In this document: positions 1 through 64,000 of the stretch, piece by piece
Layout: each line of letters starts with the position of its first letter
How positions within the stretch are numbered: position 1 is the first letter of the stretch
Virus record (IMG/VR): IMGVR_UViG_3300043446_003193
Location: 145,444-209,443 of that record
Reading direction: 5' to 3' (one strand)
Length of the DNA: 64,000 nt
Source of the DNA: a virus
Program-made: the position numbers and the translations under genes
The notes under the pieces: model-generated
The model's database searches: none
What the model was told of the DNA's origin: nothing
What the model saw: the letters and a program-made list of their open reading frames with translations, nothing else

Positions 1-206
1 TTTGTAGATGCTGTAAATGATGCGGTATAATTTTCTAATGAAGTTAATCTTTGATCATCTAATGTATTTATACTATCTTTTACTGCATTACTAACAACAC
101 TTAATCCCAATTTATAGGTCGTACCTCTATCAATACCCACTATTTGAGTTTCAAGTGATGCACTTGTGAGTGGTATTAGTTGCGATATTCTTTTTCCTTG
201 ACTCAT
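1..206 (-). CDS. Virion/fibre-type protein, C-terminus cut by window edge
   Basis: A minus-strand reading frame starts with ATG at 204-206 and stays open to base 1, so only the first 68 or so residues are visible. The protein begins MSQGKRISQLIPLTSAS and continues with a GTTYKLGLS stretch and a helical region. This style (short polar head, then a T/S-rich segment feeding a coiled coil) is common at the N-terminus of phage appendage proteins, but I do not recognise a named family. It begins one base after the stop of the neighbouring 209-residue gene and should be the next gene of the same neck/tail operon. Function is inferred from context only. Confidence 0.7.
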   Translation of the reverse strand, partial: MSQGKRISQLIPLTSASLETQIVGIDRGTTYKLGLSVVSNAVKDSINTLDDQRLTSLENYTASFTAST

Positions 207-207
207 T

Positions 208-837
208 TTATAATATTATTTCTTCATCATTTTCGGTTAATATATTGATATTATCTTCCGTATCTAATATAAATTGTACAAATTTACCTTTTACATAAAT
301 ATTTGTCTTATTTTTATTAGTTTCATCAATTCCAATAAATTCATTAATTATTAAATGAACTCCTGTTTCGGATTGTTCAAAACTAAGATAAGTTGGTGTT
401 CTAACTCCATTAACATATACATCAAAATTTGCTTCATATAATTCAGTAACCGCCTGTATATAAACATTATTAAAAGTTAATCTAATCCTTCTGTCATCTA
501 AAATATCAATATAATCTGGTTGACGAAATATCCAGTTTGCTGTAATATCTAATATTTCATCTCTAAATCCTAAAACTAAATCCTTTTCACTTCTTTTAAT
601 AGTAGTCGGAATTAACGCTTGACGAGTTTTAGAATTAAATGTTTTTCTGCTTCTACTATCAAATGATGTTTCATAATCATAAGTTTGAACCGATGCCAAA
701 CTTCCAGAAAATGTTTCCCCTTGAATTTTTAAATCATTTGCAAGTTTGTCAATAAAAGATGCACCTGGTATTTTATTAATATCAGTTTTAGGTACTACCT
801 TATCTAATTTTCTTGTATTTGAATTAAATATTTTCAT
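208..837 (-). CDS. Structural protein of the neck/tail operon (209 aa)
   Basis: Unrecognised 209-residue protein, polar at the N-terminus (MKIFNSNTRKLDK) and mostly beta-like after residue 90. The last 70 residues hold a pattern (VYVNGVRTP, then a GVHLII strand, then VKGKFV) that recurs, weakly but in the same order, in the next two upstream genes, suggesting a shared beta domain. The start codon overlaps the stop of the 107-residue gene by one base (TAATG), implying translational coupling. It lies downstream of gp13, gp14 and gp15 homologues and is probably a neck, tail-completion or decoration component. No catalytic motif is visible. Confidence 0.75.
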   Translation of the reverse strand: MKIFNSNTRKLDKVVPKTDINKIPGASFIDKLANDLKIQGETFSGSLASVQTYDYETSFDSRSRKTFNSKTRQALIPTTIKRSEKDLVLGFRDEILDITANWIFRQPDYIDILDDRRIRLTFNNVYIQAVTELYEANFDVYVNGVRTPTYLSFEQSETGVHLIINEFIGIDETNKNKTNIYVKGKFVQFILDTEDNINILTENDEEIIL

Positions 838-1160
838 TACCCTCTATATTCTACGTCTGCAGAAAGATATACTTTATCTCTTTCGTTTAGAACGTATGGA
901 AAATTTGATTTTTTAAATTTTATATTAACACCATCTGAACTTTCTTCAATAAGATAATCTACTGGATTGATTATTACGGTATTTATGTAAACTAAAATTC
1001 TATTTTCGTTTTTTTGTCTTTTTATTTCTCTTAAATAGAGTTTAAAAAACCAAAATTTTGCAACAAAAGTATAATAAGTTTCATCAACACTTTTAAATGT
1101 ACAAAGTGCTTGATTATCGGTATTGTAGGTATTAACCATATCCAAAAAACTATTCTTCAT
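837..1160 (-). CDS. Small structural protein of the neck/tail operon (107 aa)
   Basis: Short protein of unknown function. The C-terminal half (LVYINTVIINP, then DGVNIKF, then DKVYLSADVEY) resembles the C-terminal beta segment of the genes on both sides, as if one small domain had been copied along the operon. Stop and start codons overlap its neighbours by one base on both sides (TAATG), so translation of the three genes is likely coupled. It could be a truncated paralogue carrying only the shared domain. Virion role is inferred from position after gp15. Confidence 0.7.
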   Translation of the reverse strand: MKNSFLDMVNTYNTDNQALCTFKSVDETYYTFVAKFWFFKLYLREIKRQKNENRILVYINTVIINPVDYLIEESSDGVNIKFKKSNFPYVLNERDKVYLSADVEYRG

Positions 1161-2260
1161 TATAAATCAATAAATTTACCTATTATTGCAACTTCATAAC
1201 CAGTAGTTTCTACATTATATCCTAAAACTCCACTATCAAATGTTATTGTTAAATTATTTCCTGTTATTAATTTTGAATACGCGCCAACTTCCTCATATAC
1301 TCTAATACCATTTATATAAACTTTCAAATTATCGTTATTACCAACGGTTGATGAAAGGATTGACGGTACTGGTATAAATTTAATATCAGAAGTTATAAAA
1401 ATATTTTGTGCACTTGCTGTTAATATTTTTGAATTATTAAGATTTAACCAATCAATTATATCTTTATTATCATAATATGGTGATGGTTTTGTTAGCACTC
1501 CTTCTAATCTTCCGTTTCCTGTTACATCCGTTTCGGTAGTAATAACTACTTTCTTTGTAGACATTGATTTTTTAATAGTTGATTGTTCATCAAACTTTTC
1601 AGGAAGTAAATATGCTTTTACATTAAGATTGAATTCTACTCTATTGATTCTTTCAGTACCTTCACCAACTTCATTTACAACATTGAACTCAGATACTTCT
1701 GTTCTAAATTTAAAACGGTCTTTATCTCCCCAATATTGTCCAGTATAGTTTAATTGTTCAATTACCTGATTTAATTGTTCAGTAAAGTTTGTCCAACCCA
1801 TACATTCATAATTCACTTCCACATATTCTGGCATTTGAATTTTATAAATTTCGTATTTAGGTTTTGAAGTTGTACCTAATAATGTAAAACGGTCGTATCT
1901 ATTATCTTTTGAATATTTTGTTACTCCTTGATATGAAACGTGTCTTTTTAACATCGGCATTGCTTCATCTTTTGCAATTGACGTTCTTCTAATCATCAAT
2001 AATGGTAATTGTATTTTACCATGTATGTCTCTAAAAACACCTTGTCTTCTTGCACCATTCCATCTTTCCGAATTACCATATATTACAGGTATTTTTAACG
2101 CTTTACCATTATCATCTAATGTTGGTAAAACAGTATCTTCTAAATAAGACATCATTGCATAATCAATATCAAAGAGAGATACACTTTGTTTAAAGTCTCC
2201 TTTGTTTGATTTTAGTTGATTTCCCCTATTTAATGTTTCTTTTAATGGATTTGTAGACAT
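1160..2260 (-). CDS. gp15: Tail sheath stabiliser/completion protein, gp15-like
   Basis: 366 residues. The core resembles T4 gp15, the protein that caps the tail tube and sheath and joins tail to neck: an early KIPVIYGNSERW segment (T4 has a comparable VPITYASKE segment), a block ending in IQLPLLMIRRT, then YEIYKIQMPEYVEVNYE and a long helix with NQVIEQLNY and a DKDRFKFR strand. It is about 90 residues longer than T4 gp15. The extra C-terminal piece carries the VYINGIRV beta motif shared with the two downstream genes. Position after gp13 and gp14 homologues matches the T4 order 13-14-15. The family call rests on sequence pattern and order. Confidence 0.75.
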   Translation of the reverse strand: MSTNPLKETLNRGNQLKSNKGDFKQSVSLFDIDYAMMSYLEDTVLPTLDDNGKALKIPVIYGNSERWNGARRQGVFRDIHGKIQLPLLMIRRTSIAKDEAMPMLKRHVSYQGVTKYSKDNRYDRFTLLGTTSKPKYEIYKIQMPEYVEVNYECMGWTNFTEQLNQVIEQLNYTGQYWGDKDRFKFRTEVSEFNVVNEVGEGTERINRVEFNLNVKAYLLPEKFDEQSTIKKSMSTKKVVITTETDVTGNGRLEGVLTKPSPYYDNKDIIDWLNLNNSKILTASAQNIFITSDIKFIPVPSILSSTVGNNDNLKVYINGIRVYEEVGAYSKLITGNNLTITFDSGVLGYNVETTGYEVAIIGKFIDL

Positions 2261-2261
2261 T

Positions 2262-2717
2262 TTAGTTTATTCTTTCTTCTATGTTAAGATTTGATTTAGA
2301 TACCATAAATGTTTGACAAACAACACTAAAATTATTACCAGGTTGTCCACCTACTAATTGTACTTCGGTTGTATTATCAATCTCATAGTATGCTGTATTG
2401 AAATAAATGATATCACCTATTTCTGGATATATTCCTTTTTCTTCTAACATCCATCTATCCAATTTGAATGTTACATTTTGATCAGTTTCGGCTCCAAATC
2501 CTTCGTATCTAGCAGTTTCTGGATCTTTGTTAATTAAAGCAAATACTTCTACACCAGGATGCCAGGTTTTGTTTATAGATTCTCCATAAATGTTTACCTT
2601 TGTTTCATTTAAATTAATTTTAAATAAAACAACTTTATTTTGAACTACATCGTCTACTACTTCTCTAGCAAGACTTTTAAATAATTCTATATCTCTACCT
2701 ACTAAAAATTTTGGCAT
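2262..2717 (-). CDS. gp14: Neck protein, gp14-like
   Basis: 151 residues, shorter than T4 gp14 (about 256). The match is in the middle and end: a VTFKLDRWMLEE strand-helix, then PEIGDIIYFNTAYYEID, corresponding to the T4 stretch that reads EGDLIYFPMDNSLFEI. T4 gp14 forms the neck with gp13 and closes the filled head before tail attachment. It lies one base downstream of the gp13-like gene and one base upstream of gp15-like, the same order as in T4. The N-terminal GRDIELFKSLAREVVDDVVQ helix is consistent with a neck ring protein. Confidence 0.7.
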   Translation of the reverse strand: MPKFLVGRDIELFKSLAREVVDDVVQNKVVLFKINLNETKVNIYGESINKTWHPGVEVFALINKDPETARYEGFGAETDQNVTFKLDRWMLEEKGIYPEIGDIIYFNTAYYEIDNTTEVQLVGGQPGNNFSVVCQTFMVSKSNLNIEERIN

Positions 2718-2718
2718 A

Positions 2719-3915
2719 TTATCCTACATATAATTTTAAAGGAACTTTTCTTAACATTTCTTGGTGGTGATTTGATTCATGCGCTTGTTTTTCAAACACA
2801 TTCTTTCTACTCATCTCTTCTAAATTTTCTCTTAATTGCGTTACTAATAAATCTTTTTCCACTTGTGCTTCTGCTCTTAACGCTGCACCATCCAATGCAA
2901 TTTCTCCATCTGGAATAGGAACAGAGGAATATTTTTCTCTAATAGCTCCTAATAATTCTTTAGATAATGCAAGAGTATATTTTCTAATCCATTGTTTACC
3001 CACATCATTAATATTTGAATACTGAATAAAATCATATGGAATATCAGAATAATCAGAAAGTGAATCGGCTTGAATTGTTTGAGAATCATGTTCAAATTCA
3101 TCTCTACTCATATATTCAAAATAAACTCTATTCATTCCTGTTCCAGTTGGTACTGGAAATATTTCTAATTTATTATCTACAATATTAAATGTATGTGCAG
3201 ATTTTCTTATGTGATCATTAAATTCAATTTGTTGCATTCTTAGAACATCTTCATATAAAGGCATCATTAAGAATTGTGCTGCAGGTGAGTAGTTACCAAA
3301 TCCTAATTCTGAAATTAAGTTTAGAGTACCTTGTGCACCAACTGAATATGGGTCAAAGAAACGAGTGATAGCAGGAATTGCTTCGTGATATACTCTGGTT
3401 ACATCTATTGTTGAACTTCCTGAAAACAATGTTTGAAAAGATGAAGAAGTTTCAACATCTATTGCCTGTTTCATAATATCATATATCTGAACTGATGCGG
3501 TTAAATCAACATATGCTTTCTTTATTGCGGTAGAACCACCCACACCCGCTTGAGTTCCGTATTGTTGTGCCATACGAATCGCAGTAGGAAGAAATGAACC
3601 ATCAACAAGTGTTTGAGAAAAATTTGAAACTTTTCCCTTTGGTTGGCCTCTTAAAATATCAAGATTATTACGAAGGTTAAATTGATTTACTTGAGAAGAA
3701 TATTCTGAAGTTGCTTCTTCAAAACAAGCCCAAATTTGTTCATTTTCCAATTCAATATTTACAATTGGATAACCTAATCTTTTTGCTACCCAAGTTGCAG
3801 TTTTTGGTGCATCTAATCTAAATTCGCTATCGGAATCGTATAATCCAAAAGGAGTTGATGAACCTGATATAAATGAGCCAGATATTGAACCAGACCAATA
3901 AGTGTTTGCAGACAT
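2719..3915 (-). CDS. gp13: Neck protein, gp13-like
   Basis: 398 residues. After a Ser/Gly-rich head comes a conserved-looking block, LDAPKTATWVAKRLGYPIV followed by a helix with WACFEEATSEYSSQVNQFN, which I associate with gp13-type neck proteins of marine T4-like phages. The C-terminus is a helical tail with many charged residues. Gp13 binds the portal side of the filled head and recruits gp14 and the tail. It is the first gene of its transcription unit: the capsid-gene terminator and an ATATTTATA motif lie directly upstream. The start is ATG with an A/T-only leader and no SD sequence. Confidence 0.7.
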   Translation of the reverse strand: MSANTYWSGSISGSFISGSSTPFGLYDSDSEFRLDAPKTATWVAKRLGYPIVNIELENEQIWACFEEATSEYSSQVNQFNLRNNLDILRGQPKGKVSNFSQTLVDGSFLPTAIRMAQQYGTQAGVGGSTAIKKAYVDLTASVQIYDIMKQAIDVETSSSFQTLFSGSSTIDVTRVYHEAIPAITRFFDPYSVGAQGTLNLISELGFGNYSPAAQFLMMPLYEDVLRMQQIEFNDHIRKSAHTFNIVDNKLEIFPVPTGTGMNRVYFEYMSRDEFEHDSQTIQADSLSDYSDIPYDFIQYSNINDVGKQWIRKYTLALSKELLGAIREKYSSVPIPDGEIALDGAALRAEAQVEKDLLVTQLRENLEEMSRKNVFEKQAHESNHHQEMLRKVPLKLYVG

Positions 3916-3941
3916 AATAAAAATTTATAGTTTTATACTAC

Positions 3942-3950
3942 TATAAATAT
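3942..3950 (-). promoter_or_regulatory. Putative late promoter box (ATATTTATA) for neck operon
   Basis: ATATTTATA on the minus strand, 26 bases before the gp13-like start and just after the terminator of the capsid gene. It is one of 15 such boxes in the window, nearly all at transcription-unit heads. Confidence 0.65.
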
Positions 3951-3956
3951 AGAAAT

Positions 3957-3988
3957 AAAAAAAGAGGAGATATTTCTACCCCCTCTTT
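3957..3988 (-). terminator. Rho-independent terminator after major capsid gene
   Basis: On the minus strand AAAGAGG and CCTCTTT form a 7-bp stem, extendable by wobble pairs, around a loop of about 14 bases, and the right arm runs into seven T residues. It lies 27 bases after the capsid stop codon. Confidence 0.8.
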
Positions 3989-4014
3989 CTTTTTATTACT
4001 CTAATCCGTTAAGA

Positions 4015-5640
4015 TTATAAAGTGTTTAAACCGTTTACGATAATCTTACCGTAGAATTCTGGTCTAACGATCTTCTTAGCGTAACGAGTCATAACTCCTC
4101 TTCTTGGAGTGAAGTTAGTTGGATCGTACACTAAAGGAGTCATAATCAATGGAACATATGGAGCGTATACAGCACCTGTCTCAAAGAAGTTAGAACCTTT
4201 AAATCCTAATAAGATAACGTTCTCAGTCATGTATGGGTTTTTGTAAACATCATATCTGTTAGAGATAGAACCGATGTTAGTTACACCTGCAGCAAATTGT
4301 AAAGCATCTTTACCAGGATTTGCAGAGAAACCGTTCATTGATTCCAAAATAGTTGCAACGTTTGGAGATACTACTACGAAGTTAGCACCACCTCTCATTG
4401 TTAACTGATGGATTTTGTTAGATACCTTTTGTAATTTGATACCTAAAGTTTGATACCAAGTACTCTTAGTGTATGCAGAAGCAGCTGCTGCGTTAGAATC
4501 TACCGCGAATGCTCCAGTTGCACTATTGTAATCGTATCCAACTCTTGCATCCCAATAATCAGTTGTGAATGCGTTTTGTTGTAACATTTCTAAGATTTCC
4601 AAATCAATTTCTAAAGAAATGTACTCAGATAACATTTGAGTTAACTCAGCTTCAGCGTCTACACTATGGTAAGCATTTAAGTCTTGAGCTAATTCAGGAG
4701 TCCAAATTGCTTTCAACTTACGAGTCTTAGCAACGATTGGTTCTGATTTCAATTCTAATTCAATTTCTGGAATGTCTAAGTTTGAACCTTTATCTTCAAA
4801 GTCACCTCTGTTTTCAGCAGATGGTTGCTTATGATAAGATAATGTAGCACCACCAGCACTTACACCACCTGCAGATCCTGTACCGTAGAATTCTACTGAA
4901 GTACCATTGATCTTAGTGTATTTAGGATAGTAGTTGTTAGCTGTGATAGAACCAGATTGTAAGATTTCAAATGCTCTTACACCGTTCCAATCAGCATCAG
5001 TTGGTAAAGTTACAGTTACTTTTTTGATACCACCAGCTGCTAAAGAAGCAGATAAGTCAGCGTCAAAATTGATATCAGCCCAAGATGCAGTTGCAACTGT
5101 TGCGTCTAACGCTGCTGATGTATCGTTGATTGTATAACCAAATCTTCCAGCTCCGTAAAGACCACCTTCAGCAACTTGAGTAGAACCCAATTTGTTACCG
5201 TGAGATGCTTCAGAGTTGTAAGTTAAGTTATCCTTACCGAAAGTACCACCTTTACCGAATAATGAATTACCGTTAAAGTCTGGGTTACCAGCTTGTGAAG
5301 TACCATATTTGAAGTCCATGTAGAAAATAAGACCTGAAGGTAAGTTCATAGGTTGTACTGAAACGAATTCTTTAGCTGCGATAGAACCGAAGATTCTTCT
5401 TACTAAAGGTAACGCAACACCAGCCCATTCTTCAGAACCTGCTGAAGTACCTGTTCTTGTAGCCTCATCCAATAATTGCTTAGCTTGGTTTTCTAACATT
5501 ACTGCCATACCATGCTTAGTAGTTTCTGAACCTACTCCTTCAAGTAAGCCAGTTTTTTCCCATTTGCTTTTCAAACCTCTAGTTTGCTCAAGCATTACGC
5601 TCTGTGGGTTAGCGCCTGTCATTAATTTTTTTAAGTCCAT
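4015..5640 (-). CDS. gp23: Major capsid protein, gp23-like
   Basis: 541 residues, close to T4 gp23 (521). The clearest family block is VRRIFGSIAAKEFVSVQPMN followed by LPSGLIFYMDFKYG (about residues 80-114), matching the gp23 start of the mature HK97-like fold. An L-D-E/A site at residues 57-60 sits where T4 gp23 is cut by the gp21 protease, so the first 59 residues are probably removed on maturation. The gene follows the core protein and protease genes as in T4 and is followed by its own terminator, fitting very high late expression. The leader (GTACATACAATG) has no SD sequence. Confidence 0.95.
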   Translation of the reverse strand: MDLKKLMTGANPQSVMLEQTRGLKSKWEKTGLLEGVGSETTKHGMAVMLENQAKQLLDEATRTGTSAGSEEWAGVALPLVRRIFGSIAAKEFVSVQPMNLPSGLIFYMDFKYGTSQAGNPDFNGNSLFGKGGTFGKDNLTYNSEASHGNKLGSTQVAEGGLYGAGRFGYTINDTSAALDATVATASWADINFDADLSASLAAGGIKKVTVTLPTDADWNGVRAFEILQSGSITANNYYPKYTKINGTSVEFYGTGSAGGVSAGGATLSYHKQPSAENRGDFEDKGSNLDIPEIELELKSEPIVAKTRKLKAIWTPELAQDLNAYHSVDAEAELTQMLSEYISLEIDLEILEMLQQNAFTTDYWDARVGYDYNSATGAFAVDSNAAAASAYTKSTWYQTLGIKLQKVSNKIHQLTMRGGANFVVVSPNVATILESMNGFSANPGKDALQFAAGVTNIGSISNRYDVYKNPYMTENVILLGFKGSNFFETGAVYAPYVPLIMTPLVYDPTNFTPRRGVMTRYAKKIVRPEFYGKIIVNGLNTL

Positions 5641-5663
5641 TGTATGTACTTTTAATTGTTTGT

Positions 5664-6881
5664 TTATTTAATAATACCTGCTAATTTCTTAAATCTGTCA
5701 GAAAAATCAGCTGATTCAGCAATTACTTGCTTAGCTGCTGCTGGCTTAGTAGATTTTACTGCTTTGCTAGCGATTCCTTCAGAAATAGATTTTTTAGTAG
5801 ATTTGTTAGATGAAGAATATTTGAAATTCTCTGCTAATGTAGAGTAAACCAATTTAACTTCTCTAACTGATTTTGTTCTATCCAAAGTTTCAATCACTTT
5901 AACTTTTTGTTCGTTAGTCATGTTGTGTGCTCTGAATAATTTGTTAGCGAATAACAACTTAGCGTTCAATAAGTTCACTTCGTTGATTGTTTTTTGTAAA
6001 GACTTGATAGTTTTGTAAGCTTCGTTAAGTTCTTTTTCTTTTTCTTCTTCTTCAGCTTCGTCAACTTTCTCTTTATCGTCTTTCATATCCGCTTCCATTT
6101 CACGTAAGATTTCTTCTAAATCAACAACGTCTTTGTCATCTTCTTTAGATTCTTCTTCGTTGGTTACAACCACTTTAGGGTCTTCACCTTTGTCTGTACC
6201 TGCTTCAGAACCATCTGCTAAATTTTCGTTTTTAGCTTCTTCATCTTCTTCAGCTTCGTACATAGGTTTTTCTTCTTCTTCAGAATCTTCACCTTCTAAT
6301 TGAGCTTCTAATTCTCTGATGATAGCTTCTAAGTCCATGTCATCTTCTGTTTCTTCTTCTTCAGAACCAGTTACGTCATAGTCTTCACCATCTTCTTCTC
6401 CTGTCTCATCCGCACCCGCAGTAAATGCTGGTAATTCTTCTTCAGAATCTTCTCCTTCTAATTCTGCTAATCTAGCTTTTAATTGAGCGATTTCGTCTTG
6501 TTTTGCAACTTCGTCATCACCAGCTTGATCATCAGCGAAAGGATTTTCTTCTTCAGAGATATCTGCTACCTTTTTGAAATCATCAACTTGTGCACCTGGT
6601 TCGCCAGATGTTGTTTCAGTTGAACCTGCTTCAAATTCAGTATCAGCGTCTAATGTAGGATTAGATGTAGATGCACCAATGTTTGATGAATCTAATTCTT
6701 CGTCAACTTTTTCAGCTTCTTTATCTTCAGCTTCAGCTTCTGCTCTTAACTTTGCAGATAAGATAGATTGAAGTCTTGGAGTGAAAGCCTCTTCAAGTGC
6801 GATTTTTGCGTTTGCTAAAGCAGTTTCTTTTACAGCTTTGGCATCAGCGATTGCTTCTTTCAATAATTTTGAATTTGCCAT
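5664..6881 (-). CDS. gp22: Prohead core/scaffold protein, gp22-like
   Basis: 405 residues, extremely acidic: residues about 45-270 are dominated by runs of Glu and Asp (repeated EDSEEE-type segments), followed by a coiled coil and a Lys/Ser-rich C-terminus. This is the make-up of a T4-like prohead core protein that is degraded inside the head before DNA packaging. Candidate protease sites of the L/I-x-E type are seen near the N-terminus (LLKE/A) and C-terminus (VIAE/S). It sits directly upstream of the capsid gene as gp22 does. The start has a clear SD-like AAGGA six bases before ATG, rare in this window. Identity is inferred from composition and position. Confidence 0.85.
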   Translation of the reverse strand: MANSKLLKEAIADAKAVKETALANAKIALEEAFTPRLQSILSAKLRAEAEAEDKEAEKVDEELDSSNIGASTSNPTLDADTEFEAGSTETTSGEPGAQVDDFKKVADISEEENPFADDQAGDDEVAKQDEIAQLKARLAELEGEDSEEELPAFTAGADETGEEDGEDYDVTGSEEEETEDDMDLEAIIRELEAQLEGEDSEEEEKPMYEAEEDEEAKNENLADGSEAGTDKGEDPKVVVTNEEESKEDDKDVVDLEEILREMEADMKDDKEKVDEAEEEEKEKELNEAYKTIKSLQKTINEVNLLNAKLLFANKLFRAHNMTNEQKVKVIETLDRTKSVREVKLVYSTLAENFKYSSSNKSTKKSISEGIASKAVKSTKPAAAKQVIAESADFSDRFKKLAGIIK

Positions 6882-7027
6882 CTTTTTTCCTTAAATTTTG
6901 TTGTGAAGTTATTCTTGTAGGGAACTCCAATGTAATTATGTTGATTGTTCGGTCACACCTTATAAGAGAAGGGTATTCATTAACCAACGATGTCTTGTAA
7001 TCTTATAATAAAAATAAGATATTTGAG
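6882..7027 (-). promoter_or_regulatory. Long 5' leader of core/capsid mRNA with hairpin and SD-like site
   Basis: If transcription starts just after the ATATTTATT box at 7028-7036, the mRNA has about 140 untranslated bases, while most other units have about 40 bases or fewer. A 7-bp hairpin (ATCTTAT / ATAAGAT, 7000-7020) lies near the 5' end and an SD-like AAGGA at 6888-6892 precedes the start. I see no gene in this stretch. Confidence 0.5.
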
Positions 7028-7036
7028 AATAAATAT
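7028..7036 (-). promoter_or_regulatory. Putative late promoter box (ATATTTATT) for core/capsid unit
   Basis: ATATTTATT on the minus strand, between the bS21 stop codon (7064) and the core-protein gene. It would drive the core and capsid genes up to the terminator at 3957-3988. Confidence 0.6.
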
Positions 7037-7063
7037 ATAAAATTTTTAGAAAACTAAAGAAAA

Positions 7064-7243
7064 TTAGTGATTATACTTATTTTTTCTTATAGTTTCTTCT
7101 TTTTGTAACCTTTTTTTAATAGAAGGTTTAGTAAAGTTCTTTCTTTCTCTAAGTTCTTCTATTTGTTTTATGGACTGAACTTTCTTTTTATATTCCTTTA
7201 ATGCCCACTCTATGTTTCCGTTTTTCACGTTAACTATTAACAT
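7064..7243 (-). CDS. rpsU: Ribosomal protein bS21 homologue (59 aa)
   Basis: ATG at 7241-7243, TAA at 7064-7066, 59 residues. It reads MLIVNVKNGNIEWALKEYKK, then a basic helix with LRERKNFTKPSIKKR and a Lys/Arg-rich end. This follows bacterial bS21 along its whole length: M-L-I-V/I-x-V-K, the ALK+(Y/F)K+K helix, then LR.R..F.KPS..KR. bS21 sits on the 30S platform next to the 3' end of 16S rRNA, and in Bacteroidota it helps hide the anti-SD sequence. The gene ends the prohead operon, six bases after the 99-residue gene, so it is probably expressed with late genes. Phage-encoded bS21 is known in other large phages; the effect here is inference. Confidence 0.9.
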   Translation of the reverse strand: MLIVNVKNGNIEWALKEYKKKVQSIKQIEELRERKNFTKPSIKKRLQKEETIRKNKYNH

Positions 7244-7249
7244 AACTAA

Positions 7250-7549
7250 TTAATATGGTGTTTGATATTCCAATTGTTTTTTTAATTCTCTTTCGTATTC
7301 CTTTTCAATTTTATCTAAATCATCTTTAGCAGATTTAATATCTTCTTGATGTTTTTTTAATTGATAAAGATATTGGTTTTTTCTATCTTCGTTTTGTTCA
7401 TCAAAATATGCTTTACTCATCATTTTTTGACGAGTTGTTAATCCTTCATATTTTCTTATAGCATCAATGTATGCAGATGATGCTTTTCTAAAACCGGCTC
7501 TTATTTTAACTGCTTCTTCTTTTAAAGGAATTAGATTTATTAGTTTCAT
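7250..7549 (-). CDS. Small coiled-coil protein of prohead operon (99 aa)
   Basis: Highly charged, almost entirely helical protein with heptad-like Lys/Glu patterning from residue 45 to the end (KKHQEDIKSAKDDLDKIEKE). The N-terminus MKLINLIPLKEEAV is a short amphipathic peptide with an L-K-E/E site, like several neighbours, and may be a capsid-targeting peptide cut by the prohead protease. The start overlaps the stop of the 123-residue gene in TAATG fashion. Likely a prohead core component, but no family is recognised. Confidence 0.7.
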   Translation of the reverse strand: MKLINLIPLKEEAVKIRAGFRKASSAYIDAIRKYEGLTTRQKMMSKAYFDEQNEDRKNQYLYQLKKHQEDIKSAKDDLDKIEKEYERELKKQLEYQTPY

Positions 7550-7920
7550 TATTGTAAATTAACTAATTTATATTTTGTAGAATATAATAAAGTTACAATC
7601 GTATCAATATCGTTTTGTAACCAACTCATTTGTAACTTTTCATCTTTTCTTAATTTCTCAACTGCTTTACAAAGTTTTTCAAAATAAGAAATTATATTTT
7701 TGATATCATTGTTAGTATCAATACCACTTACTGGTTGAACTTTGATTAATCCGTACTGTCCTTGATATGCTTCCACTAATCCATCTACTAATCCACCAAT
7801 TGAATCGTAATATGTACCTAAAGCCAAATGAGCAGATAATGCACCAACACCTTTAACTCCCCAATGGAAAGCATGTGCTTGTGTTCTACTGTGTAATAAT
7901 AATGATGCTAATTGTTCCAT
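7549..7920 (-). CDS. Ferritin/Dps-like helical phage protein (DUF5856-type)
   Basis: 123 residues with the pattern HSRTQAHAFHWGVKG near residue 10, then HLALGTYYDSIGGLVDGLVE and YQGQYG. This matches a phage family I know as DUF5856, whose spacing of His, Asp and Glu in long helices recalls Dps/ferritin four-helix bundles. Potential metal ligands (H10, H16, H19, D38, D45) are visible but their use is not shown. It lies in the prohead operon between a coiled-coil gene and a conserved 142-residue gene, so it may be packaged or part of the core. Confidence 0.65.
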   Translation of the reverse strand: MEQLASLLLHSRTQAHAFHWGVKGVGALSAHLALGTYYDSIGGLVDGLVEAYQGQYGLIKVQPVSGIDTNNDIKNIISYFEKLCKAVEKLRKDEKLQMSWLQNDIDTIVTLLYSTKYKLVNLQ

Positions 7921-8349
7921 TTATTTACAAGTTTTACATTCGTTAATTCCCAGTCTTTGTTTCATCACATCTTCAGAAATATCTGCTATTTCAAAATATC
8001 TTCCTAATACATGTCCCATATCTTCATAAAGAGCCTCTAATCTTTGTTGTTGTGCTCTAGCTTCTACTGCTTCCTTTTCAAATGAAGTTTGTAACTTTTT
8101 AAGTTCATTCATATTTCTCTTAATAGTTACTCTATCAAACCAATCTCCACCTTCTCTTAAAGTATATTCTTGTGCTGCATCTGCAATACCACCCAATGTT
8201 TCTGCAATTTGCATAATATCAGATTTTCTACTCATACCTTCTCTATGTTGGTTATATGTAGAAATTATTTCTAAGAAGTGTTTTTTTAATTCAGAAGGCA
8301 ATTGTTCTAATTGTTCTTCTTCTTTCAATAAATCTTTTAACTTTATCAT
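7921..8349 (-). CDS. Conserved T4-like prohead-operon protein (142 aa)
   Basis: Helical protein starting MIKLKDLLKEEEQLEQLP, an amphipathic head with an L-K-E/E site resembling T4 capsid-targeting peptides. The body has GGIADAAQEYTLREGGDWFD, TIKRNMNELKKL and LYEDMGHVLGRYFEI, which I recognise as a conserved but unnamed family near the prohead protease in marine T4-like phages. It ends with a CKTCK pair of cysteines. It overlaps the upstream 92-residue gene by four bases (ATGA). Probably a head core or internal protein. Confidence 0.7.
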   Translation of the reverse strand: MIKLKDLLKEEEQLEQLPSELKKHFLEIISTYNQHREGMSRKSDIMQIAETLGGIADAAQEYTLREGGDWFDRVTIKRNMNELKKLQTSFEKEAVEARAQQQRLEALYEDMGHVLGRYFEIADISEDVMKQRLGINECKTCK

Positions 8350-8624
8350 CTATGTACGATTTTATACTTTTTTAATCTTTGTACTGCCTGAGATAAGTCC
8401 TGTGGAGTCATATCTAATGCGTCTACTAATTTAGCAATAACTAATTGTTCTTTTTTTCTTGGTAAGTTATATGATTTAATAACTTGCAATGCTCTATCTA
8501 AAAATCTTTCTACTTTAGAAGGTAGATTAACATCCATATCTTCCAAATCTTCATTCATTTCTTCTTTTGAAAGAACTACTGCAGTTGTATAATTAGCCGG
8601 TATTAAGTTTATTAACTTTGCCAT
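8346..8624 (-). CDS. Small helical protein of prohead operon (92 aa)
   Basis: Begins MAKLINLIPANYTTAV, sharing the KLINLIP string with the 99-residue gene downstream. A SKE/E site at residues 19-22 would suit removal of this head peptide. The remainder is helical with two hydrophobic patches and a C-terminus DLSQAVQRLKKYKIVHR that could be a small winged-helix-like end. No family recognised. Its place next to the protease suggests a core or protease partner. Confidence 0.65.
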   Translation of the reverse strand: MAKLINLIPANYTTAVVLSKEEMNEDLEDMDVNLPSKVERFLDRALQVIKSYNLPRKKEQLVIAKLVDALDMTPQDLSQAVQRLKKYKIVHR

Positions 8625-8625
8625 A

Positions 8626-9216
8626 TTAGTTTAATTCAATTATGATTTCTCTCATTAAATCCTGTGATTTACACCACTTACCACATTCTTCTGCCATCTG
8701 TTTCCATTGTTTAGATTCGTTCATTGGTGCCATAAATGCTCCATGTGTAGATGGATTAGAAACAAAATCCCAACCTACTAATTCAAAATCTTCTTGAACC
8801 ATTACAGTTCCATCTCTTAATTCTTTAACAGACCCTAAACCTCTTGATGAAATACCTAAACGAATATTATTCTTTAATAATTCTTTTAATATGTTACCAG
8901 ATGGAGTTGAAAGTATTTCTACTACACCACATACATCATCACCTTCCCAAAAAATTTCTCTAATATTGTGAGATACATTTTTTAAGTTAATTACTGGAGA
9001 ATCCGGATGGTCTAATTCACCCAACGCTCTTCTTTCTTTAATGAGTTGTTCGTATTTTTTACACTCTCTTTCCAATATTTCACGTGGATATCTTCTACCA
9101 TTTTGGTTTGCAGCCCCAGCTCTTTGAAGAATGCCCTTAACTAAATAAGTACCATTTTCTTCTTGTTGAAGTTTTGCTTCAAATAAGTGTGTTTCTATTA
9201 ATAGTCCTTTGTTCAT
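8626..9216 (-). CDS. gp21: Prohead core protease, gp21-like
   Basis: 196 residues, near T4 gp21 size. Visible family signs are RAGAANQNGRRYPREIL near residue 35, a catalytic-type histidine in GELDHPDSP (about residue 70) and the serine block GISSRGLGSV (about residue 120), followed by VGWDFVSNPS. The enzyme cleaves core and capsid proteins after L/I-x-E sites before packaging. Its own N-terminus has two such sites (LLIE/T and LFE/A), consistent with self-processing. The start overlaps the stop of the EF-hand gene by one base. Confidence 0.93.
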   Translation of the reverse strand: MNKGLLIETHLFEAKLQQEENGTYLVKGILQRAGAANQNGRRYPREILERECKKYEQLIKERRALGELDHPDSPVINLKNVSHNIREIFWEGDDVCGVVEILSTPSGNILKELLKNNIRLGISSRGLGSVKELRDGTVMVQEDFELVGWDFVSNPSTHGAFMAPMNESKQWKQMAEECGKWCKSQDLMREIIIELN

Positions 9217-9509
9217 TAGTCTTTTTTTCTTAATGCTGCTAAATCAGAACCTTCAATTTCTCCGTCTTTATCAACATCAATTTGTTTTTGCTTATCAGTC
9301 AATTCTGCTTCATTATATCCTCTTAATCTACCTTCTGATTTTGCTTTATAAGCAGTATCAACCGCATTAAAGAATTTTTTCTTATCATCATCACTCATAG
9401 AGCTGATATCTTTGCCACTCTTATCTAACATATGTTTAAACAATTGCTGATAATCGTTTTCTTCTTTAACTACCTGACGGATAAGTTCTTTTAATTGTGA
9501 TGTTTTCAT
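9216..9509 (-). CDS. Small EF-hand-like protein of prohead operon (97 aa)
   Basis: The C-terminal third contains DVDKDGEIEGSD, a textbook 12-residue calcium loop (D-x-D-x-D-G-x-I-x-x-x-D). It follows a short helix, but only one full loop is seen, so it may dimerise or behave like a dockerin-type half pair. The N-terminus MKTSQLKELIRQVVKEEN is an amphipathic helix with K-E sites, similar to T4 internal-protein targeting peptides. It lies directly upstream of the prohead protease with a one-base overlap. A calcium role in head assembly is inference. Confidence 0.7.
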   Translation of the reverse strand: MKTSQLKELIRQVVKEENDYQQLFKHMLDKSGKDISSMSDDDKKKFFNAVDTAYKAKSEGRLRGYNEAELTDKQKQIDVDKDGEIEGSDLAALRKKD

Positions 9510-10106
9510 TTATTCTGATATTTTACGAATTTGTTGCTCTAATTTTATCAATCTTTCCTTTATAGTATAAATATGTTTATTTGTTCTTTTCCAAAAATTC
9601 TGATTACTTACACCACTTTCTTGCTTTATTTTACCATACCAATTCAAAAACCTTTCCATTTCAGCAAGTTGTTTACTTATATTAGAAATTCCTTTTCCTA
9701 TTTTGTGTGTTGCAGGAACATTTTCTTTTTTAAGTTCTAACCAACGATTTTCTTTAACAACACTATATCCAGTTAAATCTGCTTGCCTTTTTCCTTTAGA
9801 TTTTTCATCACCTTTTTTAGTGAACGCATATGGAGTATTATAAGGACCAGCCGCATCGCTAGTTGTCATTTCATCAACCATTCGTTCTCTAACCATTTTA
9901 CGAATGATTTCTTTTATTTTTTGAAGTTCTTCTTCCTTTTTATCAGGTAATCCAGCGTGTTTTGTAGATGCAAAATCTTTAGCATCTTTATCGGACATTG
10001 AATCTGCTGCTTTTTGTACTTCTGGAGATGGGTTTTCCATATCACCTTTTTGAGCGGCATGAACCATTCCCATAAATCTTTGTTGTGCTTTAGATACTGC
10101 TGGCAT
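9510..10106 (-). CDS. DUF3008-type phage protein with helical C-terminus
   Basis: 198 residues. The first 55 residues (PAVSKAQQRFMGMVHAAQKG, then ADSMSDKDAKDFASTKHAG) match the DUF3008 family of short phage proteins. After a linker, residues about 120-198 form a separate helical region rich in Lys and Glu. DUF3008 function is unknown; here it sits in the prohead operon. An ATATTTATA string at 9566-9574 inside this gene could drive the EF-hand and protease genes separately, though this is weak. Confidence 0.75.
   Translation of the reverse strand: MPAVSKAQQRFMGMVHAAQKGDMENPSPEVQKAADSMSDKDAKDFASTKHAGLPDKKEEELQKIKEIIRKMVRERMVDEMTTSDAAGPYNTPYAFTKKGDEKSKGKRQADLTGYSVVKENRWLELKKENVPATHKIGKGISNISKQLAEMERFLNWYGKIKQESGVSNQNFWKRTNKHIYTIKERLIKLEQQIRKISE
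9566..9574 (-). promoter_or_regulatory. Possible internal late promoter box (ATATTTATA)
   Basis: ATATTTATA within the DUF3008 gene, 56 bases before the EF-hand gene start. It is one of only two intragenic copies I noticed, so it may be chance. Confidence 0.25.
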
Positions 10107-10122
10107 TTTTAATAAATTTAAA

Positions 10123-10359
10123 TTATTGTAATACTATAACCGAACCGGTTAAATTAATTAATGCTGCAGGATAACAAGGAAATATCTGATGGTTATCTAT
10201 TGAAGCCAAACTTATACTACCACCACCCTCTAATGCTATACTTCCACTAGGATTTCCTTCCCCTCTCATTATACCCCAAACATTTGGATAGTTTGTACCT
10301 GGACCTAATGCAACTGAAGAAGATACTATTGTTACTTTGTATGCTCTATAATTTGTCAT
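10123..10359 (-). CDS. Small beta-rich phage protein (78 aa)
   Basis: Short protein with alternating hydrophobic residues and many Gly/Ser (YRAYKVTIVSSSVALGPGTN, ALEGGGSISLAS), ending in LINLTGSVIVLQ. The pattern suggests a compact beta sandwich such as a capsid decoration or fibre-tip protein, but no family is recognised. It is three bases after the 291-residue gene and 16 bases before the DUF3008 gene, in the prohead operon. It has no capsid-targeting-like head. Confidence 0.6.
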   Translation of the reverse strand: MTNYRAYKVTIVSSSVALGPGTNYPNVWGIMRGEGNPSGSIALEGGGSISLASIDNHQIFPCYPAALINLTGSVIVLQ

Positions 10360-10362
10360 TTT

Positions 10363-11238
10363 TTATTTTTTTATTGATTCCTTTAATTCTTTTAATAATT
10401 CATAACTCATCATCAATGCAGATAAATGTTGTTCTTTAATCTTTTTTACAGATTTAATTTTTTTAATATTTGCAATTGTTTCTGCTAATTTGATTTTAGT
10501 AACTTTATCTGAAATTTTTGAACCAACTTCTTTTAAATTAGTAACTATGTTTGAAACTTCATTACTAACATATTCATTTAACTTACCAGTATTATTGATA
10601 TTGTTGATATATTCTCTCAATAATCCTTTTTGTTCTTCAGTAAGGTTTTTGTATTTTGTATTAAAACTTTCTACTAATAACTTGTAAGATACTGCTCTTA
10701 AATCCTCATCTTGTTTTTTATATTCTTCTAAAACAGCATCTTTCATTTTAGAATCTTTATTTTGAATAGAAGAGTTGATAATATTTTCTGCAATTGTAAA
10801 ACGAGATGAAACTATATCAGTTGGGTCAAATTGTTCATCTGATGTAACTGTTTCAAAAATTTTATAAATAGATGCTAATGTTTTATAATTAGAAATTGGA
10901 GATTTAATAAACTCATCTAAATTATAAGTTTCTTTAATCTCTTTAATAAGATTATATTTTTCTTTTGTAAGTTTTTTCTCGTCTAATCTTTTACGAGCTT
11001 CTAAAATCGTATTGATGAATTGATCAGCTTTTGATTCTGAATTATATTTTTCATTAATAAGATATTGGTATAATTTCAATTCTTTTGATAATTCTTTTTT
11101 AGAATTAAAATATTCTTTTAGAATTTTTTCTGCTACGGACTTATTTGCAGACATTATTTCTGCGGTAATTTGTCTTACTAGTAATTCAAATATAAAACCA
11201 GTATTTTTAAATTTAGAATGTTTAATTTTTTTCATCAA
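10363..11238 (-). CDS. Conserved T4-like head-operon protein (291 aa)
   Basis: All-helical, Lys/Glu-rich protein. The start MMKKIKHSKFKNTGFIFELL followed by VRQITAEIMS is a conserved head in an unnamed family found beside the portal gene in marine T4-like phages. The middle has ISNYKTLASIYKIFE and FTIAENIINS. It is the first gene of the prohead operon, preceded by an ATATTTATA box. Likely a prohead core or assembly factor. Function is not known to me. Confidence 0.7.
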   Translation of the reverse strand: MMKKIKHSKFKNTGFIFELLVRQITAEIMSANKSVAEKILKEYFNSKKELSKELKLYQYLINEKYNSESKADQFINTILEARKRLDEKKLTKEKYNLIKEIKETYNLDEFIKSPISNYKTLASIYKIFETVTSDEQFDPTDIVSSRFTIAENIINSSIQNKDSKMKDAVLEEYKKQDEDLRAVSYKLLVESFNTKYKNLTEEQKGLLREYINNINNTGKLNEYVSNEVSNIVTNLKEVGSKISDKVTKIKLAETIANIKKIKSVKKIKEQHLSALMMSYELLKELKESIKK

Positions 11239-11256
11239 TTGATATAGTTAATCAGA

Positions 11257-11265
11257 TATAAATAT
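11257..11265 (-). promoter_or_regulatory. Putative late promoter box (ATATTTATA) for prohead operon
   Basis: ATATTTATA on the minus strand, 18 bases before the 291-residue gene and after the portal stop codon. It would drive the genes from 11238 down to bS21. Confidence 0.65.
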
Positions 11266-11282
11266 ATTTTTCTATTAGTTTA

Positions 11283-13031
11283 TTACTCTTTTGTTAAATC
11301 TTCTGTCAAAATCTTCTTTTTGTTACCATTCATATCTTTGAAAACTTCTAAATATGAATTTTTTGGAACATATTTTTTAACAGAACCTTCTTTCGCTTTA
11401 AGAGTTTTTATTCCTAATGGGTCTCTACCTTCTGGATGGTCATCCTTACCATATCTAACTGGGTCTTTAGGTCTACCAACCCCATCTTCCTCTAATTCTG
11501 CTTTTAATTTATTTAATTCTTCTTCAACATTTGTAGGGCCTTCGGTTCCAGTTTCTTTTGCTGGATCTACACCCTGTGTTTCAATTGATGTTAAACGGAA
11601 TGTTTGTTTAGTATCTTCTAATATTGAAAGTGTTTGCTCATCTTGTTCATCTTTAGCCATTCCCATTATAGCTTGATACATCCATTCTTTAGAGAACATT
11701 TTTGTTTGTTGCATTTGTTGAATTAATGCAACTTTAGATGTATACAACTCTACTTTCTCTTGCTCATAAATTTTAGATGGAATAGTTAATTCCAATGTAA
11801 AGTTTGTTAAACGGTCATCATCAATACCTTGTGCGTATAAGTGGATGATTGCAATTTTGGTTAATTCAGAAACCATAACTCTTTGTATTCTCTCAATGGT
11901 TTTTGCAAATCTAACATCCATCGCTGCAAGAGTTGCTTTACCATTTGTATCTTCTTCATATCCTAAATATGCTTTTGGAATTTGAAGTGCTGCCATCAAT
12001 TTATTTTTAAGATAATTGATGTCTTCAATCATATTGTATTCCAACCCTTTTAGAGTATCAATTGAAGTACCATTATCATTACCTCTTACTGGCATATAAT
12101 AATCTTCAATCAAATTCTGTATATTGTATTTTAAATTATATTCACCCGTTCTTTCATCAACAAATGGAACTTTTTTAGATGCATTTATAATTTTTTGCAT
12201 GTAGTTATCTACCTCATTTGGTGGAATATTACCTACATCAATTTTAAAGATTCGTTTTTCAGGTGCTCTCATTACTCTATGAATCAACATAGCATCTTCC
12301 ATCAACATCAATTGTTTCCAAACTCTTCTTGCACCTTCTAACATTGATTTACCATATGGAAGGAAGTTGGAATCGTTATTTAAACGGAAGTGAGCAACTT
12401 CATAATTTTCAAATTCTTTTTTAGGAGTTTGTCCATAAGAACCCAATGGGTTTTGATATGGAGCGTATACAAATTTAACTCTTTGTGGATTTTGTTGGTC
12501 AAACCCTTCAACTCTACTAACTTCATATGAAGAAAGTGGCATAACATTTACAATACCAATTCCTTCTTCTGCTGCGATTTCTAATTGTAAATATAAATCA
12601 CCATATTTTACTAAATTTCTTGTCCATGGCCATAAGTTAAATTCAACATTTAAAATATCGTAGAAAAGATTTTCTAATATTTGTTTTACATTATCATCTT
12701 CGTGATGAATTTTTAAAACATTACCCATTTCATTTCTAGCAGTACACTCATCTGCATATGTATTTAATGCTGATGATAGTATTGGGTCTGTATCCATTGA
12801 ATCGTAATCTCTGAACAAGTCAATTCTAACTTGTTGATATGCCATTGATGATTCAATGTTACCAGTTCCATAATTTGTAACCTTTAATTTCATAAAGCGG
12901 TCAACAAGATTAGTGGTCATATTTTGCCACTCATCTGTATCAATTACTTTAACTCCCTTTTCGGTTTTACGAACTATGGTGTTTGTTGAAAATAATTTTT
13001 GTAACCTGCCTAATACTGATTTATCTGCCAT
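11283..13031 (-). CDS. gp20: Portal protein, gp20-like
   Basis: 582 residues, T4 gp20 class (about 524). Family features are the DPILSSALNTYADECTARNE segment near residue 80, NLVKYGDLYLQLE, HFRLNNDSNFLPYGKSMLEG, and a long stem/wing region with NGTSIDTLKGLEYNMIEDIN and LQIPKAYLGYEEDTNGKAT. Twelve copies form the DNA channel at the head vertex and bind terminase and neck. The C-terminus is charged and probably disordered. It has a host-type promoter-like site (13053-13083) directly upstream, unlike most structural genes. The leader AAAACAAAATG lacks an SD sequence. Confidence 0.95.
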   Translation of the reverse strand: MADKSVLGRLQKLFSTNTIVRKTEKGVKVIDTDEWQNMTTNLVDRFMKLKVTNYGTGNIESSMAYQQVRIDLFRDYDSMDTDPILSSALNTYADECTARNEMGNVLKIHHEDDNVKQILENLFYDILNVEFNLWPWTRNLVKYGDLYLQLEIAAEEGIGIVNVMPLSSYEVSRVEGFDQQNPQRVKFVYAPYQNPLGSYGQTPKKEFENYEVAHFRLNNDSNFLPYGKSMLEGARRVWKQLMLMEDAMLIHRVMRAPEKRIFKIDVGNIPPNEVDNYMQKIINASKKVPFVDERTGEYNLKYNIQNLIEDYYMPVRGNDNGTSIDTLKGLEYNMIEDINYLKNKLMAALQIPKAYLGYEEDTNGKATLAAMDVRFAKTIERIQRVMVSELTKIAIIHLYAQGIDDDRLTNFTLELTIPSKIYEQEKVELYTSKVALIQQMQQTKMFSKEWMYQAIMGMAKDEQDEQTLSILEDTKQTFRLTSIETQGVDPAKETGTEGPTNVEEELNKLKAELEEDGVGRPKDPVRYGKDDHPEGRDPLGIKTLKAKEGSVKKYVPKNSYLEVFKDMNGNKKKILTEDLTKE

Positions 13032-13052
13032 TTTGTTTTATATAATTTTTTT

Positions 13053-13083
13053 GAAGATACGAAAAATAATTGGAATTACCAAG
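13053..13083 (-). promoter_or_regulatory. Host-type promoter-like site before portal gene
   Basis: Minus strand: CTTGGTAAT, then TTTTCG at the end of a 20-base spacer, then TATCTTC. Spacing and spacer sequence match the other four GTAAT/TTTTCG sites, but both boxes deviate by one or two bases. It lies 22 bases before the portal ATG, overlapping the end of the upstream gene. Confidence 0.5.
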
Positions 13084-14143
13084 CTCTACAACTCCAATAT
13101 CTTGCTTTCCATCTTGGGCCTGGATTATCACAATTATGTCTCGCTCTAAAATTCTTTCTTCTTTCTGGATTATCTTTTTTAATAACCATTCTCTTTCCTT
13201 TTGCAGATGTACCACCAAATCCAAAGTTTACTTTAACAACATTTCCTTTGTCGTTTTTAACATATACTTTAAATTTCTTTACATCACCTTGCATTGGTTT
13301 ACCTAATTTAACACTTCTACCTTGATATTCTGCTTCATATACACAATTACAATTTGCCTCTGCAAGTTGTTTGGTATATTCTCTCATAAATTTAATAAAA
13401 TCATGAGTATCTTGTTCGTTTTCTACATCATACTCATCAATTTCTGTTGCGTCATCTCCATAGTATCCACCAGGTTGGTCGTTTTCTTTTACAGGTACAC
13501 AGTTTGGAACCATTTTACCATTTTTCATTTTACCACCAATTTCTCTATATCCATCCCAACATTCATGTAATGCATTTAGTTCTCCTAAACTTTCATCACA
13601 TTTTCTCCAACCACCACCTTTTTCTTTGTAGTTTTTTGCGGCCCATCCATTTGCATATGCTGATGGGTATACATCAAATTTAGACTTAGCAGCGGATTTA
13701 GATGCTGCCCATTTACCAGGGTCTGTTGGGCAATTCTTTTCTAAGAATAAATTTAGTTTTTCTTCTATATTCATAGTTTCATTTTTTTTCTTTCCTGCGC
13801 AATGTGCTTTTTGACTAAAACCTTTTGGATTATTACAGTCTATACTATTTTTATATTTTTGACTCCAATCTTCATTTTTTGGTTTAGTAGAAACATATAT
13901 AGGTGTTTTACCTTGTCCACTACTATCTTTACCACCTCTTCCCGCATCGTTTTGTGCAGCTCTCTTTCTACGAGTTGCACTTTCTTTCTCTTTCTTACTC
14001 ATTCCGGCAGCTTTTGCAGCGGGAACACATTTGGCATATCCACTTTTATCTCCAGAAGTTCCACATGGTGGGTGTTTACCATCAACTTTCTTGCCGATGT
14101 TTACCCATTTTTCTTTAAACCATTTATTTAAATCTTCGTTCAT
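13076..14143 (-). CDS. Mosaic protein of Cys-containing phage modules (DUF5872 N-terminus)
   Basis: 355 residues built from separate modules. Residues 1-95 look like DUF5872 (KVDGKHPPCGTSGDKSGYAK, then KCVPAAKAA and a Lys/Arg-rich GRGGKDSSGQGKTPIYV). Residues about 95-120 hold CNNPKGFSQKAHCAGKKK. Next is a DPGKWAASKSAAKSKFDVYP module, then ECWDGYREIGGKMKNGKMVP, and finally a C-terminal module with GDVKKFKVYVKNDKGNVVKV and FRARHNC...RYWSC. I have seen these modules as separate units in T4-like phage head proteins. The cysteines may bind metal, but this is inference. It lies between terminase and portal behind its own late box. Confidence 0.75.
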   Translation of the reverse strand: MNEDLNKWFKEKWVNIGKKVDGKHPPCGTSGDKSGYAKCVPAAKAAGMSKKEKESATRRKRAAQNDAGRGGKDSSGQGKTPIYVSTKPKNEDWSQKYKNSIDCNNPKGFSQKAHCAGKKKNETMNIEEKLNLFLEKNCPTDPGKWAASKSAAKSKFDVYPSAYANGWAAKNYKEKGGGWRKCDESLGELNALHECWDGYREIGGKMKNGKMVPNCVPVKENDQPGGYYGDDATEIDEYDVENEQDTHDFIKFMREYTKQLAEANCNCVYEAEYQGRSVKLGKPMQGDVKKFKVYVKNDKGNVVKVNFGFGGTSAKGKRMVIKKDNPERRKNFRARHNCDNPGPRWKARYWSCRAW

Positions 14144-14160
14144 CTATAAGAGTTTCAACA

Positions 14161-14169
14161 TATAAATAT
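14161..14169 (-). promoter_or_regulatory. Putative late promoter box (ATATTTATA) for 355-aa gene
   Basis: ATATTTATA on the minus strand, between the terminase stop codon and the ATG at 14143 (17-base gap). Confidence 0.65.
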
Positions 14170-14174
14170 AAAAT

Positions 14175-15782
14175 TTATCCAATTAACCAGGTTAAATTTT
14201 CTGTTCCTTTTTTTCCTAAATCCATTTCATATGGATTTTGTTTTAAATGGTTAGTGGATATTAATCCTTCATATTTGTTTATTTGTGTTGCACCTAACAT
14301 ACTTTTAGTTAAGTCAATACCTTCTTGTTTTAAACGAAGTGCTGTATTTCTAACCCAAAGTCCAATTGCCATAGCCATTGTCAAGTCATCATTATAACCC
14401 TTCATAGCTTCTGCTCTTCCAGCTTGCCAAATAAATGTAAATAATTCATCTATCAATCTACCAGAACGAATAAGGATATCTTTATCGTTTATGTAGGTAT
14501 CTAATGTTGAAATAATAAGAGGACGAGTTTTTGATGTAGTAGAGAATCCTGCAACCATTTTCTTTTCATCTCTATAAAATTTACTACTCATTTGTTTTTC
14601 TACATCAATATATTTTAAATCAACACTCATATAAAATAGATTTCCGTATCCTCTATCTATACATTGTTGAATTGTAGACCATCCTACGTTTGAGTTTTCT
14701 ACTACTAGTAATGCGTTGTTCCATTCGGTTGCAACGGCTACTAAAAAGTTTCCAAAGTCTTTTGTTTCAATTTTACCTCTATATTCTGCAACTTGAGAAC
14801 TATCCTCAATATCAATAACCTGAAAAGTAGAATAATCCGAACCATCTCCTCTCGCTACGTCGGCCACTACCATATATTGTCTATTATAATTTGGATGTTC
14901 CCATTTCCAATAGTTACCATCAAACCCAGTTTTTTCTATCGGGTCCATCACATATGTATCTTTATACCACATCAATAATTGAGGATCTATTACAGTGTCA
15001 CCAGAAGATACGAAGTCACAGTCACATTCTTGTGCTGCACCTTTAACTCCTAAGATTCTTGTTTGTTCATCTCTCCACGCTTGATTTCTTTCAGGGTGTA
15101 CAGTCCAATGTAGATTAATACAATTAAACCCGTTTGAACCATTTTCTCCTTCAACCCACATTTTATGGAACCAGTTACCCACACCATTAGGAGTAGATAA
15201 TACAATAGCAGCACCACCCGTTGAAAGTGTTGACTGTGCTGATAACCAAATTTCATCAATATCTCTAATGAATGCGGCCTCATCCACAACTAATAGGGAT
15301 AGGGCTTCCGAACGTCCTGCATCAGGAGAACTTGCAATTGCTTTTACTTGAGAACCATTTTTTAATTTAAGAGAAAGTTTGTTATCTTCAGCTGCTGCGG
15401 TTGAACCATCTCTTAACCAAACAGGAAGAAGGTCATGCATTACTCTAACCTTTTCAACAAGGTTTTTGGCTACCGTAACTTTTGTTGCAATAACCAATGC
15501 ATTAAAATCTTGATTAAATAACATTTTCCAAAGAATGTATCCTGCAGAAAGTGTTGAAAGACCTAACTGACGGGATTTAAGAATAATGTTAAAACGATTA
15601 TCTTTAAAATCTGTTAAACATCCCTCCTGGAAAGGATAAAGGTGAAAGGGTATTTTTCCTCTCACCGGGTGCTGAATTACACAATATTTTTTCATAAAGT
15701 AAATGGGGTCTCCCGCACACTTACGATATTCTTCAGCGATTATCTCTTTCAGGCTCTTCTTTGGTTGAGCTTGAGCTTGCAT
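14175..15782 (-). CDS. gp17: Terminase large subunit, gp17-like
   Basis: 535 residues. N-terminal ATPase: Walker A-like KSRQLGLST (residues 69-77), Walker B SLLVVDEAAF (about 162-171) and a coupling STPNGVGNWFHKM motif. C-terminal RNase H-like nuclease: VVADVARGDGSDYS (acidic pair near residue 305) and a late acidic NDDLTMAMAIGLW. The enzyme pumps DNA into the prohead and cuts concatemers. A small terminase subunit is not recognised beside it. The start overlaps the stop of the 215-residue gene by one base. No intein interrupts the ATPase motifs. Confidence 0.97.
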   Translation of the reverse strand: MQAQAQPKKSLKEIIAEEYRKCAGDPIYFMKKYCVIQHPVRGKIPFHLYPFQEGCLTDFKDNRFNIILKSRQLGLSTLSAGYILWKMLFNQDFNALVIATKVTVAKNLVEKVRVMHDLLPVWLRDGSTAAAEDNKLSLKLKNGSQVKAIASSPDAGRSEALSLLVVDEAAFIRDIDEIWLSAQSTLSTGGAAIVLSTPNGVGNWFHKMWVEGENGSNGFNCINLHWTVHPERNQAWRDEQTRILGVKGAAQECDCDFVSSGDTVIDPQLLMWYKDTYVMDPIEKTGFDGNYWKWEHPNYNRQYMVVADVARGDGSDYSTFQVIDIEDSSQVAEYRGKIETKDFGNFLVAVATEWNNALLVVENSNVGWSTIQQCIDRGYGNLFYMSVDLKYIDVEKQMSSKFYRDEKKMVAGFSTTSKTRPLIISTLDTYINDKDILIRSGRLIDELFTFIWQAGRAEAMKGYNDDLTMAMAIGLWVRNTALRLKQEGIDLTKSMLGATQINKYEGLISTNHLKQNPYEMDLGKKGTENLTWLIG

Positions 15783-16429
15783 TATTTTTTAAATTTAATC
15801 TTCCAATATACACCTGCCCCAACATATGGTGATAAAGAACCATTTGTTCCATCAACCGTTCTGTTTGCAACGCCGGCACCTAATTGGTAAATTTTATCTT
15901 TTTTAGTTTTTACTATAACACCTGCACCTATATTAGATACCACATCTGCTTTATTAAATCCACCATTGAATCCATAATATACTTGTGTTTTAGGTAATTC
16001 TTTAACAATAAGAGTTTCTTTAATTTCTCTTTGTTTTACACTTGCATTGAAAGTTCTACCTAAAATTTTATTTTGTGTAATAGTATCTGTTACTGCTACT
16101 GTACCCAATGAATCAGGCAATCTTAAAGTATCTTTATAAACATTTTTAGCAAAGAAATCTTTTAATAACGCTGCTGTGTCTACTATTGTAGGAATTACAA
16201 CTTCTTTTTCAACAATTGTTTCGTGATAAATATCTGCACCTTTTTTAGTTACAACTTTAGTTTTTACAACTTCAAATGTATCAATATCATGTTTAATAAC
16301 TTCATATTTTTTACCATCAATTCTAACAGTTCTTCCTGGCATTTTACCACCTGGATTAAAATACTCCAATAATACGATTACAACTAATACCGCAATTGCG
16401 ATGTTTTTTAAATTTAATAATTTTTTCAT
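15782..16429 (-). CDS. Membrane-anchored protein with beta-barrel-like C-terminus (215 aa)
   Basis: One N-terminal membrane segment (residues about 8-26, NIAIAVLVVIVLLEYF), then a long hydrophilic Val/Lys/Thr region, then a Gly/aromatic C-terminus (VYYGFNGGFNKADVVSNIGA, ending SPYVGAGVYWKIKFKK). The last strands look like outer-membrane barrel strands ending in alternating aromatic and basic residues. It could be a spanin-like protein linking inner and outer membranes or an envelope protein of unknown use. It sits between terminase and the 222-residue gene. No known family is recognised. Confidence 0.6.
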   Translation of the reverse strand: MKKLLNLKNIAIAVLVVIVLLEYFNPGGKMPGRTVRIDGKKYEVIKHDIDTFEVVKTKVVTKKGADIYHETIVEKEVVIPTIVDTAALLKDFFAKNVYKDTLRLPDSLGTVAVTDTITQNKILGRTFNASVKQREIKETLIVKELPKTQVYYGFNGGFNKADVVSNIGAGVIVKTKKDKIYQLGAGVANRTVDGTNGSLSPYVGAGVYWKIKFKK

Positions 16430-16433
16430 AATT

Positions 16434-17102
16434 TTATTTTTTAATTAATTCTGGATGATTTAACTCAACCAACTTTTCTTCTAATAACCTTTTTCTTTCA
16501 ATCAATAATTCTATTGCTTCATAAGAATTATCAATATCTTTTTTTAAATCTTTTTTTACTTTTTCAATGTCAACATCCCAATCCCATTTTGAAATTGTAC
16601 CATCTTCATTAACCATTTCAATTTGTTGTTTCACTCCACCTAAAGCCTCTTCCAATCTATCTTTATATTCTCTTATAAAAGCCAATTTATTTCTGGTTAT
16701 TTTATAATCTTCATAGTACGGATATGTACCATCTATCTTTAGATTTGTTTCTAGTTTTGCTAAACAATTTGTACATAATCCTGTTTTACGGATTAGTTTT
16801 TTGTCTGCCCAACTATATTTTCCAGTCTCACATTTTTCATCAGAACAAGTATTTAATTTTTGTAAATACTGTCTAACATCATCCATTTGTGAATGAGCGA
16901 TTTTAAAACCTTCTTTTTGTTCCCAAGTCTTACCATCAGAATCGGTCCAGATTTCTCCAACCTTTCTTTTTTGCTCACTTTCTTTTTCATAACCAAATAC
17001 TCTTTGAGTATTATCTTCTCTTCCAAAAACCGTGTCTATAATGAGTTTACGAGATTTGTGCATCCCTTTTGCTTTCTCATCAAAACTTTTTCTTTTTGCC
17101 AT
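16434..17102 (-). CDS. Protein with four-Cys zinc-finger-like motif (222 aa)
   Basis: Residues about 80-115 contain two Cys pairs (CSDEKC and CTNC, about 35 residues apart), the spacing of a structural zinc site. The N-terminus is very basic (MAKRKSFDEKAKGMHKSRK) and the C-terminal 100 residues are a Lys/Glu-rich helix pair. DNA or RNA binding is plausible. It is the first gene of the terminase unit behind an ATATTTATA box, where a small terminase or packaging factor could be expected, but there is no sequence match I recognise. Confidence 0.65.
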   Translation of the reverse strand: MAKRKSFDEKAKGMHKSRKLIIDTVFGREDNTQRVFGYEKESEQKRKVGEIWTDSDGKTWEQKEGFKIAHSQMDDVRQYLQKLNTCSDEKCETGKYSWADKKLIRKTGLCTNCLAKLETNLKIDGTYPYYEDYKITRNKLAFIREYKDRLEEALGGVKQQIEMVNEDGTISKWDWDVDIEKVKKDLKKDIDNSYEAIELLIERKRLLEEKLVELNHPELIKK

Positions 17103-17121
17103 TGTAACTGTTTAATTTATA

Positions 17122-17130
17122 TATAAATAT
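17122..17130 (-). promoter_or_regulatory. Putative late promoter box (ATATTTATA) for terminase unit
   Basis: ATATTTATA on the minus strand, 19 bases before the 222-residue gene that precedes terminase. Confidence 0.65.
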
Positions 17131-17138
17131 ATATTGTC

Positions 17139-20100
17139 TTATTCATAAAAAATACCAAGTATCTGATTTAATGGTGCGAATGTACCTGTAAGTTTATATG
17201 TTTTTCCATTATAAAAGAATACCAGTCCTTCATTTGCCACTATTCTTTCAATTCCACCCAATCTATTCAATCTACTCAATTCTTGTTTTAATTTTTGAAT
17301 TTGTGCAGGATTGCCAGAAGTTTTAACTTGATCGGCAACTGTTTTTAATCGTGATTTCATTGAACGAATTGCCTTATCAGGATGAACCGTCAATACACTA
17401 CCAACAAATTCTAAAACATCTGCACCTACTCCTAAAAATATTTCTTCAAATGGTTTGATATTATCTTTTTGTTGTTTTGCAACATTTACTTTATCATTAT
17501 TCATTGCCCAGTCTTGTAACTTAGGATTTGATATTGTATTTAATCTAAAAGATTTATCACCAAATGCCCATCTTCTAATTAAAGCTTCTTTTGTAAGTTT
17601 ATCAACTTTAACAGGTGCGTTTGATGTAATCCACCAATCCCACCAACTTTGATGATAATCTGCTACATTATCTGAATCTTTTAATCCAAATTCGGATTGT
17701 AATTTTGAAATCTTAGAAAGATATTTTGATTGTTTAGAACTTAAATCTTCTGATTTTGGAATTTCAGTTATTGGTGGTCCTTGAATTGTGTATTTAGATT
17801 GAACATCTGCATTTACTTGCTTAATCATACCTGCTAATACACTCTCTGCTCCATCCACCTTACCAACAGCGTTTCCTTTTTCATCATATTCTATACAATT
17901 GTGAAATACTAAAAGTGCTTGTCCGTAAGGAATAACATTTACCGAAGTTGGCCAAATTACTTCAATATTCATAAATTTGGTTCCTTCACCAAATACTTTT
18001 TCTCTTTGTTTTTGAGATAATGCAGATACTGCTGCTGAAAGGTCTTTCATTGCGTAATTATATGCATCTGTTAAACCACCTCTTCCGCCAAATTTTGATG
18101 CAACATCTTCAATGCCCATTGCACTTGCTCCACCATTTGATAAATGTCCTTTATTTCTAGCTGCAATTAATCTACCATTTTTCCAGCTGATTGCTAACGC
18201 CTGTCCATCGGTTTTTTCTCTTACTACACCTAAATCCCCATTAAGTGCTTTTGTAACGATATCTTTAAGGTGTCCAAATGTCAAATCCATATCATCAAAT
18301 GGATGACTCATATGACCATATGCCCCACCTTCCATTAATAGACCTTCTTTTAAAAATTCAGTTGGTTTTTCATCAAATCTAGGTAGGTTTCTTGCAGAAT
18401 ATTTTACAGTATATTGGGTTTCATCTTCATCACCCCATATTGCATCTGCTATTGGAAAATCCATCTGCGTATATCCACCACTATAATACCAATCATCTCC
18501 TTTATTTACACCATCGTCTGCGTCTAATTTTCTAGTATGTCCTTTTGGTAAATAAGCACCATCGGCTTGAGAATCTGCATCAGCTAATCCACTTATTTCA
18601 TTTATATACATTTCAATATCTTCGTATAATTTTGAAATTTGTTCGTCAAAGTTAGGTTTGATGTTTAATTCTTTTTCCATTTTAGTTATCTCATCATATC
18701 CCATATTTCTCAATGATCTTGCAACATCATTTGCTTTATATCCGTTTGGATTTCCGAATAAGTATGCATTTATTCTTTTTCTGAATGTTGAATTTTTATA
18801 TGCATCAATTAAATTTTTAAAATGAACATCATTGGAACCCATTTCATCTATTTTACGAAATGTAGTTGCCTGTCTTCCATTTATTGTTGGCATTCCATGA
18901 TCATCCTTTCCAATATCTTTAACTTGTACCTTTTTATTTTTAAACTTACCCATTAAAATAGTATCACCCGTATCAACATCTACATTAACATCTTCTTTGT
19001 TAATTTCAATTGCTGCCAGTTGCTTTTTAGCAGATGCTAACGAATCATGAGTTCCTAATCTATCTCCACCATTTTTTGGATATACAACATATTTGTCACC
19101 AACTTTTTTTATGGTTTCGTTTACATTTTCATTGTAGATTTGTTTGTTGATTCTACCATATTCTCTCATTAGAATTCCTGCAACTGCATGTGCTTGGTTT
19201 TCTATTGGAGAACCATCTGCACCATCTTTTTCTAAATTTCTAACTAACCCCAATTCATCTTGCTTTCTATGAACCATTTCATGTGCAAGAGTTCTTAGGA
19301 TATCTGCTGTTAATCTACCTTCGGTTGCAACATATATGGATTTATCTTCAGGATTATATCCACCTAAACTTGTTTTTACTTCTGCGAATTCTCTTCCACC
19401 AACTAATGTAACATTTGGTGTTTCTTTTAATTTTAATCTTTTAGTTGCAAATTCTACAAAATGTTGAATAGATTGTTGTTTTGTTTCTGATAAATTTTCA
19501 TTTAAAGAAAACTTACTAATCATTTTTTTATTATTCCAACTATCTGCTATTTTTTCCGCAATTTCAGGAGTAATATCCATATTTTCTATTCTTTCTGCAA
19601 TTGCGGCTGCAAATATATTTAGTGCACTTGCTTCATCAATATCTTCGGCAAAAATAGCAGCTTTTCCTACACCAGTTGCAACTACTTCTGTTACAGCATG
19701 TGGTATCAATTCCATAGCCGTATGTTTTACCAACCCAGCAGCACCATGTGCCAATCCGCCACCAACTGCTGCAAATAATGCTGTTGTAGCTATTTTAATA
19801 CCAACGGATTTTAAAGCTTTTTTCTGCTTATCATCTAATTTACCACCAGCCATTAAAGTTTTTACACTACTACCAGCTGTTTTAAATGTATCATATTCAT
19901 GCTTCAAACCATGCATAATTGCATGTCCAGCACCTTTTGCTTTGTCCATTATAGCCTGACCCCAACTTCTTCTCTCATCGTGTCCTTCTTTTTTATTTAA
20001 TAACTTAGAAAAAGTTTGTTTTTCTTCTTTACTCCAATTTTTTACTTTTTCTTGTATTCTTTTTACTTGACCTTCTTTTGTATTTCCTGATTTTTCTTTT

Positions 20101-21224
20101 TGTGCATTTTTTTCAGCATCAGATTTTAATTCTACACCAGATAATTTTTGTTCTGGAGGCGGACCTTGTTGGGTATCAGAATCGGTTCCTATTGGAGAAG
20201 TTTTTTCTTTATCTATTTTTCCTTGAGTGGTTTGTCCTTGTTTTGTTGGTTGTCCAGGCTCAGATGGTTTAGCTGCTTGAGTTGCTGCTTTTCCAGGTTC
20301 TTCTTTTTTCTTTGGTTGATTAGCAGGAGCATCGGCTGGCCCAGCTATTTTAGCAGCTTGAATATGTGCAGGATGCTCTTTAGGTAATCGTAATGCATCT
20401 CTTGCTTTAATTTTCTTTTGTTGTCCTTTTGAATTTGTATATGTTATATCAACGTCTAATGCAGGATTTTCAGCTTCTCCAAAATATTGATTTGTAAATT
20501 CTTCAAACATTTCATTGGTAATGTAGTTTTGAATTATTTCAGAAATAGGATCATATACATAATCATCGTCTGTTGTAGCTACTGCTCTAATTTCTTTATT
20601 CTTTTTTTCAATAGCCTCTACATCTTCTTTTGAAGGGTATCCTCTATATAATTCTTCGTTAAGTTTGGTTGTTATCATTTTGAATATTTCTCTATCAAAT
20701 TTTGGATATGCTTTTAAGAAAAACTTTTTAGCTTTTTCTTTATCATTACTTCCCAATCCTTTTCTAACTTGAGTTCCACTAATTGGATTTGGTTCTGGAG
20801 GGATAGGATATGTATAACCAATTTCATCATAACCATATCCAGATTTTCCGTTATATGGTTTGAAATATTTACCTTGTAACCTTGTTGCATCTTTTTCACC
20901 AACTGCTGCAATATAAGCAGTAGTTTTTCCATCAAACTTTCCAAGTATTTCTACCGGTCTATATGGGTTAGAAACTTTAACAAATTTTGAAGCAGGAACT
21001 CCAAACATTGTAGTTGCTATTTCTTTTTTTTCTTTAAAAGTAAATGGTGATTTATCTGAAGATGTATCATTAGAACTTGCTATATAGACATTTGCTTCTC
21101 CAAACTGAGAAACTAATCTTTGATACGCATCATAATGTCCTCTGTGAAATGGTTGAAAACGACCACCGTATATTACGATAGTTTTTTTAACCTCTGGTTT
21201 ATTCACTTCTTTTATTAAATTCAT
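17139..21224 (-). CDS. Giant three-domain protein: HxGH nucleotidyltransferase, HExxH peptidase-like, KxDG ligase-like
   Basis: 1361 residues. Residues 1-190 are a cytidylyltransferase-type fold: GGRFQPFHRGH (HxGH at 27-30) and ISGTQVRK (148-155). A Lys/Gln/Pro-rich linker (about 280-430) and a Gly/Ala-rich hydrophobic stretch follow. HEMVH at 648-652 with a following KQDELG looks like a zincin-type metallopeptidase site. The C-terminal 400 residues show nucleotidyltransferase/ligase motifs in order: KTDG (Lys 1004), GRLIAARNKG, FMNIEVIW, NEGLVFF and YKLTG. The head MNLIKEVNK has an I-K-E/V site like prohead-targeting peptides. A late box is four bases from the ATG. Perhaps an internal protein delivered with DNA, as T4 Alt is. 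Domain calls rest on motifs; activity is unproven. Confidence 0.75.
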   Translation of the reverse strand: MNLIKEVNKPEVKKTIVIYGGRFQPFHRGHYDAYQRLVSQFGEANVYIASSNDTSSDKSPFTFKEKKEIATTMFGVPASKFVKVSNPYRPVEILGKFDGKTTAYIAAVGEKDATRLQGKYFKPYNGKSGYGYDEIGYTYPIPPEPNPISGTQVRKGLGSNDKEKAKKFFLKAYPKFDREIFKMITTKLNEELYRGYPSKEDVEAIEKKNKEIRAVATTDDDYVYDPISEIIQNYITNEMFEEFTNQYFGEAENPALDVDITYTNSKGQQKKIKARDALRLPKEHPAHIQAAKIAGPADAPANQPKKKEEPGKAATQAAKPSEPGQPTKQGQTTQGKIDKEKTSPIGTDSDTQQGPPPEQKLSGVELKSDAEKNAQKEKSGNTKEGQVKRIQEKVKNWSKEEKQTFSKLLNKKEGHDERRSWGQAIMDKAKGAGHAIMHGLKHEYDTFKTAGSSVKTLMAGGKLDDKQKKALKSVGIKIATTALFAAVGGGLAHGAAGLVKHTAMELIPHAVTEVVATGVGKAAIFAEDIDEASALNIFAAAIAERIENMDITPEIAEKIADSWNNKKMISKFSLNENLSETKQQSIQHFVEFATKRLKLKETPNVTLVGGREFAEVKTSLGGYNPEDKSIYVATEGRLTADILRTLAHEMVHRKQDELGLVRNLEKDGADGSPIENQAHAVAGILMREYGRINKQIYNENVNETIKKVGDKYVVYPKNGGDRLGTHDSLASAKKQLAAIEINKEDVNVDVDTGDTILMGKFKNKKVQVKDIGKDDHGMPTINGRQATTFRKIDEMGSNDVHFKNLIDAYKNSTFRKRINAYLFGNPNGYKANDVARSLRNMGYDEITKMEKELNIKPNFDEQISKLYEDIEMYINEISGLADADSQADGAYLPKGHTRKLDADDGVNKGDDWYYSGGYTQMDFPIADAIWGDEDETQYTVKYSARNLPRFDEKPTEFLKEGLLMEGGAYGHMSHPFDDMDLTFGHLKDIVTKALNGDLGVVREKTDGQALAISWKNGRLIAARNKGHLSNGGASAMGIEDVASKFGGRGGLTDAYNYAMKDLSAAVSALSQKQREKVFGEGTKFMNIEVIWPTSVNVIPYGQALLVFHNCIEYDEKGNAVGKVDGAESVLAGMIKQVNADVQSKYTIQGPPITEIPKSEDLSSKQSKYLSKISKLQSEFGLKDSDNVADYHQSWWDWWITSNAPVKVDKLTKEALIRRWAFGDKSFRLNTISNPKLQDWAMNNDKVNVAKQQKDNIKPFEEIFLGVGADVLEFVGSVLTVHPDKAIRSMKSRLKTVADQVKTSGNPAQIQKLKQELSRLNRLGGIERIVANEGLVFFYNGKTYKLTGTFAPLNQILGIFYE

Positions 21225-21227
21225 GTC

Positions 21228-21236
21228 TATAAATAT
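21228..21236 (-). promoter_or_regulatory. Putative late promoter box (ATATTTATA) for 1361-aa gene
   Basis: ATATTTATA ends three bases before the ATG at 21222-21224. If it is a -10-like element, the mRNA would be leaderless or start inside the gene, so either the start codon or the exact role of the box needs care here. Confidence 0.55.
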
Positions 21237-21308
21237 CTTAAATGTTGTACTTTTAGCTTTTTAGTAACTTTTTTAATCAAACATAGTGAAAATTTTTGAA
21301 ATTTCCAA

Positions 21309-22697
21309 TTAAAGTTTTACATTTATCATCCAAGCATTTTCTGCAAATTGTTCTTTTGATACTAATTCGTATTGAACTTGATTTATACCATCTTCCTTAT
21401 AATTTATTTTTCCTTCCTGCATTTCCTTAACAAATCTTCTTTCGTTTTTTGCAGTTGGTTCACCCTTTATCCATTCTCCATTTACAAATCCCTCACTAGG
21501 ATGTGGTAATGCGTAAAATCTTCCATTTCTTCTATATGGTGTATTATTACTACTTACTTTAAATGTTTCATTTGTTATCTCTACATTATGTATCAATAAA
21601 TCAGAAATTACATTATTTTTATCTTTTAAAAAATCAGATATATTTTCAGGTAAAACTACATCATTGTAAATTTTAATATCTGCAATCTTTCCTTTTAAAT
21701 AATTTGCTATAATTGGATTACATTCACTGCATGGATTTTTACCAATTAAAATATCATTATTATATTTTTTTAATTTACCTTCAAATTCATGCGGTTTATA
21801 TTCCAATGTTTCTGTTCTTGTATTTTTAATTAAATTACTATTACAATAAAAATATATTTTATTTTCTTTAGAGTCTACCGAAACTGTTATCCATGTCCAT
21901 TCTCCAAATCCTCTTTTTATCCATGCATAAATTTGATTATCGTTTTGAGAATATAAAGAAGCGGATATTGCTCTAGAATTATTAAATCCTATAAAATAAG
22001 ATTCTTTTTTATCTATACTTAAAATTGGATATTCTACATATCGTTTATCTTTTATACCTATTAACCATTCTTTATATTTTTCAGGCTGATCTTCAATTTT
22101 ACACAAAATAGATAATGTATGTGATTGGGATAATAATTCCGATATACCAGTATCTTTTGGAATCGTTATATAAGAATTCTCTCCATCAAAATTAAAACAA
22201 GGAATATCATTGTATTCAAAAAATAAATTATCTTCTGTTAATCCTTCAAAACGACATCTCCAAAATAGGTCATCATCTTCCATACCCCAATCCCAATATT
22301 CATTAGAGTAACCATTTGTTGCTTCTACCTGTTCTTTATTCATTAATACAACACCACCGAAGTATTGTTCATAGTTTAATCTATATTTGTATTTAGATAC
22401 GGCGGTTGCAATATGTGTTGGAAACTTGTCTGGATATGAATAATCACAACTATCGTTTTCCGGTAACATATCTACATCGTGAAAAGCAACATAATCACAT
22501 CCATCTTCAAATGCATGTTTGGCTGCAATATTTTTCATCGCACCTCTATTGAATAATTTATCATCCGTTTGGTGTACAATATAAAATTGATGTGGAATTC
22601 CTTTTTTGTTTAAAAATTTTGTAAGATGAGGAACTAACATTTTAAGATGATATTCCCTATCTCTATAAGGAACACATATTCCGAGTTTTTTTATCAT
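21309..22697 (-). CDS. Beta-1,4-galactosyltransferase-like enzyme (GT7) with inserted LamG-like domain
   Basis: 462 residues. Residues 1-165 carry the animal-type B4GalT signature: ICVPYRDR, FNRGAMKNIAAKHA, the metal-binding DVDM (74-77), YFGGVVLMNKEQ (112-123) and NGYSNEYWDWGMEDDDLFWR (128-147). Residues about 166-345 are a LamG/concanavalin-like sandwich (YITIPKDTG, WTWITVSVDSKENKIYFY, KGKIADIKIYN). After it the GT7 fold appears to resume: KNERRF and DGINQVQYELV correspond to the C-terminal KNEPNPQRF and DGLNSLTYQV blocks of B4GalT. The sugar-binding-type domain is thus nested in the enzyme. It may decorate fibres or host glycans. It lies in the fibre operon. Confidence 0.8.
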   Translation of the reverse strand: MIKKLGICVPYRDREYHLKMLVPHLTKFLNKKGIPHQFYIVHQTDDKLFNRGAMKNIAAKHAFEDGCDYVAFHDVDMLPENDSCDYSYPDKFPTHIATAVSKYKYRLNYEQYFGGVVLMNKEQVEATNGYSNEYWDWGMEDDDLFWRCRFEGLTEDNLFFEYNDIPCFNFDGENSYITIPKDTGISELLSQSHTLSILCKIEDQPEKYKEWLIGIKDKRYVEYPILSIDKKESYFIGFNNSRAISASLYSQNDNQIYAWIKRGFGEWTWITVSVDSKENKIYFYCNSNLIKNTRTETLEYKPHEFEGKLKKYNNDILIGKNPCSECNPIIANYLKGKIADIKIYNDVVLPENISDFLKDKNNVISDLLIHNVEITNETFKVSSNNTPYRRNGRFYALPHPSEGFVNGEWIKGEPTAKNERRFVKEMQEGKINYKEDGINQVQYELVSKEQFAENAWMINVKL

Positions 22698-22699
22698 AA

Positions 22700-23164
22700 C
22701 TATTTTCCTTTAGGAGACACATAAATTGTATCTCTTATAAGTATTTGTTTTTCCGTATAAGGAGCATATACGGATGTATTATAACATTTAATATCTAAAA
22801 AATGACCAGCTTTTGTTGTTGGCATATTGACATATTCTATATTATTTATTTCTATTTCATTTAATTTATAATCTAATATTTTTATATTATTTCCTTCCTT
22901 TATTTGGGTATATAATTCATTTATTCTTATTTCCAATATTTCATCTGATTCATTTTTATATAAAACATATGAATCTGGATGAAAAATAATTCCATCAATT
23001 TTGTAATAGTTTGGTTCTTTCAAAACTTTAGTAAACTCTATTGTTGCGGTTTTATATTTTTCCTCAACAGGGCAATATCCTGTTAATGAGTTTACCTTTG
23101 GCTTTAAATCAATAATATTTTTAATTATTAATTCGTTATATTTTATATTCTCAAATAAATTCAT
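22700..23164 (-). CDS. Small protein of fibre locus, possibly Hint-like remnant (154 aa)
   Basis: No named family recognised. From residue 50 the layout recalls the second half of the Hint domain in the fibre gene next to it: an F-H-P step (DGIIFHPDSYVLYKN), an EIRINEL helix, then FLDIKCYNTSVYAPYT, parallel to EHPIFIKRDNEYKFL, RAEDV and SLDVETNDTYFANN there. The catalytic N-terminal Cys block and the final His-Asn are absent, so if related it cannot self-cleave. It sits two bases after the fibre gene and three bases before the GT7 gene. The link is speculative. Confidence 0.5.
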   Translation of the reverse strand: MNLFENIKYNELIIKNIIDLKPKVNSLTGYCPVEEKYKTATIEFTKVLKEPNYYKIDGIIFHPDSYVLYKNESDEILEIRINELYTQIKEGNNIKILDYKLNEIEINNIEYVNMPTTKAGHFLDIKCYNTSVYAPYTEKQILIRDTIYVSPKGK

Positions 23165-23166
23165 AA

Positions 23167-26100
23167 TTAAGGAGTTATTTTACCACCTGGCCCTAAAACG
23201 TTGTGTACTAATATATTATTTGCAAAGTAAGTATCATTTGTTTCAACATCTAATGAAATAAATTCATCTAATTCATCAACTCTTATTTTTTCTTCAATCA
23301 TTTCCCAGTTACCATCTAAATTATACATCATATCACCAACTATAACGTCTTCTGCTCTTAAAAATTTATATTCATTATCTCTTTTTATAAAAATAGGATG
23401 TTCAAAAGTTATTTTTAATTTATCATTTATTACATAATGATAATGCCAGACTCCACTTGTAACAGATTTTACGGCACTCATAGAATCTACATAATCAAAA
23501 GTATTTGTAGAAAATGTTTTCCATGCATCTTCTTCTTCAGAAAATCCATCAATAGAAATATTTTTTAATAAATCCCCTTCTATCAAATCTTCAACATTTT
23601 TTTCACTACCATCCCACATTAAAATTTTTGTACCTTTTGCTAAACACGTTCCGCCACCTGTACAATCACAACCTGCTCCTGTGTATTTATATATCAAACA
23701 AGAGGAATTTGCTGTTCCAGAACACCCACTTTCAGATACTGCATATATTTCATAATATATTGGGTTATCACATGCAATACTACTTATACTAAAAGCATAT
23801 GATGTACCAAATGAACGAGAACCTTGATTTAATATACTACCTTCCGGTCCATAATCAAATGTACATTTATACCAAACTACATAATAAGTCGCCGCATTTT
23901 GTGCGTTTGCAGTACCTGTTCTGGAAAATGCGTATGTTAAAGTACCACAAGTTGGAGTATCCAATGAAACAGTAGGTGCAGTTATATTTCCAGATGCAGC
24001 TACTGCATTATATGAAATTGCACTATTTGTTGCGGTTGTTGATAATAATGTATCTGATGAATTATATATTTTCGCTCTAAAATACATAGTAGTACCACTT
24101 GTTAGTGATATAAAAGCAGCATAATTAGTATTTGCTGTAATACTTGTAAATGTTTCTGCCGCCGTCCAAGTTGAATTATCCGTACTTTTTTCTATTACCA
24201 ATTTTGTAGCAGTATCAATTTGACCAACCGAATATGTAGCAGTTACTCCACCACATACTACTGATTTAGATACAAATGATAATGTATTTACTACACCTCT
24301 ATTTCTTAATACAATATAATAATCAGTTCCTTGAGAAGTATCTGTTGATGATTTTTGCCCATGTATACGATATGTAGTTGTTACTCCTAAAGTAGCACTA
24401 CTTACAACTCTTGCAGCTAAATAGTAATTACCATTTGTATATGGTAGACTGTTTCCAGAAGTATCACCTGTATTATATAATTGGAAGGTTTTTATATTTA
24501 GCGCACCTTCACCCTGTTGTGGAGATGTATTATCTGCTGTTTCCCAAAGTCCATTATATGTGTTTTGAAACATTCTAAACATACCATATGCGCCGGTTCC
24601 TGGTGCATTTCCGGAATCTACTGATACTGTCATTGTAGTATACGCACCTGGGAAATTACTCCAAGTGTATTTATTATCCATTGATAATACGGTATGTATG
24701 GATGCCAAAGCCTTTGTGTTCGGTTCTAAATTATCAAATGTAATTACAGAAGAATTTGTACTAAATGTACCGCCAGTTCTACCACTCCAGGTATCTAAAT
24801 TTATAATTCTAGTAGGAGTATATGTTGGTCCTTGATATGCGTATATACCATATAGTGTTGCAGGGGTATTTAATGTAAAAGTATAATCTAAATCTTCAAC
24901 TAATTGATTTGCAGTCCAACTAGAATATTTTATTGTACCCCAGTCATCGGTTGCTTTTACTCTCATTTTATATGTACTACCAAAACTCAAACCAGTAAAT
25001 GTAATACCCGATTGTGTTGTAAGAACAGTACCATTAGTATCTGCTATTTGGTATTCAACTGTTATATTATCAGCAGTTAAATCAATAGTTCCATCATTTG
25101 AATCATATGTTAATAATCCTGCATATATACTCATTTCAGTATATCCTTTTGTAAATGCTACACTAGGAGTTCCTGTTATTGATGCTAATCTTTTACCCTT
25201 TACTGTTATTGAAATATCTTTAGACCTTTCACTACCAGCATTAATATATAAAGTCCATGCATTAGTTGTACCGGAGTAAGTATATAAGTTACCCCACCAT
25301 GTATAAGTTACTGTTCCTCTTGATGAAGAACTTAAAGTAGTTTTTGATGTTGTTGCCAACTTTCTACAAAATGTAGTACTGGTATTTGTTCTTATCAAAT
25401 AAGTGCCATTATACGGGTTTGCACCATTAAAACTAAGTGGAGATGCTTGCATTCTATTATTATCTAACCAAACATACCAATATCCACCCTGTGAGTTTGT
25501 CTCAGTTGGACCGTTTGTTGTATATGATGCATCTAATGTAAAATTAACTCCTCTAATAGCATATCCGTCAACAAACCCACTTCCTCCTTTTACCACATCA
25601 ATTGTTCCAGGTTCTCTAGTAACAGTAACTGTTTTATTAGTTAAAGTATGATAATAATATAATCCTGAACTTATTGTATATGTTAAATAAACCGAACCAT
25701 ATCCATCACCAATTGTAGATGAATTACAAATTGCATCATATAAACTAAGTGCAGAAAAAGAAAAAGAAGCTACTGAATCTGGGTCTATTTGTGCATCAGT
25801 TAAACTTTGTCCTCCCGCACTTCCCCCATTTGGATAATATGCATCCAATCTTGCAGATATTTTAGTGAAATTGCCAGATGATCTGGTTACTGAAAAAACA
25901 ACAGACTGAACTTGAGAAAGTGTACCGGAATTTATGTTAGATGTTAAAGAATATCCGTATCCTTGATTTGGATACCCATATACTGTCACACTTGTTTCAT
26001 TAAAATCAGATTGTCTATATGTACCACCAGATGCTTTTACATGATAATACCAAGTTTGATCAGCAGATGGAGCAGTCCAACCATTATGTGCTGTTGTATA

Positions 26101-27963
26101 AGTACCACTATTCAAATCTGCATAAGTTCCTCCAGACCCTACTTTGTATTGAAAGTTATCATAAGTAAATGCAGTTGCTAATGATTTTGTTATACTAATA
26201 GAACCATTTGAATATTCTCTTCCAGTTACCCAACTTGCACCCAATCCAATTTGACTTTGATTTATTTTAAAACGAACACTAAAATTATCAGTTAATACAA
26301 ATCCATTTCCATCTGTAATTGTGGCCGTATGTGTTGATGTTCCATCATTTGCAGATGTCGCAGGATTATTAACAGTTATAGTAATTACTCCAGATGCCGT
26401 TTTTGCTCCTGATGCGGAAACCGTGCTATCGGTTGACGTAGCAGAAACACTTGTAACAGAAAATCCATTATCATTTGAACCATTAATAGTAACCGTTCCT
26501 GTAAAAGTTCTATTAGCTCCTGTTAAAACATAATCTTGATCATCAATTGTTAAAACTCCCTTTTGTGGTATTAATATATCTCCGGTTTCTGTATATCCGG
26601 ATACAAATGTAGAATTGCCATCGCTTCTTCTTGCTCTTACTCTTGCTTTTGCATATTGTGCAGTTGTAGTTTTACCTGCAATAGTTACCGAAGGTGTTAC
26701 ATTTGTACCGGCTGCAACCAAAGAAGTCCATGCTCCATAAGAACCACCACTATCTTTAACAGCATAATCTATATCATAATTTAAAGTAGTTCCACTTACA
26801 GCTGCAGTCAAAGCAGTGACCGTTACACCAAATGATTGTCCAAAAGCAGAATATGCTGCACTAATAGATGGTGAAACCATAGCAACAGTTACATTCGTAG
26901 TTGTATGATTTCTAACACTACTATTACTACTATTTGTAATATTTACTCTAAGAGATTGACTACCTAAAGTATTATAATAAATTGATAAATTTTGAGAAGT
27001 TGATGTAGAAATACTTGCTCCTGTTAATACCCAATTATAAGATATTGCAATAGAATCGGGATTATATAAAACTGTTGAAGTAACAGAATATGCAACAAAA
27101 GGTTCTACACTCGTAGAAGCACCAATTGATACCGCCATTGGTCTTCTAAATGTAGTTGCCGTAGTACTTGCCGTATCAAATGGGTTTGCCGAATCTTTGA
27201 CCACAATAGTATAATCATCATCGGCCGTATTACTTGAATTATTAAAAGTTGCAGTATTTACATCTGCAGAACCATAACCTGCTCCATTAAAATTATAATA
27301 ATACGGAGAAACACCACCTGCAACATTCACAGTAAAATCTACGGAACCGGTAGTATAATTATACGTTCCTGCGCCAGTAAATGATGGAGAAGTTGTAACT
27401 GATGTAATTGTTAAATCAACTGCATTTACAAAAACTGTTTTAGAATCATTTGCTTGTTTATTTGAAGAGTTTATTCTAAGTTCTAATCGTAATGTGTTTG
27501 TAGAATTTGGTACAATATATGTATTACTATTATCAACATAAAAGTCAGAAGCATTAGTTACATTTCCGGTAAGAGTTGCAGGAAATACATTTGTTCCAGT
27601 ATATACACCATTTACCCAGATTTTAATATATGCCGTTTCTCCGGACTGCATACCCGTCACAGTATATGTAAAATCTAATCTTTTACCTGATTGAGCATTT
27701 GTATTAGCAGGACTAGTTAAAGTATTTATTGTAATTGCAGGAACTTTACCTTCAAATTCTACAAACTCATATTGACTTCCAGTAGGCCTTGCTCCAGTAC
27801 TTGGGTTTAATACTCCGACAGTATTTGGTAAATCTCTGACAGTATTTGGGTCAACTGTACCGGTCAAAAATTGATTTGCAACATATGAACCACTTACTGT
27901 CGTAGTTGCAGTGTTAAGACCGGCAGAAGAACCTAAATCTCCAATTCGTATATTACTTGCCAT
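23167..27963 (-). CDS. Large fibre/adhesin ending in Hint (intein-like) autoprocessing domain
   Basis: 1598 residues, Ser/Thr/Gly/Asn-rich, of many Ig-like or fibronectin-like beta modules typical of phage adhesins. Residues 1440-1588 form a Hint domain: CLAKGTKILMWDG (Cys 1440, block A), ITFEHPIFI (TxxH 1519-1522, block B) and SLDVETNDTYFANNILVHN ending in His-Asn 1587-1588. The next residue is Val, not Cys, Ser or Thr, so protein splicing is not expected; N-terminal cleavage, thioester attack or C-terminal Asn cyclisation would be. Only 10 residues follow. The region just before (GAGCDCTGGGT) is Cys/Gly-rich. The gene overlaps the 2031-residue fibre gene by 11 bases. Confidence 0.85.
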   Translation of the reverse strand: MASNIRIGDLGSSAGLNTATTTVSGSYVANQFLTGTVDPNTVRDLPNTVGVLNPSTGARPTGSQYEFVEFEGKVPAITINTLTSPANTNAQSGKRLDFTYTVTGMQSGETAYIKIWVNGVYTGTNVFPATLTGNVTNASDFYVDNSNTYIVPNSTNTLRLELRINSSNKQANDSKTVFVNAVDLTITSVTTSPSFTGAGTYNYTTGSVDFTVNVAGGVSPYYYNFNGAGYGSADVNTATFNNSSNTADDDYTIVVKDSANPFDTASTTATTFRRPMAVSIGASTSVEPFVAYSVTSTVLYNPDSIAISYNWVLTGASISTSTSQNLSIYYNTLGSQSLRVNITNSSNSSVRNHTTTNVTVAMVSPSISAAYSAFGQSFGVTVTALTAAVSGTTLNYDIDYAVKDSGGSYGAWTSLVAAGTNVTPSVTIAGKTTTAQYAKARVRARRSDGNSTFVSGYTETGDILIPQKGVLTIDDQDYVLTGANRTFTGTVTINGSNDNGFSVTSVSATSTDSTVSASGAKTASGVITITVNNPATSANDGTSTHTATITDGNGFVLTDNFSVRFKINQSQIGLGASWVTGREYSNGSISITKSLATAFTYDNFQYKVGSGGTYADLNSGTYTTAHNGWTAPSADQTWYYHVKASGGTYRQSDFNETSVTVYGYPNQGYGYSLTSNINSGTLSQVQSVVFSVTRSSGNFTKISARLDAYYPNGGSAGGQSLTDAQIDPDSVASFSFSALSLYDAICNSSTIGDGYGSVYLTYTISSGLYYYHTLTNKTVTVTREPGTIDVVKGGSGFVDGYAIRGVNFTLDASYTTNGPTETNSQGGYWYVWLDNNRMQASPLSFNGANPYNGTYLIRTNTSTTFCRKLATTSKTTLSSSSRGTVTYTWWGNLYTYSGTTNAWTLYINAGSERSKDISITVKGKRLASITGTPSVAFTKGYTEMSIYAGLLTYDSNDGTIDLTADNITVEYQIADTNGTVLTTQSGITFTGLSFGSTYKMRVKATDDWGTIKYSSWTANQLVEDLDYTFTLNTPATLYGIYAYQGPTYTPTRIINLDTWSGRTGGTFSTNSSVITFDNLEPNTKALASIHTVLSMDNKYTWSNFPGAYTTMTVSVDSGNAPGTGAYGMFRMFQNTYNGLWETADNTSPQQGEGALNIKTFQLYNTGDTSGNSLPYTNGNYYLAARVVSSATLGVTTTYRIHGQKSSTDTSQGTDYYIVLRNRGVVNTLSFVSKSVVCGGVTATYSVGQIDTATKLVIEKSTDNSTWTAAETFTSITANTNYAAFISLTSGTTMYFRAKIYNSSDTLLSTTATNSAISYNAVAASGNITAPTVSLDTPTCGTLTYAFSRTGTANAQNAATYYVVWYKCTFDYGPEGSILNQGSRSFGTSYAFSISSIACDNPIYYEIYAVSESGCSGTANSSCLIYKYTGAGCDCTGGGTCLAKGTKILMWDGSEKNVEDLIEGDLLKNISIDGFSEEEDAWKTFSTNTFDYVDSMSAVKSVTSGVWHYHYVINDKLKITFEHPIFIKRDNEYKFLRAEDVIVGDMMYNLDGNWEMIEEKIRVDELDEFISLDVETNDTYFANNILVHNVLGPGGKITP

Positions 27964-30900
27964 TAGATAAAACCTGTTTTAAAGTATTTACTTCTTTTTT
28001 TAAATTTTGTATTTGTTTAACCATAATTGGAATTAGTTCATTATATTTTATGGTTAAATACTCTCCCATTATTCTTCCATCTGTTAAATTTGGATATATT
28101 TTTTCAACATCTTGTGCAATAAATCCATAATGTTTTTTATTTTCACTATCAGAATTCCAACTATATGCAACCGGATGTAATCTATCCATATCTTCAATTT
28201 CAGTTTCATCTATATCAACTATATTTTTTTTCAATCTTATATCAGAACTAAGTGATGTTGAAAAACCGGCAATATCACCTTTTACATGCAATTCTCCATA
28301 GTGAGCAAAATATCCTGCAGATTTTATATTTGCATTAGCAGCTGTTGGTGTAGCAATATCTTCAACTTTAAGAAAATTACCAGTACTATCCTGTGAACTA
28401 TTAAATAATGCCTGTAATCCTCTTTCTGAAATTTCTACTTGTTTTGTTAATGAAGTAGCTGTTAAAGATAATCCTTTTGCATAATAATTTGTTGAAGATG
28501 GTGAATATGAATCTACTCCAATACTTTCTGCCCAAATTGCATATCCAGCTGGTATAGTACCAAATCCAAATAAAGTAAATGAATCATAATAATCAATATG
28601 CCATCTTGTTTTTCTATAATTCGCAACCAAACCATTTGATTTTGTAGTGGATATTTGTAATGGGTTTGTTGTTTTACCAAGAGTTATAAATTGAAAAGAA
28701 GTATCTGCAAATTCTTCTTGAGTACTTGTAGTAGATGGAGAAACTGTTCTAGAAATTGAACCAATTGATGTTCCACCATAAGATAATGTACTTGTTACAG
28801 TTGCAGTACCAGTAACCGAATCAAAAGAAGTATAAAAATCAATATATTGTCCATCCATTTGTGAAAGAGTAGTATATGATGTTCCTTTTTTAGTATTAAA
28901 ATATGATATAAAAGCAGTAACAGCTGCTTCAGCACTACCACCTATCCATCCTCTAGTGATAGAAGAATAATAATTTAAATTCGTTGGGTCTTGACTTAAA
29001 TTATATTTTATATGATATGCAATATTTAGAGCTGCTTGATCAACAGTTGAAAAAGTACCAGTAGAAGCTACATATGTATACTCCATTGTTGGAGCATTGT
29101 TCCATTCTAAATCAATTCTATATTTAACCGATGCGTTAATTGAATATGTTGATGTAGCAGATAAACTGGTATACATATTAGTACTTGTTGCCGACAAAGT
29201 AGCTACCGTAGAACCATTAACATTATACAAATACAAATTTTGTGGTGTTGAAGTTCCTATACTAAAATAAGTTTGAGCGGTAGTTGCCGTTATTGCACTA
29301 CCTGCTCCTGGAACTGTTGTTAACAATTCACCTGGATGAATAAGTACACGGTTTCCTGCATAGGTACTTTCCCCTGTAATTTGAATATAATTATCAGCCC
29401 CAGTTCCTCCAGCATTTAAAGTAATTTTATCTTTAGAAATGCTATTTTGACCAATAACCCACCCACCAATAGTACCATCAGTAGCAGTTATTTTTCCAGA
29501 TATGTTCGCGTTGGAAGCTACTAAAGCACCTGCAGTATCTACTCTAAATGGAGCAGAGTTAAATGCCGTATTACCCGCATGAAATCCTGCAATTGACATT
29601 ACCGCTTGTGAATTACCGGATGAATTACCTGCTATTACTCTTGATTGACCACCATCTAATATCACACCATTTGTTGCAGTACCACCAATTAATTTTCCTG
29701 CTTGAATTTCAAATCCACCAATTGATCCAGTTTGAGCAGTTAATGTTGTTGCAGATATTGCACCACCAATATCAACTATATTTGTTGCAGATGCATCGTA
29801 TTTAAAATAATTACTACCACTAACAAAACTTACTTTTGGTACAAATGAACTTCCACTAATTCCTAACCAAATACCATTAGTACCATATGATTGAACTCCT
29901 TGACCTATTGAAACAAATGGTTTGGTAGTTCCACCTGCTAATGTTATATTTGCAGCAGAACCAGATGCATTAGTACCAATATTTAAAGTATTTTTAACAT
30001 ACGATTCATCAAATATTGCAATCTTAGCTGCAACAAAGAAATCTTGTGTTCCCAAATATTCCCAATAAGAATTGCTTGCTCCATCGGTAGGTGCATTTCC
30101 AGTTGTTTGCTGTAATGTTGCGTAATATTTTGTAACACCTCCTGAACTTTGATAAACGGCATCTCTTCTTGAAGAACCCGCAACAGTTGTGTAATAATAA
30201 GTTGTGCCTGCTGCATATTCTCCTCTTAACACAATACCAGGACCCGTCGCTCCGGTATTTCCATCAGTACCATCCGATGAAACATTTACATTATGTGTTT
30301 TATAAAAAGTTGTAGAAGTTCCTTCCGAATCTACATATGATCCGGTAATGCTTACAATTAATCCACTTGTAGAAGATGGTGTAGAAGGTGTTATTGTTGT
30401 ATATCCATCACCATCTACACCGGCATTTGTACCATTTGTTACAGAAGATATTCTAAATGAAGGTATAACATATGGAGAAGTGGCATCATACGCATATGCA
30501 CTACCACCTTCATTTACATATAATTTAAATGAAGAAGGAGTACCATATGAACCTGCTGTACTTTTTGTAATAGTTTGTCCATCTTTTTCAATTGATACAA
30601 CTACCGCCGGTGGTGCCGCTAATGCTTTAGAAACGGTAGCTACAACATTTTTAGTACCAGATGTACCTTCACTATCGGTATAGTTTACAGGTATTGTTAC
30701 TTGAGCAGTTGAACCAGTTATTGAAGATGCCGTTGATGTTATTGTTATAACATTTGACGAAACTGTTCCTGCCAATCCATTTGTATATGTTGGTGTACCT
30801 ATTGAAGTAAATCTACTTGTACCAGATTCCAAAGCAGTTATCGTTAATGCGGTTGGAGTAGCAGAACCACTTGTTTTTGAATTTGCATTTATTGATTGTG

Positions 30901-33900
30901 CAGATGGAGATACTGCTACTAATACATTTGGTGTACCTGCTTTAGCTTTTGAATATGTTACTAATTTTACAAATGTACTATCACTTCCTCTACCATCTCT
31001 GTAAGTTACTTTTAAATTTATACTACCACTATCAGCGGATAACGCGGTTATAGAATAGTTGTTATTTGTAAGTACTGCTGTTACATTTGAAGATGATGAA
31101 ATACTTGCACTAAATTTATTGTTTCCAATTGTAGATGCGTATGAAATATCTTCACTTCCAACTTTTACTGATATAGAACCACTACTTGCTAAAAACCCAC
31201 CAAAAACAGTTCCACCAGAATATGCAGGAAATGTTGTATTTTCGTTTGATACTGTCACTGCAATTTGTGATTCAGCTATTACCGGAGTAATTGTAATTGT
31301 ATCACTATAAACTGCATTATTTAAATCATAAGCAGTAAATGTATATGTTGTTGCGCCAGATGAATATGAATAATCACTACCATTTATACTATATGATTGT
31401 ACACCGGTGGTATTATTGTTAGAACCAACGGTCAAAGCTGGTTTACTACTACCACTAGTTACAGTAATTTCATTTGTAGTACTTCCTAAATTATTTCTTT
31501 TTACATCAATTGTTATAGTTTGTCCAGATGGTGATAAACTCAAATCGGTCATTTTATAAAAAAACTGATTAGCGTTAGAAACTGCATTTAAGTTTTTACT
31601 CTTATCACCTTTTAATACACCTTCCAATTGTACCGAAGATGAATATCCTCCTTTATTAAAATAATAAGTTCCTTTATGTGTAAGTTGGGTAGGAGTAGCA
31701 TATGACCAAGATGCTACATTTGTACCTAGCATTGCAACATCGTGTTGATCATCTCCACTAAAAACACGATAAACAGACTCGGTAGATTTTCCTATATATT
31801 CGGTAGATATTAAAGCTAATTTTGGTAAATAAGAACCAGAAGTTATGTAAATACTACCAGAAACAATGTTATTTGTTAGCTTTATATCAATAAAATCATT
31901 AAGTTGTGCAGGAACATTATTATCGTCTGGATCATACACAAATTGATTTTTATTAGCAATTGCAATGAAATTTTGACCATCAATACCATCTGCACCAACA
32001 GCTCCTTGATCAACTCTATAAATGTTTACCAAATCTCTTACATCTTCGCAAGATGCCGTATATTGAACTCTACTAATTTTTGATGAAGATATTGATCCAG
32101 TAAAATTAGAAACCAAAAGAGTTGCGGATGTTTCCGTTACATTTGTTAATAAACCAGGATAAAAAGGTTCAGATGCATAAACCGATGGATTAATGTAATC
32201 ACCATTTGCATCAAATGCTGAAGAGTAGAATGTTACAGAACCGGTTAATCCTATTTTTGAAATATCAAAATTTATTGAAGATACTCCAATTGTTTCTCCT
32301 GAGCCAGAAAAACTAAATAGTGTATTATCTGGAGTTACTGTTAATGATTTTTGAACAATTGTATCTGTTCCACCAGTAAATGTAATTTCTTTTTCTAAAG
32401 TAACAGGTACATAATTGTTATTAATATCGTAAAATTCAAAACGAAAATCGTAAGTATCATTATTTACTTTAGTCGGAACATTTACATTTAGAGTAACTTC
32501 ATTAGGAGAAAAGTTTGTTTCTTGAGAAGCTCGTAAACTTATGTTTGATAAATACCATTCTCCTTGATGAATATTAAAAAATATTTGTCCCTGCCCATCA
32601 GTATCTGGTTTAAAATTTATTTGTTGTTTATCAAATCTTCTAAAAGATTCACTAACATTAAATTCACCTAAAAGTTTTCCATATCCAAGATCAGAGTCCT
32701 CAACTACGAATGCCGGTCCAACACCAAACACATTTAATTTTCCATAACCAAAAGAAGATGATTGCAATAAAAGACTGAAATCTAATTGATATTCAGTATT
32801 ACTTAGAAAATCAATATCATTGTGATTATAAAAAACTCTCTGTGGATGTTGTGTTGTATTTAAAGTATTATCGTCTTGTAGTTTTACTGAAGATGCTAAT
32901 ACTGAATCATTTTGTGTAGCAGTATAATATGTATTTTCTTCATGTTTTTTATATTTCCAAAAATCATCTATTATTTTTTGAGATGAAAATTGTCCTATTC
33001 TAACATTTACACTTCCACTATATGCATCAGTTTGAAATAGTTCATTTGATTCTAACTGAATATCTTCTAATAAACTATAATTTCCAATATCTGATTTTCT
33101 TTTACCAAATATTTTCAAACGATTTACATCACCACTAAATGTTTCCAAATTAGCTATTTTTATTTTAGCATAAGAAGAACTAATTGCAGAGTTTGTTAAA
33201 GTTACACTTTCGTTATATGGTAATGTAAATGATGCGGAAGAAAAATCAGTTACATATTGTACGGCGTTTGTGGCATTTGAAGATGTTTCATAATAAGGAA
33301 TTGTTGCTAATGCTTTTTTAGAATTAACAACATCTTTTATAATTGTAGAATATGATTGATTTAATCCAGTTATCGTAATTGTTTCACCTTCCATAGATGA
33401 TGAAAAATTACTTCCACTAATTTTTAATTCATAAATTGTATCACCTTTGAAAGTTCTAAAATTTGAACCAGATGTAGGTTGTACCGAAACACCATCAACA
33501 CTTCCACTAATAGTTACTCTATTTACAGTTCTATTGTATATTGGTAAAATTGTTTCAGTTATATCTACCGTCGGTCTACGATAGAAACGAATCTTTGTTG
33601 TATTTGCAATAATAGGATTTACATTCACTACTTTTTGCCATCTAACATTATATTGATTTTCCCAGTTTGAAGGGATTGGTGTTAGTAATCCATTAGCATC
33701 TTCATATTCACTTAATTCTCCTAATATAGTAATTGTACATGGACCAAATGCAGTATCTGGATAAACATATACTGCCACTACTTTTGAAGTTCCTTCATAA
33801 TATTCAGGAATACCTTCTCCTGGTTCGTGATAAATTACATTTCCTAATGCATCTTTAATTTCTATCTTTATAAGAGTATCGGCAACTAATTCAGGAGAAC

Positions 33901-34048
33901 CCTGAATTAAAAAAGAGTTTTTACCACCAGAAAAAGTTCCAGGTAGTTCGGTGATTCTAAAGTATCTACTATTTGGATCAGTATCTTCTAAAAATATATT
34001 ATATCTCTCTAAATTTTCTGGAAATAGAGTCTTTTTAAGAATGGCCAT
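27953..34048 (-). CDS. Very large tail fibre with S74 intramolecular chaperone
   Basis: 2031 residues. The N-terminal 650 residues are beta-rich with several sandwich-like stretches. Then come repeated Ig-like modules (twice a block around NQFFYK/NQFVYD, several VTVS-type repeats), a short collagen-like TGATGPG near residue 1270, and a shaft. Residues 1934-2031 are a Peptidase S74/endosialidase chaperone: SSDIRLKKNI with the conserved Ser-Asp, HPVAYSWN, YGFIAQDVEKIYP and a terminal coiled coil. S74 domains trimerise the fibre and then cut themselves off before the Asp-x-Arg-Leu-Lys motif. It heads the fibre operon behind a late box and is likely the main receptor-binding fibre. Confidence 0.88.
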   Translation of the reverse strand: MAILKKTLFPENLERYNIFLEDTDPNSRYFRITELPGTFSGGKNSFLIQGSPELVADTLIKIEIKDALGNVIYHEPGEGIPEYYEGTSKVVAVYVYPDTAFGPCTITILGELSEYEDANGLLTPIPSNWENQYNVRWQKVVNVNPIIANTTKIRFYRRPTVDITETILPIYNRTVNRVTISGSVDGVSVQPTSGSNFRTFKGDTIYELKISGSNFSSSMEGETITITGLNQSYSTIIKDVVNSKKALATIPYYETSSNATNAVQYVTDFSSASFTLPYNESVTLTNSAISSSYAKIKIANLETFSGDVNRLKIFGKRKSDIGNYSLLEDIQLESNELFQTDAYSGSVNVRIGQFSSQKIIDDFWKYKKHEENTYYTATQNDSVLASSVKLQDDNTLNTTQHPQRVFYNHNDIDFLSNTEYQLDFSLLLQSSSFGYGKLNVFGVGPAFVVEDSDLGYGKLLGEFNVSESFRRFDKQQINFKPDTDGQGQIFFNIHQGEWYLSNISLRASQETNFSPNEVTLNVNVPTKVNNDTYDFRFEFYDINNNYVPVTLEKEITFTGGTDTIVQKSLTVTPDNTLFSFSGSGETIGVSSINFDISKIGLTGSVTFYSSAFDANGDYINPSVYASEPFYPGLLTNVTETSATLLVSNFTGSISSSKISRVQYTASCEDVRDLVNIYRVDQGAVGADGIDGQNFIAIANKNQFVYDPDDNNVPAQLNDFIDIKLTNNIVSGSIYITSGSYLPKLALISTEYIGKSTESVYRVFSGDDQHDVAMLGTNVASWSYATPTQLTHKGTYYFNKGGYSSSVQLEGVLKGDKSKNLNAVSNANQFFYKMTDLSLSPSGQTITIDVKRNNLGSTTNEITVTSGSSKPALTVGSNNNTTGVQSYSINGSDYSYSSGATTYTFTAYDLNNAVYSDTITITPVIAESQIAVTVSNENTTFPAYSGGTVFGGFLASSGSISVKVGSEDISYASTIGNNKFSASISSSSNVTAVLTNNNYSITALSADSGSINLKVTYRDGRGSDSTFVKLVTYSKAKAGTPNVLVAVSPSAQSINANSKTSGSATPTALTITALESGTSRFTSIGTPTYTNGLAGTVSSNVITITSTASSITGSTAQVTIPVNYTDSEGTSGTKNVVATVSKALAAPPAVVVSIEKDGQTITKSTAGSYGTPSSFKLYVNEGGSAYAYDATSPYVIPSFRISSVTNGTNAGVDGDGYTTITPSTPSSTSGLIVSITGSYVDSEGTSTTFYKTHNVNVSSDGTDGNTGATGPGIVLRGEYAAGTTYYYTTVAGSSRRDAVYQSSGGVTKYYATLQQTTGNAPTDGASNSYWEYLGTQDFFVAAKIAIFDESYVKNTLNIGTNASGSAANITLAGGTTKPFVSIGQGVQSYGTNGIWLGISGSSFVPKVSFVSGSNYFKYDASATNIVDIGGAISATTLTAQTGSIGGFEIQAGKLIGGTATNGVILDGGQSRVIAGNSSGNSQAVMSIAGFHAGNTAFNSAPFRVDTAGALVASNANISGKITATDGTIGGWVIGQNSISKDKITLNAGGTGADNYIQITGESTYAGNRVLIHPGELLTTVPGAGSAITATTAQTYFSIGTSTPQNLYLYNVNGSTVATLSATSTNMYTSLSATSTYSINASVKYRIDLEWNNAPTMEYTYVASTGTFSTVDQAALNIAYHIKYNLSQDPTNLNYYSSITRGWIGGSAEAAVTAFISYFNTKKGTSYTTLSQMDGQYIDFYTSFDSVTGTATVTSTLSYGGTSIGSISRTVSPSTTSTQEEFADTSFQFITLGKTTNPLQISTTKSNGLVANYRKTRWHIDYYDSFTLFGFGTIPAGYAIWAESIGVDSYSPSSTNYYAKGLSLTATSLTKQVEISERGLQALFNSSQDSTGNFLKVEDIATPTAANANIKSAGYFAHYGELHVKGDIAGFSTSLSSDIRLKKNIVDIDETEIEDMDRLHPVAYSWNSDSENKKHYGFIAQDVEKIYPNLTDGRIMGEYLTIKYNELIPIMVKQIQNLKKEVNTLKQVLSNGK

Positions 34049-34059
34049 TAATCTTTTTA

Positions 34060-34068
34060 CATAAATAT
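34060..34068 (-). promoter_or_regulatory. Putative late promoter box (ATATTTATG) for fibre operon
   Basis: ATATTTATG on the minus strand, 11 bases before the fibre ATG. Confidence 0.6.
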
Positions 34069-34089
34069 TCTCAAAAAAATAATCTTCAC

Positions 34090-34098
34090 ATATTTATA
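34090..34098 (+). promoter_or_regulatory. Putative late promoter box (ATATTTATA) for plus-strand gene
   Basis: ATATTTATA on the plus strand, 60 bases before the only plus-strand gene. The box is turned to match its gene, as the minus-strand copies are, which supports a direction-dependent role. A TATTGTATTATAG string nearer the gene could be an alternative promoter. Confidence 0.4.
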
Positions 34099-34158
34099 TA
34101 AAGAAAACTAATAAATACTATATTGTATTATAGAAAACTAAAGAAAACTAAATAAGTT

Positions 34159-34344
34159 ATGAAATACGCAATGTTGCAAATTAAAAAAGAAACCCATGAA
34201 CTTCTCAAATCATATTGTGAAGAACACGGGTTTAAAATGGGTAGTTTAGTTGAAAATCTAATCAAAAAACACGTTGGTGTTTCAAAACCTCAATCAGGTG
34301 TGTTGAAGGCTGATAAAGTTACTGTTAGAAATCAATCTTACTAA
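34159..34344 (+). CDS. Small ribbon-helix-helix-like protein (61 aa)
   Basis: MLQIKKETHELLKSYCEEHG followed by FKMGSLVENLIKKHVG fits the strand-helix-helix layout of small Arc/CopG-type DNA-binding proteins: one polar strand, a helix with LLK..C, then a Gly-Ser turn and a second amphipathic helix. The C-terminus is a short basic tail. It is the only gene on the plus strand. It faces the Mre11-Rad50 gene, and the two coding regions overlap tail to tail by 20 bases. A repressor role is plausible but unproven. Confidence 0.7.
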   Translation: MKYAMLQIKKETHELLKSYCEEHGFKMGSLVENLIKKHVGVSKPQSGVLKADKVTVRNQSY

Positions 34345-37300
34345 ATCCATTCTCTTTTTTTATTTCTATTAATCCATCTACGATATCTCTCATAGCATCT
34401 AAGTGAGAAATAACCCAAATGAAATCAAATTGAGTTTTAAGATATTGCATCATTCCGAATAGGGATGATAGATTATCACTATCTAATGTACCAAATCCCT
34501 CATCAATCACTAAGAAGTTTGGTCTAGGTAATCCACATATGTTTATCAATGCAACTCTGATTGCTAAACCACTAATAAACTTTTCCATACCACTACACAT
34601 TTCTAATGCCCATTCTTGATCCTCGTAAACTATCTTTGCGTTGATATTCTTGCCATCTACTTCCATTACAACCCCGAAATCAACTACTTGTCCTAAGATA
34701 TTATTTACTTCCGTTTGAATAACCGGTAATGCTTTAGAAATTAATTCATATGGAATACCATCTCTCTTTACAGCATCTAAATAATAGGTGTATAGGCGGT
34801 TCTTTTCTTCTAAATCCTTAACTTCATCCATTTTAGCTTTGATACCGTCTATAAACGATTGCAATTGAGAAATAGAACCATTTACAGAAGTTATATCTTT
34901 ATTAATTTGTTTAATTACTTTATCAACTTCTGATTTAAGAATTTCTTTTTCTTTAATTTGTTTTTCTAATTGTTTGTTTGTTTCAATTGTATCTTCGTTT
35001 TCGTAATATTTTTCAATATCTTCTTCAACTTTATCCAATTGAGTTTGTAATAATTCTTCTTTTGTTTCTAAACCTTTGTATTCCATTTCGGCTTTCTCTA
35101 ATATAACTTTTATTCTGGAATATCTTGTTTTGATTTCTTGTAATTCATTATATTGTTCTTCTACACCTTCCATAGTATCCAATGTTTGTTGAATACCTGT
35201 ACAATTAACCAATGCTTCTCTAAATTCTTCTTTCAATTGAGGTAATAATTCTTTTACTCTCATTGCATCTTTTACAAAAGTATTATCACAACAAAACTCA
35301 CAATTTGGGTCGTATTTATGATTATTCAAATGTGCAATCGTTTCTTCTGCAGAACTTACATGCACTTTTGCAATATCATAAGTTTTAGTTGCTTCGGTTA
35401 ATGCTTTTTGTTCTTTTTGATAATTTGAATATGCCGTTTCAATATCAACGCCGCCAAATGATTTCTTATCTTCTATTGATTGTGATAATTCATTAAGGGT
35501 ATTGGTATGATTTTCTATTTTAGTTTCAGTATTGGTATATTCCGTTTCTAAATCTTCAATTTGTTTTGTAATTAATTTTCTTTTATCTTCCAAAGTGGGT
35601 AAATCTAAATTAGAATCAATTGGTGCAAGTTGTCTTGTTAATCCTAACACCTCGTTCTCAATACTTTCTTTTATTTTTGCTTCAGAATTTAATTGTTGTT
35701 GTAATTCTTTTAATTCACCTTTTTTATATTTAATCTCAATACCTTTATTTGCCAATTCTGTTGTAAAATCAGTTTTCTTAAAATTTTTGATAAGAACACT
35801 TACTTCTCTAATATCTTCTACTGCTGTATCAAACAACTTATCAAAGATATTCAATCCCATAAATTGTGCCAATAAATCTTTTCTTTCACTTTGTGATTTA
35901 TCAATGAATAGTGCATTATTCCCTTGCAGAGATAATGCAGTTAATACGAAATCCTCATACTTACCAACATATTGTTCAATGATGGTGTTTGTATCTCTTC
36001 TTTCTGTTCCATTAAGTGAAGTTCTTTCATCTCCATCCATTTTATAGAACTCAACATCTACTTTTACATTCTTTCCTTTGTTGATTGTTTTAGCAGTTCT
36101 TTCAATAAAATATCTTTCACCATTAATATCAAATTCTAACTTACATTTGAAATCGGTTTTACGATTATTCATTATGTTTGCTGCTTTGAATGCTCTACTA
36201 CTCTTATCGTATAAACAAAATGAAATAGAGTCAAATAGAGATGATTTACCACTTGCATTTGGTGCAAATAATCCCATCAATCCGTTTAATTTACTGAAAT
36301 CAATAACATTGTCCTCACCATAGGAGAACATGTTACTAAACTCAAACTTTATAGGTTTCCATTGGATATTTCTTGCAACATCATCTAATACAATTCTACT
36401 ATTAATATCTCTATTGATTGTTTCCAATTCAGATAAATCTTTATCTGTCACAAATGGCATCATTCTCTTAACATAATCATGTATTAAAGAGTTTTGATGG
36501 TTTACATCTGTAATATCTTCAAAATCTAATTTGTTTTGTCTATTTCCGGTCTTTAATTTGGAAAGTGAATCCGTTCTAATGATTGTAAAATCTTCAAGTC
36601 CGTATCTCATCTTAATTTCTGTCAATACTTTCTTTGTATCGGCAGTATCGGTATTAGATAAACGAACTCTCAATCTTGCATTCTTTGGCATATTGTTTAC
36701 AACCGGAACTACACCATTATCTACATCCAAAGTATAATAACCATAATCGTTTGGTAAATCAACACTCTCATAAGTTAGAGTATCCATATCCCAAACTAAG
36801 AAACCATGTTTATCTAATGTTTCACCGAAGTTTTGTTGAACCAATGAACCAGCATAAACTACCTTACAACCTGCCGGACTAATCATCTCTTGTCTTTTAT
36901 GAATATCACCCAATAGAGCTAAATCATATCCATCAAATATATCGGTTGTAAAATGTCTACTACTAACCACATAACCCACATCCGTAATAGAATTATCCAC
37001 GGGGCCGTGGAATAATGCAATCTTTGTTTTTGCATCAATATCTTCTGCTTTAGGCCAATTATCTTTATTATCAAAAATAGAATAAACAGCGAATGCAGTA
37101 TCACCATATTTCCAAACTTGTGTATCTCTTAAATAATAAAAATTATCCAAATTCAATGCTTCTACAATTGGAGTAAGAACATCAATTCTATCCAAATTAT
37201 TCATATTACAATCGTGATTACCTGTAATAAGAATTGTAGGTGCTAATTTTGCACACTCCGTAAATAACCAACTAATCTCTCTAACTAATTCAGGAGACAT

Positions 37301-37471
37301 TTCCAATTTAGCATGAGCAATATCACCTGCTAAATAAATGATTGCATTTTCCGTTCCTCTATTACGGATTTCCTCAAACATTTTTTCAAATACTTGTCTA
37401 TACTCTTTGTGTCGTTTCACGTTACGGATATGTACGTCCGCAATATGGTAAATTGTTTTTAATTTACTCAT
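34325..37471 (-). CDS. gp47-gp46: Fused Mre11-Rad50 (gp47-gp46, SbcD-SbcC) recombination nuclease
   Basis: 1048 residues in one frame. Residues 1-330 are a Mre11-type phosphoesterase: ADVHI (D12, H14), LAGDIAH, the GNHD motif, FHGPVD and LLGDIHK. Residues about 370-1048 are a Rad50-type ABC ATPase: GLFAPNASGKSS Walker A (about 397-408), a long coiled coil with a zinc-hook CEFC (about 721-724), signature CSGMEKF (about 957), and Walker B FLVIDEGFG. T4 makes these as separate gp47 and gp46. The fusion forces 1:1 stoichiometry. It follows the primase with a four-base ATGA overlap, so both probably share the promoter at 38415-38445. It acts in end resection and recombination-dependent replication. 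Confidence 0.95.
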   Translation of the reverse strand: MSKLKTIYHIADVHIRNVKRHKEYRQVFEKMFEEIRNRGTENAIIYLAGDIAHAKLEMSPELVREISWLFTECAKLAPTILITGNHDCNMNNLDRIDVLTPIVEALNLDNFYYLRDTQVWKYGDTAFAVYSIFDNKDNWPKAEDIDAKTKIALFHGPVDNSITDVGYVVSSRHFTTDIFDGYDLALLGDIHKRQEMISPAGCKVVYAGSLVQQNFGETLDKHGFLVWDMDTLTYESVDLPNDYGYYTLDVDNGVVPVVNNMPKNARLRVRLSNTDTADTKKVLTEIKMRYGLEDFTIIRTDSLSKLKTGNRQNKLDFEDITDVNHQNSLIHDYVKRMMPFVTDKDLSELETINRDINSRIVLDDVARNIQWKPIKFEFSNMFSYGEDNVIDFSKLNGLMGLFAPNASGKSSLFDSISFCLYDKSSRAFKAANIMNNRKTDFKCKLEFDINGERYFIERTAKTINKGKNVKVDVEFYKMDGDERTSLNGTERRDTNTIIEQYVGKYEDFVLTALSLQGNNALFIDKSQSERKDLLAQFMGLNIFDKLFDTAVEDIREVSVLIKNFKKTDFTTELANKGIEIKYKKGELKELQQQLNSEAKIKESIENEVLGLTRQLAPIDSNLDLPTLEDKRKLITKQIEDLETEYTNTETKIENHTNTLNELSQSIEDKKSFGGVDIETAYSNYQKEQKALTEATKTYDIAKVHVSSAEETIAHLNNHKYDPNCEFCCDNTFVKDAMRVKELLPQLKEEFREALVNCTGIQQTLDTMEGVEEQYNELQEIKTRYSRIKVILEKAEMEYKGLETKEELLQTQLDKVEEDIEKYYENEDTIETNKQLEKQIKEKEILKSEVDKVIKQINKDITSVNGSISQLQSFIDGIKAKMDEVKDLEEKNRLYTYYLDAVKRDGIPYELISKALPVIQTEVNNILGQVVDFGVVMEVDGKNINAKIVYEDQEWALEMCSGMEKFISGLAIRVALINICGLPRPNFLVIDEGFGTLDSDNLSSLFGMMQYLKTQFDFIWVISHLDAMRDIVDGLIEIKKENGFSKIDF

Positions 37472-38409
37472 AAACTATTTATTTTATTTAACAATAATTC
37501 TTCCGAAGTAAATTCTTTAGTTTTCTTTAGTTCTTCGTAGAATTTTTCATACCCCATATCGGCGGCATCTTTATCTTTTAAATACATCATTTTAACCTGT
37601 ATTCCATTCTTTCTAAAATACTCTGCTGCTTTCAATGCCTCACTTATCGCATCGTTATCTAATGAAATAATGATATCACTAACACCACTCATAAAGATTT
37701 TCTCAACTAATGATTTTGAAGGAAACTTACCTAATAGTGGAATGGCATTTCTTTTAATTGTAATTGCATCAAATACACCCTCACAAAGTATAATTGGTTC
37801 ATTCCAATTTACCTGAGAATCAAAACAAATTATATTTTTACTAATTGGTGGGTTTTTATATTTCATCTTCTCTTCTGGATAATAAGAACGAGAAACAAAA
37901 TAATTTAATGAACCATCGGAATTATAAGAAGGTATAATAACCCTTCTAGCGTATAATCCTTCCATACAATATCCTATATTATATTTTATAATATCTTTTT
38001 CAGTAATACCCCTTTCAGTAAGATAATGCATGGCATGTTTATATTCAGGATTAAACCCTTTAGGAACCTCATTAAGAGGTTTAAATTCTTTTGGTAGGGA
38101 AATGAACACCTTTGTATCGGCATCCTCTAATTGTGGGTTATATTGAGAATCTCCATATATTTCTCTAATAATAGAAATAGTCTTTCTATCAACATCCAAC
38201 TTTTTTAATAAGGATGTTAGTTTTTTACCACCACTATTACACGTCCAACAATGCCACTTTTGAGTTTCGGTATTAACTTGTAACTTTTGTTTGTGGTGAT
38301 TACAAAACGGGCAATAAAATGCCAATTCGTTACCCCTTAATACGGAATAACTACCCAACGCATTAGATAGCGTGGTCGTAACTATATTTTTATCAGTTTG
38401 CTTCAACAC
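37468..38409 (-). CDS. DnaG-type primase (zinc ribbon and TOPRIM)
   Basis: About 313 residues. The N-terminal zinc ribbon has YCPFCNHH and WHCWTC; the TOPRIM part has IILCEGVFDAI and ISLDNDA, the acidic metal-binding steps of DnaG-type primases. It makes RNA primers for lagging-strand synthesis. The frame opens at a TTG at 38427, but that codon falls within a host-type promoter (38415-38445), so I place the start at GTG 38407-38409, four bases past the TATATTAC box; a TTG follows directly as another candidate. This would give a leaderless mRNA. The Mre11-Rad50 gene follows with an ATGA overlap. Confidence 0.88.
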   Translation of the reverse strand: MLKQTDKNIVTTTLSNALGSYSVLRGNELAFYCPFCNHHKQKLQVNTETQKWHCWTCNSGGKKLTSLLKKLDVDRKTISIIREIYGDSQYNPQLEDADTKVFISLPKEFKPLNEVPKGFNPEYKHAMHYLTERGITEKDIIKYNIGYCMEGLYARRVIIPSYNSDGSLNYFVSRSYYPEEKMKYKNPPISKNIICFDSQVNWNEPIILCEGVFDAITIKRNAIPLLGKFPSKSLVEKIFMSGVSDIIISLDNDAISEALKAAEYFRKNGIQVKMMYLKDKDAADMGYEKFYEELKKTKEFTSEELLLNKINSL

Positions 38410-38414
38410 AACTG

Positions 38415-38445
38415 TAATATACAACAAATATTTGATATTACCAAA
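38415..38445 (-). promoter_or_regulatory. Host-type promoter for primase/Mre11-Rad50 operon
   Basis: Minus strand: TTTGGTAAT at the upstream end, 20 bases between TTTG and TATATTAC, within the 53-base gap after the endonuclease I gene. It matches the site before the UV endonuclease at both boxes. Confidence 0.7.
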
Positions 38446-38462
38446 TATTTACATAAGTATTT

Positions 38463-38876
38463 TTACTCAGAAAACCAAGAATCCGGTATTTCTTTATCTG
38501 CATACTTAAATCCGTGTTTATCACACCAATCTCCGTATGTAGTTTTGGATTTTTTGTTGATTTTATTCTTAGAATTGGAAAATACGAATCGTATATCTAA
38601 ATTAGGATTTTGTTCCTTTACCAGTAAGTGTTTCTTACGGTCTGCAATTACAAACCTACCCTTTGTTTCTACTCTTATCCCGTTTGGTAACTTAAAATCA
38701 GGATTGTAAGTATGTTCAGAAGCAGGTATAGTATAAGATACTTTTTCGGATTCATATTGAACCTCAATACCCCTAGCTGAAATTTGATTAGAAATGTTTT
38801 CTTCAAGACCTGACTTAAACCCATACTTTTTTGCAACCCATTTAGGATTGTTCTTTTTTGTAACTTTTTTAGCCAT
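38463..38876 (-). CDS. T7-type endonuclease I, Holliday-junction resolvase
   Basis: 137 residues, close to T7 gp3 (149). The match runs along the whole chain: FKSGLEENISNQISARGI (T7 SGLEDKVSKQLESKGI), YTIPASEHTYNPDFKLPNGI and VETKG, then DRKKHLLVKEQNPNLDIRFV, and YGDWCDKHGFKYADKEIP. Catalytic residues corresponding to T7 E20, D55, E65 and K67 are E25, D60, E70 and K72; the T7 E35 place is Gln 40. The enzyme cuts branched DNA before packaging. T4 uses the unrelated endonuclease VII instead. It is six bases after the 70-residue gene, behind a late box. Confidence 0.95.
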   Translation of the reverse strand: MAKKVTKKNNPKWVAKKYGFKSGLEENISNQISARGIEVQYESEKVSYTIPASEHTYNPDFKLPNGIRVETKGRFVIADRKKHLLVKEQNPNLDIRFVFSNSKNKINKKSKTTYGDWCDKHGFKYADKEIPDSWFSE

Positions 38877-38881
38877 TAAGT

Positions 38882-39094
38882 TTATTTAGTTTTTAATGTG
38901 TCTGAGTATTTTTTCTCATTCACTTCTCCACCTCTACCTGTTTTAAATTTAGCCGCAGTTAATACTTGCTCATCTGCTTTTTTCAAATCATTTGTAGTAT
39001 ATGGAGTTTTTGCTGCAACACCAGCGTCAAATCCAATTTTATCAACACCTAATGCTGATTGTTGTGCTTTGTATGTATCTAATATTGTTGCCAT
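38882..39094 (-). CDS. Small hypothetical protein before endonuclease I (70 aa)
   Basis: Hydrophilic, Lys/Thr-rich protein (MATILDTYKAQQSALGVDKI, ending NEKKYSDTLKTK) with no recognised family, membrane segment or Cys motif. It is the first gene of a two-gene unit with endonuclease I, and an ATATTTATA box lies 16 bases before its start, so late expression is expected. It could be a small virion protein. Confidence 0.65.
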   Translation of the reverse strand: MATILDTYKAQQSALGVDKIGFDAGVAAKTPYTTNDLKKADEQVLTAAKFKTGRGGEVNEKKYSDTLKTK

Positions 39095-39110
39095 CTGTTT
39101 TGTATTTTAA

Positions 39111-39119
39111 ATATAAATA
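39111..39119 (-). promoter_or_regulatory. Putative late promoter box (ATATTTATA) before 70-aa gene
   Basis: ATATTTATA on the minus strand in the 30-base gap between the 317-residue gene and the 70-residue gene. Confidence 0.65.
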
Positions 39120-39124
39120 TAAGA

Positions 39125-40078
39125 TTATGTGTCAAATCGTACAATAAAATTAACTGTCAAATCATGTTCTGACTTTATTGGTTGTGGTAATTTTGCAACC
39201 GCCAATAAATCACAGTTATCATCATACAATCCAATTGTTGTAATAAATGGTGCTAAAAAAGAGCCAGTTGAATCTACCGAACTACTAACATCCCAATGAT
39301 CAAACCCACCTGATATAGCGGAATTTACAGATGAACCAAATCTATAATCTAATATATCACCATTTTCTAATACTGATTTTTTACGAATGTATTTTGCGGG
39401 TTGGGTTGTATATAATTTTTGTATTTTATTATCTGCTGTGTTTAATTCATATTCTCCACCAACACTAACTATTGCAGTTGGATTTGTTGAAACATTGAAT
39501 TCATCTTGCTCACAAATCAAAAGATATTCGTGCTCATAAATTGTTTCGGTAGATTTATATTGTATATCCCATGTACCACCTAATTTTGAATTAGAACCAC
39601 TTGTAATTACAACCAATCCTTGATTGTAAAATACATTTCCAATTCTATGATTACTTCCGCTCAATACTAAATTACTATACTTATCATCTACATAGTAAGT
39701 TCCACCATCATTTAATAAAACCGAACCCTTTTTTATTCCATCACCAATACAATTTTGTGGTATTGATATTACTTTTGCTGAACCACTTAAAAATCTTTCT
39801 GGATTTGTTTCATCATATACATTTGTTTTACTACCTAATCTATAAAATGGGTCATTTTCTTTTCCATTATAAAATTGGGCTCTAAGCTGTCCAAATACAG
39901 AATATTTGTTATATATTGACCCACTTAATAATCCGGTAGTAATTGTATTTGCATCATTAGATGTATAGTTACCATCTACTGCTTCCAATAGTGTAACTCC
40001 TGCTGATGTTTTATCCCATTCTTTATAAGCTTTGAATGGTCTAATACTAATATCTGATTTAGGTATTCTTTTTAACAT
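39125..40078 (-). CDS. Virion structural protein, paralogue of upstream 407-aa protein
   Basis: 317 residues, beta-rich with many Ser-Gly steps (SGSIYNKYSVFG, SGSNHRIGN). The C-terminus TIGLYDDNCDLLAVAKLPQP closely resembles that of the 407-residue protein upstream (TVGLYDDANELLAVAKTSKP), and both end in a similar hydrophobic strand, so they share at least a C-terminal domain. The product is probably a tail or baseplate component. It has its own late box and lies after the terminator of the 407-residue gene. Confidence 0.7.
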   Translation of the reverse strand: MLKRIPKSDISIRPFKAYKEWDKTSAGVTLLEAVDGNYTSNDANTITTGLLSGSIYNKYSVFGQLRAQFYNGKENDPFYRLGSKTNVYDETNPERFLSGSAKVISIPQNCIGDGIKKGSVLLNDGGTYYVDDKYSNLVLSGSNHRIGNVFYNQGLVVITSGSNSKLGGTWDIQYKSTETIYEHEYLLICEQDEFNVSTNPTAIVSVGGEYELNTADNKIQKLYTTQPAKYIRKKSVLENGDILDYRFGSSVNSAISGGFDHWDVSSSVDSTGSFLAPFITTIGLYDDNCDLLAVAKLPQPIKSEHDLTVNFIVRFDT

Positions 40079-40084
40079 ATCGTA

Positions 40085-40093
40085 TATAAATAT
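40085..40093 (-). promoter_or_regulatory. Putative late promoter box (ATATTTATA) for 317-aa gene
   Basis: ATATTTATA six bases before the ATG at 40078, immediately after the terminator at 40103-40127. Confidence 0.65.
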
Positions 40094-40102
40094 CTCAAAA
40101 CT

Positions 40103-40127
40103 AAAAACCCACCAAATTAAGGTGGGT
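40103..40127 (-). terminator. Rho-independent terminator after 407-aa structural gene
   Basis: On the minus strand ACCCACC and GGTGGGT form a 7-bp GC-rich stem around a seven-base loop, followed by a T run. It lies 24 bases after the stop codon of the 407-residue gene. Confidence 0.88.
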
Positions 40128-40151
40128 CATAGTTTTTATTTTATTCTCCGA

Positions 40152-41375
40152 TTAGAAGTCTAATTTAACTTTGATTGCAATCTCTTTATCAAAAGATTTT
40201 TCAATTGGTTTTGAAGTTTTAGCTACTGCTAATAATTCATTTGCGTCATCATACAATCCAACAGTTGTAATGAAAACCTTAGGGTCTTTTTCAAATGTTG
40301 ATTGAACGAATTGTCCAACTGAACCAGTTACGAATGTTGGGTTATTTGAGAAGTTAAATTCTCTATTGTTTGCTCTTACGAAATAATGAGAGGTTGAAAC
40401 ATTCTCAGTTCTACGAGCTTGGAAATCTGCACCTAAATTAATTGCTTTAAATAAATTGATAGAACCAGTTAAGTTGTGATAAACACCACTTTGAGAACTA
40501 GTTGCACCCGCTAAATTACCACCAACACTTGCACTTATTGCAGATGGGTTTAATAAGATAACACCCATATCAGGATAGAATAAACCATATCCTTTACCAT
40601 TTGATGCTGTGTATGTACTAATAGATGATGTTAAAGCAGAACCAATGTTTAATGAACCACTAACAATATTATAAACTCTACCTGCAGTTGTTACATTCTC
40701 ATCTGTACCACCACTATCATCAATTAATGTAATTAAACCAACTGAACCAGAAAGTTTCAATGAGAAGTTTCCTGGGTCCAATCTTTCTTTATATCTTGCT
40801 CTATTTACATTAATTGCGTAGAAATTAGTTAAATCGTGTCCAGCTGCAGTTGAACCACTATATACACTAAAGTACGGGTCAGCAGAATCTAATAATACAT
40901 TTCTAAATTGGTTATAAACCGCTTTAGTAGGCATTGTAGATGAATCATCTTGTGTTAATGTTGGTGCACCATATCCATCAACATCACCATACGCAATTGA
41001 GAATTGAACCTCTGCTGTATCTGATGATGGAGTTGCGTTATAAACATCAATATAGTACTTACCACTTGCATCTGCAACTTGTGTTGAAGATGTATAGGCA
41101 ACTGTCAATGAACCGGTATCACCACTCCATATACCAGAAGTTACTATTTCTGTTTTGTTAGTTACTTTATCAATTGCACCAAATTTTTTATAAATACCAT
41201 TTGAAATAGTATTTGTATCTGCACTAATTTGTTCTCCTTGTCCTAAAAATGTGTTTACGATTCTAACTAATTCGTTAGTATCTACCGGAGTACCTGTTGT
41301 ATTTGCAGCAGTCGCTAAGTACTGTGATAAGTTACTTGCTAAAAGGGCTCCTCTATTGTCTCTTATTAATGCCAT
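40152..41375 (-). CDS. Abundant-type virion structural protein (407 aa)
   Basis: Unnamed structural protein, Ser/Thr/Asn-rich. The conserved-looking C-terminus (NREFNFSNNPTFVTGSVGQF, then TTVGLYDDANELLAVAK and a basic final strand) recalls tail-associated structural proteins of marine T4-like phages. The N-terminus has a helical NTNELVRIVNTFLGQGEQI-type stretch. It is followed by a strong terminator, one of two at the end of structural genes here, as is the capsid gene, which hints at high expression. It comes after the 207-residue gene in the baseplate block. Confidence 0.75.
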   Translation of the reverse strand: MALIRDNRGALLASNLSQYLATAANTTGTPVDTNELVRIVNTFLGQGEQISADTNTISNGIYKKFGAIDKVTNKTEIVTSGIWSGDTGSLTVAYTSSTQVADASGKYYIDVYNATPSSDTAEVQFSIAYGDVDGYGAPTLTQDDSSTMPTKAVYNQFRNVLLDSADPYFSVYSGSTAAGHDLTNFYAINVNRARYKERLDPGNFSLKLSGSVGLITLIDDSGGTDENVTTAGRVYNIVSGSLNIGSALTSSISTYTASNGKGYGLFYPDMGVILLNPSAISASVGGNLAGATSSQSGVYHNLTGSINLFKAINLGADFQARRTENVSTSHYFVRANNREFNFSNNPTFVTGSVGQFVQSTFEKDPKVFITTVGLYDDANELLAVAKTSKPIEKSFDKEIAIKVKLDF

Positions 41376-41383
41376 AGTTTATA

Positions 41384-42007
41384 TTATTGAACGTAAGTTA
41401 CTGTTACTGGAATAGTTTGTGAACCACCCGTTTCATTACCATAAACTGTGATTGTAGTTTTGATAGTAGATGTTAATGAACGGTTAGGAATAAATTTGAA
41501 AGATAAACCTTTAGCGATAGCTGCTGTTGCAGATACATCATCACCAATGAATACTGGTACTGAACCTACGTCAGATGTTACACCTTCACCTACAATATCA
41601 CCTGCGTTTTTATTTGCCAATAGAATTGTATATCCTAAACTTCTATTTCCCGCTGGAGATGTAGTTGGTGATAAAGCAACTTCACCACTTCTTTGATTTA
41701 CTGAAATATTAGGAACACCAAATTCAACAACAGGAATTCTAGTTGTGCTTTTTGGTAATGTTACTAATTTGTATTTCATTACTTGAGTTTCATCTGGATT
41801 AGCTTCCAACACTGGCATATTTTTAATTGCCGCGTCGTAATATGCAGAACCCAATGGATGAGCTGGCTCATATAAACTGTAATCAATTTCATCATCTGCT
41901 AAAGCAAATTGAGTGATGTTAATTCCTCCACCTGCTGCTAATTTCTCTCTACCTTTTTTGGTAAGAATAGCATCTACTGTTAATTCGGTGTTACTTAAAT
42001 ATCCCAT
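41384..42007 (-). CDS. Virion structural protein (207 aa)
   Basis: The start GYLSNTELTVDAILTKKGRE followed by KLAAGGGINITQFALADDEI is a recurring head in T4-like phage structural proteins, but I do not know its function. The rest is beta-like, with a C-terminal Ig-like half (TIKTTITVYGNETGGSQTIP). It is the first gene of a unit with the 407-residue gene behind an ATATTTATA box. Tail or baseplate attachment is inferred from context. Confidence 0.75.
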   Translation of the reverse strand: MGYLSNTELTVDAILTKKGREKLAAGGGINITQFALADDEIDYSLYEPAHPLGSAYYDAAIKNMPVLEANPDETQVMKYKLVTLPKSTTRIPVVEFGVPNISVNQRSGEVALSPTTSPAGNRSLGYTILLANKNAGDIVGEGVTSDVGSVPVFIGDDVSATAAIAKGLSFKFIPNRSLTSTIKTTITVYGNETGGSQTIPVTVTYVQ

Positions 42008-42028
42008 AGTATTGTATTAATCGTTTGA

Positions 42029-42037
42029 TATAAATAT
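42029..42037 (-). promoter_or_regulatory. Putative late promoter box (ATATTTATA) for 207/407-aa genes
   Basis: ATATTTATA on the minus strand, 21 bases before the 207-residue gene. Confidence 0.65.
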
Positions 42038-42055
42038 AATAATTTTCAAATTCCG

Positions 42056-45000
42056 TTATTCTACTTCCAAAATTGGTTCACTTGCATCTCTACCTGCCTT
42101 ATTAACTCTCAATGTATTAGGATTAGTAGTAAATACTTCTACTGGAGGAGTACCGTCTAATGTAGTCGCTGCAGTATTTTTGGAACCTCTAAAGAAAGAA
42201 TTTTCTAATCCTCTTGTTAAATCGGAAGTATTTCTAAAGTGAGTAGGTAAGTATCCATTTAATGGAGTTACACTAACAATACTTCCAGTTCCTGCATTTA
42301 TAGTTTTTGAACCAGAAAATGGTTGTACATTTAAATATGTTTCATAATATACAGAAGATGTTAGTTCAACTCCACCTCTTTCATCTCCCTTACCATTAAC
42401 AACCACTTTATATTTAACAATATCTCTTCTTTTTTGTTCTTTAATTAAATCAACTTTGATTCTTTCTTTTACCGTTCTATTATTTTCATCAATATATGTT
42501 CTAATAGCATATCCGTTTTGTGCATATATTCCGAATCCAATTGTTTCATAATCAGTTTGACCAACTACAATATTTGAATTAATAATATCAATTTCACTAA
42601 GAATAGTTGGATTTGCTAAACCAGCATCTATTGAAGCAGTTTTTTGATAGTAATCCGCTGTATTTGATGTTTCATATCCTATATTTGTTTCGTATTGATA
42701 TGAATCTGAACTTATTCTCTCAATTGAACCGGTGTAAATTATACCTTCGTATTGTTCATTTTCTCCAGAAACTTTTTCTCCTAAATTAGCATCAATTAAT
42801 GCTTCTTTTTGAGTATTTTCTGCTAAAACAAAAGTAGTATCATTATAATGTATATCAACTTCATGTTGTTCGTTTTCTGCGGTAGGTTTACTTTTCGCTA
42901 TTTTACTTCTTTCTAAGAAATGTGGTTCAATCAATAAACCAGTAGTTGCTTTAACTCTTGCCGGCAACATTTTCTTAATATCTTCAAACATTGATTTCTC
43001 ATATAGTTTGATTAAGTTAATGTATTGGTATATATCTCTACCATCAAATCTTTGGAAATAATAGTGTCTTAAATCATCTAATCTTTTATATCTGTCTTTG
43101 TATCTATCAGATGGGTCACCAATATAATTATCCAAATTCAATCCACCCAAAGATTTTGCAATATCAATATTCAATTCTTTTGTAGGAGAAAAGAATAAAC
43201 CAACTCTATTAGAATCAGTAGGAGATTGGTCAAATGCCTTTTTAGTTGCTCTACTCTTATAAGATAAATCAACTCCAACACTTCCAGATATTTCTTCTCC
43301 TGTCAATGTATATTGTGATTCAAATCTAACTTTATTTGTTGAATAACGAGAAGAACCCGCATCTGGCATTTCTACTACAACCGTTCTATCTATTACTTCA
43401 AATTGATATGGGTATGTGTAAGAAGCTGGGAAATTATAAGCAGATGCACTATATGAAGCCGAAGGGTTTACAGAATACAATTCAGTTTGTAAACCATCTT
43501 CATAATCATTTCTAGTTGTGCTTCCGCTGAAATAGATGTTAGCATCTACATTTATCAAAGAAGATGTTGCCGCTAAATTCTTTGGATATTCAAAATCTAA
43601 ACGGAAATATAAATCATCAGTTGATGCCGATACGTGGTTTCCATTAACCATTTCAGGGAATGAAACGTGCTCATAGAATCTTTCTTTATCCAATGGTGTA
43701 GACCATAAACGGAATTCATCCACACTTCCTACAAAATCATTTCCCAATCTAATATAAGAACCATTATTCCAAGAAGAGTTTGTGTCTGCTATACTTGAAG
43801 AAACAGATTGTTGAAATATACTTCTTTCTTTTTCGGCTTGTCTAATGTTTAATTCAAAATTATGATAACTACCACTTACCTCTCTACTAACTTCAATACC
43901 AAAAAATTTATTATTAAATATTGGTAATAATGATGATGATATAGCTCCACCACCATAACTAAATGTAAGAACACCAGTTTCTCCACTACCACTCATATTT
44001 AAAACCATTCCGTTATCGCTCGTAATAACATTATAATTCCCCGCAGTAGTAGGTTTTACAAAAAATTCTATTGTATCTGGTTTTCTATTTCTTTCTGTAT
44101 TTCTCCACTCAAATTCAACATACGAACCAGATGTTATTTTTAATCCGGTTGTTATATTATCAAATTCATATTTTCCTTTACTTTCATCCGATACCTCTGG
44201 TCCACCAAATTCTAAAATTGAAAGATTTGATGATGGGATACCATAACATGCCATTAATGCGTATATACCTCTTCTGGTTCCTTTATGTTTTAAAAGATAT
44301 GGTAAGTTGTTTACAATTCTTCTCCATACTTCATATGTTCTTTTTTTAGCAGGAGTTTGGTATTTAACACTACCATTTGAATCTAATCCAAATGCGTATT
44401 CCCAAAGTTTTGAATCGGCTGCCAAATTCTTTGCATCCCAACCGAATGATTTAAGGGTATCAAATAGTATTTTATCAGATATTCCACCATTTGCTTTATA
44501 ACCCAAACCTCTACCTTTTTCAATTGCTTTAGTATGGTAATAAATGTTATCAAAGTGTTGTCCAATCATTGAAAAGAATAATAATAAACTATCATTTTCT
44601 GCATTGGTAACAATATATTGTGGAATATTGTTTTGAACCCAATTTGAATTTTGTATATCGTATGTTTCTGCTAATTCAATTATATTCTCGTACCAATTAG
44701 TAACAGTTGCTGTTGATGAATTTAATCTAGTTGTTCCATTATACGGCCAGGTTAAAGAACTTGCAGTTGATAATGTAAATGAAGAAGATGTGTATAAGAA
44801 TTTTTCAAATCCATCAAATCCTTGTATTATTTGATTTTTCTTTATAGTTTGTCTTTCTTTTTCGTTCAATTCTGCTATTGAACCTGCACCAACCGATGCA
44901 CTAAGAATTAAATTTTCATATAATTCTATTAATTGAACTTTATATACAAAATTATCAACTCTTTCTTTTGCAGAACTAAAGTGTACAAAATTGTTCCATA

Positions 45001-47089
45001 GATAAGCCGAACCACTTGCATACTCAATGTTTAATGAATCGGTATCAATGAAAGAAGAACTTAAATATGTTGATACTAAATTTGCAGATGAACTGACAGA
45101 ACCACTTAATATTAAATCATCTAAAGATTCATATCCGGTTGATTTACCAGTAACAAAATCTACTTCTACATTGAAATTAGGCCCTTTTATTGGTGGACAC
45201 TTAACATCATCTTGTTCGTTTAATACAACCGTCTCAATTAATGGGTTTGTAAGTAATTTTGTAATCCAAAAAGTTGAATTAGTATTTATACCAGCAGGAA
45301 GTGGTGAATATAATTTTAATATTGTAGATTTAACTTCTTTATCAACAATTTCATTTCCTAATGTATCTTGTTTCTTTGATGATAATGTCCAGTTGTCCTC
45401 TTCCCAAGATGTAATCAATACCTGATCAGCATTTCCAAAATTAGCTAAGTGAGTAAGATACTTACTTTCTTTTTCTGGTTCAAGAAATTTTAATTTTTCT
45501 ATGAACGCATCATATATTGATTTTTTAATAATATCTTCATCTAATTTAATAGCAGGATATAGAATATCTGTTTTAATTTCATATTCATTTCCAACTAATT
45601 CTATTTCACCAGATTTATTATATGGTTTTAAAATAAGTGTTACATTATCATTACCATTCCATTTTGGATATTTTTCTGCTAATGTTCTAAGATTAATTTT
45701 AAAACTACCATTTGGTGTTAAATTCTTTAATAAAGAAACTTTAGTTTTATCTTTTAATAATAAATCAACATCAACACTAGAAACTGCAAATGTTTTATAA
45801 GTTACATTATAATCTATTTGTAAATCTGAAAATGATGGTACATCTATTGTATCTGGAAAAGATATCTCTGTTATTGATGGAAAATCATTAACAGTTGCAA
45901 AGTTTATTATAACTTCTACTTTATCACCGGTTCCATAAGTATTTCCTATTGGAACTAAATAAATTTTCTTTTGGCCAAATATTCCTTTGAAATTATTTTT
46001 AAAAGACAATTTTACAAATCCATCCGCAGGGTTTACTCTTACTACATTATCTTGAGTAATGTATACGTCAATAAAATCAGAATTAGTTGAAGTAAAATCT
46101 ATATTGATAAAAGTATCAGAATCCGAATCTTTTACTTGCTTTGCATATGAAGTTGTAGTTAAATTGATTGTAGGCTTTGGAACTGCAATTTCTTTTTCTA
46201 AAGCAACATAAACAGCAACTCCACCTTTTTCTAATTCTTTTGCAGATACTTTAAAATTAATTGTAGTTTCTGTCCATTTTGAAAAATCGGTTGGATATGT
46301 TTCTGCAATGTTTTTAGATGTATAATAAAATTTTGTATAAGAAAAACCCGCTGGCAATGACCCGTTTATTGTAAAATATATTTCTGATTTTTCAATATTT
46401 GCAGAACTAATCTTTTTACCATCTGTATCTGATGAACTGAGTTTTAAAGAATCAGAATCTACTATATCACTACCATTTACAATTTTATAATCTAATTTTA
46501 ATATATCTCCTAATTCATTTTTAAAATTAGAATTAAATGCTATTTCATAGTTTTTAAGAGTAGGAGTAGAAACAGCATCTTGTGTAGATGATACGGCTGT
46601 TGGTTTAAATGAAAAATAAAGATTTTCACTTATAGTTGTTGTTAATAATTGTTTACTATTAATTTCTACATAATCCGTATTACTATTTTCTTTTAAACCG
46701 AACTCTTTAATTATAATTCTTTCTTGAAATGTTTGTTGACCTGTTACAAAATTATATCCACTCGGTACAGAGTCAATCCTTACATCAAAATAATTTTTTG
46801 CTATTTTTCCATCAATTTTAGCATAATATTTTCTATTACTTCCAAACGTTAAAGATGGAGAAAATTGGGATGTTACTGACAATCCTGATCCTAAACTCGT
46901 TGTTCCATCAAAAAATTCTGCATTTTCGTTAGAAGAAAGATACAATTTTATAACACCATTTGTATTAACATTGGTATCAGTATTTGATGATGTTGTTCCA
47001 CCACCACCTCCACCTGTTAAACTTTCATCAGTTCCAATTGGATCATTTGGTGCTGCCATTTTATATCTTCTATCGTATCTTATTGACAT
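42056..47089 (-). CDS. Giant baseplate wedge protein (tail-protein-I-like and LamG segments)
   Basis: 1677 residues. The Gly/Ser-rich head and several Ig-like modules (to about residue 600) precede a helical block with FGWDAKNL, YEVWRRIVNNLPYLLKHKGT and ALMACYGIPSSNLSILEFGG (about 860-960), which resembles the tail-protein-I fold at the edge of contractile baseplates. A LamG-like sandwich follows (about 990-1140: DTIEFFVKPTT, VGSVDEFRLWSTPLD), then a charged C-terminus. T4 gp7, another large wedge protein, is 1032 residues and is the likely counterpart by position near gp6 and gp25. Identity is inferred. Confidence 0.75.
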   Translation of the reverse strand: MSIRYDRRYKMAAPNDPIGTDESLTGGGGGGTTSSNTDTNVNTNGVIKLYLSSNENAEFFDGTTSLGSGLSVTSQFSPSLTFGSNRKYYAKIDGKIAKNYFDVRIDSVPSGYNFVTGQQTFQERIIIKEFGLKENSNTDYVEINSKQLLTTTISENLYFSFKPTAVSSTQDAVSTPTLKNYEIAFNSNFKNELGDILKLDYKIVNGSDIVDSDSLKLSSSDTDGKKISSANIEKSEIYFTINGSLPAGFSYTKFYYTSKNIAETYPTDFSKWTETTINFKVSAKELEKGGVAVYVALEKEIAVPKPTINLTTTSYAKQVKDSDSDTFINIDFTSTNSDFIDVYITQDNVVRVNPADGFVKLSFKNNFKGIFGQKKIYLVPIGNTYGTGDKVEVIINFATVNDFPSITEISFPDTIDVPSFSDLQIDYNVTYKTFAVSSVDVDLLLKDKTKVSLLKNLTPNGSFKINLRTLAEKYPKWNGNDNVTLILKPYNKSGEIELVGNEYEIKTDILYPAIKLDEDIIKKSIYDAFIEKLKFLEPEKESKYLTHLANFGNADQVLITSWEEDNWTLSSKKQDTLGNEIVDKEVKSTILKLYSPLPAGINTNSTFWITKLLTNPLIETVVLNEQDDVKCPPIKGPNFNVEVDFVTGKSTGYESLDDLILSGSVSSSANLVSTYLSSSFIDTDSLNIEYASGSAYLWNNFVHFSSAKERVDNFVYKVQLIELYENLILSASVGAGSIAELNEKERQTIKKNQIIQGFDGFEKFLYTSSSFTLSTASSLTWPYNGTTRLNSSTATVTNWYENIIELAETYDIQNSNWVQNNIPQYIVTNAENDSLLLFFSMIGQHFDNIYYHTKAIEKGRGLGYKANGGISDKILFDTLKSFGWDAKNLAADSKLWEYAFGLDSNGSVKYQTPAKKRTYEVWRRIVNNLPYLLKHKGTRRGIYALMACYGIPSSNLSILEFGGPEVSDESKGKYEFDNITTGLKITSGSYVEFEWRNTERNRKPDTIEFFVKPTTAGNYNVITSDNGMVLNMSGSGETGVLTFSYGGGAISSSLLPIFNNKFFGIEVSREVSGSYHNFELNIRQAEKERSIFQQSVSSSIADTNSSWNNGSYIRLGNDFVGSVDEFRLWSTPLDKERFYEHVSFPEMVNGNHVSASTDDLYFRLDFEYPKNLAATSSLINVDANIYFSGSTTRNDYEDGLQTELYSVNPSASYSASAYNFPASYTYPYQFEVIDRTVVVEMPDAGSSRYSTNKVRFESQYTLTGEEISGSVGVDLSYKSRATKKAFDQSPTDSNRVGLFFSPTKELNIDIAKSLGGLNLDNYIGDPSDRYKDRYKRLDDLRHYYFQRFDGRDIYQYINLIKLYEKSMFEDIKKMLPARVKATTGLLIEPHFLERSKIAKSKPTAENEQHEVDIHYNDTTFVLAENTQKEALIDANLGEKVSGENEQYEGIIYTGSIERISSDSYQYETNIGYETSNTADYYQKTASIDAGLANPTILSEIDIINSNIVVGQTDYETIGFGIYAQNGYAIRTYIDENNRTVKERIKVDLIKEQKRRDIVKYKVVVNGKGDERGGVELTSSVYYETYLNVQPFSGSKTINAGTGSIVSVTPLNGYLPTHFRNTSDLTRGLENSFFRGSKNTAATTLDGTPPVEVFTTNPNTLRVNKAGRDASEPILEVE

Positions 47090-47100
47090 CTATTCTTTTT

Positions 47101-47109
47101 TATAAATAT
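47101..47109 (-). promoter_or_regulatory. Putative late promoter box (ATATTTATA) for giant baseplate gene
   Basis: ATATTTATA 11 bases before the ATG at 47089, in the 27-base gap after the 449-residue gene. Confidence 0.65.
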
Positions 47110-47116
47110 TTTTATT

Positions 47117-48466
47117 TTATTTTTGTGCATCTTCGTATCTAGGACGATTTACAACATCTCCATAGTTTGAATCCCATGGATTTCCCATACTACCACCACC
47201 GGTATATATTTCTCTAGTATACCCGCCTCCGCCTCCACCGGATGCTCCAGAACTCACACCACCTTTAGATGGTGGAGGGGTTGGTACATATCCACATGTC
47301 AAAGAATTTGTTTCAATCAATTCTTCATACGAACCACCATTTCCATTTGCGTAATTTCCATATTGGTCATATCCTTTACAAAATGTATTTAATAAAGTTC
47401 CTTTTGCCGGATATTCTGGAGTTGGAGCAGGTGTAGTTGCAACATCATTAAATGTTGTAGCAGTTCCATCTGGAGAATATACATTTCGTTTAATATCAGA
47501 AACTATATTAAATGCTTCTAAATTATCTTGAATTTGTTTTTGTAATTCAACAACTGCGAATTCTTTTGGTAATTCTTTTACTCCAATCTCTCTTCTTTTT
47601 AAAGATTGTAAATTATATTCAATACATTTATATAAAATAGATTGTACTTCATTTACTAAAGTAGAGAATTCATAGGTATCACAATCACCAAATCTTTCTC
47701 CGGCCGGCTGACCAAAATTTGATTGAGTTATATCATAATTTTTATTATAAAGATAGTATTCTGTTGATTCTTTAAAATCATTAAATATTTTCTTTTTTAC
47801 CAAATCAAATTTACTTAAACCAAAATCTTTTTTAAGAATATTGAAAAAATCTTTACCATATTTACTTTCTAATGATGCATCAATTTTATCTAAAAAAGTA
47901 CTTTGAAAAGAAGTTATTAAATCAAGTACATTATTTTTATAATATTTGTATTCTTTATTTAATCTTTGTAAATTATCTATTTCTTTTTTTGTTTTTTGAT
48001 TTATTGTAGCCTCTTTTGTTTTCAAAGGAAGAATACGAATTTCTTCTCTTGATGGGGATATTTCCTGAATCCATACTCTTTCTAATTCATTTTCACTTCC
48101 CACTTTGTATCTTACAAAATTTATATTAACTTTAAGAATACCATTTGTAAATCCTAAATCTTTTAATAATTTTTCTATATCAATTGCAAGTTCTTTTTGA
48201 CCACCTTTATTGGTAATATTATACATATAATTTTTAATATCACCAGTTTTTATATATGCAACATTTTTACCTGATTTTTGTGGTAATAAGTTATTATTAA
48301 TATCATAAACAGATACTTCCATAACATCATACTTACAATCACCAAAATCGGTTTCTTTTATTTGCTCTTTTGATACAATAAATAAATCATCCTTTTCAAT
48401 GAATTTACCTTCATTTTCAGATTTATCATTTAATTGTTCAATATTTGTATATTTTTTAATGCTCAT
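47117..48466 (-). CDS. Baseplate-region structural protein with Gly-rich C-terminus (449 aa)
   Basis: N-terminal 150 residues are beta-like (VMEVSVYDINNNLLPQKSGK, GILKVNINFVRYK); residues 150-300 are a long helical segment with many Lys; the C-terminus is low complexity (GGVSSGASGGGGGGY) with a few Cys. No family recognised. It sits 12 bases after the 385-residue fibre-like gene, in the operon running from gp25 and gp6. A role in the baseplate periphery is probable. Confidence 0.7.
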   Translation of the reverse strand: MSIKKYTNIEQLNDKSENEGKFIEKDDLFIVSKEQIKETDFGDCKYDVMEVSVYDINNNLLPQKSGKNVAYIKTGDIKNYMYNITNKGGQKELAIDIEKLLKDLGFTNGILKVNINFVRYKVGSENELERVWIQEISPSREEIRILPLKTKEATINQKTKKEIDNLQRLNKEYKYYKNNVLDLITSFQSTFLDKIDASLESKYGKDFFNILKKDFGLSKFDLVKKKIFNDFKESTEYYLYNKNYDITQSNFGQPAGERFGDCDTYEFSTLVNEVQSILYKCIEYNLQSLKRREIGVKELPKEFAVVELQKQIQDNLEAFNIVSDIKRNVYSPDGTATTFNDVATTPAPTPEYPAKGTLLNTFCKGYDQYGNYANGNGGSYEELIETNSLTCGYVPTPPPSKGGVSSGASGGGGGGYTREIYTGGGSMGNPWDSNYGDVVNRPRYEDAQK

Positions 48467-48478
48467 AATTTATTTATA

Positions 48479-49636
48479 TTAGAAAGATTTTGGATGCATC
48501 TTTCCAAATCTTGTTTTATAATCCTTTGATTCAGTTGTACCATCTGCTTTTGTAACAGATACCGTCATAGTTGAATCATAACTTACACTATGTGAGTTGC
48601 CATATAATGGAAAACCTCCTGGTTTTGAATCTATTCCATCACCCGCTTTGTGATCAATTCTAAGTTGTATATCTTTAGTACCTCCAGGTGGTAAACTAAA
48701 CTGTGTTTCAGGAATAATTAACCAATCAGGATTTCTTCCGATTCCACTTGGTTTAGTGTGACTTATTTTTACGGTTGCGGCCGCTTTATCATTATTGGTA
48801 AACTTTAATGTTCCACCGGTTGACCATCTAACTTCGCTACTACCTGATTTTCCATTACCTCTTAATTTAACATCTTTATCTTCAGTAGGGCCGTCTATTT
48901 TTAATATAACTGCTTTATTAATTGCGTCTGCTCCAGATGCCAATGCAGTATTTGTAGTTGATTGTTGAATCGCTTGTTGTTGTTGAACCGCACCTAATTG
49001 TGCCTGTAAACCTTCAATGATTGAATTCAATGAATCAATTTGTTTAATTAATGCTTCAATTTGTGCTTTAAATCCAGTATTTTGTGATTGTAAAGAAGCT
49101 CTTAAAATAGATTCATCAATTGATTTTTGAACTGCTGATTGTATTTGATTTGAAAAATCTTGTATAGTTCCAGTTAAAGTATCAATTTGGTTAACCAATG
49201 TATCGTTTGTTTGATCAACTGATAATCTATTATTTATTTCAGTTTGAACCTGTGATTTTAAAGTAACTATCTGGGAATTAAGTGCTTCAACTTTTGCAGT
49301 TAATGATTGAACTTGCTTTCTTAAATCTTCTACTAAAGCAACTTGCTCATCATATAAAGGTTTTGGAACGAGATTTAAATTACGTTCTGGTATTACTGGT
49401 TTTAATTCTTTTACCTCAACATCAATTGCTTTTAATATTTCTTCTTCATCATACTTTGGTGCAGTTAATGATTTAAATAACAAAGAAGATGCAACATTTT
49501 TTTCATCAACAACTGTTACACCATATTCGTTTTTAGAAACAGCAGAACTTCCCGATACTCTCAATACACTTTCAAGTTCAGAACTTCTTGTTTCATCTAA
49601 TTTTTGAGCAATTGCTTCCAATGATGTTAATGCCAT
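48479..49636 (-). CDS. Coiled-coil fibre-like protein with C-terminal beta domain (385 aa)
   Basis: Residues about 105-240 form a long coiled coil with regular heptads (VEDLRKQVQSLTAKVEALN and IEALIKQIDSLNSIIEGLQ). A C-terminal 130-residue Ig-like domain follows (ILKIDGPTEDKDVKLRGNG, FSLPPGGTKDIQLRID). This layout suits a trimeric short fibre or whisker bound to the baseplate. The start overlaps the stop of the 355-residue gene in TAATG. No named family. Confidence 0.75.
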   Translation of the reverse strand: MALTSLEAIAQKLDETRSSELESVLRVSGSSAVSKNEYGVTVVDEKNVASSLLFKSLTAPKYDEEEILKAIDVEVKELKPVIPERNLNLVPKPLYDEQVALVEDLRKQVQSLTAKVEALNSQIVTLKSQVQTEINNRLSVDQTNDTLVNQIDTLTGTIQDFSNQIQSAVQKSIDESILRASLQSQNTGFKAQIEALIKQIDSLNSIIEGLQAQLGAVQQQQAIQQSTTNTALASGADAINKAVILKIDGPTEDKDVKLRGNGKSGSSEVRWSTGGTLKFTNNDKAAATVKISHTKPSGIGRNPDWLIIPETQFSLPPGGTKDIQLRIDHKAGDGIDSKPGGFPLYGNSHSVSYDSTMTVSVTKADGTTESKDYKTRFGKMHPKSF

Positions 49637-50703
49637 TATGCAACTATTTGAAATATTAATTTATTATCAATTATTGTTGAAATTCCACTTTCAACTATTT
49701 TAAGTTTTAACCTATATGCTCTATTAATTGGTAAAGTATTTAAATCAACAATAAAATAATTTGAAGTTGAATCACAACTTAATTTACTATAATCTCCAAA
49801 AGGAATTATAATTTCATTAGTTGTATAATCTTCTAATTGATAATATGAAGATGTTGGTAAATACTTTGATTGGTCGTATTCAAATGTTGTACTAAATGAT
49901 TTTGAAGGAAACATATCTCTACCCTTAACTCTTATTTTTATTTTTTGATTAGCAGGATATTGTTTTTTTAAATTTGATACAACAACCTTATAACCATCTT
50001 CTGCAGAGCCGGTTACCGGTGCTAAACTTCCTGTTGAAACTGAACTATCATCCCAAACTATTTCTAATTTAGGTTCATATATTGTATTAGTTTCTTTTGA
50101 AAAGAATTTAAGAACACCATAATCTTGTGTATCGTTTTCTTTATCCAAAGCATGGTGTAATATAAATCCATTGTTTGGTAGAGAACCACTAACCCATAAA
50201 TTTACAATACCAGTTACATCCATTCTAACATCATCCGATTCGTATGAATAAGATTGTGATGCCATAGATGCAGTATACCAAGTTCCACCACCACCATTGG
50301 AGATAGAGCCCGTATCGGAGCCACTCACATATGCATCTGGATTAATATCATATACCATCCATTCGTTTATACCATCTTTATAAAACCAACTAACACCATC
50401 TGTTGTTATGTTATCAAATTTAGTACCAGTTCCCATTGTCCAACTTTGAGAAACTGCGTTTGCATAAATTGTATATTCTAATGGAATTTCTTCGGATTTA
50501 GCCGCCTTTAAATTAAGATATGCTTTCCAACCACTTCCCGTTTCCAAATTAGAAACATTAAATTTAATCAATGTTCTATTTACATCTTTAGTAGCACCAT
50601 AATATAGTTTACCTACTTCTAATATTTCATCTCTCCCAGCATTTTGATTTGGTTGCTGTAAGTAGATACTTGCATCGTATGATGATGTATAAAATTTATG
50701 CAT
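49636..50703 (-). CDS. DNRLRE-like beta-domain structural protein (355 aa)
   Basis: The first 215 residues resemble DNRLRE/CBM-type sandwiches: YDASIYLQQPNQNAGRDEIL near the start, LIKFNVSNLETGSG, and near residue 175 DVTGIVNLWVSGSLPNNGFI followed by YEPKLEIVW. Such domains occur in secreted and fibre proteins. A second beta half carries the C-terminus. It lies directly after gp6 with a TAATG overlap and is probably a fibre or baseplate attachment protein. Carbohydrate binding is inference. Confidence 0.7.
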   Translation of the reverse strand: MHKFYTSSYDASIYLQQPNQNAGRDEILEVGKLYYGATKDVNRTLIKFNVSNLETGSGWKAYLNLKAAKSEEIPLEYTIYANAVSQSWTMGTGTKFDNITTDGVSWFYKDGINEWMVYDINPDAYVSGSDTGSISNGGGGTWYTASMASQSYSYESDDVRMDVTGIVNLWVSGSLPNNGFILHHALDKENDTQDYGVLKFFSKETNTIYEPKLEIVWDDSSVSTGSLAPVTGSAEDGYKVVVSNLKKQYPANQKIKIRVKGRDMFPSKSFSTTFEYDQSKYLPTSSYYQLEDYTTNEIIIPFGDYSKLSCDSTSNYFIVDLNTLPINRAYRLKLKIVESGISTIIDNKLIFQIVA

Positions 50704-52706
50704 TATATAGCCCTCCCTTTTATGTCTTTATTTGGATATTTTACTTCAAATACACACGGATCTAATGAAGGATATACAATCTTTCCCTTAGTCGCTTCGT
50801 CTATATTATATTTGTTTGGTGAATAATTACCATCTCCTCCACATAAGTTTGAAATTTTAACAGAAGGTACACTCATTACACCATCTACATTTGCAAGTAT
50901 TAATTCTATTTCGGAAATGTTTATTGTTTTGTTGAAAGACCATTTATCTATATTAAAATATTCTTGAATCTTTGTTAAACAATTAGCAAGAACTTCTCTT
51001 TTATTGTAGTTTTGATATGCAACAATTTCAAAATCAACACCAATATTTACAACAAAACCATCAATAATATTAACTGCATCAGTCATCAATCTATATTCAC
51101 CTAAATATGTTTTAAGATTTTGTTTAACTGCCTGATTTAGATTAGTTAATTTTTTATTACTATCATAACCCAACACATACATATTAATTGCAAATGGATT
51201 ATTTGTTTCTGCTATATTTGATTTCTTTTGTGAAAGATATTTAACCAATTCCTTTTGTATTTCAACTTTTGATTTACCTTGTAATCCTTCAACAACACCT
51301 ACAAATTCTGCTATATTTTTTGGAGAAGAAAGTATAGATGCAGGAGAGTTATTGTCTATTTCACCATCTGGACTTACATATACTTTTGCAACGCTACCAT
51401 ATCTTTCAGGCATTGATAACGCTCTTACGATATAATCTTGTCTAGTTACTGCTCTATTTTGAGAACCAAACATTGCAATTGCATTTTGTCTAATTTCTTC
51501 TACTGATTCTGCTCCTCTACCACCAGTTGCAGATTCTAAGTTTTCAACAGCAACTGATTGTTTTATTGTATTATATACCGTCTGATTATCAACTGCTAAT
51601 AAATCTTCATCAAATTCAATTCTTCTTATTGTTGTTAAATCACCTTGATTAACATTTGATTCAACACCACCACCTACTAAATATTTTACAGTCAATGTTT
51701 CACCGCTAGGTGCAATTCCGAATGTATTTGTCTTTAAGAAATTGGATGGGTCAATACCTTGATTTAATCTATTGATTGAATTTGCTAATCCTAATCCTAC
51801 ATTTTTAGTATTTGGTAATAGTTTTTCATCTTCATATCCTGCAGAATTATTACCACTTCCAAATTGTAAATCCATTGTATTATCTGAATTTACTTTTACT
51901 GAAAATCTATTCGGTACTTTTTGTACTTCTAAAACATAAGGAACTGAACCAGAAAATTGAGATAATTCTGAATTTGATTCTGTATTTGCTTTTTCAATAA
52001 AAATACTTTCTTGTGCCAAATAAGGAACTTCATACCATTTTGTTGAACCACCATCTGATGTTACTGAAACTATTTGGATTATTTTATCATCATTTATAGT
52101 TGTAGAAGGATAATCAGTTGATGAATTAAATAATATTGTTGTTTCCTTTTCAATAGCCGAAATTGCTTTTATTTTTTTACTAATCAAATAAAATGTTGGT
52201 TCACCCGTCATATCTCTTTCATACACATCAATTTCTCTATCGGTTGGATTTTCAAAATCAACAGAATCAGTTGTTCTAAAAATAATAGATGAATTGGTTG
52301 TTGATTGTATTTCTAAACCATCTTTAATTTTTAAATAATATCTTTCATCTGGTTTATTTGAAGAACCTGAACCAACAGCGGGCACTAATTGATATACAGT
52401 AATTGTTGTAACCGCAGGTGTTGTAACCTTTGGTTTATATCCCATTGTTTGAGCTAATGCAACTACATTTTTTCTTTCAGTTGCGTGTGCTATCATTGAT
52501 TCTTTTAATTGAACATCTTGATAGAAAGATAACATATCTCCTATTGCTGCAGCCTGTTCAACAAATACCATACCCGGTGATGATTCATTGAAATCCGAAT
52601 AACTATTTGGAAAATATGTTTTAGTAAAATCAATTAAATTTTGCTTTAATTGGCCAAAATCTTTTCCAACATAATTTATAGTTTTATTTAAGTTCTTGAT
52701 TGCCAT
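50703..52706 (-). CDS. gp6: Baseplate wedge protein, gp6-like (J-like)
   Basis: 667 residues, as in T4 gp6 (660). The start has INYVGKDFGQLKQNLIDFTK, YFPNSYSDFNESSPGMVFVE and the conserved-looking QVQLKESMIAHATERKNV region with MGYKPK, a hallmark of gp6/J wedge proteins. The middle contains RGAESVEEIRQNAIAMF and VTRQDYIVRALSMP, also typical of the family. Gp6 forms the inner ring that holds the wedges together. It is six bases after gp25. The start overlaps nothing upstream but shares the wedge operon. Confidence 0.93.
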   Translation of the reverse strand: MAIKNLNKTINYVGKDFGQLKQNLIDFTKTYFPNSYSDFNESSPGMVFVEQAAAIGDMLSFYQDVQLKESMIAHATERKNVVALAQTMGYKPKVTTPAVTTITVYQLVPAVGSGSSNKPDERYYLKIKDGLEIQSTTNSSIIFRTTDSVDFENPTDREIDVYERDMTGEPTFYLISKKIKAISAIEKETTILFNSSTDYPSTTINDDKIIQIVSVTSDGGSTKWYEVPYLAQESIFIEKANTESNSELSQFSGSVPYVLEVQKVPNRFSVKVNSDNTMDLQFGSGNNSAGYEDEKLLPNTKNVGLGLANSINRLNQGIDPSNFLKTNTFGIAPSGETLTVKYLVGGGVESNVNQGDLTTIRRIEFDEDLLAVDNQTVYNTIKQSVAVENLESATGGRGAESVEEIRQNAIAMFGSQNRAVTRQDYIVRALSMPERYGSVAKVYVSPDGEIDNNSPASILSSPKNIAEFVGVVEGLQGKSKVEIQKELVKYLSQKKSNIAETNNPFAINMYVLGYDSNKKLTNLNQAVKQNLKTYLGEYRLMTDAVNIIDGFVVNIGVDFEIVAYQNYNKREVLANCLTKIQEYFNIDKWSFNKTINISEIELILANVDGVMSVPSVKISNLCGGDGNYSPNKYNIDEATKGKIVYPSLDPCVFEVKYPNKDIKGRAI

Positions 52707-52711
52707 TGTGT

Positions 52712-53155
52712 CTATTGTGTATTAACAGTTATTGTTGTTGATTCTGATAAATTTGGGTTTGATAATAATGAAAATTTTATTTCTAAATTTATAGTATGAT
52801 TATCAATATTATTGTTATCCCAAATATAGTTTATTCTATCTATGTTTATGTATGGTAACCATTGTTTTACAGCATCTTCAATGGTTGATTCAATTCTATT
52901 TTCAAATTCATCCGTTGAATATACTTGTTCAAATAACAAATTATAAATATCACAACCAAACTCTGGCTGCATCAATCTTTCACCTTTTCTAGTTAAAATT
53001 AAATTTTTTAAATTTTCTTTAGCTTGGGTTAGTGTTGTGTAATTGACAGAAAAAATACCTGCAGAATCAGAAGATTTATTAATTCCAATTCCAAGTATTT
53101 TATAATCGTTTTCTTTTAAATCCGTTACATTAACTTTACCAAGTTCTATTGCCAT
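52712..53155 (-). CDS. gp25: Baseplate wedge protein, gp25-like
   Basis: 147 residues, near T4 gp25 (132). The family block is LKNLILTRKGERLMQPEFGC followed by DIYNLLFEQV, with a downstream INYIWDNN strand; gp25-like proteins share a fold with type VI secretion TssE. With gp6 and the gp7-like protein it forms the wedge core. The start overlaps the stop of the 169-residue gene by one base. Confidence 0.93.
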   Translation of the reverse strand: MAIELGKVNVTDLKENDYKILGIGINKSSDSAGIFSVNYTTLTQAKENLKNLILTRKGERLMQPEFGCDIYNLLFEQVYSTDEFENRIESTIEDAVKQWLPYINIDRINYIWDNNNIDNHTINLEIKFSLLSNPNLSESTTITVNTQ

Positions 53156-53664
53156 TATTTAAATCTTTTAACTAATTCCGAATAATCTCTTGTCAATGCT
53201 TTTACTGTTGCGTCTTGTAAACCATCTCCTGTTGATTCAAATTGTTGTGGAATATTTTGTGGGATATCCATTCCTCTATAATCCATAGTTTCCCAATCTT
53301 CTTCCATAGTTTGTTGTGGTTGTAACATATCTAATACGCTACTCACAGCAACTGCACCTTCCTTTCTCTGTTCAGCTGTAAAAGGTTGGGTTTGATTTAG
53401 AATTTCATTAATCATTGCATTTTTTGTAAATTCTTTTTGTGGTTTCTGTGGTTGCGGTCTTTGTTGTGTTGTAATCGCAGGTTGTTTTCTACCCATCGTA
53501 GTATTTACTTCCGTTAATTCTGCTAACGATGGTGTTGATTTCTTTTGTGAGTTTAATGTAACTGCACCAGATTTAATAAGTTTAACAAGTTCTTCTTTAA
53601 CTTGTTGTTTAACTTCATTTTTAACAACTTCTTTGATTAAAGTTAATAAAATTTCTGATTTCAT
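53155..53664 (-). CDS. Gln-rich baseplate-operon protein (169 aa)
   Basis: An N-terminal amphipathic helix (MKSEILLTLIKEVVKNEVKQ) is followed by a Pro/Gln-rich linker (QRPQPQKPQK) and a C-terminal helix with VKALTRDYSELVKRFK. No family is recognised. It lies between the 466-residue gene and gp25 as the first gene of the gp25-gp6 unit behind a late box. T4 has a small assembly factor gp51 in hub assembly, but I see no proof of relationship. The IKE/V at residue 12 resembles prohead-type cleavage sites, though it may be chance here. Confidence 0.65.
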   Translation of the reverse strand: MKSEILLTLIKEVVKNEVKQQVKEELVKLIKSGAVTLNSQKKSTPSLAELTEVNTTMGRKQPAITTQQRPQPQKPQKEFTKNAMINEILNQTQPFTAEQRKEGAVAVSSVLDMLQPQQTMEEDWETMDYRGMDIPQNIPQQFESTGDGLQDATVKALTRDYSELVKRFK

Positions 53665-53689
53665 AATAATTGTTTGTATATGTTTTAGT

Positions 53690-53698
53690 AATAAATAT
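53690..53698 (-). promoter_or_regulatory. Putative late promoter box (ATATTTATT) for wedge operon
   Basis: ATATTTATT on the minus strand, 25 bases before the 169-residue gene that leads gp25, gp6 and the following fibre genes. Confidence 0.6.
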
Positions 53699-53710
53699 TT
53701 GATTTAATAA

Positions 53711-55111
53711 TTATCCAATCGCCGGTAATTTTATATTTCCGATAGTTGGAAGGGTTGGTGTAGTTATTTCTGGAGTAGCAAATGTAGGAAGCTCCGGCAA
53801 TGCAGGTATTTCTGGTAATTGTGGGATTTCTGGGATTTCTGGAAGTTCAACCGTTGATGGAAAATCTGGAACAAAGGGCCCATCTATTACTTGATAACCA
53901 GACCATTGAATGATTGCCGGTGCAGGTGGTGCAGGTGGTGGATATTGTGCCATTACAGACATCGTCCCACTAACTCCTAATAAATGAAACTTAGCAACAT
54001 TTATAAATGGATCAATCATTATATTTGTTTTTGTACTCCAAACAATATTTGGAAGAACAAAATGAAAATATGGTATATCTGGAATTAATCCTTTTATTGC
54101 ATCAAATGCCATTGCCTTTAAATCTTCAATTGTTGGAATAGAATCTTCAATCATTTTTTTAAATTCTTCCTTTGTTGGAAGTTTTGGTATTGCTATGTAT
54201 TGAGATAAATCTATTTTTGGAATTACACCATCAATTGTATCCTTTACAAATTGTTTTATTTCTTTTTTAGTTGGTAATGGTTTTGGAATATTATTTGCAA
54301 GAGCAATAGCAGCTTCAACCTGCTGAATTATTGGTTGTAATATTATTTCTTCTGCAGCTGCAATAATTTGTTTTTTTATTTCTTCAACTGCTTTTTCAAT
54401 TAATTGATCCTGTATTTTATCAATTATTTCTTGTCTTTTAGGTAATTCTGGAAAAGGAAACTTTAATGCCTTCTTTATTTGTGCACCAATACTTGGTTTT
54501 TTCTTTTTAGCTTCTTCGTATTGATGATATACCTCTTTTGCTTGTTTTATAACAGGATGATTTTTAACTTCATCTGCTACCGGCTCTTTATTAATAATTT
54601 TTACAATAGTTTCATAAACATTCACATCTCCAATTGGAGGAATGTTCACCGTTGTTTTTTTTAAATCATCAATTAATCCTTTTAAAGTTTCAACCAATGC
54701 TTTGTGTATTGCTGCTGAAATTGTAAGTTGTATTGGGTTAGGTCCAATATTCATAACTGCTCCAGGTGCAGGTGGTGTAGATGGCCATCCTCCTGGTTTT
54801 AATAATGGATTTGGTATTGGTGCCATTTCTGCACCCATCCAATATGCATCAAATGCTGATGGATATATTTCTGCTAAAATATTAAAATTTTCTCCACCAC
54901 TATCTTGTCCTTTTTTTAGAGCATCTTTAATTACCGATGCCATTCCAGTAACATTACCATTCATTACTGGAACTCCGTAAATCATATCACCACCTCTCTT
55001 AATACATTTATCGTATTCTTGAGCGTACATTAGTGCAAAAGAATCTAAATCTTTAGCATATTGTCCAGAAACCATTTTTAATAATATGTTTAATTTGAAT
55101 ATAGCCCACAT
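53711..55111 (-). CDS. Baseplate hub-region protein with proline-repeat C-terminus (466 aa)
   Basis: The N-terminus includes GQYAKDLDSFALMYAQEYDK and IKRGGDMIYGVPVMNGNV, then a long helical middle rich in Lys, Glu and Ile. The last 60 residues have short repeats of the LPEIPEIPQLPEIPALPELP kind, suggesting an extended rod or spike sleeve. It follows the gp5-like hub gene directly. A second ATG (Met 13) is an alternative start, because the first dozen residues (MWAIFKLNILLK) look unlike the rest. No family recognised. Confidence 0.65.
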   Translation of the reverse strand: MWAIFKLNILLKMVSGQYAKDLDSFALMYAQEYDKCIKRGGDMIYGVPVMNGNVTGMASVIKDALKKGQDSGGENFNILAEIYPSAFDAYWMGAEMAPIPNPLLKPGGWPSTPPAPGAVMNIGPNPIQLTISAAIHKALVETLKGLIDDLKKTTVNIPPIGDVNVYETIVKIINKEPVADEVKNHPVIKQAKEVYHQYEEAKKKKPSIGAQIKKALKFPFPELPKRQEIIDKIQDQLIEKAVEEIKKQIIAAAEEIILQPIIQQVEAAIALANNIPKPLPTKKEIKQFVKDTIDGVIPKIDLSQYIAIPKLPTKEEFKKMIEDSIPTIEDLKAMAFDAIKGLIPDIPYFHFVLPNIVWSTKTNIMIDPFINVAKFHLLGVSGTMSVMAQYPPPAPPAPAIIQWSGYQVIDGPFVPDFPSTVELPEIPEIPQLPEIPALPELPTFATPEITTPTLPTIGNIKLPAIG

Positions 55112-55112
55112 A

Positions 55113-56402
55113 TTATGATTTACTTAAATAGTTTCTTGCAGATTCTATGATTTTTAATTTACCCTTTATGGCTTTGAATACTGCCTGATTAACAGGTCCT
55201 ACCGCAGTTGGTCCAACTGGTGTAGCATATACCTGCTTTGTAATTGCATCTAAAATTTCTTCTAATATTTTAATTAATTCTCCCGCCAATACCATTCTTT
55301 GATAATCTTCACCTGCTTTACCTGATGTTTTCTTTACACCACCTAACCATATAGTACCCGTATTATCTGAAGATAAAATTATATTTCTTTTGGTTTGTAG
55401 TATAATATTGTTATCACTATGTATATGCGAATCACCAAAAGAATCTACACTAAATTTACCATCAGTAATTACACCAGTATTTCCTTTACCAAAGATAATA
55501 AATTCTTTAGCTTTGGCAGATAAAAGAATTCTATCGGAATTTACAGTCAATTGGTCTCCTTTTAATTTATCAGCAGTTGGGAAATCTTTAAATGCTATTT
55601 TTTGTTTTGTTATTGTTGGTTTAAACTTAGTATCAACTTTACCGGATGTAATGTATATGGATGTACCATCTTTATTAATATCTTCATCTACTAAAGTTCC
55701 TATTACTTTTGAATCTAATTCTGGATTTTGTTTGTTTCTTAGATAAATTCCAGGTGTAGAAGTTTTACCATCTTCTGTTAGAAAGAATTCAGAAAATCTA
55801 ATAGTATTTCCAACTCTACCACTTAATATAGTATCACCTTGTCTTGGTTTTAAAAATTTAATTTTTTCATTAACATTATAAGGTGGAGCAGTTTCTACTG
55901 AATTAGAGTTTTGAGTAGTTGATGTACCTGTTTGTTGAGTTGTTTTATATTTTTCGTTCTTATCAGATGTATCTTGCTTTTGTATTTTATAATCAGAAAA
56001 CTTTTCAGTAGTTTTATAATCCTGTCTATAATTTGGATATAATGTATTACTATATGGAAGATAGAAGAAATCATTTTCTATTTGAATAACAATTACGGTT
56101 TCTCCAACTAAAGGTAATGTAAAATTATTTTTATCAAATGGATATGCGTGGTATAATTTGTCAACAGAGAATGTATCATCTTGTTTGAAATCAATTGCAC
56201 CATAATATCTCGTATCTGTGTTTGATAGTTTATCGTTTTCGTTATATAAAACTAAACTATCGGCAACATTTCCTTCTTTACCTTTTTGGTATTCTAAAAA
56301 ATCTTCTTCGGTTACATATACTTTTACGACAGTTGATAAGAACGCACTAAAGGTTGATGACTTTTTATTACTTGATTCGTTATAATTGGTTACATCAAAC
56401 AT
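55113..56402 (-). CDS. gp5: Baseplate hub/spike protein, gp5-like without lysozyme
   Basis: 429 residues. The N-terminal 110 residues look like an OB-fold (FSAFLSTVVKVYVTE, then LPLVGETVIVIQI). A Ser/Thr/Lys-rich linker is followed by PRQGDTILSGRVGNTIRFSE and a repeated strand region (DSHIHSDNNIILQTKRNIIL) typical of the beta-helix needle of gp5. The lysozyme domain found in T4 gp5 is absent, as in many marine T4-like phages; cell-wall digestion must reside elsewhere. The start overlaps the stop of the 134-residue gene by one base. Confidence 0.8.
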   Translation of the reverse strand: MFDVTNYNESSNKKSSTFSAFLSTVVKVYVTEEDFLEYQKGKEGNVADSLVLYNENDKLSNTDTRYYGAIDFKQDDTFSVDKLYHAYPFDKNNFTLPLVGETVIVIQIENDFFYLPYSNTLYPNYRQDYKTTEKFSDYKIQKQDTSDKNEKYKTTQQTGTSTTQNSNSVETAPPYNVNEKIKFLKPRQGDTILSGRVGNTIRFSEFFLTEDGKTSTPGIYLRNKQNPELDSKVIGTLVDEDINKDGTSIYITSGKVDTKFKPTITKQKIAFKDFPTADKLKGDQLTVNSDRILLSAKAKEFIIFGKGNTGVITDGKFSVDSFGDSHIHSDNNIILQTKRNIILSSDNTGTIWLGGVKKTSGKAGEDYQRMVLAGELIKILEEILDAITKQVYATPVGPTAVGPVNQAVFKAIKGKLKIIESARNYLSKS

Positions 56403-56806
56403 TATATTTTAGTTTTTATTTCTTCAATTTCAATTTGTAAATCTGTCATCTTTTCTTTAGATTCTGCCTCTACTTTATTAATCGTATCTTCCATATCAGA
56501 AAGTAATTGTGCCTTTTCTGTTTCACTCAACCAACCATCTTCACCAATACCTTTTGCTTCTGCAGCCGCCAATCTTTGAGCGATTGTTGCAAGTTTAATT
56601 AAATGGTCATCATTTTTAACTGATACTTCAATGAGGTCTTTGATGATTGGAGCAATAACAGTAGCCTCTCCAACATTACGGATAAGTTTTCTTAACGATT
56701 CAATTAATTCAGAAATGTTTTTTTTCTTATTTTGTTGATTGTCGTAAATATCTTTAAATAATGATGATAAGTTTTTACCATCAAATAACTGAAATTCTGC
56801 ACTCAT
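56402..56806 (-). CDS. Coiled-coil T4-like structural/assembly protein (134 aa)
   Basis: Mostly helical, Lys/Glu-rich. The N-terminus has FQLFDGKNLSSLFKDIYDN, and the body has IESLRKLIRNVGEATVIAPI followed by IKDLIEVSVKNDDHLIKL, which I associate with an unnamed conserved protein beside the hub gene in marine T4-like phages. The C-terminal half forms a coiled coil. It is the first gene of the hub unit behind an ATATTTATT box. Function unknown. Confidence 0.7.
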   Translation of the reverse strand: MSAEFQLFDGKNLSSLFKDIYDNQQNKKKNISELIESLRKLIRNVGEATVIAPIIKDLIEVSVKNDDHLIKLATIAQRLAAAEAKGIGEDGWLSETEKAQLLSDMEDTINKVEAESKEKMTDLQIEIEEIKTKI

Positions 56807-56824
56807 AATTCAATATTCTTTATA

Positions 56825-56833
56825 AATAAATAT
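56825..56833 (-). promoter_or_regulatory. Putative late promoter box (ATATTTATT) for hub unit
   Basis: ATATTTATT on the minus strand, 18 bases before the 134-residue gene, just after the stop of the sigma factor gene (56849). Confidence 0.6.
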
Positions 56834-56848
56834 TCTTATATTATAAAG

Positions 56849-57541
56849 TTAAATCTTTATATCCCCATTATCCATAAACTGGTTGTATAATTCCATTTGT
56901 TTGTCTCTCATTTTATTAACAACTTTTGTAATATAATGAGTTGGATGACCGGTCATTTCTCTAATTAGAAGATATAATGATTTTTTATTAAATGATTCAA
57001 TATATTCTGCTCTACGGAATAGTTCTAATACGGCATCGGCAATTTGTATATCTCTTTTCTTTTGAAAATAGTTTTCTAAATGTGCATCCCAATACGCTAA
57101 CATTCTATTATTGAATGTACGATATTCATCATTTTTTTCTTCTTCTCTAAAGTTATTTTCAGTATCAAAAGATTCTGGCAATCCAGACATTATATCCGTA
57201 TCTTTGTATCTTTTGTAATTTGCATTATTATTTAGGATAAGATAGTTTCTCGCAACAATAGTAAAATATGAAAAGGCCTTACCTTTACCATTTTTGTACA
57301 TATGGATTTTTTCTACCATAAATGCAACAACCTCTGCCATTACATCTTGAGGGTCATCATCAAAATAAGTAAATTTCCATTTGTTATAAACAATCTCTGC
57401 TAATTTAGAAAATGCAGATGCAATTCTTTCTCTATATAATTTATCCTTAAGATTTTTATCCGTTGTCAAATTATATTCTATGATAGCATCTTCTGTATCT
57501 TTTGTAAAATACTGTCTATTTGGGCTTCTTTTTCTAGGCAT
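56849..57541 (-). CDS. gp55: Late sigma factor, gp55-like
   Basis: About 230 residues from ATG 57541. The start at 57541 (MPRKRSPNRQYFTKDTEDAI) is preferred over an ATG at 57568 that would overlap the upstream gene by 35 bases. Residues about 25-105 resemble sigma region 2 of phage late factors: ASAFSKLAEIVYNKWKFTYF, DPQDVMAEVVAFMVEKIHMY and GKAFSYFTIVARNYLI, the last very like T4-type gp55 sequences. Gp55 directs host RNA polymerase to late promoters. The gene is the last of the operon that starts with the UV endonuclease, so it would be made from the host-type promoter at 59890-59920. It is the natural reader of the ATATTTAT boxes (inference). Confidence 0.88.
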   Translation of the reverse strand: MPRKRSPNRQYFTKDTEDAIIEYNLTTDKNLKDKLYRERIASAFSKLAEIVYNKWKFTYFDDDPQDVMAEVVAFMVEKIHMYKNGKGKAFSYFTIVARNYLILNNNANYKRYKDTDIMSGLPESFDTENNFREEEKNDEYRTFNNRMLAYWDAHLENYFQKKRDIQIADAVLELFRRAEYIESFNKKSLYLLIREMTGHPTHYITKVVNKMRDKQMELYNQFMDNGDIKI

Positions 57542-57800
57542 TTTTTTGTTGAGTTTTGAATCTTTCAATAGTTTCTTTTATTTGATAAAATATAGAACCT
57601 ACTTCATCATCCTTCTCAAACATTTCACGACTATCAATTTGTCGTAATGCCTCCAGTAATGCTTCGTTTCTTTTAATTTCGTTTTCTATAAACACTTCAG
57701 TTTCTTCAAGTGTTTCTTCATATGCTTCTAATTTTTTTAGAAGATTCCAAATTACATATCCTAATGTAATTACCAATAATGTTAATAATGAATATATCAT
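57534..57800 (-). CDS. Small membrane coiled-coil protein (88 aa)
   Basis: One N-terminal membrane segment (residues 3-20, YSLLTLLVITLGYVIWNL) followed by a charged coiled coil (AYEETLEETEVFIENEIKRN). The end overlaps the sigma factor start by eight bases, which argues for translational coupling of sigma. It lies three bases after the deformylase gene. Similar small membrane-coil proteins lie near gp55 in marine T4-like phages, without known function. Confidence 0.75.
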   Translation of the reverse strand: MIYSLLTLLVITLGYVIWNLLKKLEAYEETLEETEVFIENEIKRNEALLEALRQIDSREMFEKDDEVGSIFYQIKETIERFKTQQKNA

Positions 57801-57803
57801 ATC

Positions 57804-58439
57804 TTATACAATTTCGTATCCTTTTAAATAAAATTTGTTTGCGTGTTTGTATTTAACTTCTACCATTTCTCCATTTGGAGATTTCATAATAATCTTATCA
57901 TTTCTACCATAGTTTACTTTTTTAAGTACAGTTGTAGAATACACTCTATCTTTAATAGTAATACCATCCAAATGGTCAATTTCGTGCTGAACAATAACTG
58001 TCATCATTGTTTCTTTAGAAACTTGTTCATTTGCTCTATCACCCTCTGGATTGATTTCAAATGTCAATTCACCTAAGTTATCAGTTTGTACAACAACTTT
58101 AGTTGCACGAATTGTTCTAACTGGCTTTGTTAAGGTTGTTGGTATTGATAAGCACCCTTCAAAAAATAAAAAACCTTCATTTGATCTTTCAGTAATTATA
58201 GGATTTACTAAAAATAACTCTTCATCTCCAAATTGGATATAACATGCTCTCTTTTTGATACCTAATTGAGTTGCTGAAATACCTAAACCAGGATGTTTTA
58301 TCAATGCTTCAGATAAAGTATTTTTTAATTCATTTGCTTCATCTTGAGTTATTTCTGTTTTGGGACAAGGAGTTTTTAAATACTCTACAAATTCTTTAGT
58401 TTGTAACCCACTTTTGTTTTTGTCAACAATTAATTTCAT
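57804..58439 (-). CDS. def: Peptide deformylase
   Basis: 211 residues. All three deformylase motifs are present: HPGLGISATQLG (residues 49-60), EGCLSIP (94-100, with the metal-binding Cys) and QHEIDHLDG (151-159, with the catalytic HExxH). The enzyme removes the formyl group from new proteins. It is longer than minimal phage deformylases because of a C-terminal extension. Phage deformylases are known from cyanophages and others. It lies in the UV-endonuclease operon, after the DUF2061-like membrane protein, and is expected early or middle. Confidence 0.97.
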   Translation of the reverse strand: MKLIVDKNKSGLQTKEFVEYLKTPCPKTEITQDEANELKNTLSEALIKHPGLGISATQLGIKKRACYIQFGDEELFLVNPIITERSNEGFLFFEGCLSIPTTLTKPVRTIRATKVVVQTDNLGELTFEINPEGDRANEQVSKETMMTVIVQHEIDHLDGITIKDRVYSTTVLKKVNYGRNDKIIMKSPNGEMVEVKYKHANKFYLKGYEIV

Positions 58440-58442
58440 ATT

Positions 58443-58649
58443 TTATTTTTTAAGTCCGTATTTTATCCATTTATACCAAAATCTTTCATGTAGAAAGTAA
58501 ATTATTGGTTTTATTATTAATTCACCCAATCCAACCATTCCTGCCCATTTTAAAGGTAGTCCTGCGGTAATTGTAAGAATTATTGTAGTTATAGTTCCAA
58601 TAAATCTATAACTAATACTTTTTGCTATATGTCTTTTAATCAACGGCAT
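58443..58649 (-). CDS. DUF2061-type small membrane protein (68 aa)
   Basis: Two membrane segments (about residues 11-28 and 33-52), with ISYRFIGTITTIILTITAGL and AGMVGLGELIIKPIIYFLHE followed by RFWYKWIKYG. This matches DUF2061, a short family of predicted inner-membrane proteins in bacteria and phages of unknown function. It overlaps the nucleotidyltransferase gene by 14 bases. In some bacteria DUF2061 occurs beside adenylylsulfate enzymes; here it sits with a nucleotidyltransferase. Confidence 0.85.
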   Translation of the reverse strand: MPLIKRHIAKSISYRFIGTITTIILTITAGLPLKWAGMVGLGELIIKPIIYFLHERFWYKWIKYGLKK

Positions 58650-59013
58650 ATTCTATAACATCTCCATCGGTATCCATATACCCTTTTCTAATTTTTGTTC
58701 CACTAATCAATTCAACATCAGCAGGTGGGTGGTGATTGATTACATCATAACCTACACCTCTACCATAGTTTACACTTTCAATATCAGGAATGATACTGAT
58801 TAAAATTTTATCCATATTTTTTTGTATAAATGGTTCTTCGGTTAAATCCATCATAACTCTATGTGCCGATTTTGGATTGTTTTCATCTTCTTCTACATCT
58901 CTGATAGCTATCCAAACATCTTTACCTTTGTCCAATTGTTGTGAAATTAACCACTCATGTCCCGCGTGCCATGTCTGCCATCTTCCGATGAATAATGCGT
59001 ATTTTCTTTTCAT
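58636..59013 (-). CDS. HxGH nucleotidyltransferase (NMNAT/cytidylyltransferase-like)
   Basis: 125 residues. FIGRWQTWHAGHEWLI carries the HxGH ATP-binding motif (16-19), and ISGTKIRKG (about 103-111) is the second family motif. These mark the adenylyl/cytidylyltransferase superfamily. The substrate is not determined by the motifs; NMN, pantetheine phosphate and polar-head precursors are all possible. It lacks a fused domain, unlike the 1361-residue protein. It lies between the UV endonuclease and DUF2061 genes. An NAD-salvage or anti-depletion role is a guess. Confidence 0.8.
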   Translation of the reverse strand: MKRKYALFIGRWQTWHAGHEWLISQQLDKGKDVWIAIRDVEEDENNPKSAHRVMMDLTEEPFIQKNMDKILISIIPDIESVNYGRGVGYDVINHHPPADVELISGTKIRKGYMDTDGDVIEYAVD

Positions 59014-59014
59014 A

Positions 59015-59884
59015 TTATATAAAGTTTAATATTGCTAATTCTTTTGCCTTTGCCTCAACCATAATATCTACATCATTTCCATATGTTTCTGGTAATGATT
59101 GAATATAATCCGAATGTGCCTGGGGTTTGTTTCCTTCTTTACTTTCAGAATAGTGTACAACCGGAATAATATCTTTTGGCCAGGTAGATGCCGCTAGTTC
59201 TAATGCTTCTTGTTCAGATAAATCACCTGTACAAAATTTGTGGTGATGGTAATCAAATACAATTGGTATTTTAATCGCGTTGTGAATATACATTAAGTCT
59301 TTTACTGAATACATTGATGCCTTATCATCATTCTCCACTGTCAACCTATTTTGCACCGATTTAGAGAGGCGTTTGTAATTTTTGATAAATCTATCCATTG
59401 CAGACTTTTTATCTCCGTAAACACCATTACAATGAATATTAATCTTATTATAAGGAGTTTTAGATAATCCCATCATATCAAATATCTTACCATGTAGTTC
59501 TAAATCTGCAATTGAATTTTTGATAACCTCTTCTTTTGGAGAAGTCAATACAACATATGGGCCTGGGTGGCAAGTAATACGAATATTATGGAATTTGGCA
59601 TAATCACCCGCTTTCTTTAACTCACTTTTAATTTCTTTGTAATCTTTTAATTGAGTTAAATCAATATGATCACCCCACGGGATGATTGCAGATGATAGAC
59701 GAAAGAAATGAATCTTATGTTGTCTATTCCACTCTAAAATTTTGATAATATCTTTAGCATTTGCTAATGCCAACTCCGAAACATAATCCAATCCTTTGGT
59801 ATTGAATGTTTTCTTCACCATTGAACGATTTGTGGTAACTTTCTTACCCATCGTCATATTAATACATGCATATCCTATATTCAT
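59015..59884 (-). CDS. uvsE: UV damage endonuclease (UvsE/UvdE family)
   Basis: 289 residues, standard length. Motifs of the TIM-barrel family: GYACINMTM at the start, FFRLSSAIIPWGDH, RITCHPGPYVVL, INIHCNGVYGDK, LTVENDDKASMY, VFDYHHHKFC and a VVHYSESK block with further metal ligands. The enzyme nicks DNA 5' to UV photoproducts and other lesions. It is the first gene of a six-gene operon (nucleotidyltransferase, DUF2061, deformylase, membrane protein, sigma). The ATG lies five bases after the promoter's TATATTA box, implying a leaderless or nearly leaderless mRNA. Confidence 0.95.
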   Translation of the reverse strand: MNIGYACINMTMGKKVTTNRSMVKKTFNTKGLDYVSELALANAKDIIKILEWNRQHKIHFFRLSSAIIPWGDHIDLTQLKDYKEIKSELKKAGDYAKFHNIRITCHPGPYVVLTSPKEEVIKNSIADLELHGKIFDMMGLSKTPYNKINIHCNGVYGDKKSAMDRFIKNYKRLSKSVQNRLTVENDDKASMYSVKDLMYIHNAIKIPIVFDYHHHKFCTGDLSEQEALELAASTWPKDIIPVVHYSESKEGNKPQAHSDYIQSLPETYGNDVDIMVEAKAKELAILNFI

Positions 59885-59889
59885 ATATG

Positions 59890-59920
59890 TAATATACGAA
59901 AATAAATCTAAATTACCAAA
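59890..59920 (-). promoter_or_regulatory. Host-type promoter for UV endonuclease-sigma operon
   Basis: Minus strand: TTTGGTAAT, 20 bases between TTTG and TATATTAC, and TTTTCG at the end of the spacer. It lies in the gap before the UV endonuclease ATG and is the best example of the class. Confidence 0.75.
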
Positions 59921-59922
59921 TT

Positions 59923-61014
59923 TTAGTAAGTTTTGGTATTATTTTCTTCATTAATTAGTTTGCTAAGCTCTTTTTCTGTACCTTTCTTTGAACTTAACCA
60001 ATATTTAACCGCTTTTGGGTTATTTATCCATAAATTTCTCTTTTGCCATGGAAATTCAGGATGCATATATTCTTCCCATTGTAAATTTGGGATTTCTTCT
60101 TCTATAAATTCATTAGTAGATGTAACATCATCCAAAGAATCACCAGACTCAATAGATTTTTCTTCATTTTTTGTGTTAATCTCATTTTTTTCGTTTTCGT
60201 TAATAATATCATCACCGTAAACCTCATATAAACCCATTTTTTGGTTATTTTCAACCATTTCTCCAATAATTTCTTCTCTAGATTTCTTTTTTTGTAAAAT
60301 TAGTCCGTTAAATGCAATAATAAGTGCAACTGCCAATGGGTCAAACACAATTACAATCAAAAATATAAAGAATTTTACAACATTTTTCAATTCCATACCA
60401 AATGCTTCGGCTACAAACCTAAAACCACCCACTTCTTTCTCTAAATCTAAATTTTTTAACTTAATTTCGTTGATTTTTTCGGTATTTTGAGCATTTTCAG
60501 TTTGCAAACCATCAATTTTTTTGTTAATTTGAGCAGTTTGTTTATCTTTGTTATCAATTGAACGCAAAAGTCGGTTATTTACCTTACCTTTATCCAAAAT
60601 TGTGTTTTGCGTTGAGGATAATTGTCCTAATTGAGTGTTTAGTTGAGTAATTTGAGATGTATTTTGTTCAATTTTTGTTTGATAAACAGCAATTTCTCTA
60701 TCAACTACTTGCAATTTAAGTGATTGGGCCTGAAATGCGTTGGATAGATATCCAAAAATGCCGGCAGAGGTAATTAACATCAATACTGCAACGGCTGAAG
60801 TGAGATACCATTTGTTAAATCCTTTCAAATTATCCCATTCTTGCTTTAAATAAGTTGCAGAAACTAATTTAGCAAACTCCAACGCGCCCGCCATTACCAT
60901 AACAGCAGTGGCTGCCCCACTAAATAGTACACCTAGTCCTGTTACTGAGAAAAATGCCGCACATCCTGCAATAATTAGTGCGGAGAAACCCACTAAATAT
61001 TTAAGCCAATTCAT
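59923..61014 (-). CDS. Membrane protein with coiled coil and acidic tail (363 aa)
   Basis: Three or four membrane segments: two or three in residues 5-95 (LVGFSALIIAGCAAFFSVTG and LTSAVAVLMLITSAGIFGYL among them), then a coiled coil (about 100-195), one at about 208-245 (FFIFLIVIVFDPLAVALIIA), and an acidic cytoplasmic tail ending with a WEEYMHPEFPWQKRNLW motif. No named family. It is one base after the 58-residue gene. Phage membrane proteins of this kind may affect lysis inhibition or exclusion, but the sequence does not say. Confidence 0.75.
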   Translation of the reverse strand: MNWLKYLVGFSALIIAGCAAFFSVTGLGVLFSGAATAVMVMAGALEFAKLVSATYLKQEWDNLKGFNKWYLTSAVAVLMLITSAGIFGYLSNAFQAQSLKLQVVDREIAVYQTKIEQNTSQITQLNTQLGQLSSTQNTILDKGKVNNRLLRSIDNKDKQTAQINKKIDGLQTENAQNTEKINEIKLKNLDLEKEVGGFRFVAEAFGMELKNVVKFFIFLIVIVFDPLAVALIIAFNGLILQKKKSREEIIGEMVENNQKMGLYEVYGDDIINENEKNEINTKNEEKSIESGDSLDDVTSTNEFIEEEIPNLQWEEYMHPEFPWQKRNLWINNPKAVKYWLSSKKGTEKELSKLINEENNTKTY

Positions 61015-61015
61015 A

Positions 61016-61192
61016 TTATCGGTTAATTCTTACTAGCTCATTTACTCTTTCAATGATTTTTCTACTATCATCAATAATTAAACTAGCATCTGATGGTGTT
61101 AATTGTTGTGCACCTTTAATTCCGTTTTGTAAAACTCTTAATTTTCCATCTAAAGACTCTAATAAAGTCTGTATTTTTTCGTTGTATATCAT
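61016..61192 (-). CDS. Small helical protein (58 aa)
   Basis: ATG at 61190-61192, TAA at 61016-61018. The protein (MIYNEKIQTLLESLDGKLRV, then LTPSDASLIIDDSRKIIERV) is two amphipathic helices. It lies one base before the membrane protein, behind an ATATTTATT box and the terminator that closes the Hsp20 gene. No family is recognised. The frame is short, but its start, end and tight fit with the next gene make it likely to be real. Confidence 0.75.
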   Translation of the reverse strand: MIYNEKIQTLLESLDGKLRVLQNGIKGAQQLTPSDASLIIDDSRKIIERVNELVRINR

Positions 61193-61195
61193 AGT

Positions 61196-61204
61196 AATAA
61201 ATAT
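61196..61204 (-). promoter_or_regulatory. Putative late promoter box (ATATTTATT) for 58-aa gene
   Basis: ATATTTATT three bases before the ATG at 61192, just after the terminator at 61212-61246. It would drive the 58-residue and membrane genes late. Confidence 0.55.
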
Positions 61205-61211
61205 TTTTAAA

Positions 61212-61246
61212 TAAAAAAAGGTAGAAGTAATGACCCTTCTACCTTT
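61212..61246 (-). terminator. Rho-independent terminator after Hsp20 gene
   Basis: On the minus strand AAAGGTAGAAG and CTTCTACCTTT form a perfect 11-bp stem with an eight-base loop, followed by a T run. It lies 24 bases after the Hsp20 stop and directly downstream of a promoter-like site. Confidence 0.88.
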
Positions 61247-61247
61247 G

Positions 61248-61278
61248 TAATATACGAAAAATAACTGAATTAACCAAC
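61248..61278 (-). promoter_or_regulatory. Host-type promoter-like site against terminator
   Basis: Minus strand: GTTGGTTAAT, 20-base spacer ending TTTTCG, TATATTAC. It overlaps the end of the Hsp20 gene, and its predicted start point falls in the terminator stem. A transcript from here would begin with the hairpin. Confidence 0.5.
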
Positions 61279-61662
61279 TTTAGGGGTTAATTTTTTTGGT
61301 TTGGACTCTTCCTTTCTTTCAATAGTAATCAATAGAATACCATTTTTGATTTCAGCTTTTGCCTTTCTACCATCAAAGTTTTTTCCAACTTGAACTCTTT
61401 CCTCAATATCCGAAATCAATTGATTAAAAGGATTTTCTAAGTCCTCTGTACTTTTTTTTGCTTTGATTTCAATCTTATCTTCAAAACAATTAATTTCAAT
61501 ATCCTTTGGGTCGTGTCCCAATACTGATAAAGCAATTGTAGCCGCTTCATCTTTAACATCTACTGCAAATTTGTTAGGAACATATGTTGTTGTTTTTGTT
61601 TGTTCCCAAATTGGACTGTTTGCCCATCTTTCTACAATTCTGTCAATCTCTGAATAAAACAT
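61270..61662 (-). CDS. Small heat shock protein (Hsp20 family)
   Basis: 130 residues with an alpha-crystallin domain from about residue 30: FAVDVKDEAATIALSVLGHD, then KIEIKAKKS, and near the end AKAEIKNGILLITIERK, which is the A-x-x-x-x-G-I-L hallmark. Small heat shock proteins hold unfolded proteins; T4-like cyanophages also carry one. The C-terminal tail is Lys/Pro-rich and lacks a clear I-x-I motif. It is followed by a strong terminator. No promoter of either class is seen in the 81 bases before it, so it may be read through from the HD gene. Confidence 0.92.
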   Translation of the reverse strand: MFYSEIDRIVERWANSPIWEQTKTTTYVPNKFAVDVKDEAATIALSVLGHDPKDIEINCFEDKIEIKAKKSTEDLENPFNQLISDIEERVQVGKNFDGRKAKAEIKNGILLITIERKEESKPKKLTPKVG

Positions 61663-61743
61663 AATTTTATATTTTTTGGTTAATAATACTCCATATAGTT
61701 CAATTACTATACCAAAGGATTATTTACGACAAATTGTCAGAAA

Positions 61744-62397
61744 TTATTTATTGTTTGTGTAATTTTGTCTTTCAATAATTGTACTCATATGGTCTGCCCA
61801 ATGCATAATATATTGAATGTTTGAACGAAGATATTTTGAAGTATCATACACTTTGAAATATTTTTCATTATCTTCATCATATAAACCATCTGTTAATTTA
61901 ATTCCAAAATATTCGTTTTCTGAAATAGGAATTTGGTAAAGAGATAGTGTGTACAAAGTTCTATCGGTGATTGCCATAAAGGAGTTTTTATCATTACGTC
62001 TATAAACCTCACCTTTATTTTTAATATGCCATTCGGAATCATTTGGTGCATAATGTAATTCTTCTTTTGTACCTAATTTACCTAAATCATGATGTAAAGC
62101 TACAAATACCAATTCCTCTTCAGTAAAATCACAAACACCACCTGCTTCTTCAAATGTTTTTTTCATTCTTAATGCATTCTTACATACATTAAAAATATGG
62201 TCAATATAACCACCAGTATATGCATTATGATAATTTAAGTTGCCGGATGCAGGAGATACTATTAAATTACCACCTAATTCGGTTTCGGAATACATATGGA
62301 GTAATTTCTCCAATCTATCACCTGTAAAATACTTTTTGAGAATACCGATAAAACGGTCATAATTAGCTTTTAATTCAGCTTCTGTCTTTTGTTTCAT
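61744..62397 (-). CDS. HD-domain phosphohydrolase-like protein (217 aa)
   Basis: Metal-binding steps of an HD domain are visible: GGYIDHIFNVCKNAL (His 67) and FVALHHDLGKLGTKEELHY (HD at 103-104), with a late HWADH. HD proteins cleave phosphate esters of nucleotides or nucleic acids; similar genes are common in large phages, with the substrate unknown. It has its own host-type promoter 30 bases upstream and is expected early or middle. The next gene is Hsp20, 81 bases on. Confidence 0.85.
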   Translation of the reverse strand: MKQKTEAELKANYDRFIGILKKYFTGDRLEKLLHMYSETELGGNLIVSPASGNLNYHNAYTGGYIDHIFNVCKNALRMKKTFEEAGGVCDFTEEELVFVALHHDLGKLGTKEELHYAPNDSEWHIKNKGEVYRRNDKNSFMAITDRTLYTLSLYQIPISENEYFGIKLTDGLYDEDNEKYFKVYDTSKYLRSNIQYIMHWADHMSTIIERQNYTNNK

Positions 62398-62427
62398 ACT
62401 TTTAGAGTTTAATCATTTTCAATACTC

Positions 62428-62458
62428 TAATATACGAAAAATTTTTGATATTACCAAA
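62428..62458 (-). promoter_or_regulatory. Host-type promoter for HD gene
   Basis: Minus strand: TTTGGTAAT, 20 bases, TATATTA, with TTTTTCG at the spacer end. It lies 30 bases before the HD start in the gap after the 105-residue gene. Confidence 0.7.
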
Positions 62459-62462
62459 TTTA

Positions 62463-62780
62463 TTATCTTAGTAATAAGTCCTTCTTAGTCAACAACTTAT
62501 AAAGGATTTCAACCTCTTCTTCGGTAGTTAATTCTGGTAAATCATCATCAAATAACCTCATAGTGAATATTGGATTATCGTTTTCATCAGCATACATGTC
62601 GGACTCTGATGAAAATAAAGTTGGTAGAGTTTCTAAATTTTTCATCTCATTTTCATCCACATCAACTAATGGAATAATATAATAATGAAAATTATCGTCT
62701 TCTTCGTTTACATCTATCCTGTGACATTTCCATTTATCAAAGCTGGCTTCTGTAATCGGTGTTTGTGGTACTATTATCAT
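62463..62780 (-). CDS. Small acidic hypothetical protein (105 aa)
   Basis: Acidic protein (many Asp and Glu, for example DVNEEDDNFHYYIIPLVDVD and LFDDDLPELTTEEEVEI) without Cys, membrane segment or recognised family. Its high negative charge recalls small phage proteins that imitate DNA or bind host factors, but there is no direct sign of this. A consensus Bacteroidota-type promoter stands six bases before the ATG, so it is expected early. Confidence 0.7.
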   Translation of the reverse strand: MIIVPQTPITEASFDKWKCHRIDVNEEDDNFHYYIIPLVDVDENEMKNLETLPTLFSSESDMYADENDNPIFTMRLFDDDLPELTTEEEVEILYKLLTKKDLLLR

Positions 62781-62785
62781 AATAA

Positions 62786-62817
62786 CAAATATAGTAAAAA
62801 TTTGTTACAAAAACAAA
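62786..62817 (-). promoter_or_regulatory. Bacteroidota-consensus promoter for 105-aa gene
   Basis: Minus strand: TTTG, 20 bases, TATATTTG, followed by TTATT and the ATG. Both boxes match the published Bacteroidota consensus (TTTG-N19-21-TAnnTTTG). The spacer lacks the GTAAT/TTTTCG elements of the other sites. Confidence 0.7.
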
Positions 62818-62819
62818 TT

Positions 62820-63659
62820 TTAATTATTAAACCAATCTCTTTGAATTTGTCTAACCATTGGCCATTCATTTGGATCATTGAAATCTTTTATTTTAGAGTG
62901 GTCAGTTCTAACTATGTTTTCAATTTCTTTCATAAAAATTCCGTACTTACTATGCAAAGGTTCGGTATATATAGCGGTTGGTTGTATACCATACTCTTCA
63001 AAAAATAAATTCATAATAACTCCAGGACCAAATCCCCATTCATATTTAATTGATTCTGGTTTTTTATAAAATTGTTGTTTTCTATAAAAATATAAATTAC
63101 TCGCTAAATCCATTACAAATGAAGAACCATAAAAAATAATATCATTGAAGTTTGTTAAACAATATTCTTCCGCCATCATTCCTTTGAATGTGGACATTAT
63201 TTCCATTGGGATTTTATTTAAAAGATATAATCTTCTATCATGATGTAAAGGATGGAATACCAAATCAAATCTACTTTTTACAACAATATCATATTCAAAA
63301 TTATTTTCAATTTCATATTCTCTTTTTATCTTCATTGATTGTTGAAATCCGTAGAATATAGCAAGTTGATAATCTTTATGTAAAAATGAATCACATTTTT
63401 TTGAATCAATTATATATTTTTTTGGTTTATAAGTATTTAATAAATTTTCAATTTCTTTTTTTTCTAAATCCCTTCTTATATAGTTTGAATTTCTAGTAGG
63501 TCTTTCTGTACTTTCATCCCAAGTATGAAAAAAATAATCTACTACAACCGAATCTTCAGAATTATTAATAAAACATTCTTCCCAAAATTTTTTTTGATTA
63601 TCGGCCGCCATTTCCCAATTTCTTATATGACCACTAAAACAAACAGCTATTCTTCTCAT
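62820..63659 (-). CDS. Predicted glycosyltransferase-like protein (279 aa)
   Basis: Begins RRIAVCFSGHIRNW, then VVDYFFHTWDES, KPKKYIIDSKK, YGFQQSMKIKREYE and YDIVVKSRFDLVFHPL. Such SGHIR/FHTWD/KSRFD proteins are common in phages and bacterial surface-sugar loci, and I read them as GT-A-like transferases; the SRFD step could be the metal-binding motif. Donor and acceptor are unknown. It overlaps the next gene by four bases (ATGA), so the two probably act together, perhaps on surface glycans. Confidence 0.65.
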   Translation of the reverse strand: MRRIAVCFSGHIRNWEMAADNQKKFWEECFINNSEDSVVVDYFFHTWDESTERPTRNSNYIRRDLEKKEIENLLNTYKPKKYIIDSKKCDSFLHKDYQLAIFYGFQQSMKIKREYEIENNFEYDIVVKSRFDLVFHPLHHDRRLYLLNKIPMEIMSTFKGMMAEEYCLTNFNDIIFYGSSFVMDLASNLYFYRKQQFYKKPESIKYEWGFGPGVIMNLFFEEYGIQPTAIYTEPLHSKYGIFMKEIENIVRTDHSKIKDFNDPNEWPMVRQIQRDWFNN

Positions 63660-64000
63660 AGTAATTTCTTTTTTCCGTATTCTAAATTATAATTAGACAT
63701 TTTTAATTTTTGATGTACACAAAATGTATATAAAGCTACGGTTGGATTTGTTATATTTGTTAATCTTTCAAATTCTTTTTTAAATCTTGAAAAGTTACTA
63801 ATAAAATTAAAAGATATAGAGCGAGATATTATTAATGAATATGATAATCCAGACTCTTTCATATTTAATCCTAAATTAACATCATCCGAATATATTTCAT
63901 GTTCATCTAATAAATTATTGATATAAAATTCATTAAACCAATTTTTAGAAAATTCTGATAATTTGTACTTATTTTCATTTATTATAAAAACAAGTTTATA
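63656..64000 (-). CDS. Glycosyltransferase-like protein, N-terminus beyond window edge
   Basis: The frame is open to base 64000 on the minus strand, so about 114 C-terminal residues are visible, ending NLEYGKKKLL. An internal Met at 63860-63862 is not the start. The DEHEIYSDDVNLGLNMKESG segment resembles the acidic D/E-D-V-x-L-G step of many glycosyltransferases, which supports a paired sugar-modifying function with the 279-residue gene. The call is tentative because only the end is seen. Confidence 0.55.
   Translation of the reverse strand, partial: YKLVFIINENKYKLSEFSKNWFNEFYINNLLDEHEIYSDDVNLGLNMKESGLSYSLIISRSISFNFISNFSRFKKEFERLTNITNPTVALYTFCVHQKLKMSNYNLEYGKKKLL

Follow-up and report, generated by a model that had tools for sequence, protein, structure and literature searches.

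A ribosomal protein bS21 with arginine at the Tyr54 column, encoded in the head operon of a phage clade with inferred Bacteroidota hosts

A separate clade of phages, comprising the one studied here and about 90 relatives, encodes, as judged by alignment, a ribosomal protein bS21 with arginine where that of F. johnsoniae has Tyr54, the residue that stacks on A1534 and helps to hide the anti-Shine-Dalgarno (anti-SD) sequence (PMC9976891). By analogy with published mutant ribosomes, this protein is probably expressed late, replaces the bS21 of the host and relaxes the sequestration of the anti-SD. The occurrence of bS21 in Bacteroidota phages is already known, and Chen et al. 2022 (PMC9723584) have put forward that it may redirect the ribosomes of the host, and hence translation, late in infection; new with respect to the literature that we found are the Arg54 clade, the arrangement of its operon, the leader of its core gene and the AAGGA retained there. 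An aromatic residue occupies position 54 in 61/61 phage bS21s of Chen et al. 2022 (PMC9723584), and the Arg54 clade limits the published generalization that this holds for every phage bS21 examined. The clade amounts to a natural Y54 mutant of bS21, for which Tyr54 phages and phages lacking bS21 serve as controls, and it offers a direct test case for the possibility that phage ribosomal proteins alter mRNA choice; it also adds a conserved and previously undescribed RNA leader to a head operon.

Identity, operon and host of the phage bS21 gene

The window, i.e. the whole stretch of 64,000 nucleotides that was analysed, is the final 64 kb of a virus record 209,443 bases long, which from its sequence belongs to a large, T4-like phage of ~209 kb with a T4-like head operon. 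The bS21 (rpsU-like) gene lies at 7064-7243 on the minus strand, starts with ATG and encodes 59 aa ending in ETIRKNKYNH. The original prediction had read a 59-residue frame here as bS21, to be checked by an HMM search with bS21 profiles, and such a search bears it out: the product matches PF01165 (Ribosomal_S21; Pfam) with 48.8 bits and E=5.5e-13, above the curated cut-off of 27, in an alignment spanning residues 4-55 of the protein and positions 2-54 of the 55 of the profile. It also matches PHROG 21469 ('ribosomal protein S21', E=1.1e-6) and bS21s of solved structure, including that of F. johnsoniae (7jil, E=3.2e-7). It is the single bS21 in the whole record, and relatives at 67-100% identity are encoded on 80 viral contigs, which argues for a conserved gene and not a chance frame.

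Genes of the clade follow the order protease-...-bS21-core-capsid, on one strand throughout. In the window these are the prohead core protease (8626-9216, minus strand; Peptidase_S77 by Pfam), on which the phage tree was based, small genes, bS21 itself, a 405-aa protein (5664-6881, minus strand; N-terminus MANSKLLKEAIADAK) and the Gp23-like major capsid protein (4015-5640, minus strand; Pfam), whose gene lacks an SD. The 405-aa protein is encoded by the next gene after bS21, and its location between the protease and the capsid gene, directly 5' of the latter, fits a prohead core/scaffold protein. Directly 5' of bS21 is a small gene without assigned function (7250-7549, minus strand); its stop precedes the ATG of bS21 by 6 nt, which makes cotranscription of the two probable. 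Upstream of this ATG the sequence reads ATTAATTAGTT, with no SD; other bS21 genes of the clade have none either, or at most AAGGA or AAGG abutting the ATG, a spacing that, as read, is too short for SD action. The strong SD of Bacteroidia rpsU, which is very strong in F. johnsoniae, is absent from the phage gene.

The freshwater Bacteroidetes phages of Chen et al. 2022 (PMC9723584) resemble this phage in being large and myovirus-like, in having a bS21 near that of Bacteroidetes and in placing it next to genes of the head (terminase, portal, protease and capsid). Their bS21, however, is encoded on the other strand than the head genes and carries the aromatic residue 54, whereas here it has Arg54 and lies on the same strand, inside the head operon, as it does wherever a clade locus extends to the capsid or protease gene. 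In the protease tree the Arg phages form one group (91/99), which belongs to the same lineage as immuto and Mel-JY01 and is far from the phages carrying bS21 on the opposite strand, i.e. the Tyr54 phages that stand in for the Chen-type lineage in place of Chen's own genomes. The Flavobacterium phages vB_FspM_immuto share with the present phage a related capsid, the head-gene order and a Bacteroidota host, but they have no bS21, no SD at the core start and no match to the core leader. In Microcystis phage Mel-JY01 (PP395634), as here, bS21 lies between the prohead protease and the core gene and lacks the Tyr54 motif, and the core leader is recognizable with both of its hairpins; this phage differs in its cyanobacterial host, its SDs before a large part of its genes and its distant bS21 sequence.

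We infer an SD-poor Bacteroidota host, in agreement with the original prediction, from the bacterial bS21s closest to it in sequence (51-60% identity; their titles give Bacteroidota, Bacteroidales or named Bacteroidota genera, besides two weaker matches at 43%), the start profile, which has A at -12, -11 and -3 and resembles that of Flavobacterium phage immuto, the capsid kin (Flavobacterium and Rhodothermus phages, but also a Microcystis phage) and the TonB-dependent receptor genes, which have Bacteroidota homologues of Bacteroidia type. Naming the host through a TonB receptor was rejected, as the best matches reach merely 33-48%. Outer-membrane receptor genes are located at L083:10120-12372 (minus strand; Plug + OMP_b-brl_3, 750 aa) and L084:2686-5967 (minus strand; CarboxypepD_reg + OMP_b-brl_4, 1093 aa); such cargo is unusual, and it perhaps serves superinfection exclusion or nutrient uptake.

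Residue 54 and access to the anti-SD

Arg53 of the phage protein aligns to the Tyr54 column of F. johnsoniae, and the clade relatives read have Arg there as well (KRLQKEETIRKNK), so the aromatic residue that stacks on A1534 is missing. Tyr occupies this column in 22/22 bacterial loci compared and in all of the best 30 bacterial bS21s from 395 phylum genomes, and Tyr, His or Phe stands there in every other phage bS21 of Bacteroidota type that was read; Arg was found in two distant Bacteroidota MAGs (L112, KAIRRAKR; L113, KAARRAHR). A comparison of the residues contacting the anti-SD had been proposed along with the gene; one residue was compared, and the replacement of Tyr54 by Arg favours altered anti-SD access. 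The clade retains the N-terminal part of Bacteroidota bS21, including the KPS..KR segment shared with the F. johnsoniae protein (McNutt et al. 2023, PMC9976891; 7jil), and has exchanged the ...AxYxQ... tail for a short basic Arg54 tail, which is shorter than that of F. johnsoniae and lacks both Tyr54 and the AxYxQ segment. In F. johnsoniae the bS21 tail controls anti-SD access and rpsU is autoregulated; the ...AxYxQ... tail pins the 16S 3' tail, which is held by bS18 and bS6 too, Tyr54 is one of several contacts, and the class Chlorobia lacks it (PMC9976891). Aromatic residues are frequent at positions 57/58 of the clade proteins (KLF, KYNH), and these might stand in for Tyr54.

A tree of the N-terminal part of bS21, which omits the tail, is built on a short alignment and leaves most forks unresolved, places the Arg type within a Bacteroidia-plus-phage group (support 95/91) that includes neither E. 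coli nor the two distant bacterial sequences with Arg; the nearest bacterial matches are Bacteroidota. Arg54 would thus most simply be derived from Tyr. At residues 22-27 of the phage bS21 (P0001 and relatives), many Bacteroidota phages read V...KQ, as against F...TG in bacteria, and the V...KQ proteins come from two head-gene lineages, which suggests either shared gene descent or convergence near the mRNA path.

A viral bS21 has been found incorporated into E. coli ribosomes, and in other Bacteroidota phages the bS21 gene and late structural genes are transcribed together (PMC9723584). In F. johnsoniae, Y54A or loss of the C-terminus led to more translation from strong-SD reporters; an introduced weak SD (AGGA) was unaffected by Y54A, C-terminus deletion or bS21 depletion, strong SDs alone responding to these changes (PMC9976891). 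On this analogy, the phage paralogue would be expressed late alongside the head proteins and would displace host bS21 on 30S subunits, its incorporation being likely, and the resulting ribosomes would act as the Y54A ribosomes of that study do, their anti-SD being freer, a release that is plausible. SD-less phage mRNAs would then be about unchanged and SD-led messages would initiate better, including that of the core gene, provided that its structured leader contributes. Because the phage bS21 start has no SD, it may escape the autoregulation by which the host turns rpsU off once it has ample bS21. Counting against the mechanism are the further contacts that hold the 16S tail, the aromatics at 57/58 and the unresponsive weak AGGA; a freer anti-SD should also raise host rpsU, given its strong SD. 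For the explanation as a whole, a late bS21 paralogue that replaces the host protein and frees the anti-SD, we put the chances a shade below even.

The phage protein might instead merely complete 30S subunits late, e.g. where host bS21 is scarce or degraded, with the anti-SD still hidden and Arg54 either neutral or offset by aromatic residues of the tail. Such a role would suit the phage mRNAs, which are essentially SD-less with a Bacteroidota start profile and have no obvious gain from a free anti-SD, and it would agree with the weak AGGA being unresponsive in vivo (PMC9976891) and with the nearby aromatic at 57/58 being common in the clade; but Arg54 and the altered tail are uniform in ~90 contigs, where drift should vary, and other Bacteroidota-type phage relatives retain Tyr, His or Phe, and we regard it as somewhat unlikely. 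That the infected Bacteroidota lineage is itself without Tyr54, leaving anti-SD access unchanged on infection, appears clearly unlikely. Arg does stand at this column in L112 and L113, and Chlorobia are without Tyr54 (PMC9976891); however, the N-terminal part of the phage protein sides with Bacteroidia, apart from L112 and L113, the TonB-dependent receptors and lipoprotein-like signals appear to be of Bacteroidia type, and Tyr54 is present in G324, G316 and G115, three of the best-receptor-match genomes, in which bS21 was read.

Start sites and the leader of the core gene

With a simple gene caller 206 genes were predicted, of which almost every one is on the minus strand, and an SD-like 4-mer precedes 9.8% of 204 called genes versus 7.9% expected from shuffles, consistent with the earlier observation that most other starts have no SD. 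The mean dG minus shuffled is -0.25 to -0.52 kcal/mol in the Arg phages and -0.31 to +0.08 in the Tyr phages; most Tyr phages, like immuto, show almost no SD strength in excess of shuffles, and for Mel-JY01 the value is -1.72. For non-coding upstream regions alone, the excess is -0.30 +- 0.08 (Arg) versus -0.12 +- 0.05 (Tyr), and in the Arg phages it peaks at -11 to -9. Since the Arg-phage genomes belong to one clade and are non-independent, this difference counts as one weak contrast in favour of a freer anti-SD; the excess is slight and is in part a coding constraint of upstream genes, so that genome-wide SD use in the Arg phages is slight at most. The strongest 'SD' in the window (dG -12.4), AAAAGGGAGGGC before a 355-aa gene without assigned function (49636-50703, minus strand), was rejected, as these letters encode the conserved C-terminus (KGRA) of the gene upstream. 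The tail sheath gene of the sister phage G001 (C1:119879-122137, plus strand) carries AAGGAG, unlike those of G000, G002, G003 and G005.

The SD-like AAGGA expected before the core gene is indeed present, at 6888-6892 on the minus strand, 6 nt before the ATG. It is kept in 55/56 clade leaders, the exception being L208 with AACGA, and the sister phages L168 and L170 carry it too (CCAAGGA). No SD was found at the core start in 18 opposite-strand Tyr54 phage loci (dG -0.9 to 3.5). The original prediction held that phage bS21 could alter start choice and that with this SD the phage might favour its own most abundant mRNA; Arg54 speaks for the former, and the latter fares poorly, because the SD is on the core gene while capsid starts have it in 0/69 cases, and because weak AGGA did not respond in F. 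johnsoniae (PMC9976891), which makes preferential core translation through AAGGA on its own unlikely. The view of the core SD as an adaptation to Arg54 is weakened as well, for the phages L141 and L150, which have bS21 in the same slot with Tyr at column 54, share the core SD and carry SDs on most genes. Many genes of Mel-JY01 also have SDs, its core leader included. Such SD-bearing core leaders in generally SD-using relatives indicate that the core SD was more likely retained than invented for bS21, and it is probably older than the loss of Tyr54; on the simplest reading, the clade descends from SD-using ancestors, most SDs were lost in an SD-blind host and that of the core was kept. The most far-reaching proposal, that the clade makes SD-blind Bacteroidota ribosomes SD-competent late in infection through a lock-less bS21, read out by the core SD at the leader end, we consider very unlikely.

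The gap of ~180 nt between bS21 and the core gene is highly conserved in the clade. A late-promoter-like TATTTATT lies at 7028-7035 (minus strand), 154 nt before the core ATG; ATATTTAT occurs 38 times between genes versus 2.3 expected, and late-promoter-like motifs are strongly enriched intergenically, many preceding structural genes. Downstream, the sequence folds into a two-hairpin leader whose 3' end is formed by AAGGA. Hairpin I (6940-6988, minus strand) comprises P1 (GTTGGTT/AATCAAC) and P2 (TACCCTT/AAGG(T)GTG), both with compensatory changes, and an internal loop AATGAA/ACCGAAC; hairpin II (6904-6929, minus strand; TGGAGTT/AACTTCA) is nearly invariant across the clade, with a double change from GC to AU in Mel-JY01. 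Over 17 leaders 97.5% of cells pair, with double changes in 6 pairs (14 cells), as against 37-51% paired in slid versions; the covariation score, which relatedness may inflate, was matched by 0/500 shuffles. An Rfam search of the leader gave nothing at E<=10. A search of 1.3 Mb with a covariance model built on hairpin I found nothing but core leaders of the clade and one further site (E=0.047), directly before the Mel-JY01 core gene (two overlapping loci); the model had no match in immuto, L141, L150 or LR756508, nor in 12 Bacteroidota genomes, a search made without a positive control. An r-protein leader of the rpsF (S6:S18) type was rejected, given the lack of an Rfam match at E<=10 and the loss of the CC pair in L170 and Mel-JY01. 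The two-hairpin core leader is thus, as read from the alignment, conserved with compensatory changes and absent from Rfam.

The leader may itself be what matters, hairpins I and II binding a protein, of the phage or the host, by which core synthesis is set, and AAGGA being inherited from an SD-using ancestor, an account compatible with any reading of bS21 and, in our estimate, just short of evens. The compensatory pairs and the covariation score speak for it, as do the restriction of the model to the core leaders of the clade and of SD-using Mel-JY01 and the SDs on most genes of the relatives L141 and L150; on the other side, the loss of SDs elsewhere with retention at the core is left unexplained, and bS21 is not directly concerned.

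The phage has ample translation-related gear beyond bS21: ~18 tRNA genes and a tmRNA (RF00023, 79.6 bits; predicted tag ending in YAVAA) lie on the minus strand at L082:13965-19046 and L083:351-832 (record 13965-20832), and a GOLLD RNA (RF02032, 267 bits) is found at L082:19053-19467. Adjoining Fe-S assembly genes (Fe-S_biosyn and NifU_N) are present at L084:7030-7769, and a GroES-like Cpn10 gene at L085:18566-18883, on the minus strand.

Follow-up and report, generated by a model that had tools for sequence, protein, structure and literature searches.

The window analysed here is a stretch of 64,000 nucleotides from a virus record of 209,443 bp, and all of the features described below lie on its minus strand. 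An intact, stop-free reading frame at 17139..21224, present in a single copy in the record, encodes a multi-enzyme protein of 1361 aa, and no near DNA match to it was found among phages. The gene sits in a late head operon upstream of the terminase large subunit (14175..15782, recognized by profile matches), and the same phage encodes a T4 gp21-type prohead protease (Peptidase_S77; 8626..9216; PF03420, E 1.2e-29) and the major capsid protein Gp23 (4015..5640). The original prediction had the coordinates right. It also read three enzyme-like domains in the one chain, namely an HxGH nucleotidyltransferase at residues 1-190, a HEMVH zincin-type site at 648-652 and a C-terminal nucleotidyltransferase with ligase motifs in order, behind an MNLIKE/V head taken to be capsid-targeting and protease-cut; profile searches, motif conservation and predicted folds bear out this reading computationally. 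Given the profile matches and the conservation, the motifs are not chance occurrences.

The N-terminal domain (residues 7-189; 20658..21206) is a nucleotidyltransferase of the HIGH superfamily and is NMNAT-like. It matches Pfam CTP_transf_like (PF01467; E 8e-7), PHROG 395 (phrog_395; E 4e-13), NMNAT profiles and NMNATs in the PDB (E 3e-6), and it has both the GxFxPxHxGH and the SxTxxR motif, as GRFQPFHRGH (21-30) and ISGTQVR (148-154). It does not rank as an NMN adenylyltransferase equivalog, scoring 28.6 bits against the NCBIfam TIGR01527 cut-off of 181. The zincin metallopeptidase domain (577-692; 19149..19496) is modelled by AF2 with a pLDDT of 82, and the top Foldseek matches are IrrE/PprI, the minigluzincins abylysin and jannalysin, and CapP (best E 2.4e-3). 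The zincin fold is accompanied by HExxH, found in 63/63 distinct zincin-bearing relatives, and by a conserved downstream Glu. A small module matches phrog_3684 (688-749; 18978..19163; E 1.8e-12).

The C-terminal domain (966-1361; 17142..18329) resembles the RNA ligases among the covalent nucleotidyltransferases. Superfamily motifs I (KxDG), III (E), IV (EGxV) and V (K) occur in order, and the chain reads EKTDG at 1003-1007, ARNKG at 1022-1026, MNIEV at 1085-1089, EGLVFF at 1332-1337 and YKLTG at 1343-1347. Among distinct relatives KxDG, RNK, the motif III Glu (167/167) and EGxVF (166/167) are kept in the same order, as far as ~35% identity. Lys1004 of KTDG (motif I; 18213..18215), the predicted AMP-acceptor, is invariant and is motif-aligned with Lys99 of T4 Rnl1; Lys1344 (motif V) is invariant in the alignment of relatives (A4). 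The AF2 model has a pLDDT of 82, and in Foldseek RNA and DNA ligases and capping enzymes take ranks 1-24, with T4 Rnl1 first and the best match among solved structures; support for each match is weak (best PDB E 0.034, TM about 0.25). The original prediction hung on a nucleotidyltransferase fold in the last 400 residues, and the predicted structure has one; to judge from the model, the domain very probably adopts it. A putative polynucleotide (RNA) ligase activity, proposed from fold and motifs, is evenly balanced between true and false.

The likeness to T4 RNA ligase 1 extends to motifs I, Ia, III, IV and V in order (K-D-G, KG/RNK, E, EG-V, K). Unlike that enzyme, the domain has an all-helical insert of ~200 residues (1126-1327; 17244..17849, from the AF2 secondary structure) between the strands of motifs IIIa and IV, and the Rnl1-type helical specificity domain beyond motif V is missing, the chain stopping ~17 residues past that motif. 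Sequence similarity to T4 RNA ligase 1 is not significant. Membership of the Rnl1 family is not found by sequence or profile, as the domain matches nothing by sequence in Pfam, PHROGs or the PDB and profile-profile comparison of its family with T4 Rnl1 by hhalign is not significant. Elsewhere in the phage record no RNA_ligase-family match appeared. Searches of the record with PF09511 and PF19782 were uninformative, as they gave no match in any control genome.

Relatives of the protein occur in >440 viral contigs, a widespread family, yet one whose C-terminal domain is without a sequence match in the databases named above. The leader and the C-terminal domain are its constants and the middle modules are shuffled: the zincin here, a P-loop kinase or a CCA-adding-type polymerase in others. 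The kinase, found in some relatives, is of the Zeta-toxin/AAA_33 type, its match to the phrog_505 polynucleotide kinase being weak; one relative has a PolyA_pol/CCA-adding head domain (E 2.9e-29), and no 3'-end-healing phosphatase domain was seen. The terminase is a conserved neighbour, found in 228 relatives, always on the same strand, and downstream in 176 of the 178 with enough sequence. A host-derived cellular enzyme was considered and rejected, because a scan of 84,980 genomes for cellular homologues gave only two loci, both on MAG contigs and most likely phage sequence.

The N-terminal leader MNLIKE (21207..21224) is predicted to target the protein to the capsid and to be cut off after Glu6 (IKE-6), the position of the ITE-6 cleavage in T4 Alt (PMC5694885). 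An [LI]xE falls within the first 20 residues in 58/59 representatives, where shuffling expects 22 and reaches a maximum of 33; on these counts the leader motif is not chance. In proteins where some 130-640 residues come before the nucleotidyltransferase it still stands at residue 1, and it is also found on two C-terminal-domain proteins unfused to the nucleotidyltransferase (FLNE in L152, FLKE in L165). Val at P1' was considered as a disqualifying feature and set aside, since the [LI]xE rule concerns the residues preceding the cut (PMC5694885). In T4, 10 leader residues are enough for packaging (PMC9026906). The S77 protease is the candidate processing enzyme, and a conserved LLDE-A site at residues 56-60 of Gp23 fits its specificity. 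The IKE-6 leader, and a prohead protease of the gp21 family in the phage's own gene set, are two features expected of a T4-type internal head protein.

Virion data come from relatives. The cytidylyltransferase of cyanophage S-SZBM1 begins MRFRQFIIE-A and was detected in virions by two peptides, and the leaderless DUF6267 is absent from the S-SZBM1 virion list (PMC9146016). In PA5oct, the distant relative gp256 lies among MS-detected structural genes and is itself without an MS label. The cyanophage protein is a relative of the N-terminal domain only. Together with the leader, the S77 protease and the place in the head operon, its detection makes it likely that the 1361-aa protein is packaged in the head.

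Leader-type [LI]xE sites also stand at most module borders, a finding new here which the original prediction had overlooked. The LNE that ends the nucleotidyltransferase (188-190; 20655..20663) has an [LI]xE counterpart in 53/57 representatives (shuffle mean 19), the equivalent of Glu190 being conserved in at least 90%. Immediately ahead of the C-terminal domain, LKE-G/LME-G (958-965; 18330..18353) is matched in 57/59, and Glu-Gly-Gly at this border is invariant in 32 full-length relatives. The LNE before the zincin (574-576; 19497..19505) recurs in 31/33 (shuffle mean 10) and is weaker evidence because the reversed-motif control is also high there. The site density is 6.5-9 per 100 residues in the windows at the leader, nucleotidyltransferase end, zincin start and C-domain start, as against 0.19 inside the nucleotidyltransferase and 0.32 inside the C-terminal domain; the zincin interior, at 0.84, is not depleted. 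An internal nucleotidyltransferase is preceded by [LI]xE in only 5/11 cases, at borders other than that of the C-domain the P1' residues go beyond A/G/S, and, the sequences being related, the site counts do not represent independent events. This distribution suggests a polyprotein that is packaged and split into its single enzymes, and cleavage between the domains is slightly favoured.

The strongest rival would have the protein packaged and stripped of its leader as an otherwise uncut multi-domain effector of the kind described by Iyer et al. 2017, with the border [LI]xE an ordinary linker and the zincin, if anything, processing the chain after packaging or injection. Polyvalent proteins commonly carry zincins proposed for autoprocessing, and some are packaged unprocessed (PMC5512222). 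Of 120 complete ORFs with both terminal domains, 81 have the zincin, and the border after it has an [LI]xE in only 1/33. Against this, the border Glu residues, invariant or conserved in 90% or more, persist between entirely different modules, and the sites are kept in the 39/120 relatives without a recognizable zincin. For this last reason the zincin as the agent of the border cuts is retained only within this rival, which on balance is unlikely.

The best explanation of the whole, with about an even chance of being correct, is that a T4-like aquatic phage makes this protein as polyvalent cargo for the inside of its head, with an Alt-type leader in front. Since likely cut sites at most domain borders accompany the [LI]xE leader, the enzymes probably go into the head, are separated by cleavage and reach the host by injection. 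The leader would carry the protein into the prohead core, where the S77 protease of the phage would remove it after Glu6 and probably also cut at the [LI]xE sites between domains; the mature enzymes would then lie apart from one another in the head and accompany the DNA into the host. Two would form the core, the NMNAT-like nucleotidyltransferase and an RNA-ligase-like enzyme charging Lys1004 with AMP, and the other modules would be exchangeable, a zincin here and a kinase or CCA-adding-type enzyme in relatives. Once host defences have cleaved RNA, probably tRNA, as infection begins, the enzymes would most likely serve to mend it, by sealing or in another way, while phage genes are still unexpressed. 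This assignment to RNA repair at the onset of infection is tentative, with chances somewhat short of even.

A second rival is host attack or nucleotide signalling, in which the two nucleotidyltransferases would modify host proteins or RNA after injection by AMPylation, capping or NAD-linked reactions. T4 Alt modifies the host by ADP-ribosylation after injection, and the Alt-like leader, the NMNAT-like domain, a zincin of IrrE/minigluzincin type that could cut a host regulator, and the Zeta-toxin/AAA_33-type kinase of relatives all speak for such a role. RNA ligases, however, rank first for the C-terminal fold, one relative has the CCA-adding-type domain, and no NadV homologue was found in the phage record. 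The P-loop kinase and the CCA-adding-type polymerase of relatives tip the balance towards RNA repair, and host attack appears quite improbable. A late assembly factor acting outside the head, suggested by the late head operon and by T4 Rnl1 being annotated both as RNA ligase and as tail-fibre attachment catalyst, is very improbable given the [LI]xE leader and the detection in virions of a leader-bearing cyanophage nucleotidyltransferase.

Phages are known to counter host anticodon nucleases by RNA repair that they express once infection has begun. If the preferred reading of head-borne RNA repair is true, ready-made enzymes could work ahead of all phage gene expression, and cutting at the border sites, if it occurs, would suggest that a large multi-domain cargo fits through a narrow tail tube because its enzymes travel singly and are small. 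The most specific form of the proposal, in which the head-maturation protease doubles as a polyprotein processor and a single gene with a leader supplies the capsid with an RNA-repair kit of variable content, cut at the borders, whose enzymes pass the tail with the DNA, is rather doubtful.

T4 Alt and IPI-IPIII are alike in kind of leader, Alt also in the cut, predicted here, after residue 6 at IxE, and T4 likewise combines a gp21-family S77 protease with a Gp23 capsid; unlike them, the protein here is no ADP-ribosyltransferase, is much longer and has [LI]xE at internal borders as well. As the product of a late gene that joins a number of unrelated enzyme domains in a shuffled architecture, it is built like a polyvalent protein. 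The polyvalent proteins of phages and conjugative elements (Iyer et al. 2017, PMC5512222) share its large size, late expression, zincin, shuffled enzymatic modules and presumed injection; in contrast, the core pair here is a HIGH nucleotidyltransferase with an RNA-ligase-like domain, processing is predicted to be by the head protease rather than the zincin, and in the passages found in that paper RNA ligases are named only as not seen with 2H domains.

The cyanophage cytidyltransferase (phrog_395) has a similar leader, ending in [LI]xE-A in 5/5 read. In several cyanophages it adjoins DUF6267, in which KxDG, GTKS, EG-V and KLV are ordered as in the C-terminal domain; unlike the fused protein these are two separate genes, DUF6267 being leaderless. 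DUF6267 gave no significant hhalign match to the C-terminal family, and the distant PA5oct/Phosso family matched DUF6267 at E 0.001-0.002, somewhat better than controls, so that a common origin of the three is no more than suggested. Microcystis phage Mel-JY01 holds a true homologue (WWT39297, a 'cytidylyltransferase like protein'), 40% identical in the nucleotidyltransferase and 37% in the C-terminal domain, with the terminase downstream; it differs in being 639 aa long, in lacking the zincin and in having HxGH altered to GIHH, and the phage, being a cultured relative, makes the family testable.

The reading frame at 17139-21224 on the minus strand runs uninterrupted for 1361 residues in this 209,443-bp IMG/VR virus record, and the motifs that the original prediction had read in it (HxGH, HEMVH and a set of ligase motifs in one chain) were all found in the translation at the residues named. 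Downstream, in the same orientation, lie genes for a terminase (14175-15782), a gp20-type portal (11283-13031), an S77 prohead protease (8626-9216) and a Gp23-type capsid protein (4015-5640); judged from these genes, the phage is T4-like.

A scan of IMG/VR gave 444 stretches encoding relatives, and further scans recovered more divergent marine members. At least one of the three domains is present in 128 complete ORFs, and 120 of these combine the N-terminal nucleotidyltransferase with the C-terminal domain; the zincin is an optional module, additionally present in 81 of the 120. A terminase gene follows downstream on the same strand in 228 relatives. Among the 178 loci whose downstream sequence extends for 3.5 kb or more, 176 have it; the other two are a single jumbo phage, seen twice, with the C-terminal domain alone. 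Among 84,980 cellular genomes, relatives were found on two MAG contigs only. Microcystis phage Mel-JY01 is the single cultured relative seen with both terminal domains (639 aa, without zincin).

The chain opens with MNLIKE, a predicted capsid-targeting sequence (CTS). Of 59 representatives, 58 have a leader that ends in [LI]xE, against a mean of 22 and a maximum of 33 after shuffling; marine members have about 130-640 extra residues ahead of the nucleotidyltransferase, and the leader still opens the chain at residue 1. Where the C-terminal domain stands unfused to the nucleotidyltransferase (two cases), the protein that carries it bears a leader as well (FLNE, FLKE). In T4, Alt is shortened by six residues at ITE-6 (PMC5694885), a site identical in position and motif to IKE-6 here, and leaders of this type are enough in T4 to carry foreign proteins into the head (PMC9026906). 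The capsid protein retains LLDE-A at residues 56-60 across this phage family, as expected for the prohead protease. A leader ending in [LI]xE-A or FxE-A was present in 5/5 cyanophage cytidyltransferases examined; that of S-SZBM1 has been detected in virions by two peptides (PMC9146016). Leader-like N-termini also occur in the head cluster, at 5664-6881 (LLKE-A), 7921-8349 (LLKE-E) and 8626-9216 (LLIE-T); these genes probably encode the core protein, a further internal protein and the protease.

Strings of the same motif mark most module borders (LNE-190, LNE-576 and LME-965 here). [LI]xE occurs in 53/57 at the end of the nucleotidyltransferase (19 on average after shuffling), in 31/33 ahead of the zincin (10 after shuffling; the reversed motif is common there too) and in 57/59 ahead of the C-terminal domain (23 after shuffling), counts that overstate independence because the sequences are related. 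Per 100 residues it occurs 6.5-9 times in the leader and these three windows, against 0.19 inside the nucleotidyltransferase and 0.32 inside the C-terminal domain; the zincin interior shows no depletion. Across 32 aligned full-length relatives the Glu of the leader and of the nucleotidyltransferase end is at least 90% conserved and an E-G-G ahead of the C-terminal domain is invariant, and this conservation persists despite differing modules in between. The pattern fails at two borders: the one behind the zincin (1/33) and the one ahead of internal nucleotidyltransferases (5/11). These sequence patterns suggest that the protein is likely a packaged polyprotein; processing at the border sites is predicted, not proven.

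The N-terminal domain matches Pfam CTP_transf_like (E 8e-7) and phrog_395 (E 4e-13). NMN adenylyltransferase profiles and structures also match, with scores so far under equivalog cut-offs that they do not fix the substrate. In a marine clade and Mel-JY01, HxGH becomes GPHH or GIHH, the second histidine being retained. A second, small HIGH-type nucleotidyltransferase-like protein (125 aa, GRWQTWHAGH) lies at 58636-59013. The zincin retains HExxH and a downstream Glu in 63/63 distinct copies; its AlphaFold model (pLDDT 82) has IrrE/PprI, archaeal minigluzincins and CapP as top Foldseek matches (E 0.002-0.16).

The AlphaFold model of the C-terminal domain (38 sequences; pLDDT 82, pTM 0.78) retrieves from the PDB by Foldseek only RNA/DNA ligases or capping enzymes at ranks 1-24, T4 RNA ligase 1 at the top; TM-scores are low and E-values at least 0.03, so the weight rests on the consistency of the list and not on any single match. 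Against viral models, relatives annotated as cytidyltransferase-like rank first and many annotated RNA ligases next. Lys1004 follows the first predicted strand, RNK the next hairpin, Glu1088 lies within the motif III strand, and EGLVFF and YKL within the last hairpin, a placement as in the covalent nucleotidyltransferase superfamily. On this model the domain probably acts like a ligase-type covalent nucleotidyltransferase. By the tests made, it does not belong to the Rnl1 family: profile comparison was not significant, and Pfam, PHROGs and PDB searches gave no family or sequence match. Rnl1 has its helical domain at the C-terminus, whereas here motif IIIa is separated from motif IV by a helical insert of ~200 residues, and the chain stops shortly past motif V. 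In four cyanophage loci (L331, L332, L333 and L339) the Pfam family DUF6267, whose function is unknown, adjoins the cytidyltransferase gene and shows ligase-type motifs in order (KxDG, GTKS, EGxV, KLV); its sequence comparison with the C-terminal domain was not significant.

The protein most likely serves to repair RNA or process its ends at the very start of infection; host attack, also raised in the original prediction, is possible. In marine relatives a P-loop kinase (AAA_33/Zeta-toxin, with a weak match to a polynucleotide-kinase PHROG) precedes the nucleotidyltransferase. In one relative of 1848 aa (locus L145, 1681-7224) the zincin and the ligase-like domain are separated by a PolyA_pol head domain of the CCA-adding type (E 2.9e-29, residues 1039-1248), RNA-binding part included. 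In jumbo phages, tRNA repair has been described as made up of a kinase, a ligase and a CCA-adding enzyme (PMC7824862). Neither an RNA_ligase-family nor a NadV match was found in the 209,443-bp record, which may be incomplete. Polyvalent proteins (PMC5512222) and CTS-bearing internal proteins (PMC9026906) are known kinds; a search of open-licence papers turned up neither an account of an RNA-ligase-like domain in such proteins nor one of head-protease sites at module borders.

Several other genes in the window were also noted. Directly upstream, at 21309-22697, a group 7 glycosyltransferase is fused to a concanavalin-like (Laminin_G_3) domain. Towards the C-terminal end of the 1598-aa protein at 23167-27963, residues 1449-1588 give a weak intein/HINT-like match that falls under curated cut-offs. 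Within the head gene cluster, 7549-7920 matches phrog_858 (starvation-inducible regulator). At 34325-37471 a single 1048-aa ORF joins Metallophos and SMC/SbcC ATPase domains in an SbcD-SbcC-like fusion.

Follow-up and report, generated by a model that had tools for sequence, protein, structure and literature searches.

The Fibre Gene and Its C-Terminal Domain

The window (the whole stretch of 64,000 nucleotides that was analyzed) belongs to a 209-kb virus record with T4-type baseplate wedge, portal, major head and terminase genes, and the nearest relatives of the terminase are found in Flavobacterium phage immuto and Microcystis phage Mel-JY01. All features of the window described below are encoded on the minus strand. 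A fibre protein of 1598 amino acids is encoded at 23167..27963, with the stop codon at 23167-23169. The fibre gene immediately upstream (27953-34048, 2031 amino acids) ends in the autocleaving chaperone domain Peptidase_S74 (28085..28246; Pfam PF13884, E 8e-16), and thus two successive fibre genes end in self-processing modules, of which that of the 1598-residue protein is a predicted one.

Residues 801-1200 of this protein (24364..25563) diverge fast, with 27% identity to the related locus L001 and a pN/pS of 0.93, and are likely to face the receptor. A Cys-rich domain (residues about 1330-1431, 23671..23976) contains C1339, C1367, C1398, C1414 and C1422, which are all retained in L001, and the same is true for all eleven cysteines of the fibre. 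It is followed by the linker CDCTGGGT (residues 1432-1439, 23647..23670), which abuts the predicted cleavage site, and by a Hint domain (residues 1440-1588, 23200..23646).

The Hint domain begins with Cys1440 (Cys1; 23644..23646, first codon base 23646), the predicted nucleophile of an N-S acyl shift. It contains the block B motif TFEH (residues 1519-1522, 23398..23409), Asp1577 at the position of the block F His (23233..23235), and block G His1587-Asn1588 (23200..23205; part of VHN, residues 1586-1588), the predicted site of Asn cyclisation. The C-terminal tail VLGPGGKITP (+1 to +10, 23170..23199) starts with Val1589 and includes Lys1595 at +7 (23179..23181), a candidate amine acceptor in view of the lysine pattern of the relatives. 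Cys1440, TFEH, VHN, the Val after the Asn and the ten remaining residues had all been named in the original prediction, exactly as found here.

Identification as an A-Type BIL-Like Hint Domain

That the fibre ends in a Hint domain had also been predicted, and this was borne out by an iterative HMM, by a PDB profile search (2lwy, a bacterial intein-like (BIL) domain, E 3e-15) and by a fold search; together they place the identity far beyond chance. The AlphaFold model of the domain (37 sequences) had a pLDDT of 88.7. Its top fold match was BIL2 of Tetrahymena BUBL1 (Z 20.3, rmsd 1.6 Å over 137 residues), and further matches were DnaB inteins (Z 18-19), the C. thermocellum BIL domain 2lwy (18.3) and the hedgehog Hint (17.1). 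The best 50 matches listed were all Hint, intein or hedgehog entries with Z 14-20, and Foldseek agreed with the Hint fold.

The domain is easily missed, because the window copy does not reach the Pfam cut-offs (Intein_splicing 18.6 of 35.8 bits, PT-HINT 17.9 of 27.7); the relative in locus L260 clears that of PT-HINT. A PHROGs search with the full-length fibre gave no match, and the Hint domain alone matched phrog_38766. In the phage's own genome, a search for Hint_2 (PF13403) gave no match and an HMM search found no second Hint.

BIL domains lack a +1 nucleophile, and those of type A end in His-Asn (PMC4031507, PMC7664689). The domain at the fibre end is almost certainly a Hint of the A-type BIL kind: it has the Hint fold, the N-terminal Cys, the block B Thr and His and the C-terminal HN, and the +1 residue, Val1589, is not a Cys, Ser or Thr. 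The parallel to bacterial intein-like proteins that had been drawn earlier was thus apt, the A-type layout being identical. The block F His, which many cellular relatives carry and which is not defining for A-type BIL domains, is absent. Class 1 inteins have a +1 Cys, Ser or Thr and a C-extein, in place of which Val1589 and a ten-residue tail were found, and B-type BIL domains have no block G motif, whereas HN is present here.

A Family of Hint Domains on Phage Fibres

Tblastn searches reached jumbo phages of Erwinia, Dickeya and Yersinia as well as phage NCTB. Their Hint-bearing tail proteins are annotated, no study of them was found in the literature, and a literature search retrieved no paper on Hint domains of phage fibres. 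Scans of IMG/VR enlarged the sample; one of them confirmed 232 relatives, and 80 of these were retained. In total, 47 non-redundant relatives were gathered from the tail and fibre proteins of phages, and all except one fall into one phage cluster. A related-locus search with the widest alignment revealed no conserved stretch.

The core set comprised 40 domains with less than 75% identity, 38 of them fibre-borne. HN was present in all 40, and Cys1 in all 38 domains that have a residue at this position, which are the fibre-borne ones. Block B Thr and block B His were each found in 37 of 40; they are missing from two stand-alone Hints, in which Cys1 is absent as well, and have been lost from the domain of locus L006, which has kept Cys1 and HN. 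All of these residues occur together in 37 of the 38 fibre-borne domains. The residue at +1 varies: K is the commonest, and T, V, F, A, I, L, S, G and N also occur. The domains come in two builds, either C-terminal, with 2-18 residues past HN, or internal, as in the L030 group, where HN-Lys is followed by about 100 residues. The phage copies are mostly 25-45% identical, and the same type of Hint is found on collagen-like, fn3-like and other N-terminal parts.

Gly-rich linkers ahead of Cys1 are frequent in the family. The residues CDCTGGGT had been regarded as unusual and as a possible attachment tail. Their Cys-x-Cys is indeed peculiar and is common to the window, L001 and L260 (CDCTGGGTC), but a Gly-rich linker is not unusual in the family, and the supposed attachment tail is mostly such an ordinary linker.

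In a tree of 92 domains the phage copies, except that of L109, grouped together and separately from the cellular relatives (97/59; 96/83 for 45 of these copies), a clustering to be read with caution because the sampling began with phage queries. Asp occupies the block F position in 38 of 40 phage copies, whereas cellular relatives most often have H there; this Asp is a sequence mark of the phage clade. The L109 domain (2261-3721) lies within a protein that seems to be a tail protein of the tape-measure type, groups with the cellular Hints and has kept the block F His. Tandem arrangements were also seen. A 1851-residue open reading frame starting at base 2 of a Thermoplasmata archaeon contig (L126) contains about nine Hints with spacers of a few residues (...HN-TCC-FPAGT...), and a 925-residue one starting at base 1579 of a viral contig (L211) contains three to four, with HN-K at the C-terminal end.

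A Lysine Follows the Terminal HN

Lys was found within positions +1 to +10 after HN in 38 of 38 fibre-borne core domains, and in 18 of 18 after clustering at 50% identity. These counts draw on related sequences, and lysines are common at C-termini; both effects were controlled for, but may still contribute. When the short tails were compared with matched C-termini of neighbouring proteins, 28 of 29 contained Lys, in comparison to 13.5 expected, and after clustering at 50% identity it was 16 of 17 versus 7.1. The same was seen in domains found later, which had Lys in seven of seven cases (FKL, FKY, FKM, AKAI, IKQL, LLEPK and TGTTTK; joint chance about 6e-5). The position of the Lys varies from +1 to +9, and it is +5 in L260, +6 in L001 and +7 in the window.

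The cellular relatives showed an inverse relation to the +1 nucleophile. Lys was present at +1 to +5 in 25 of 39 domains without a +1 Cys, Ser or Thr, versus 3 of 27 domains with one (Fisher p 1.5e-5). When domains with Lys at +1 itself were left aside, Lys at +2 to +6 was seen in 12 of 24, again versus 3 of 27 (p 0.005). It looks as if Lys took the place of the missing +1 nucleophile, and the pattern suggests a candidate role as amine acceptor, which is its simplest reading. The lysine pattern after the cut is more telling than the residues before it.

The Hint Domain Is under Purifying Selection

No other long part of the fibre gene is as constrained as the Hint domain. Compared to L001 it has 85% identity and a pN/pS of 0.16, while residues 1201-1431 have 45% identity and a pN/pS of 0.68. 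The difference between 0.16 and the values of 0.68-0.93 in the fibre just upstream argues that the Hint is functional and not a dead intein. The best reading is an autoprocessing module that is maintained by selection.

A Small Neighbouring Gene and the Genome Context

A gene for a protein of 154 amino acids (22700..23164) begins 2 bases past the stop codon of the fibre gene. The protein has no Cys1, no block B TxxH and no HN. With three homologues, hhalign aligned the protein with the second half of the Hint at 81%; the score of 37.7 exceeded those of all 150 shuffles, which reached 19.1 at most, and the E value was 1.2e-5 for this one comparison. With two homologues, its score was above those of 47 decoys from the window and of every non-Hint protein among 250 others. 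Its structural model is of low confidence (pLDDT 45). Among the 29 entries listed with a Z of 2 or more, 27 were inteins or Hints (Z up to 5.6); Foldseek gave no significant match for this model. Based on the alignment, the weak fold list and its position, the protein is probably a catalytically dead, degenerate stand-alone Hint.

Homologues of the small protein were found only in L001 and L260. No match was obtained in the phage collection, and a related-locus search with the protein led to no confirmed locus (L260 emerged via its Hint). In NCTB and L078 this place is taken by stand-alone Hints of 153 residues, which lack Cys1 and the block B His and contain HN; Cys1, T and H are jointly absent from stand-alone copies. 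The 154-residue pair gave no score against these dead copies (0.4%), and direct descent from them is thus unsupported. A dead Hint would therefore probably adjoin an active-type Hint in two lineages, that of the window being counted as a probable case. It is a guess that the small protein acts as a partner or regulator of the active Hint.

The gene order is common to the window, L001 and L260: the Hint fibre, the small protein, a galactosyltransferase-like protein and a cytidylyltransferase-like protein. The third of these in the window is a Glyco_transf_7 (galactosyltransferase-like) and laminin-G-like protein (21309..22697).

Several other genes were noticed near Hint genes. S74 proteins are also located there in L037, L045, L047 and L056. 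A conserved protein of 330-340 amino acids that starts with (M)YDVYYTTGGG adjoins Hint genes in many loci (e.g., L034 3506-4501, L036 3506-4501, L047 5549-6559 and L006 8440-9459); it had no Pfam match and is glycosyltransferase-like by eye. In another branch of the family, genes for 2OG-Fe(II) oxygenase, cupin or JmjC-like proteins lie directly past the Hint gene (L060 4610-5206, L061 1525-2115, L070 2106-2630 and L111 1632-2177), and in L077 a collagen-like fibre is close to it.

Predicted Maturation of the Fibre and Alternative Explanations

From the fold, the conserved residues, the purifying selection and the lysine pattern we infer the following chemical steps, their timing and the acceptor. 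In the folded domain Cys1440, aided by T1519 and H1522, would turn the Thr1439-Cys1440 bond into a thioester, and Asn1588 would cyclise with the help of His1587 and release the ten-residue tail. Because there is no +1 Cys, Ser or Thr, the thioester would be resolved either by water, which would trim the fibre at Thr1439, or by an amine. The latter could be the new N-terminus of the tail or Lys1595, or could belong to a neighbouring subunit or a different molecule. In the main, the fibre would be matured by loss of the Hint, and its end would perhaps be ligated. The predicted cleavage, or transfer to a nucleophile, is plausible. Self-cleavage can be expected with good confidence, while ligation to an amine is a doubtful, though possible, addition. 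Since almost every phage copy carries Asp in place of the block F His, the reaction may run slowly or in another way.

The original prediction had stated that splicing is not expected. This was too strong, because A-type BIL domains of the same layout are reported to splice: Asn cyclises and the freed amine attacks the thioester, although cleavage dominates (PMC4031507, PMC7664689). Another review differs and holds that A-type BIL domains are unable to ligate their flanks (PMC7765530). Cleavage is the safer prediction.

Taken together, it is rather probable that the fibre end is a phage A-type BIL-like module that is matured by self-cleavage, possibly with ligation to an amine, even though a ligated ten-residue tail would have no obvious use. 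Ligation might instead be the purpose of the domain, i.e., it could be an intramolecular ligase tuned like BIL2, which forms an isopeptide bond between its flank and the side chain of a Lys (PMC8616854). The C-terminal thioester would be passed to a Lys in its tail or in an adjacent subunit, or to an amine of host or virion, resulting in a covalent isopeptide cap or cross-link. The near-universal Lys just past HN, also out of sample, its inverse relation to the +1 nucleophile in cellular relatives, its presence at +5, +6 and +7 in L260, L001 and the window and the top fold match to BIL2 are in line with this. However, the Lys shifts its position, Lys-bearing C-termini are common, no ligated product is known and the tail is too short for an obvious cargo, so that a dedicated ligase is rather unlikely. 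A wider version, in which the phage Hint clade consists of single-turnover ligases on virion fibres that transfer the thioester to a Lys of the own tail, a neighbouring subunit or a cell-surface molecule, with the dead stand-alone Hint of the next gene as controlling or holding partner, is less likely still. Equally improbable is a non-catalytic, chaperone- or cap-like module for folding or trimerisation that is retained on the mature fibre. The domain does sit at the position of the S74 chaperone of the neighbouring fibre and is under strong purifying selection, and catalytically dead stand-alone copies persist; yet a purely structural role needs no such set of residues as is kept in 37 of 38 fibre-borne copies and jointly lost (Cys1, T and H) in the stand-alone ones. 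Structural demands could nevertheless explain part of the conservation of C, TxxH and HN.

Two further explanations are based on the history of the gene. The conserved Hint sequence might mainly serve as an anchor for recombination that swaps variable fibre tips among genes, as it lies behind fast-changing regions, occurs on different N-terminal parts, and BIL domains are located in hypervariable regions (PMC7765530). This is very unlikely, since the phage copies are too diverged for homologous exchange and their catalytic residues are held by selection. Last, the domain could be a decaying intein of a formerly longer fibre gene, in which it spliced before its C-extein was lost; this would fit the intein-like layout, the missing +1 nucleophile and the end of the gene right past the domain. 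No endonuclease remnant was found, one design is seen in many unrelated tail genes, and purifying selection together with a phage-specific clade led us to set this explanation aside as extremely improbable.

If the domains are active, the tail fibres of many environmental and jumbo phages are completed by self-cleavage or self-ligation that needs no ATP, which would add a maturation step to the S74 chaperone already known. According to the lysine rule, Lys stands in for the +1 nucleophile. This is a simple and testable idea of how BIL domains without this nucleophile complete their reaction, and it could be a source of new single-turnover ligases. Members of the family are found in culturable jumbo phages of Erwinia (e.g., Alexandra and Y3) and Yersinia (e.g., fHe-Yen9-02).

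Comparison with Known Systems

A-type BIL domains, reportedly described in Amitai 2003 and Dassa 2004 and represented by the structure 2lwy, share with the phage domain the Hint fold, Cys1, block B TxxH, the terminal HN and the lack of a +1 nucleophile. They are the best solved relatives by profile and are near the top by fold. They belong to bacterial proteins, whereas the phage copies are parts of virion proteins, form a separate clade and carry the block F Asp and, typically, a short Lys-bearing tail. BIL2 of Tetrahymena BUBL1 (6y75, 6tmm) is the top match by fold and ligates to Lys, and the phage copies have a Lys past HN. In contrast to the phage domain, it is flanked by ubiquitin-like domains, and ligation is established for BIL2 and only suggested for the phage domain. 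BIL2 also binds zinc.

The tail proteins of the Erwinia, Dickeya and Yersinia jumbo phages and of NCTB (phrog_38766, "contains intein domain") carry C-terminal Hints of the same clade, but these have 26-35% identity to the window Hint and other N-terminal parts. Hedgehog Hog domains share the Hint fold (Z 17.1) and Cys1-type cleavage from a C-terminal position, which is predicted for the window domain. They undergo the first acyl shift only, with attachment of cholesterol, and the Hedgehog parallel that had been drawn is thus less apt. The closest fold is that of BIL2, which ligates to Lys (PMC8616854). The window Hint, unlike Hog, retains the terminal HN, and only ten residues, with no sterol-recognition region, follow it; transfer to a sterol was set aside. 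The intramolecular chaperone Peptidase S74, although unrelated to Hint in fold and chemistry, is likewise a C-terminal autocleaving module of phage fibres and is found on the neighbouring gene, an analogy that concerns the role alone.
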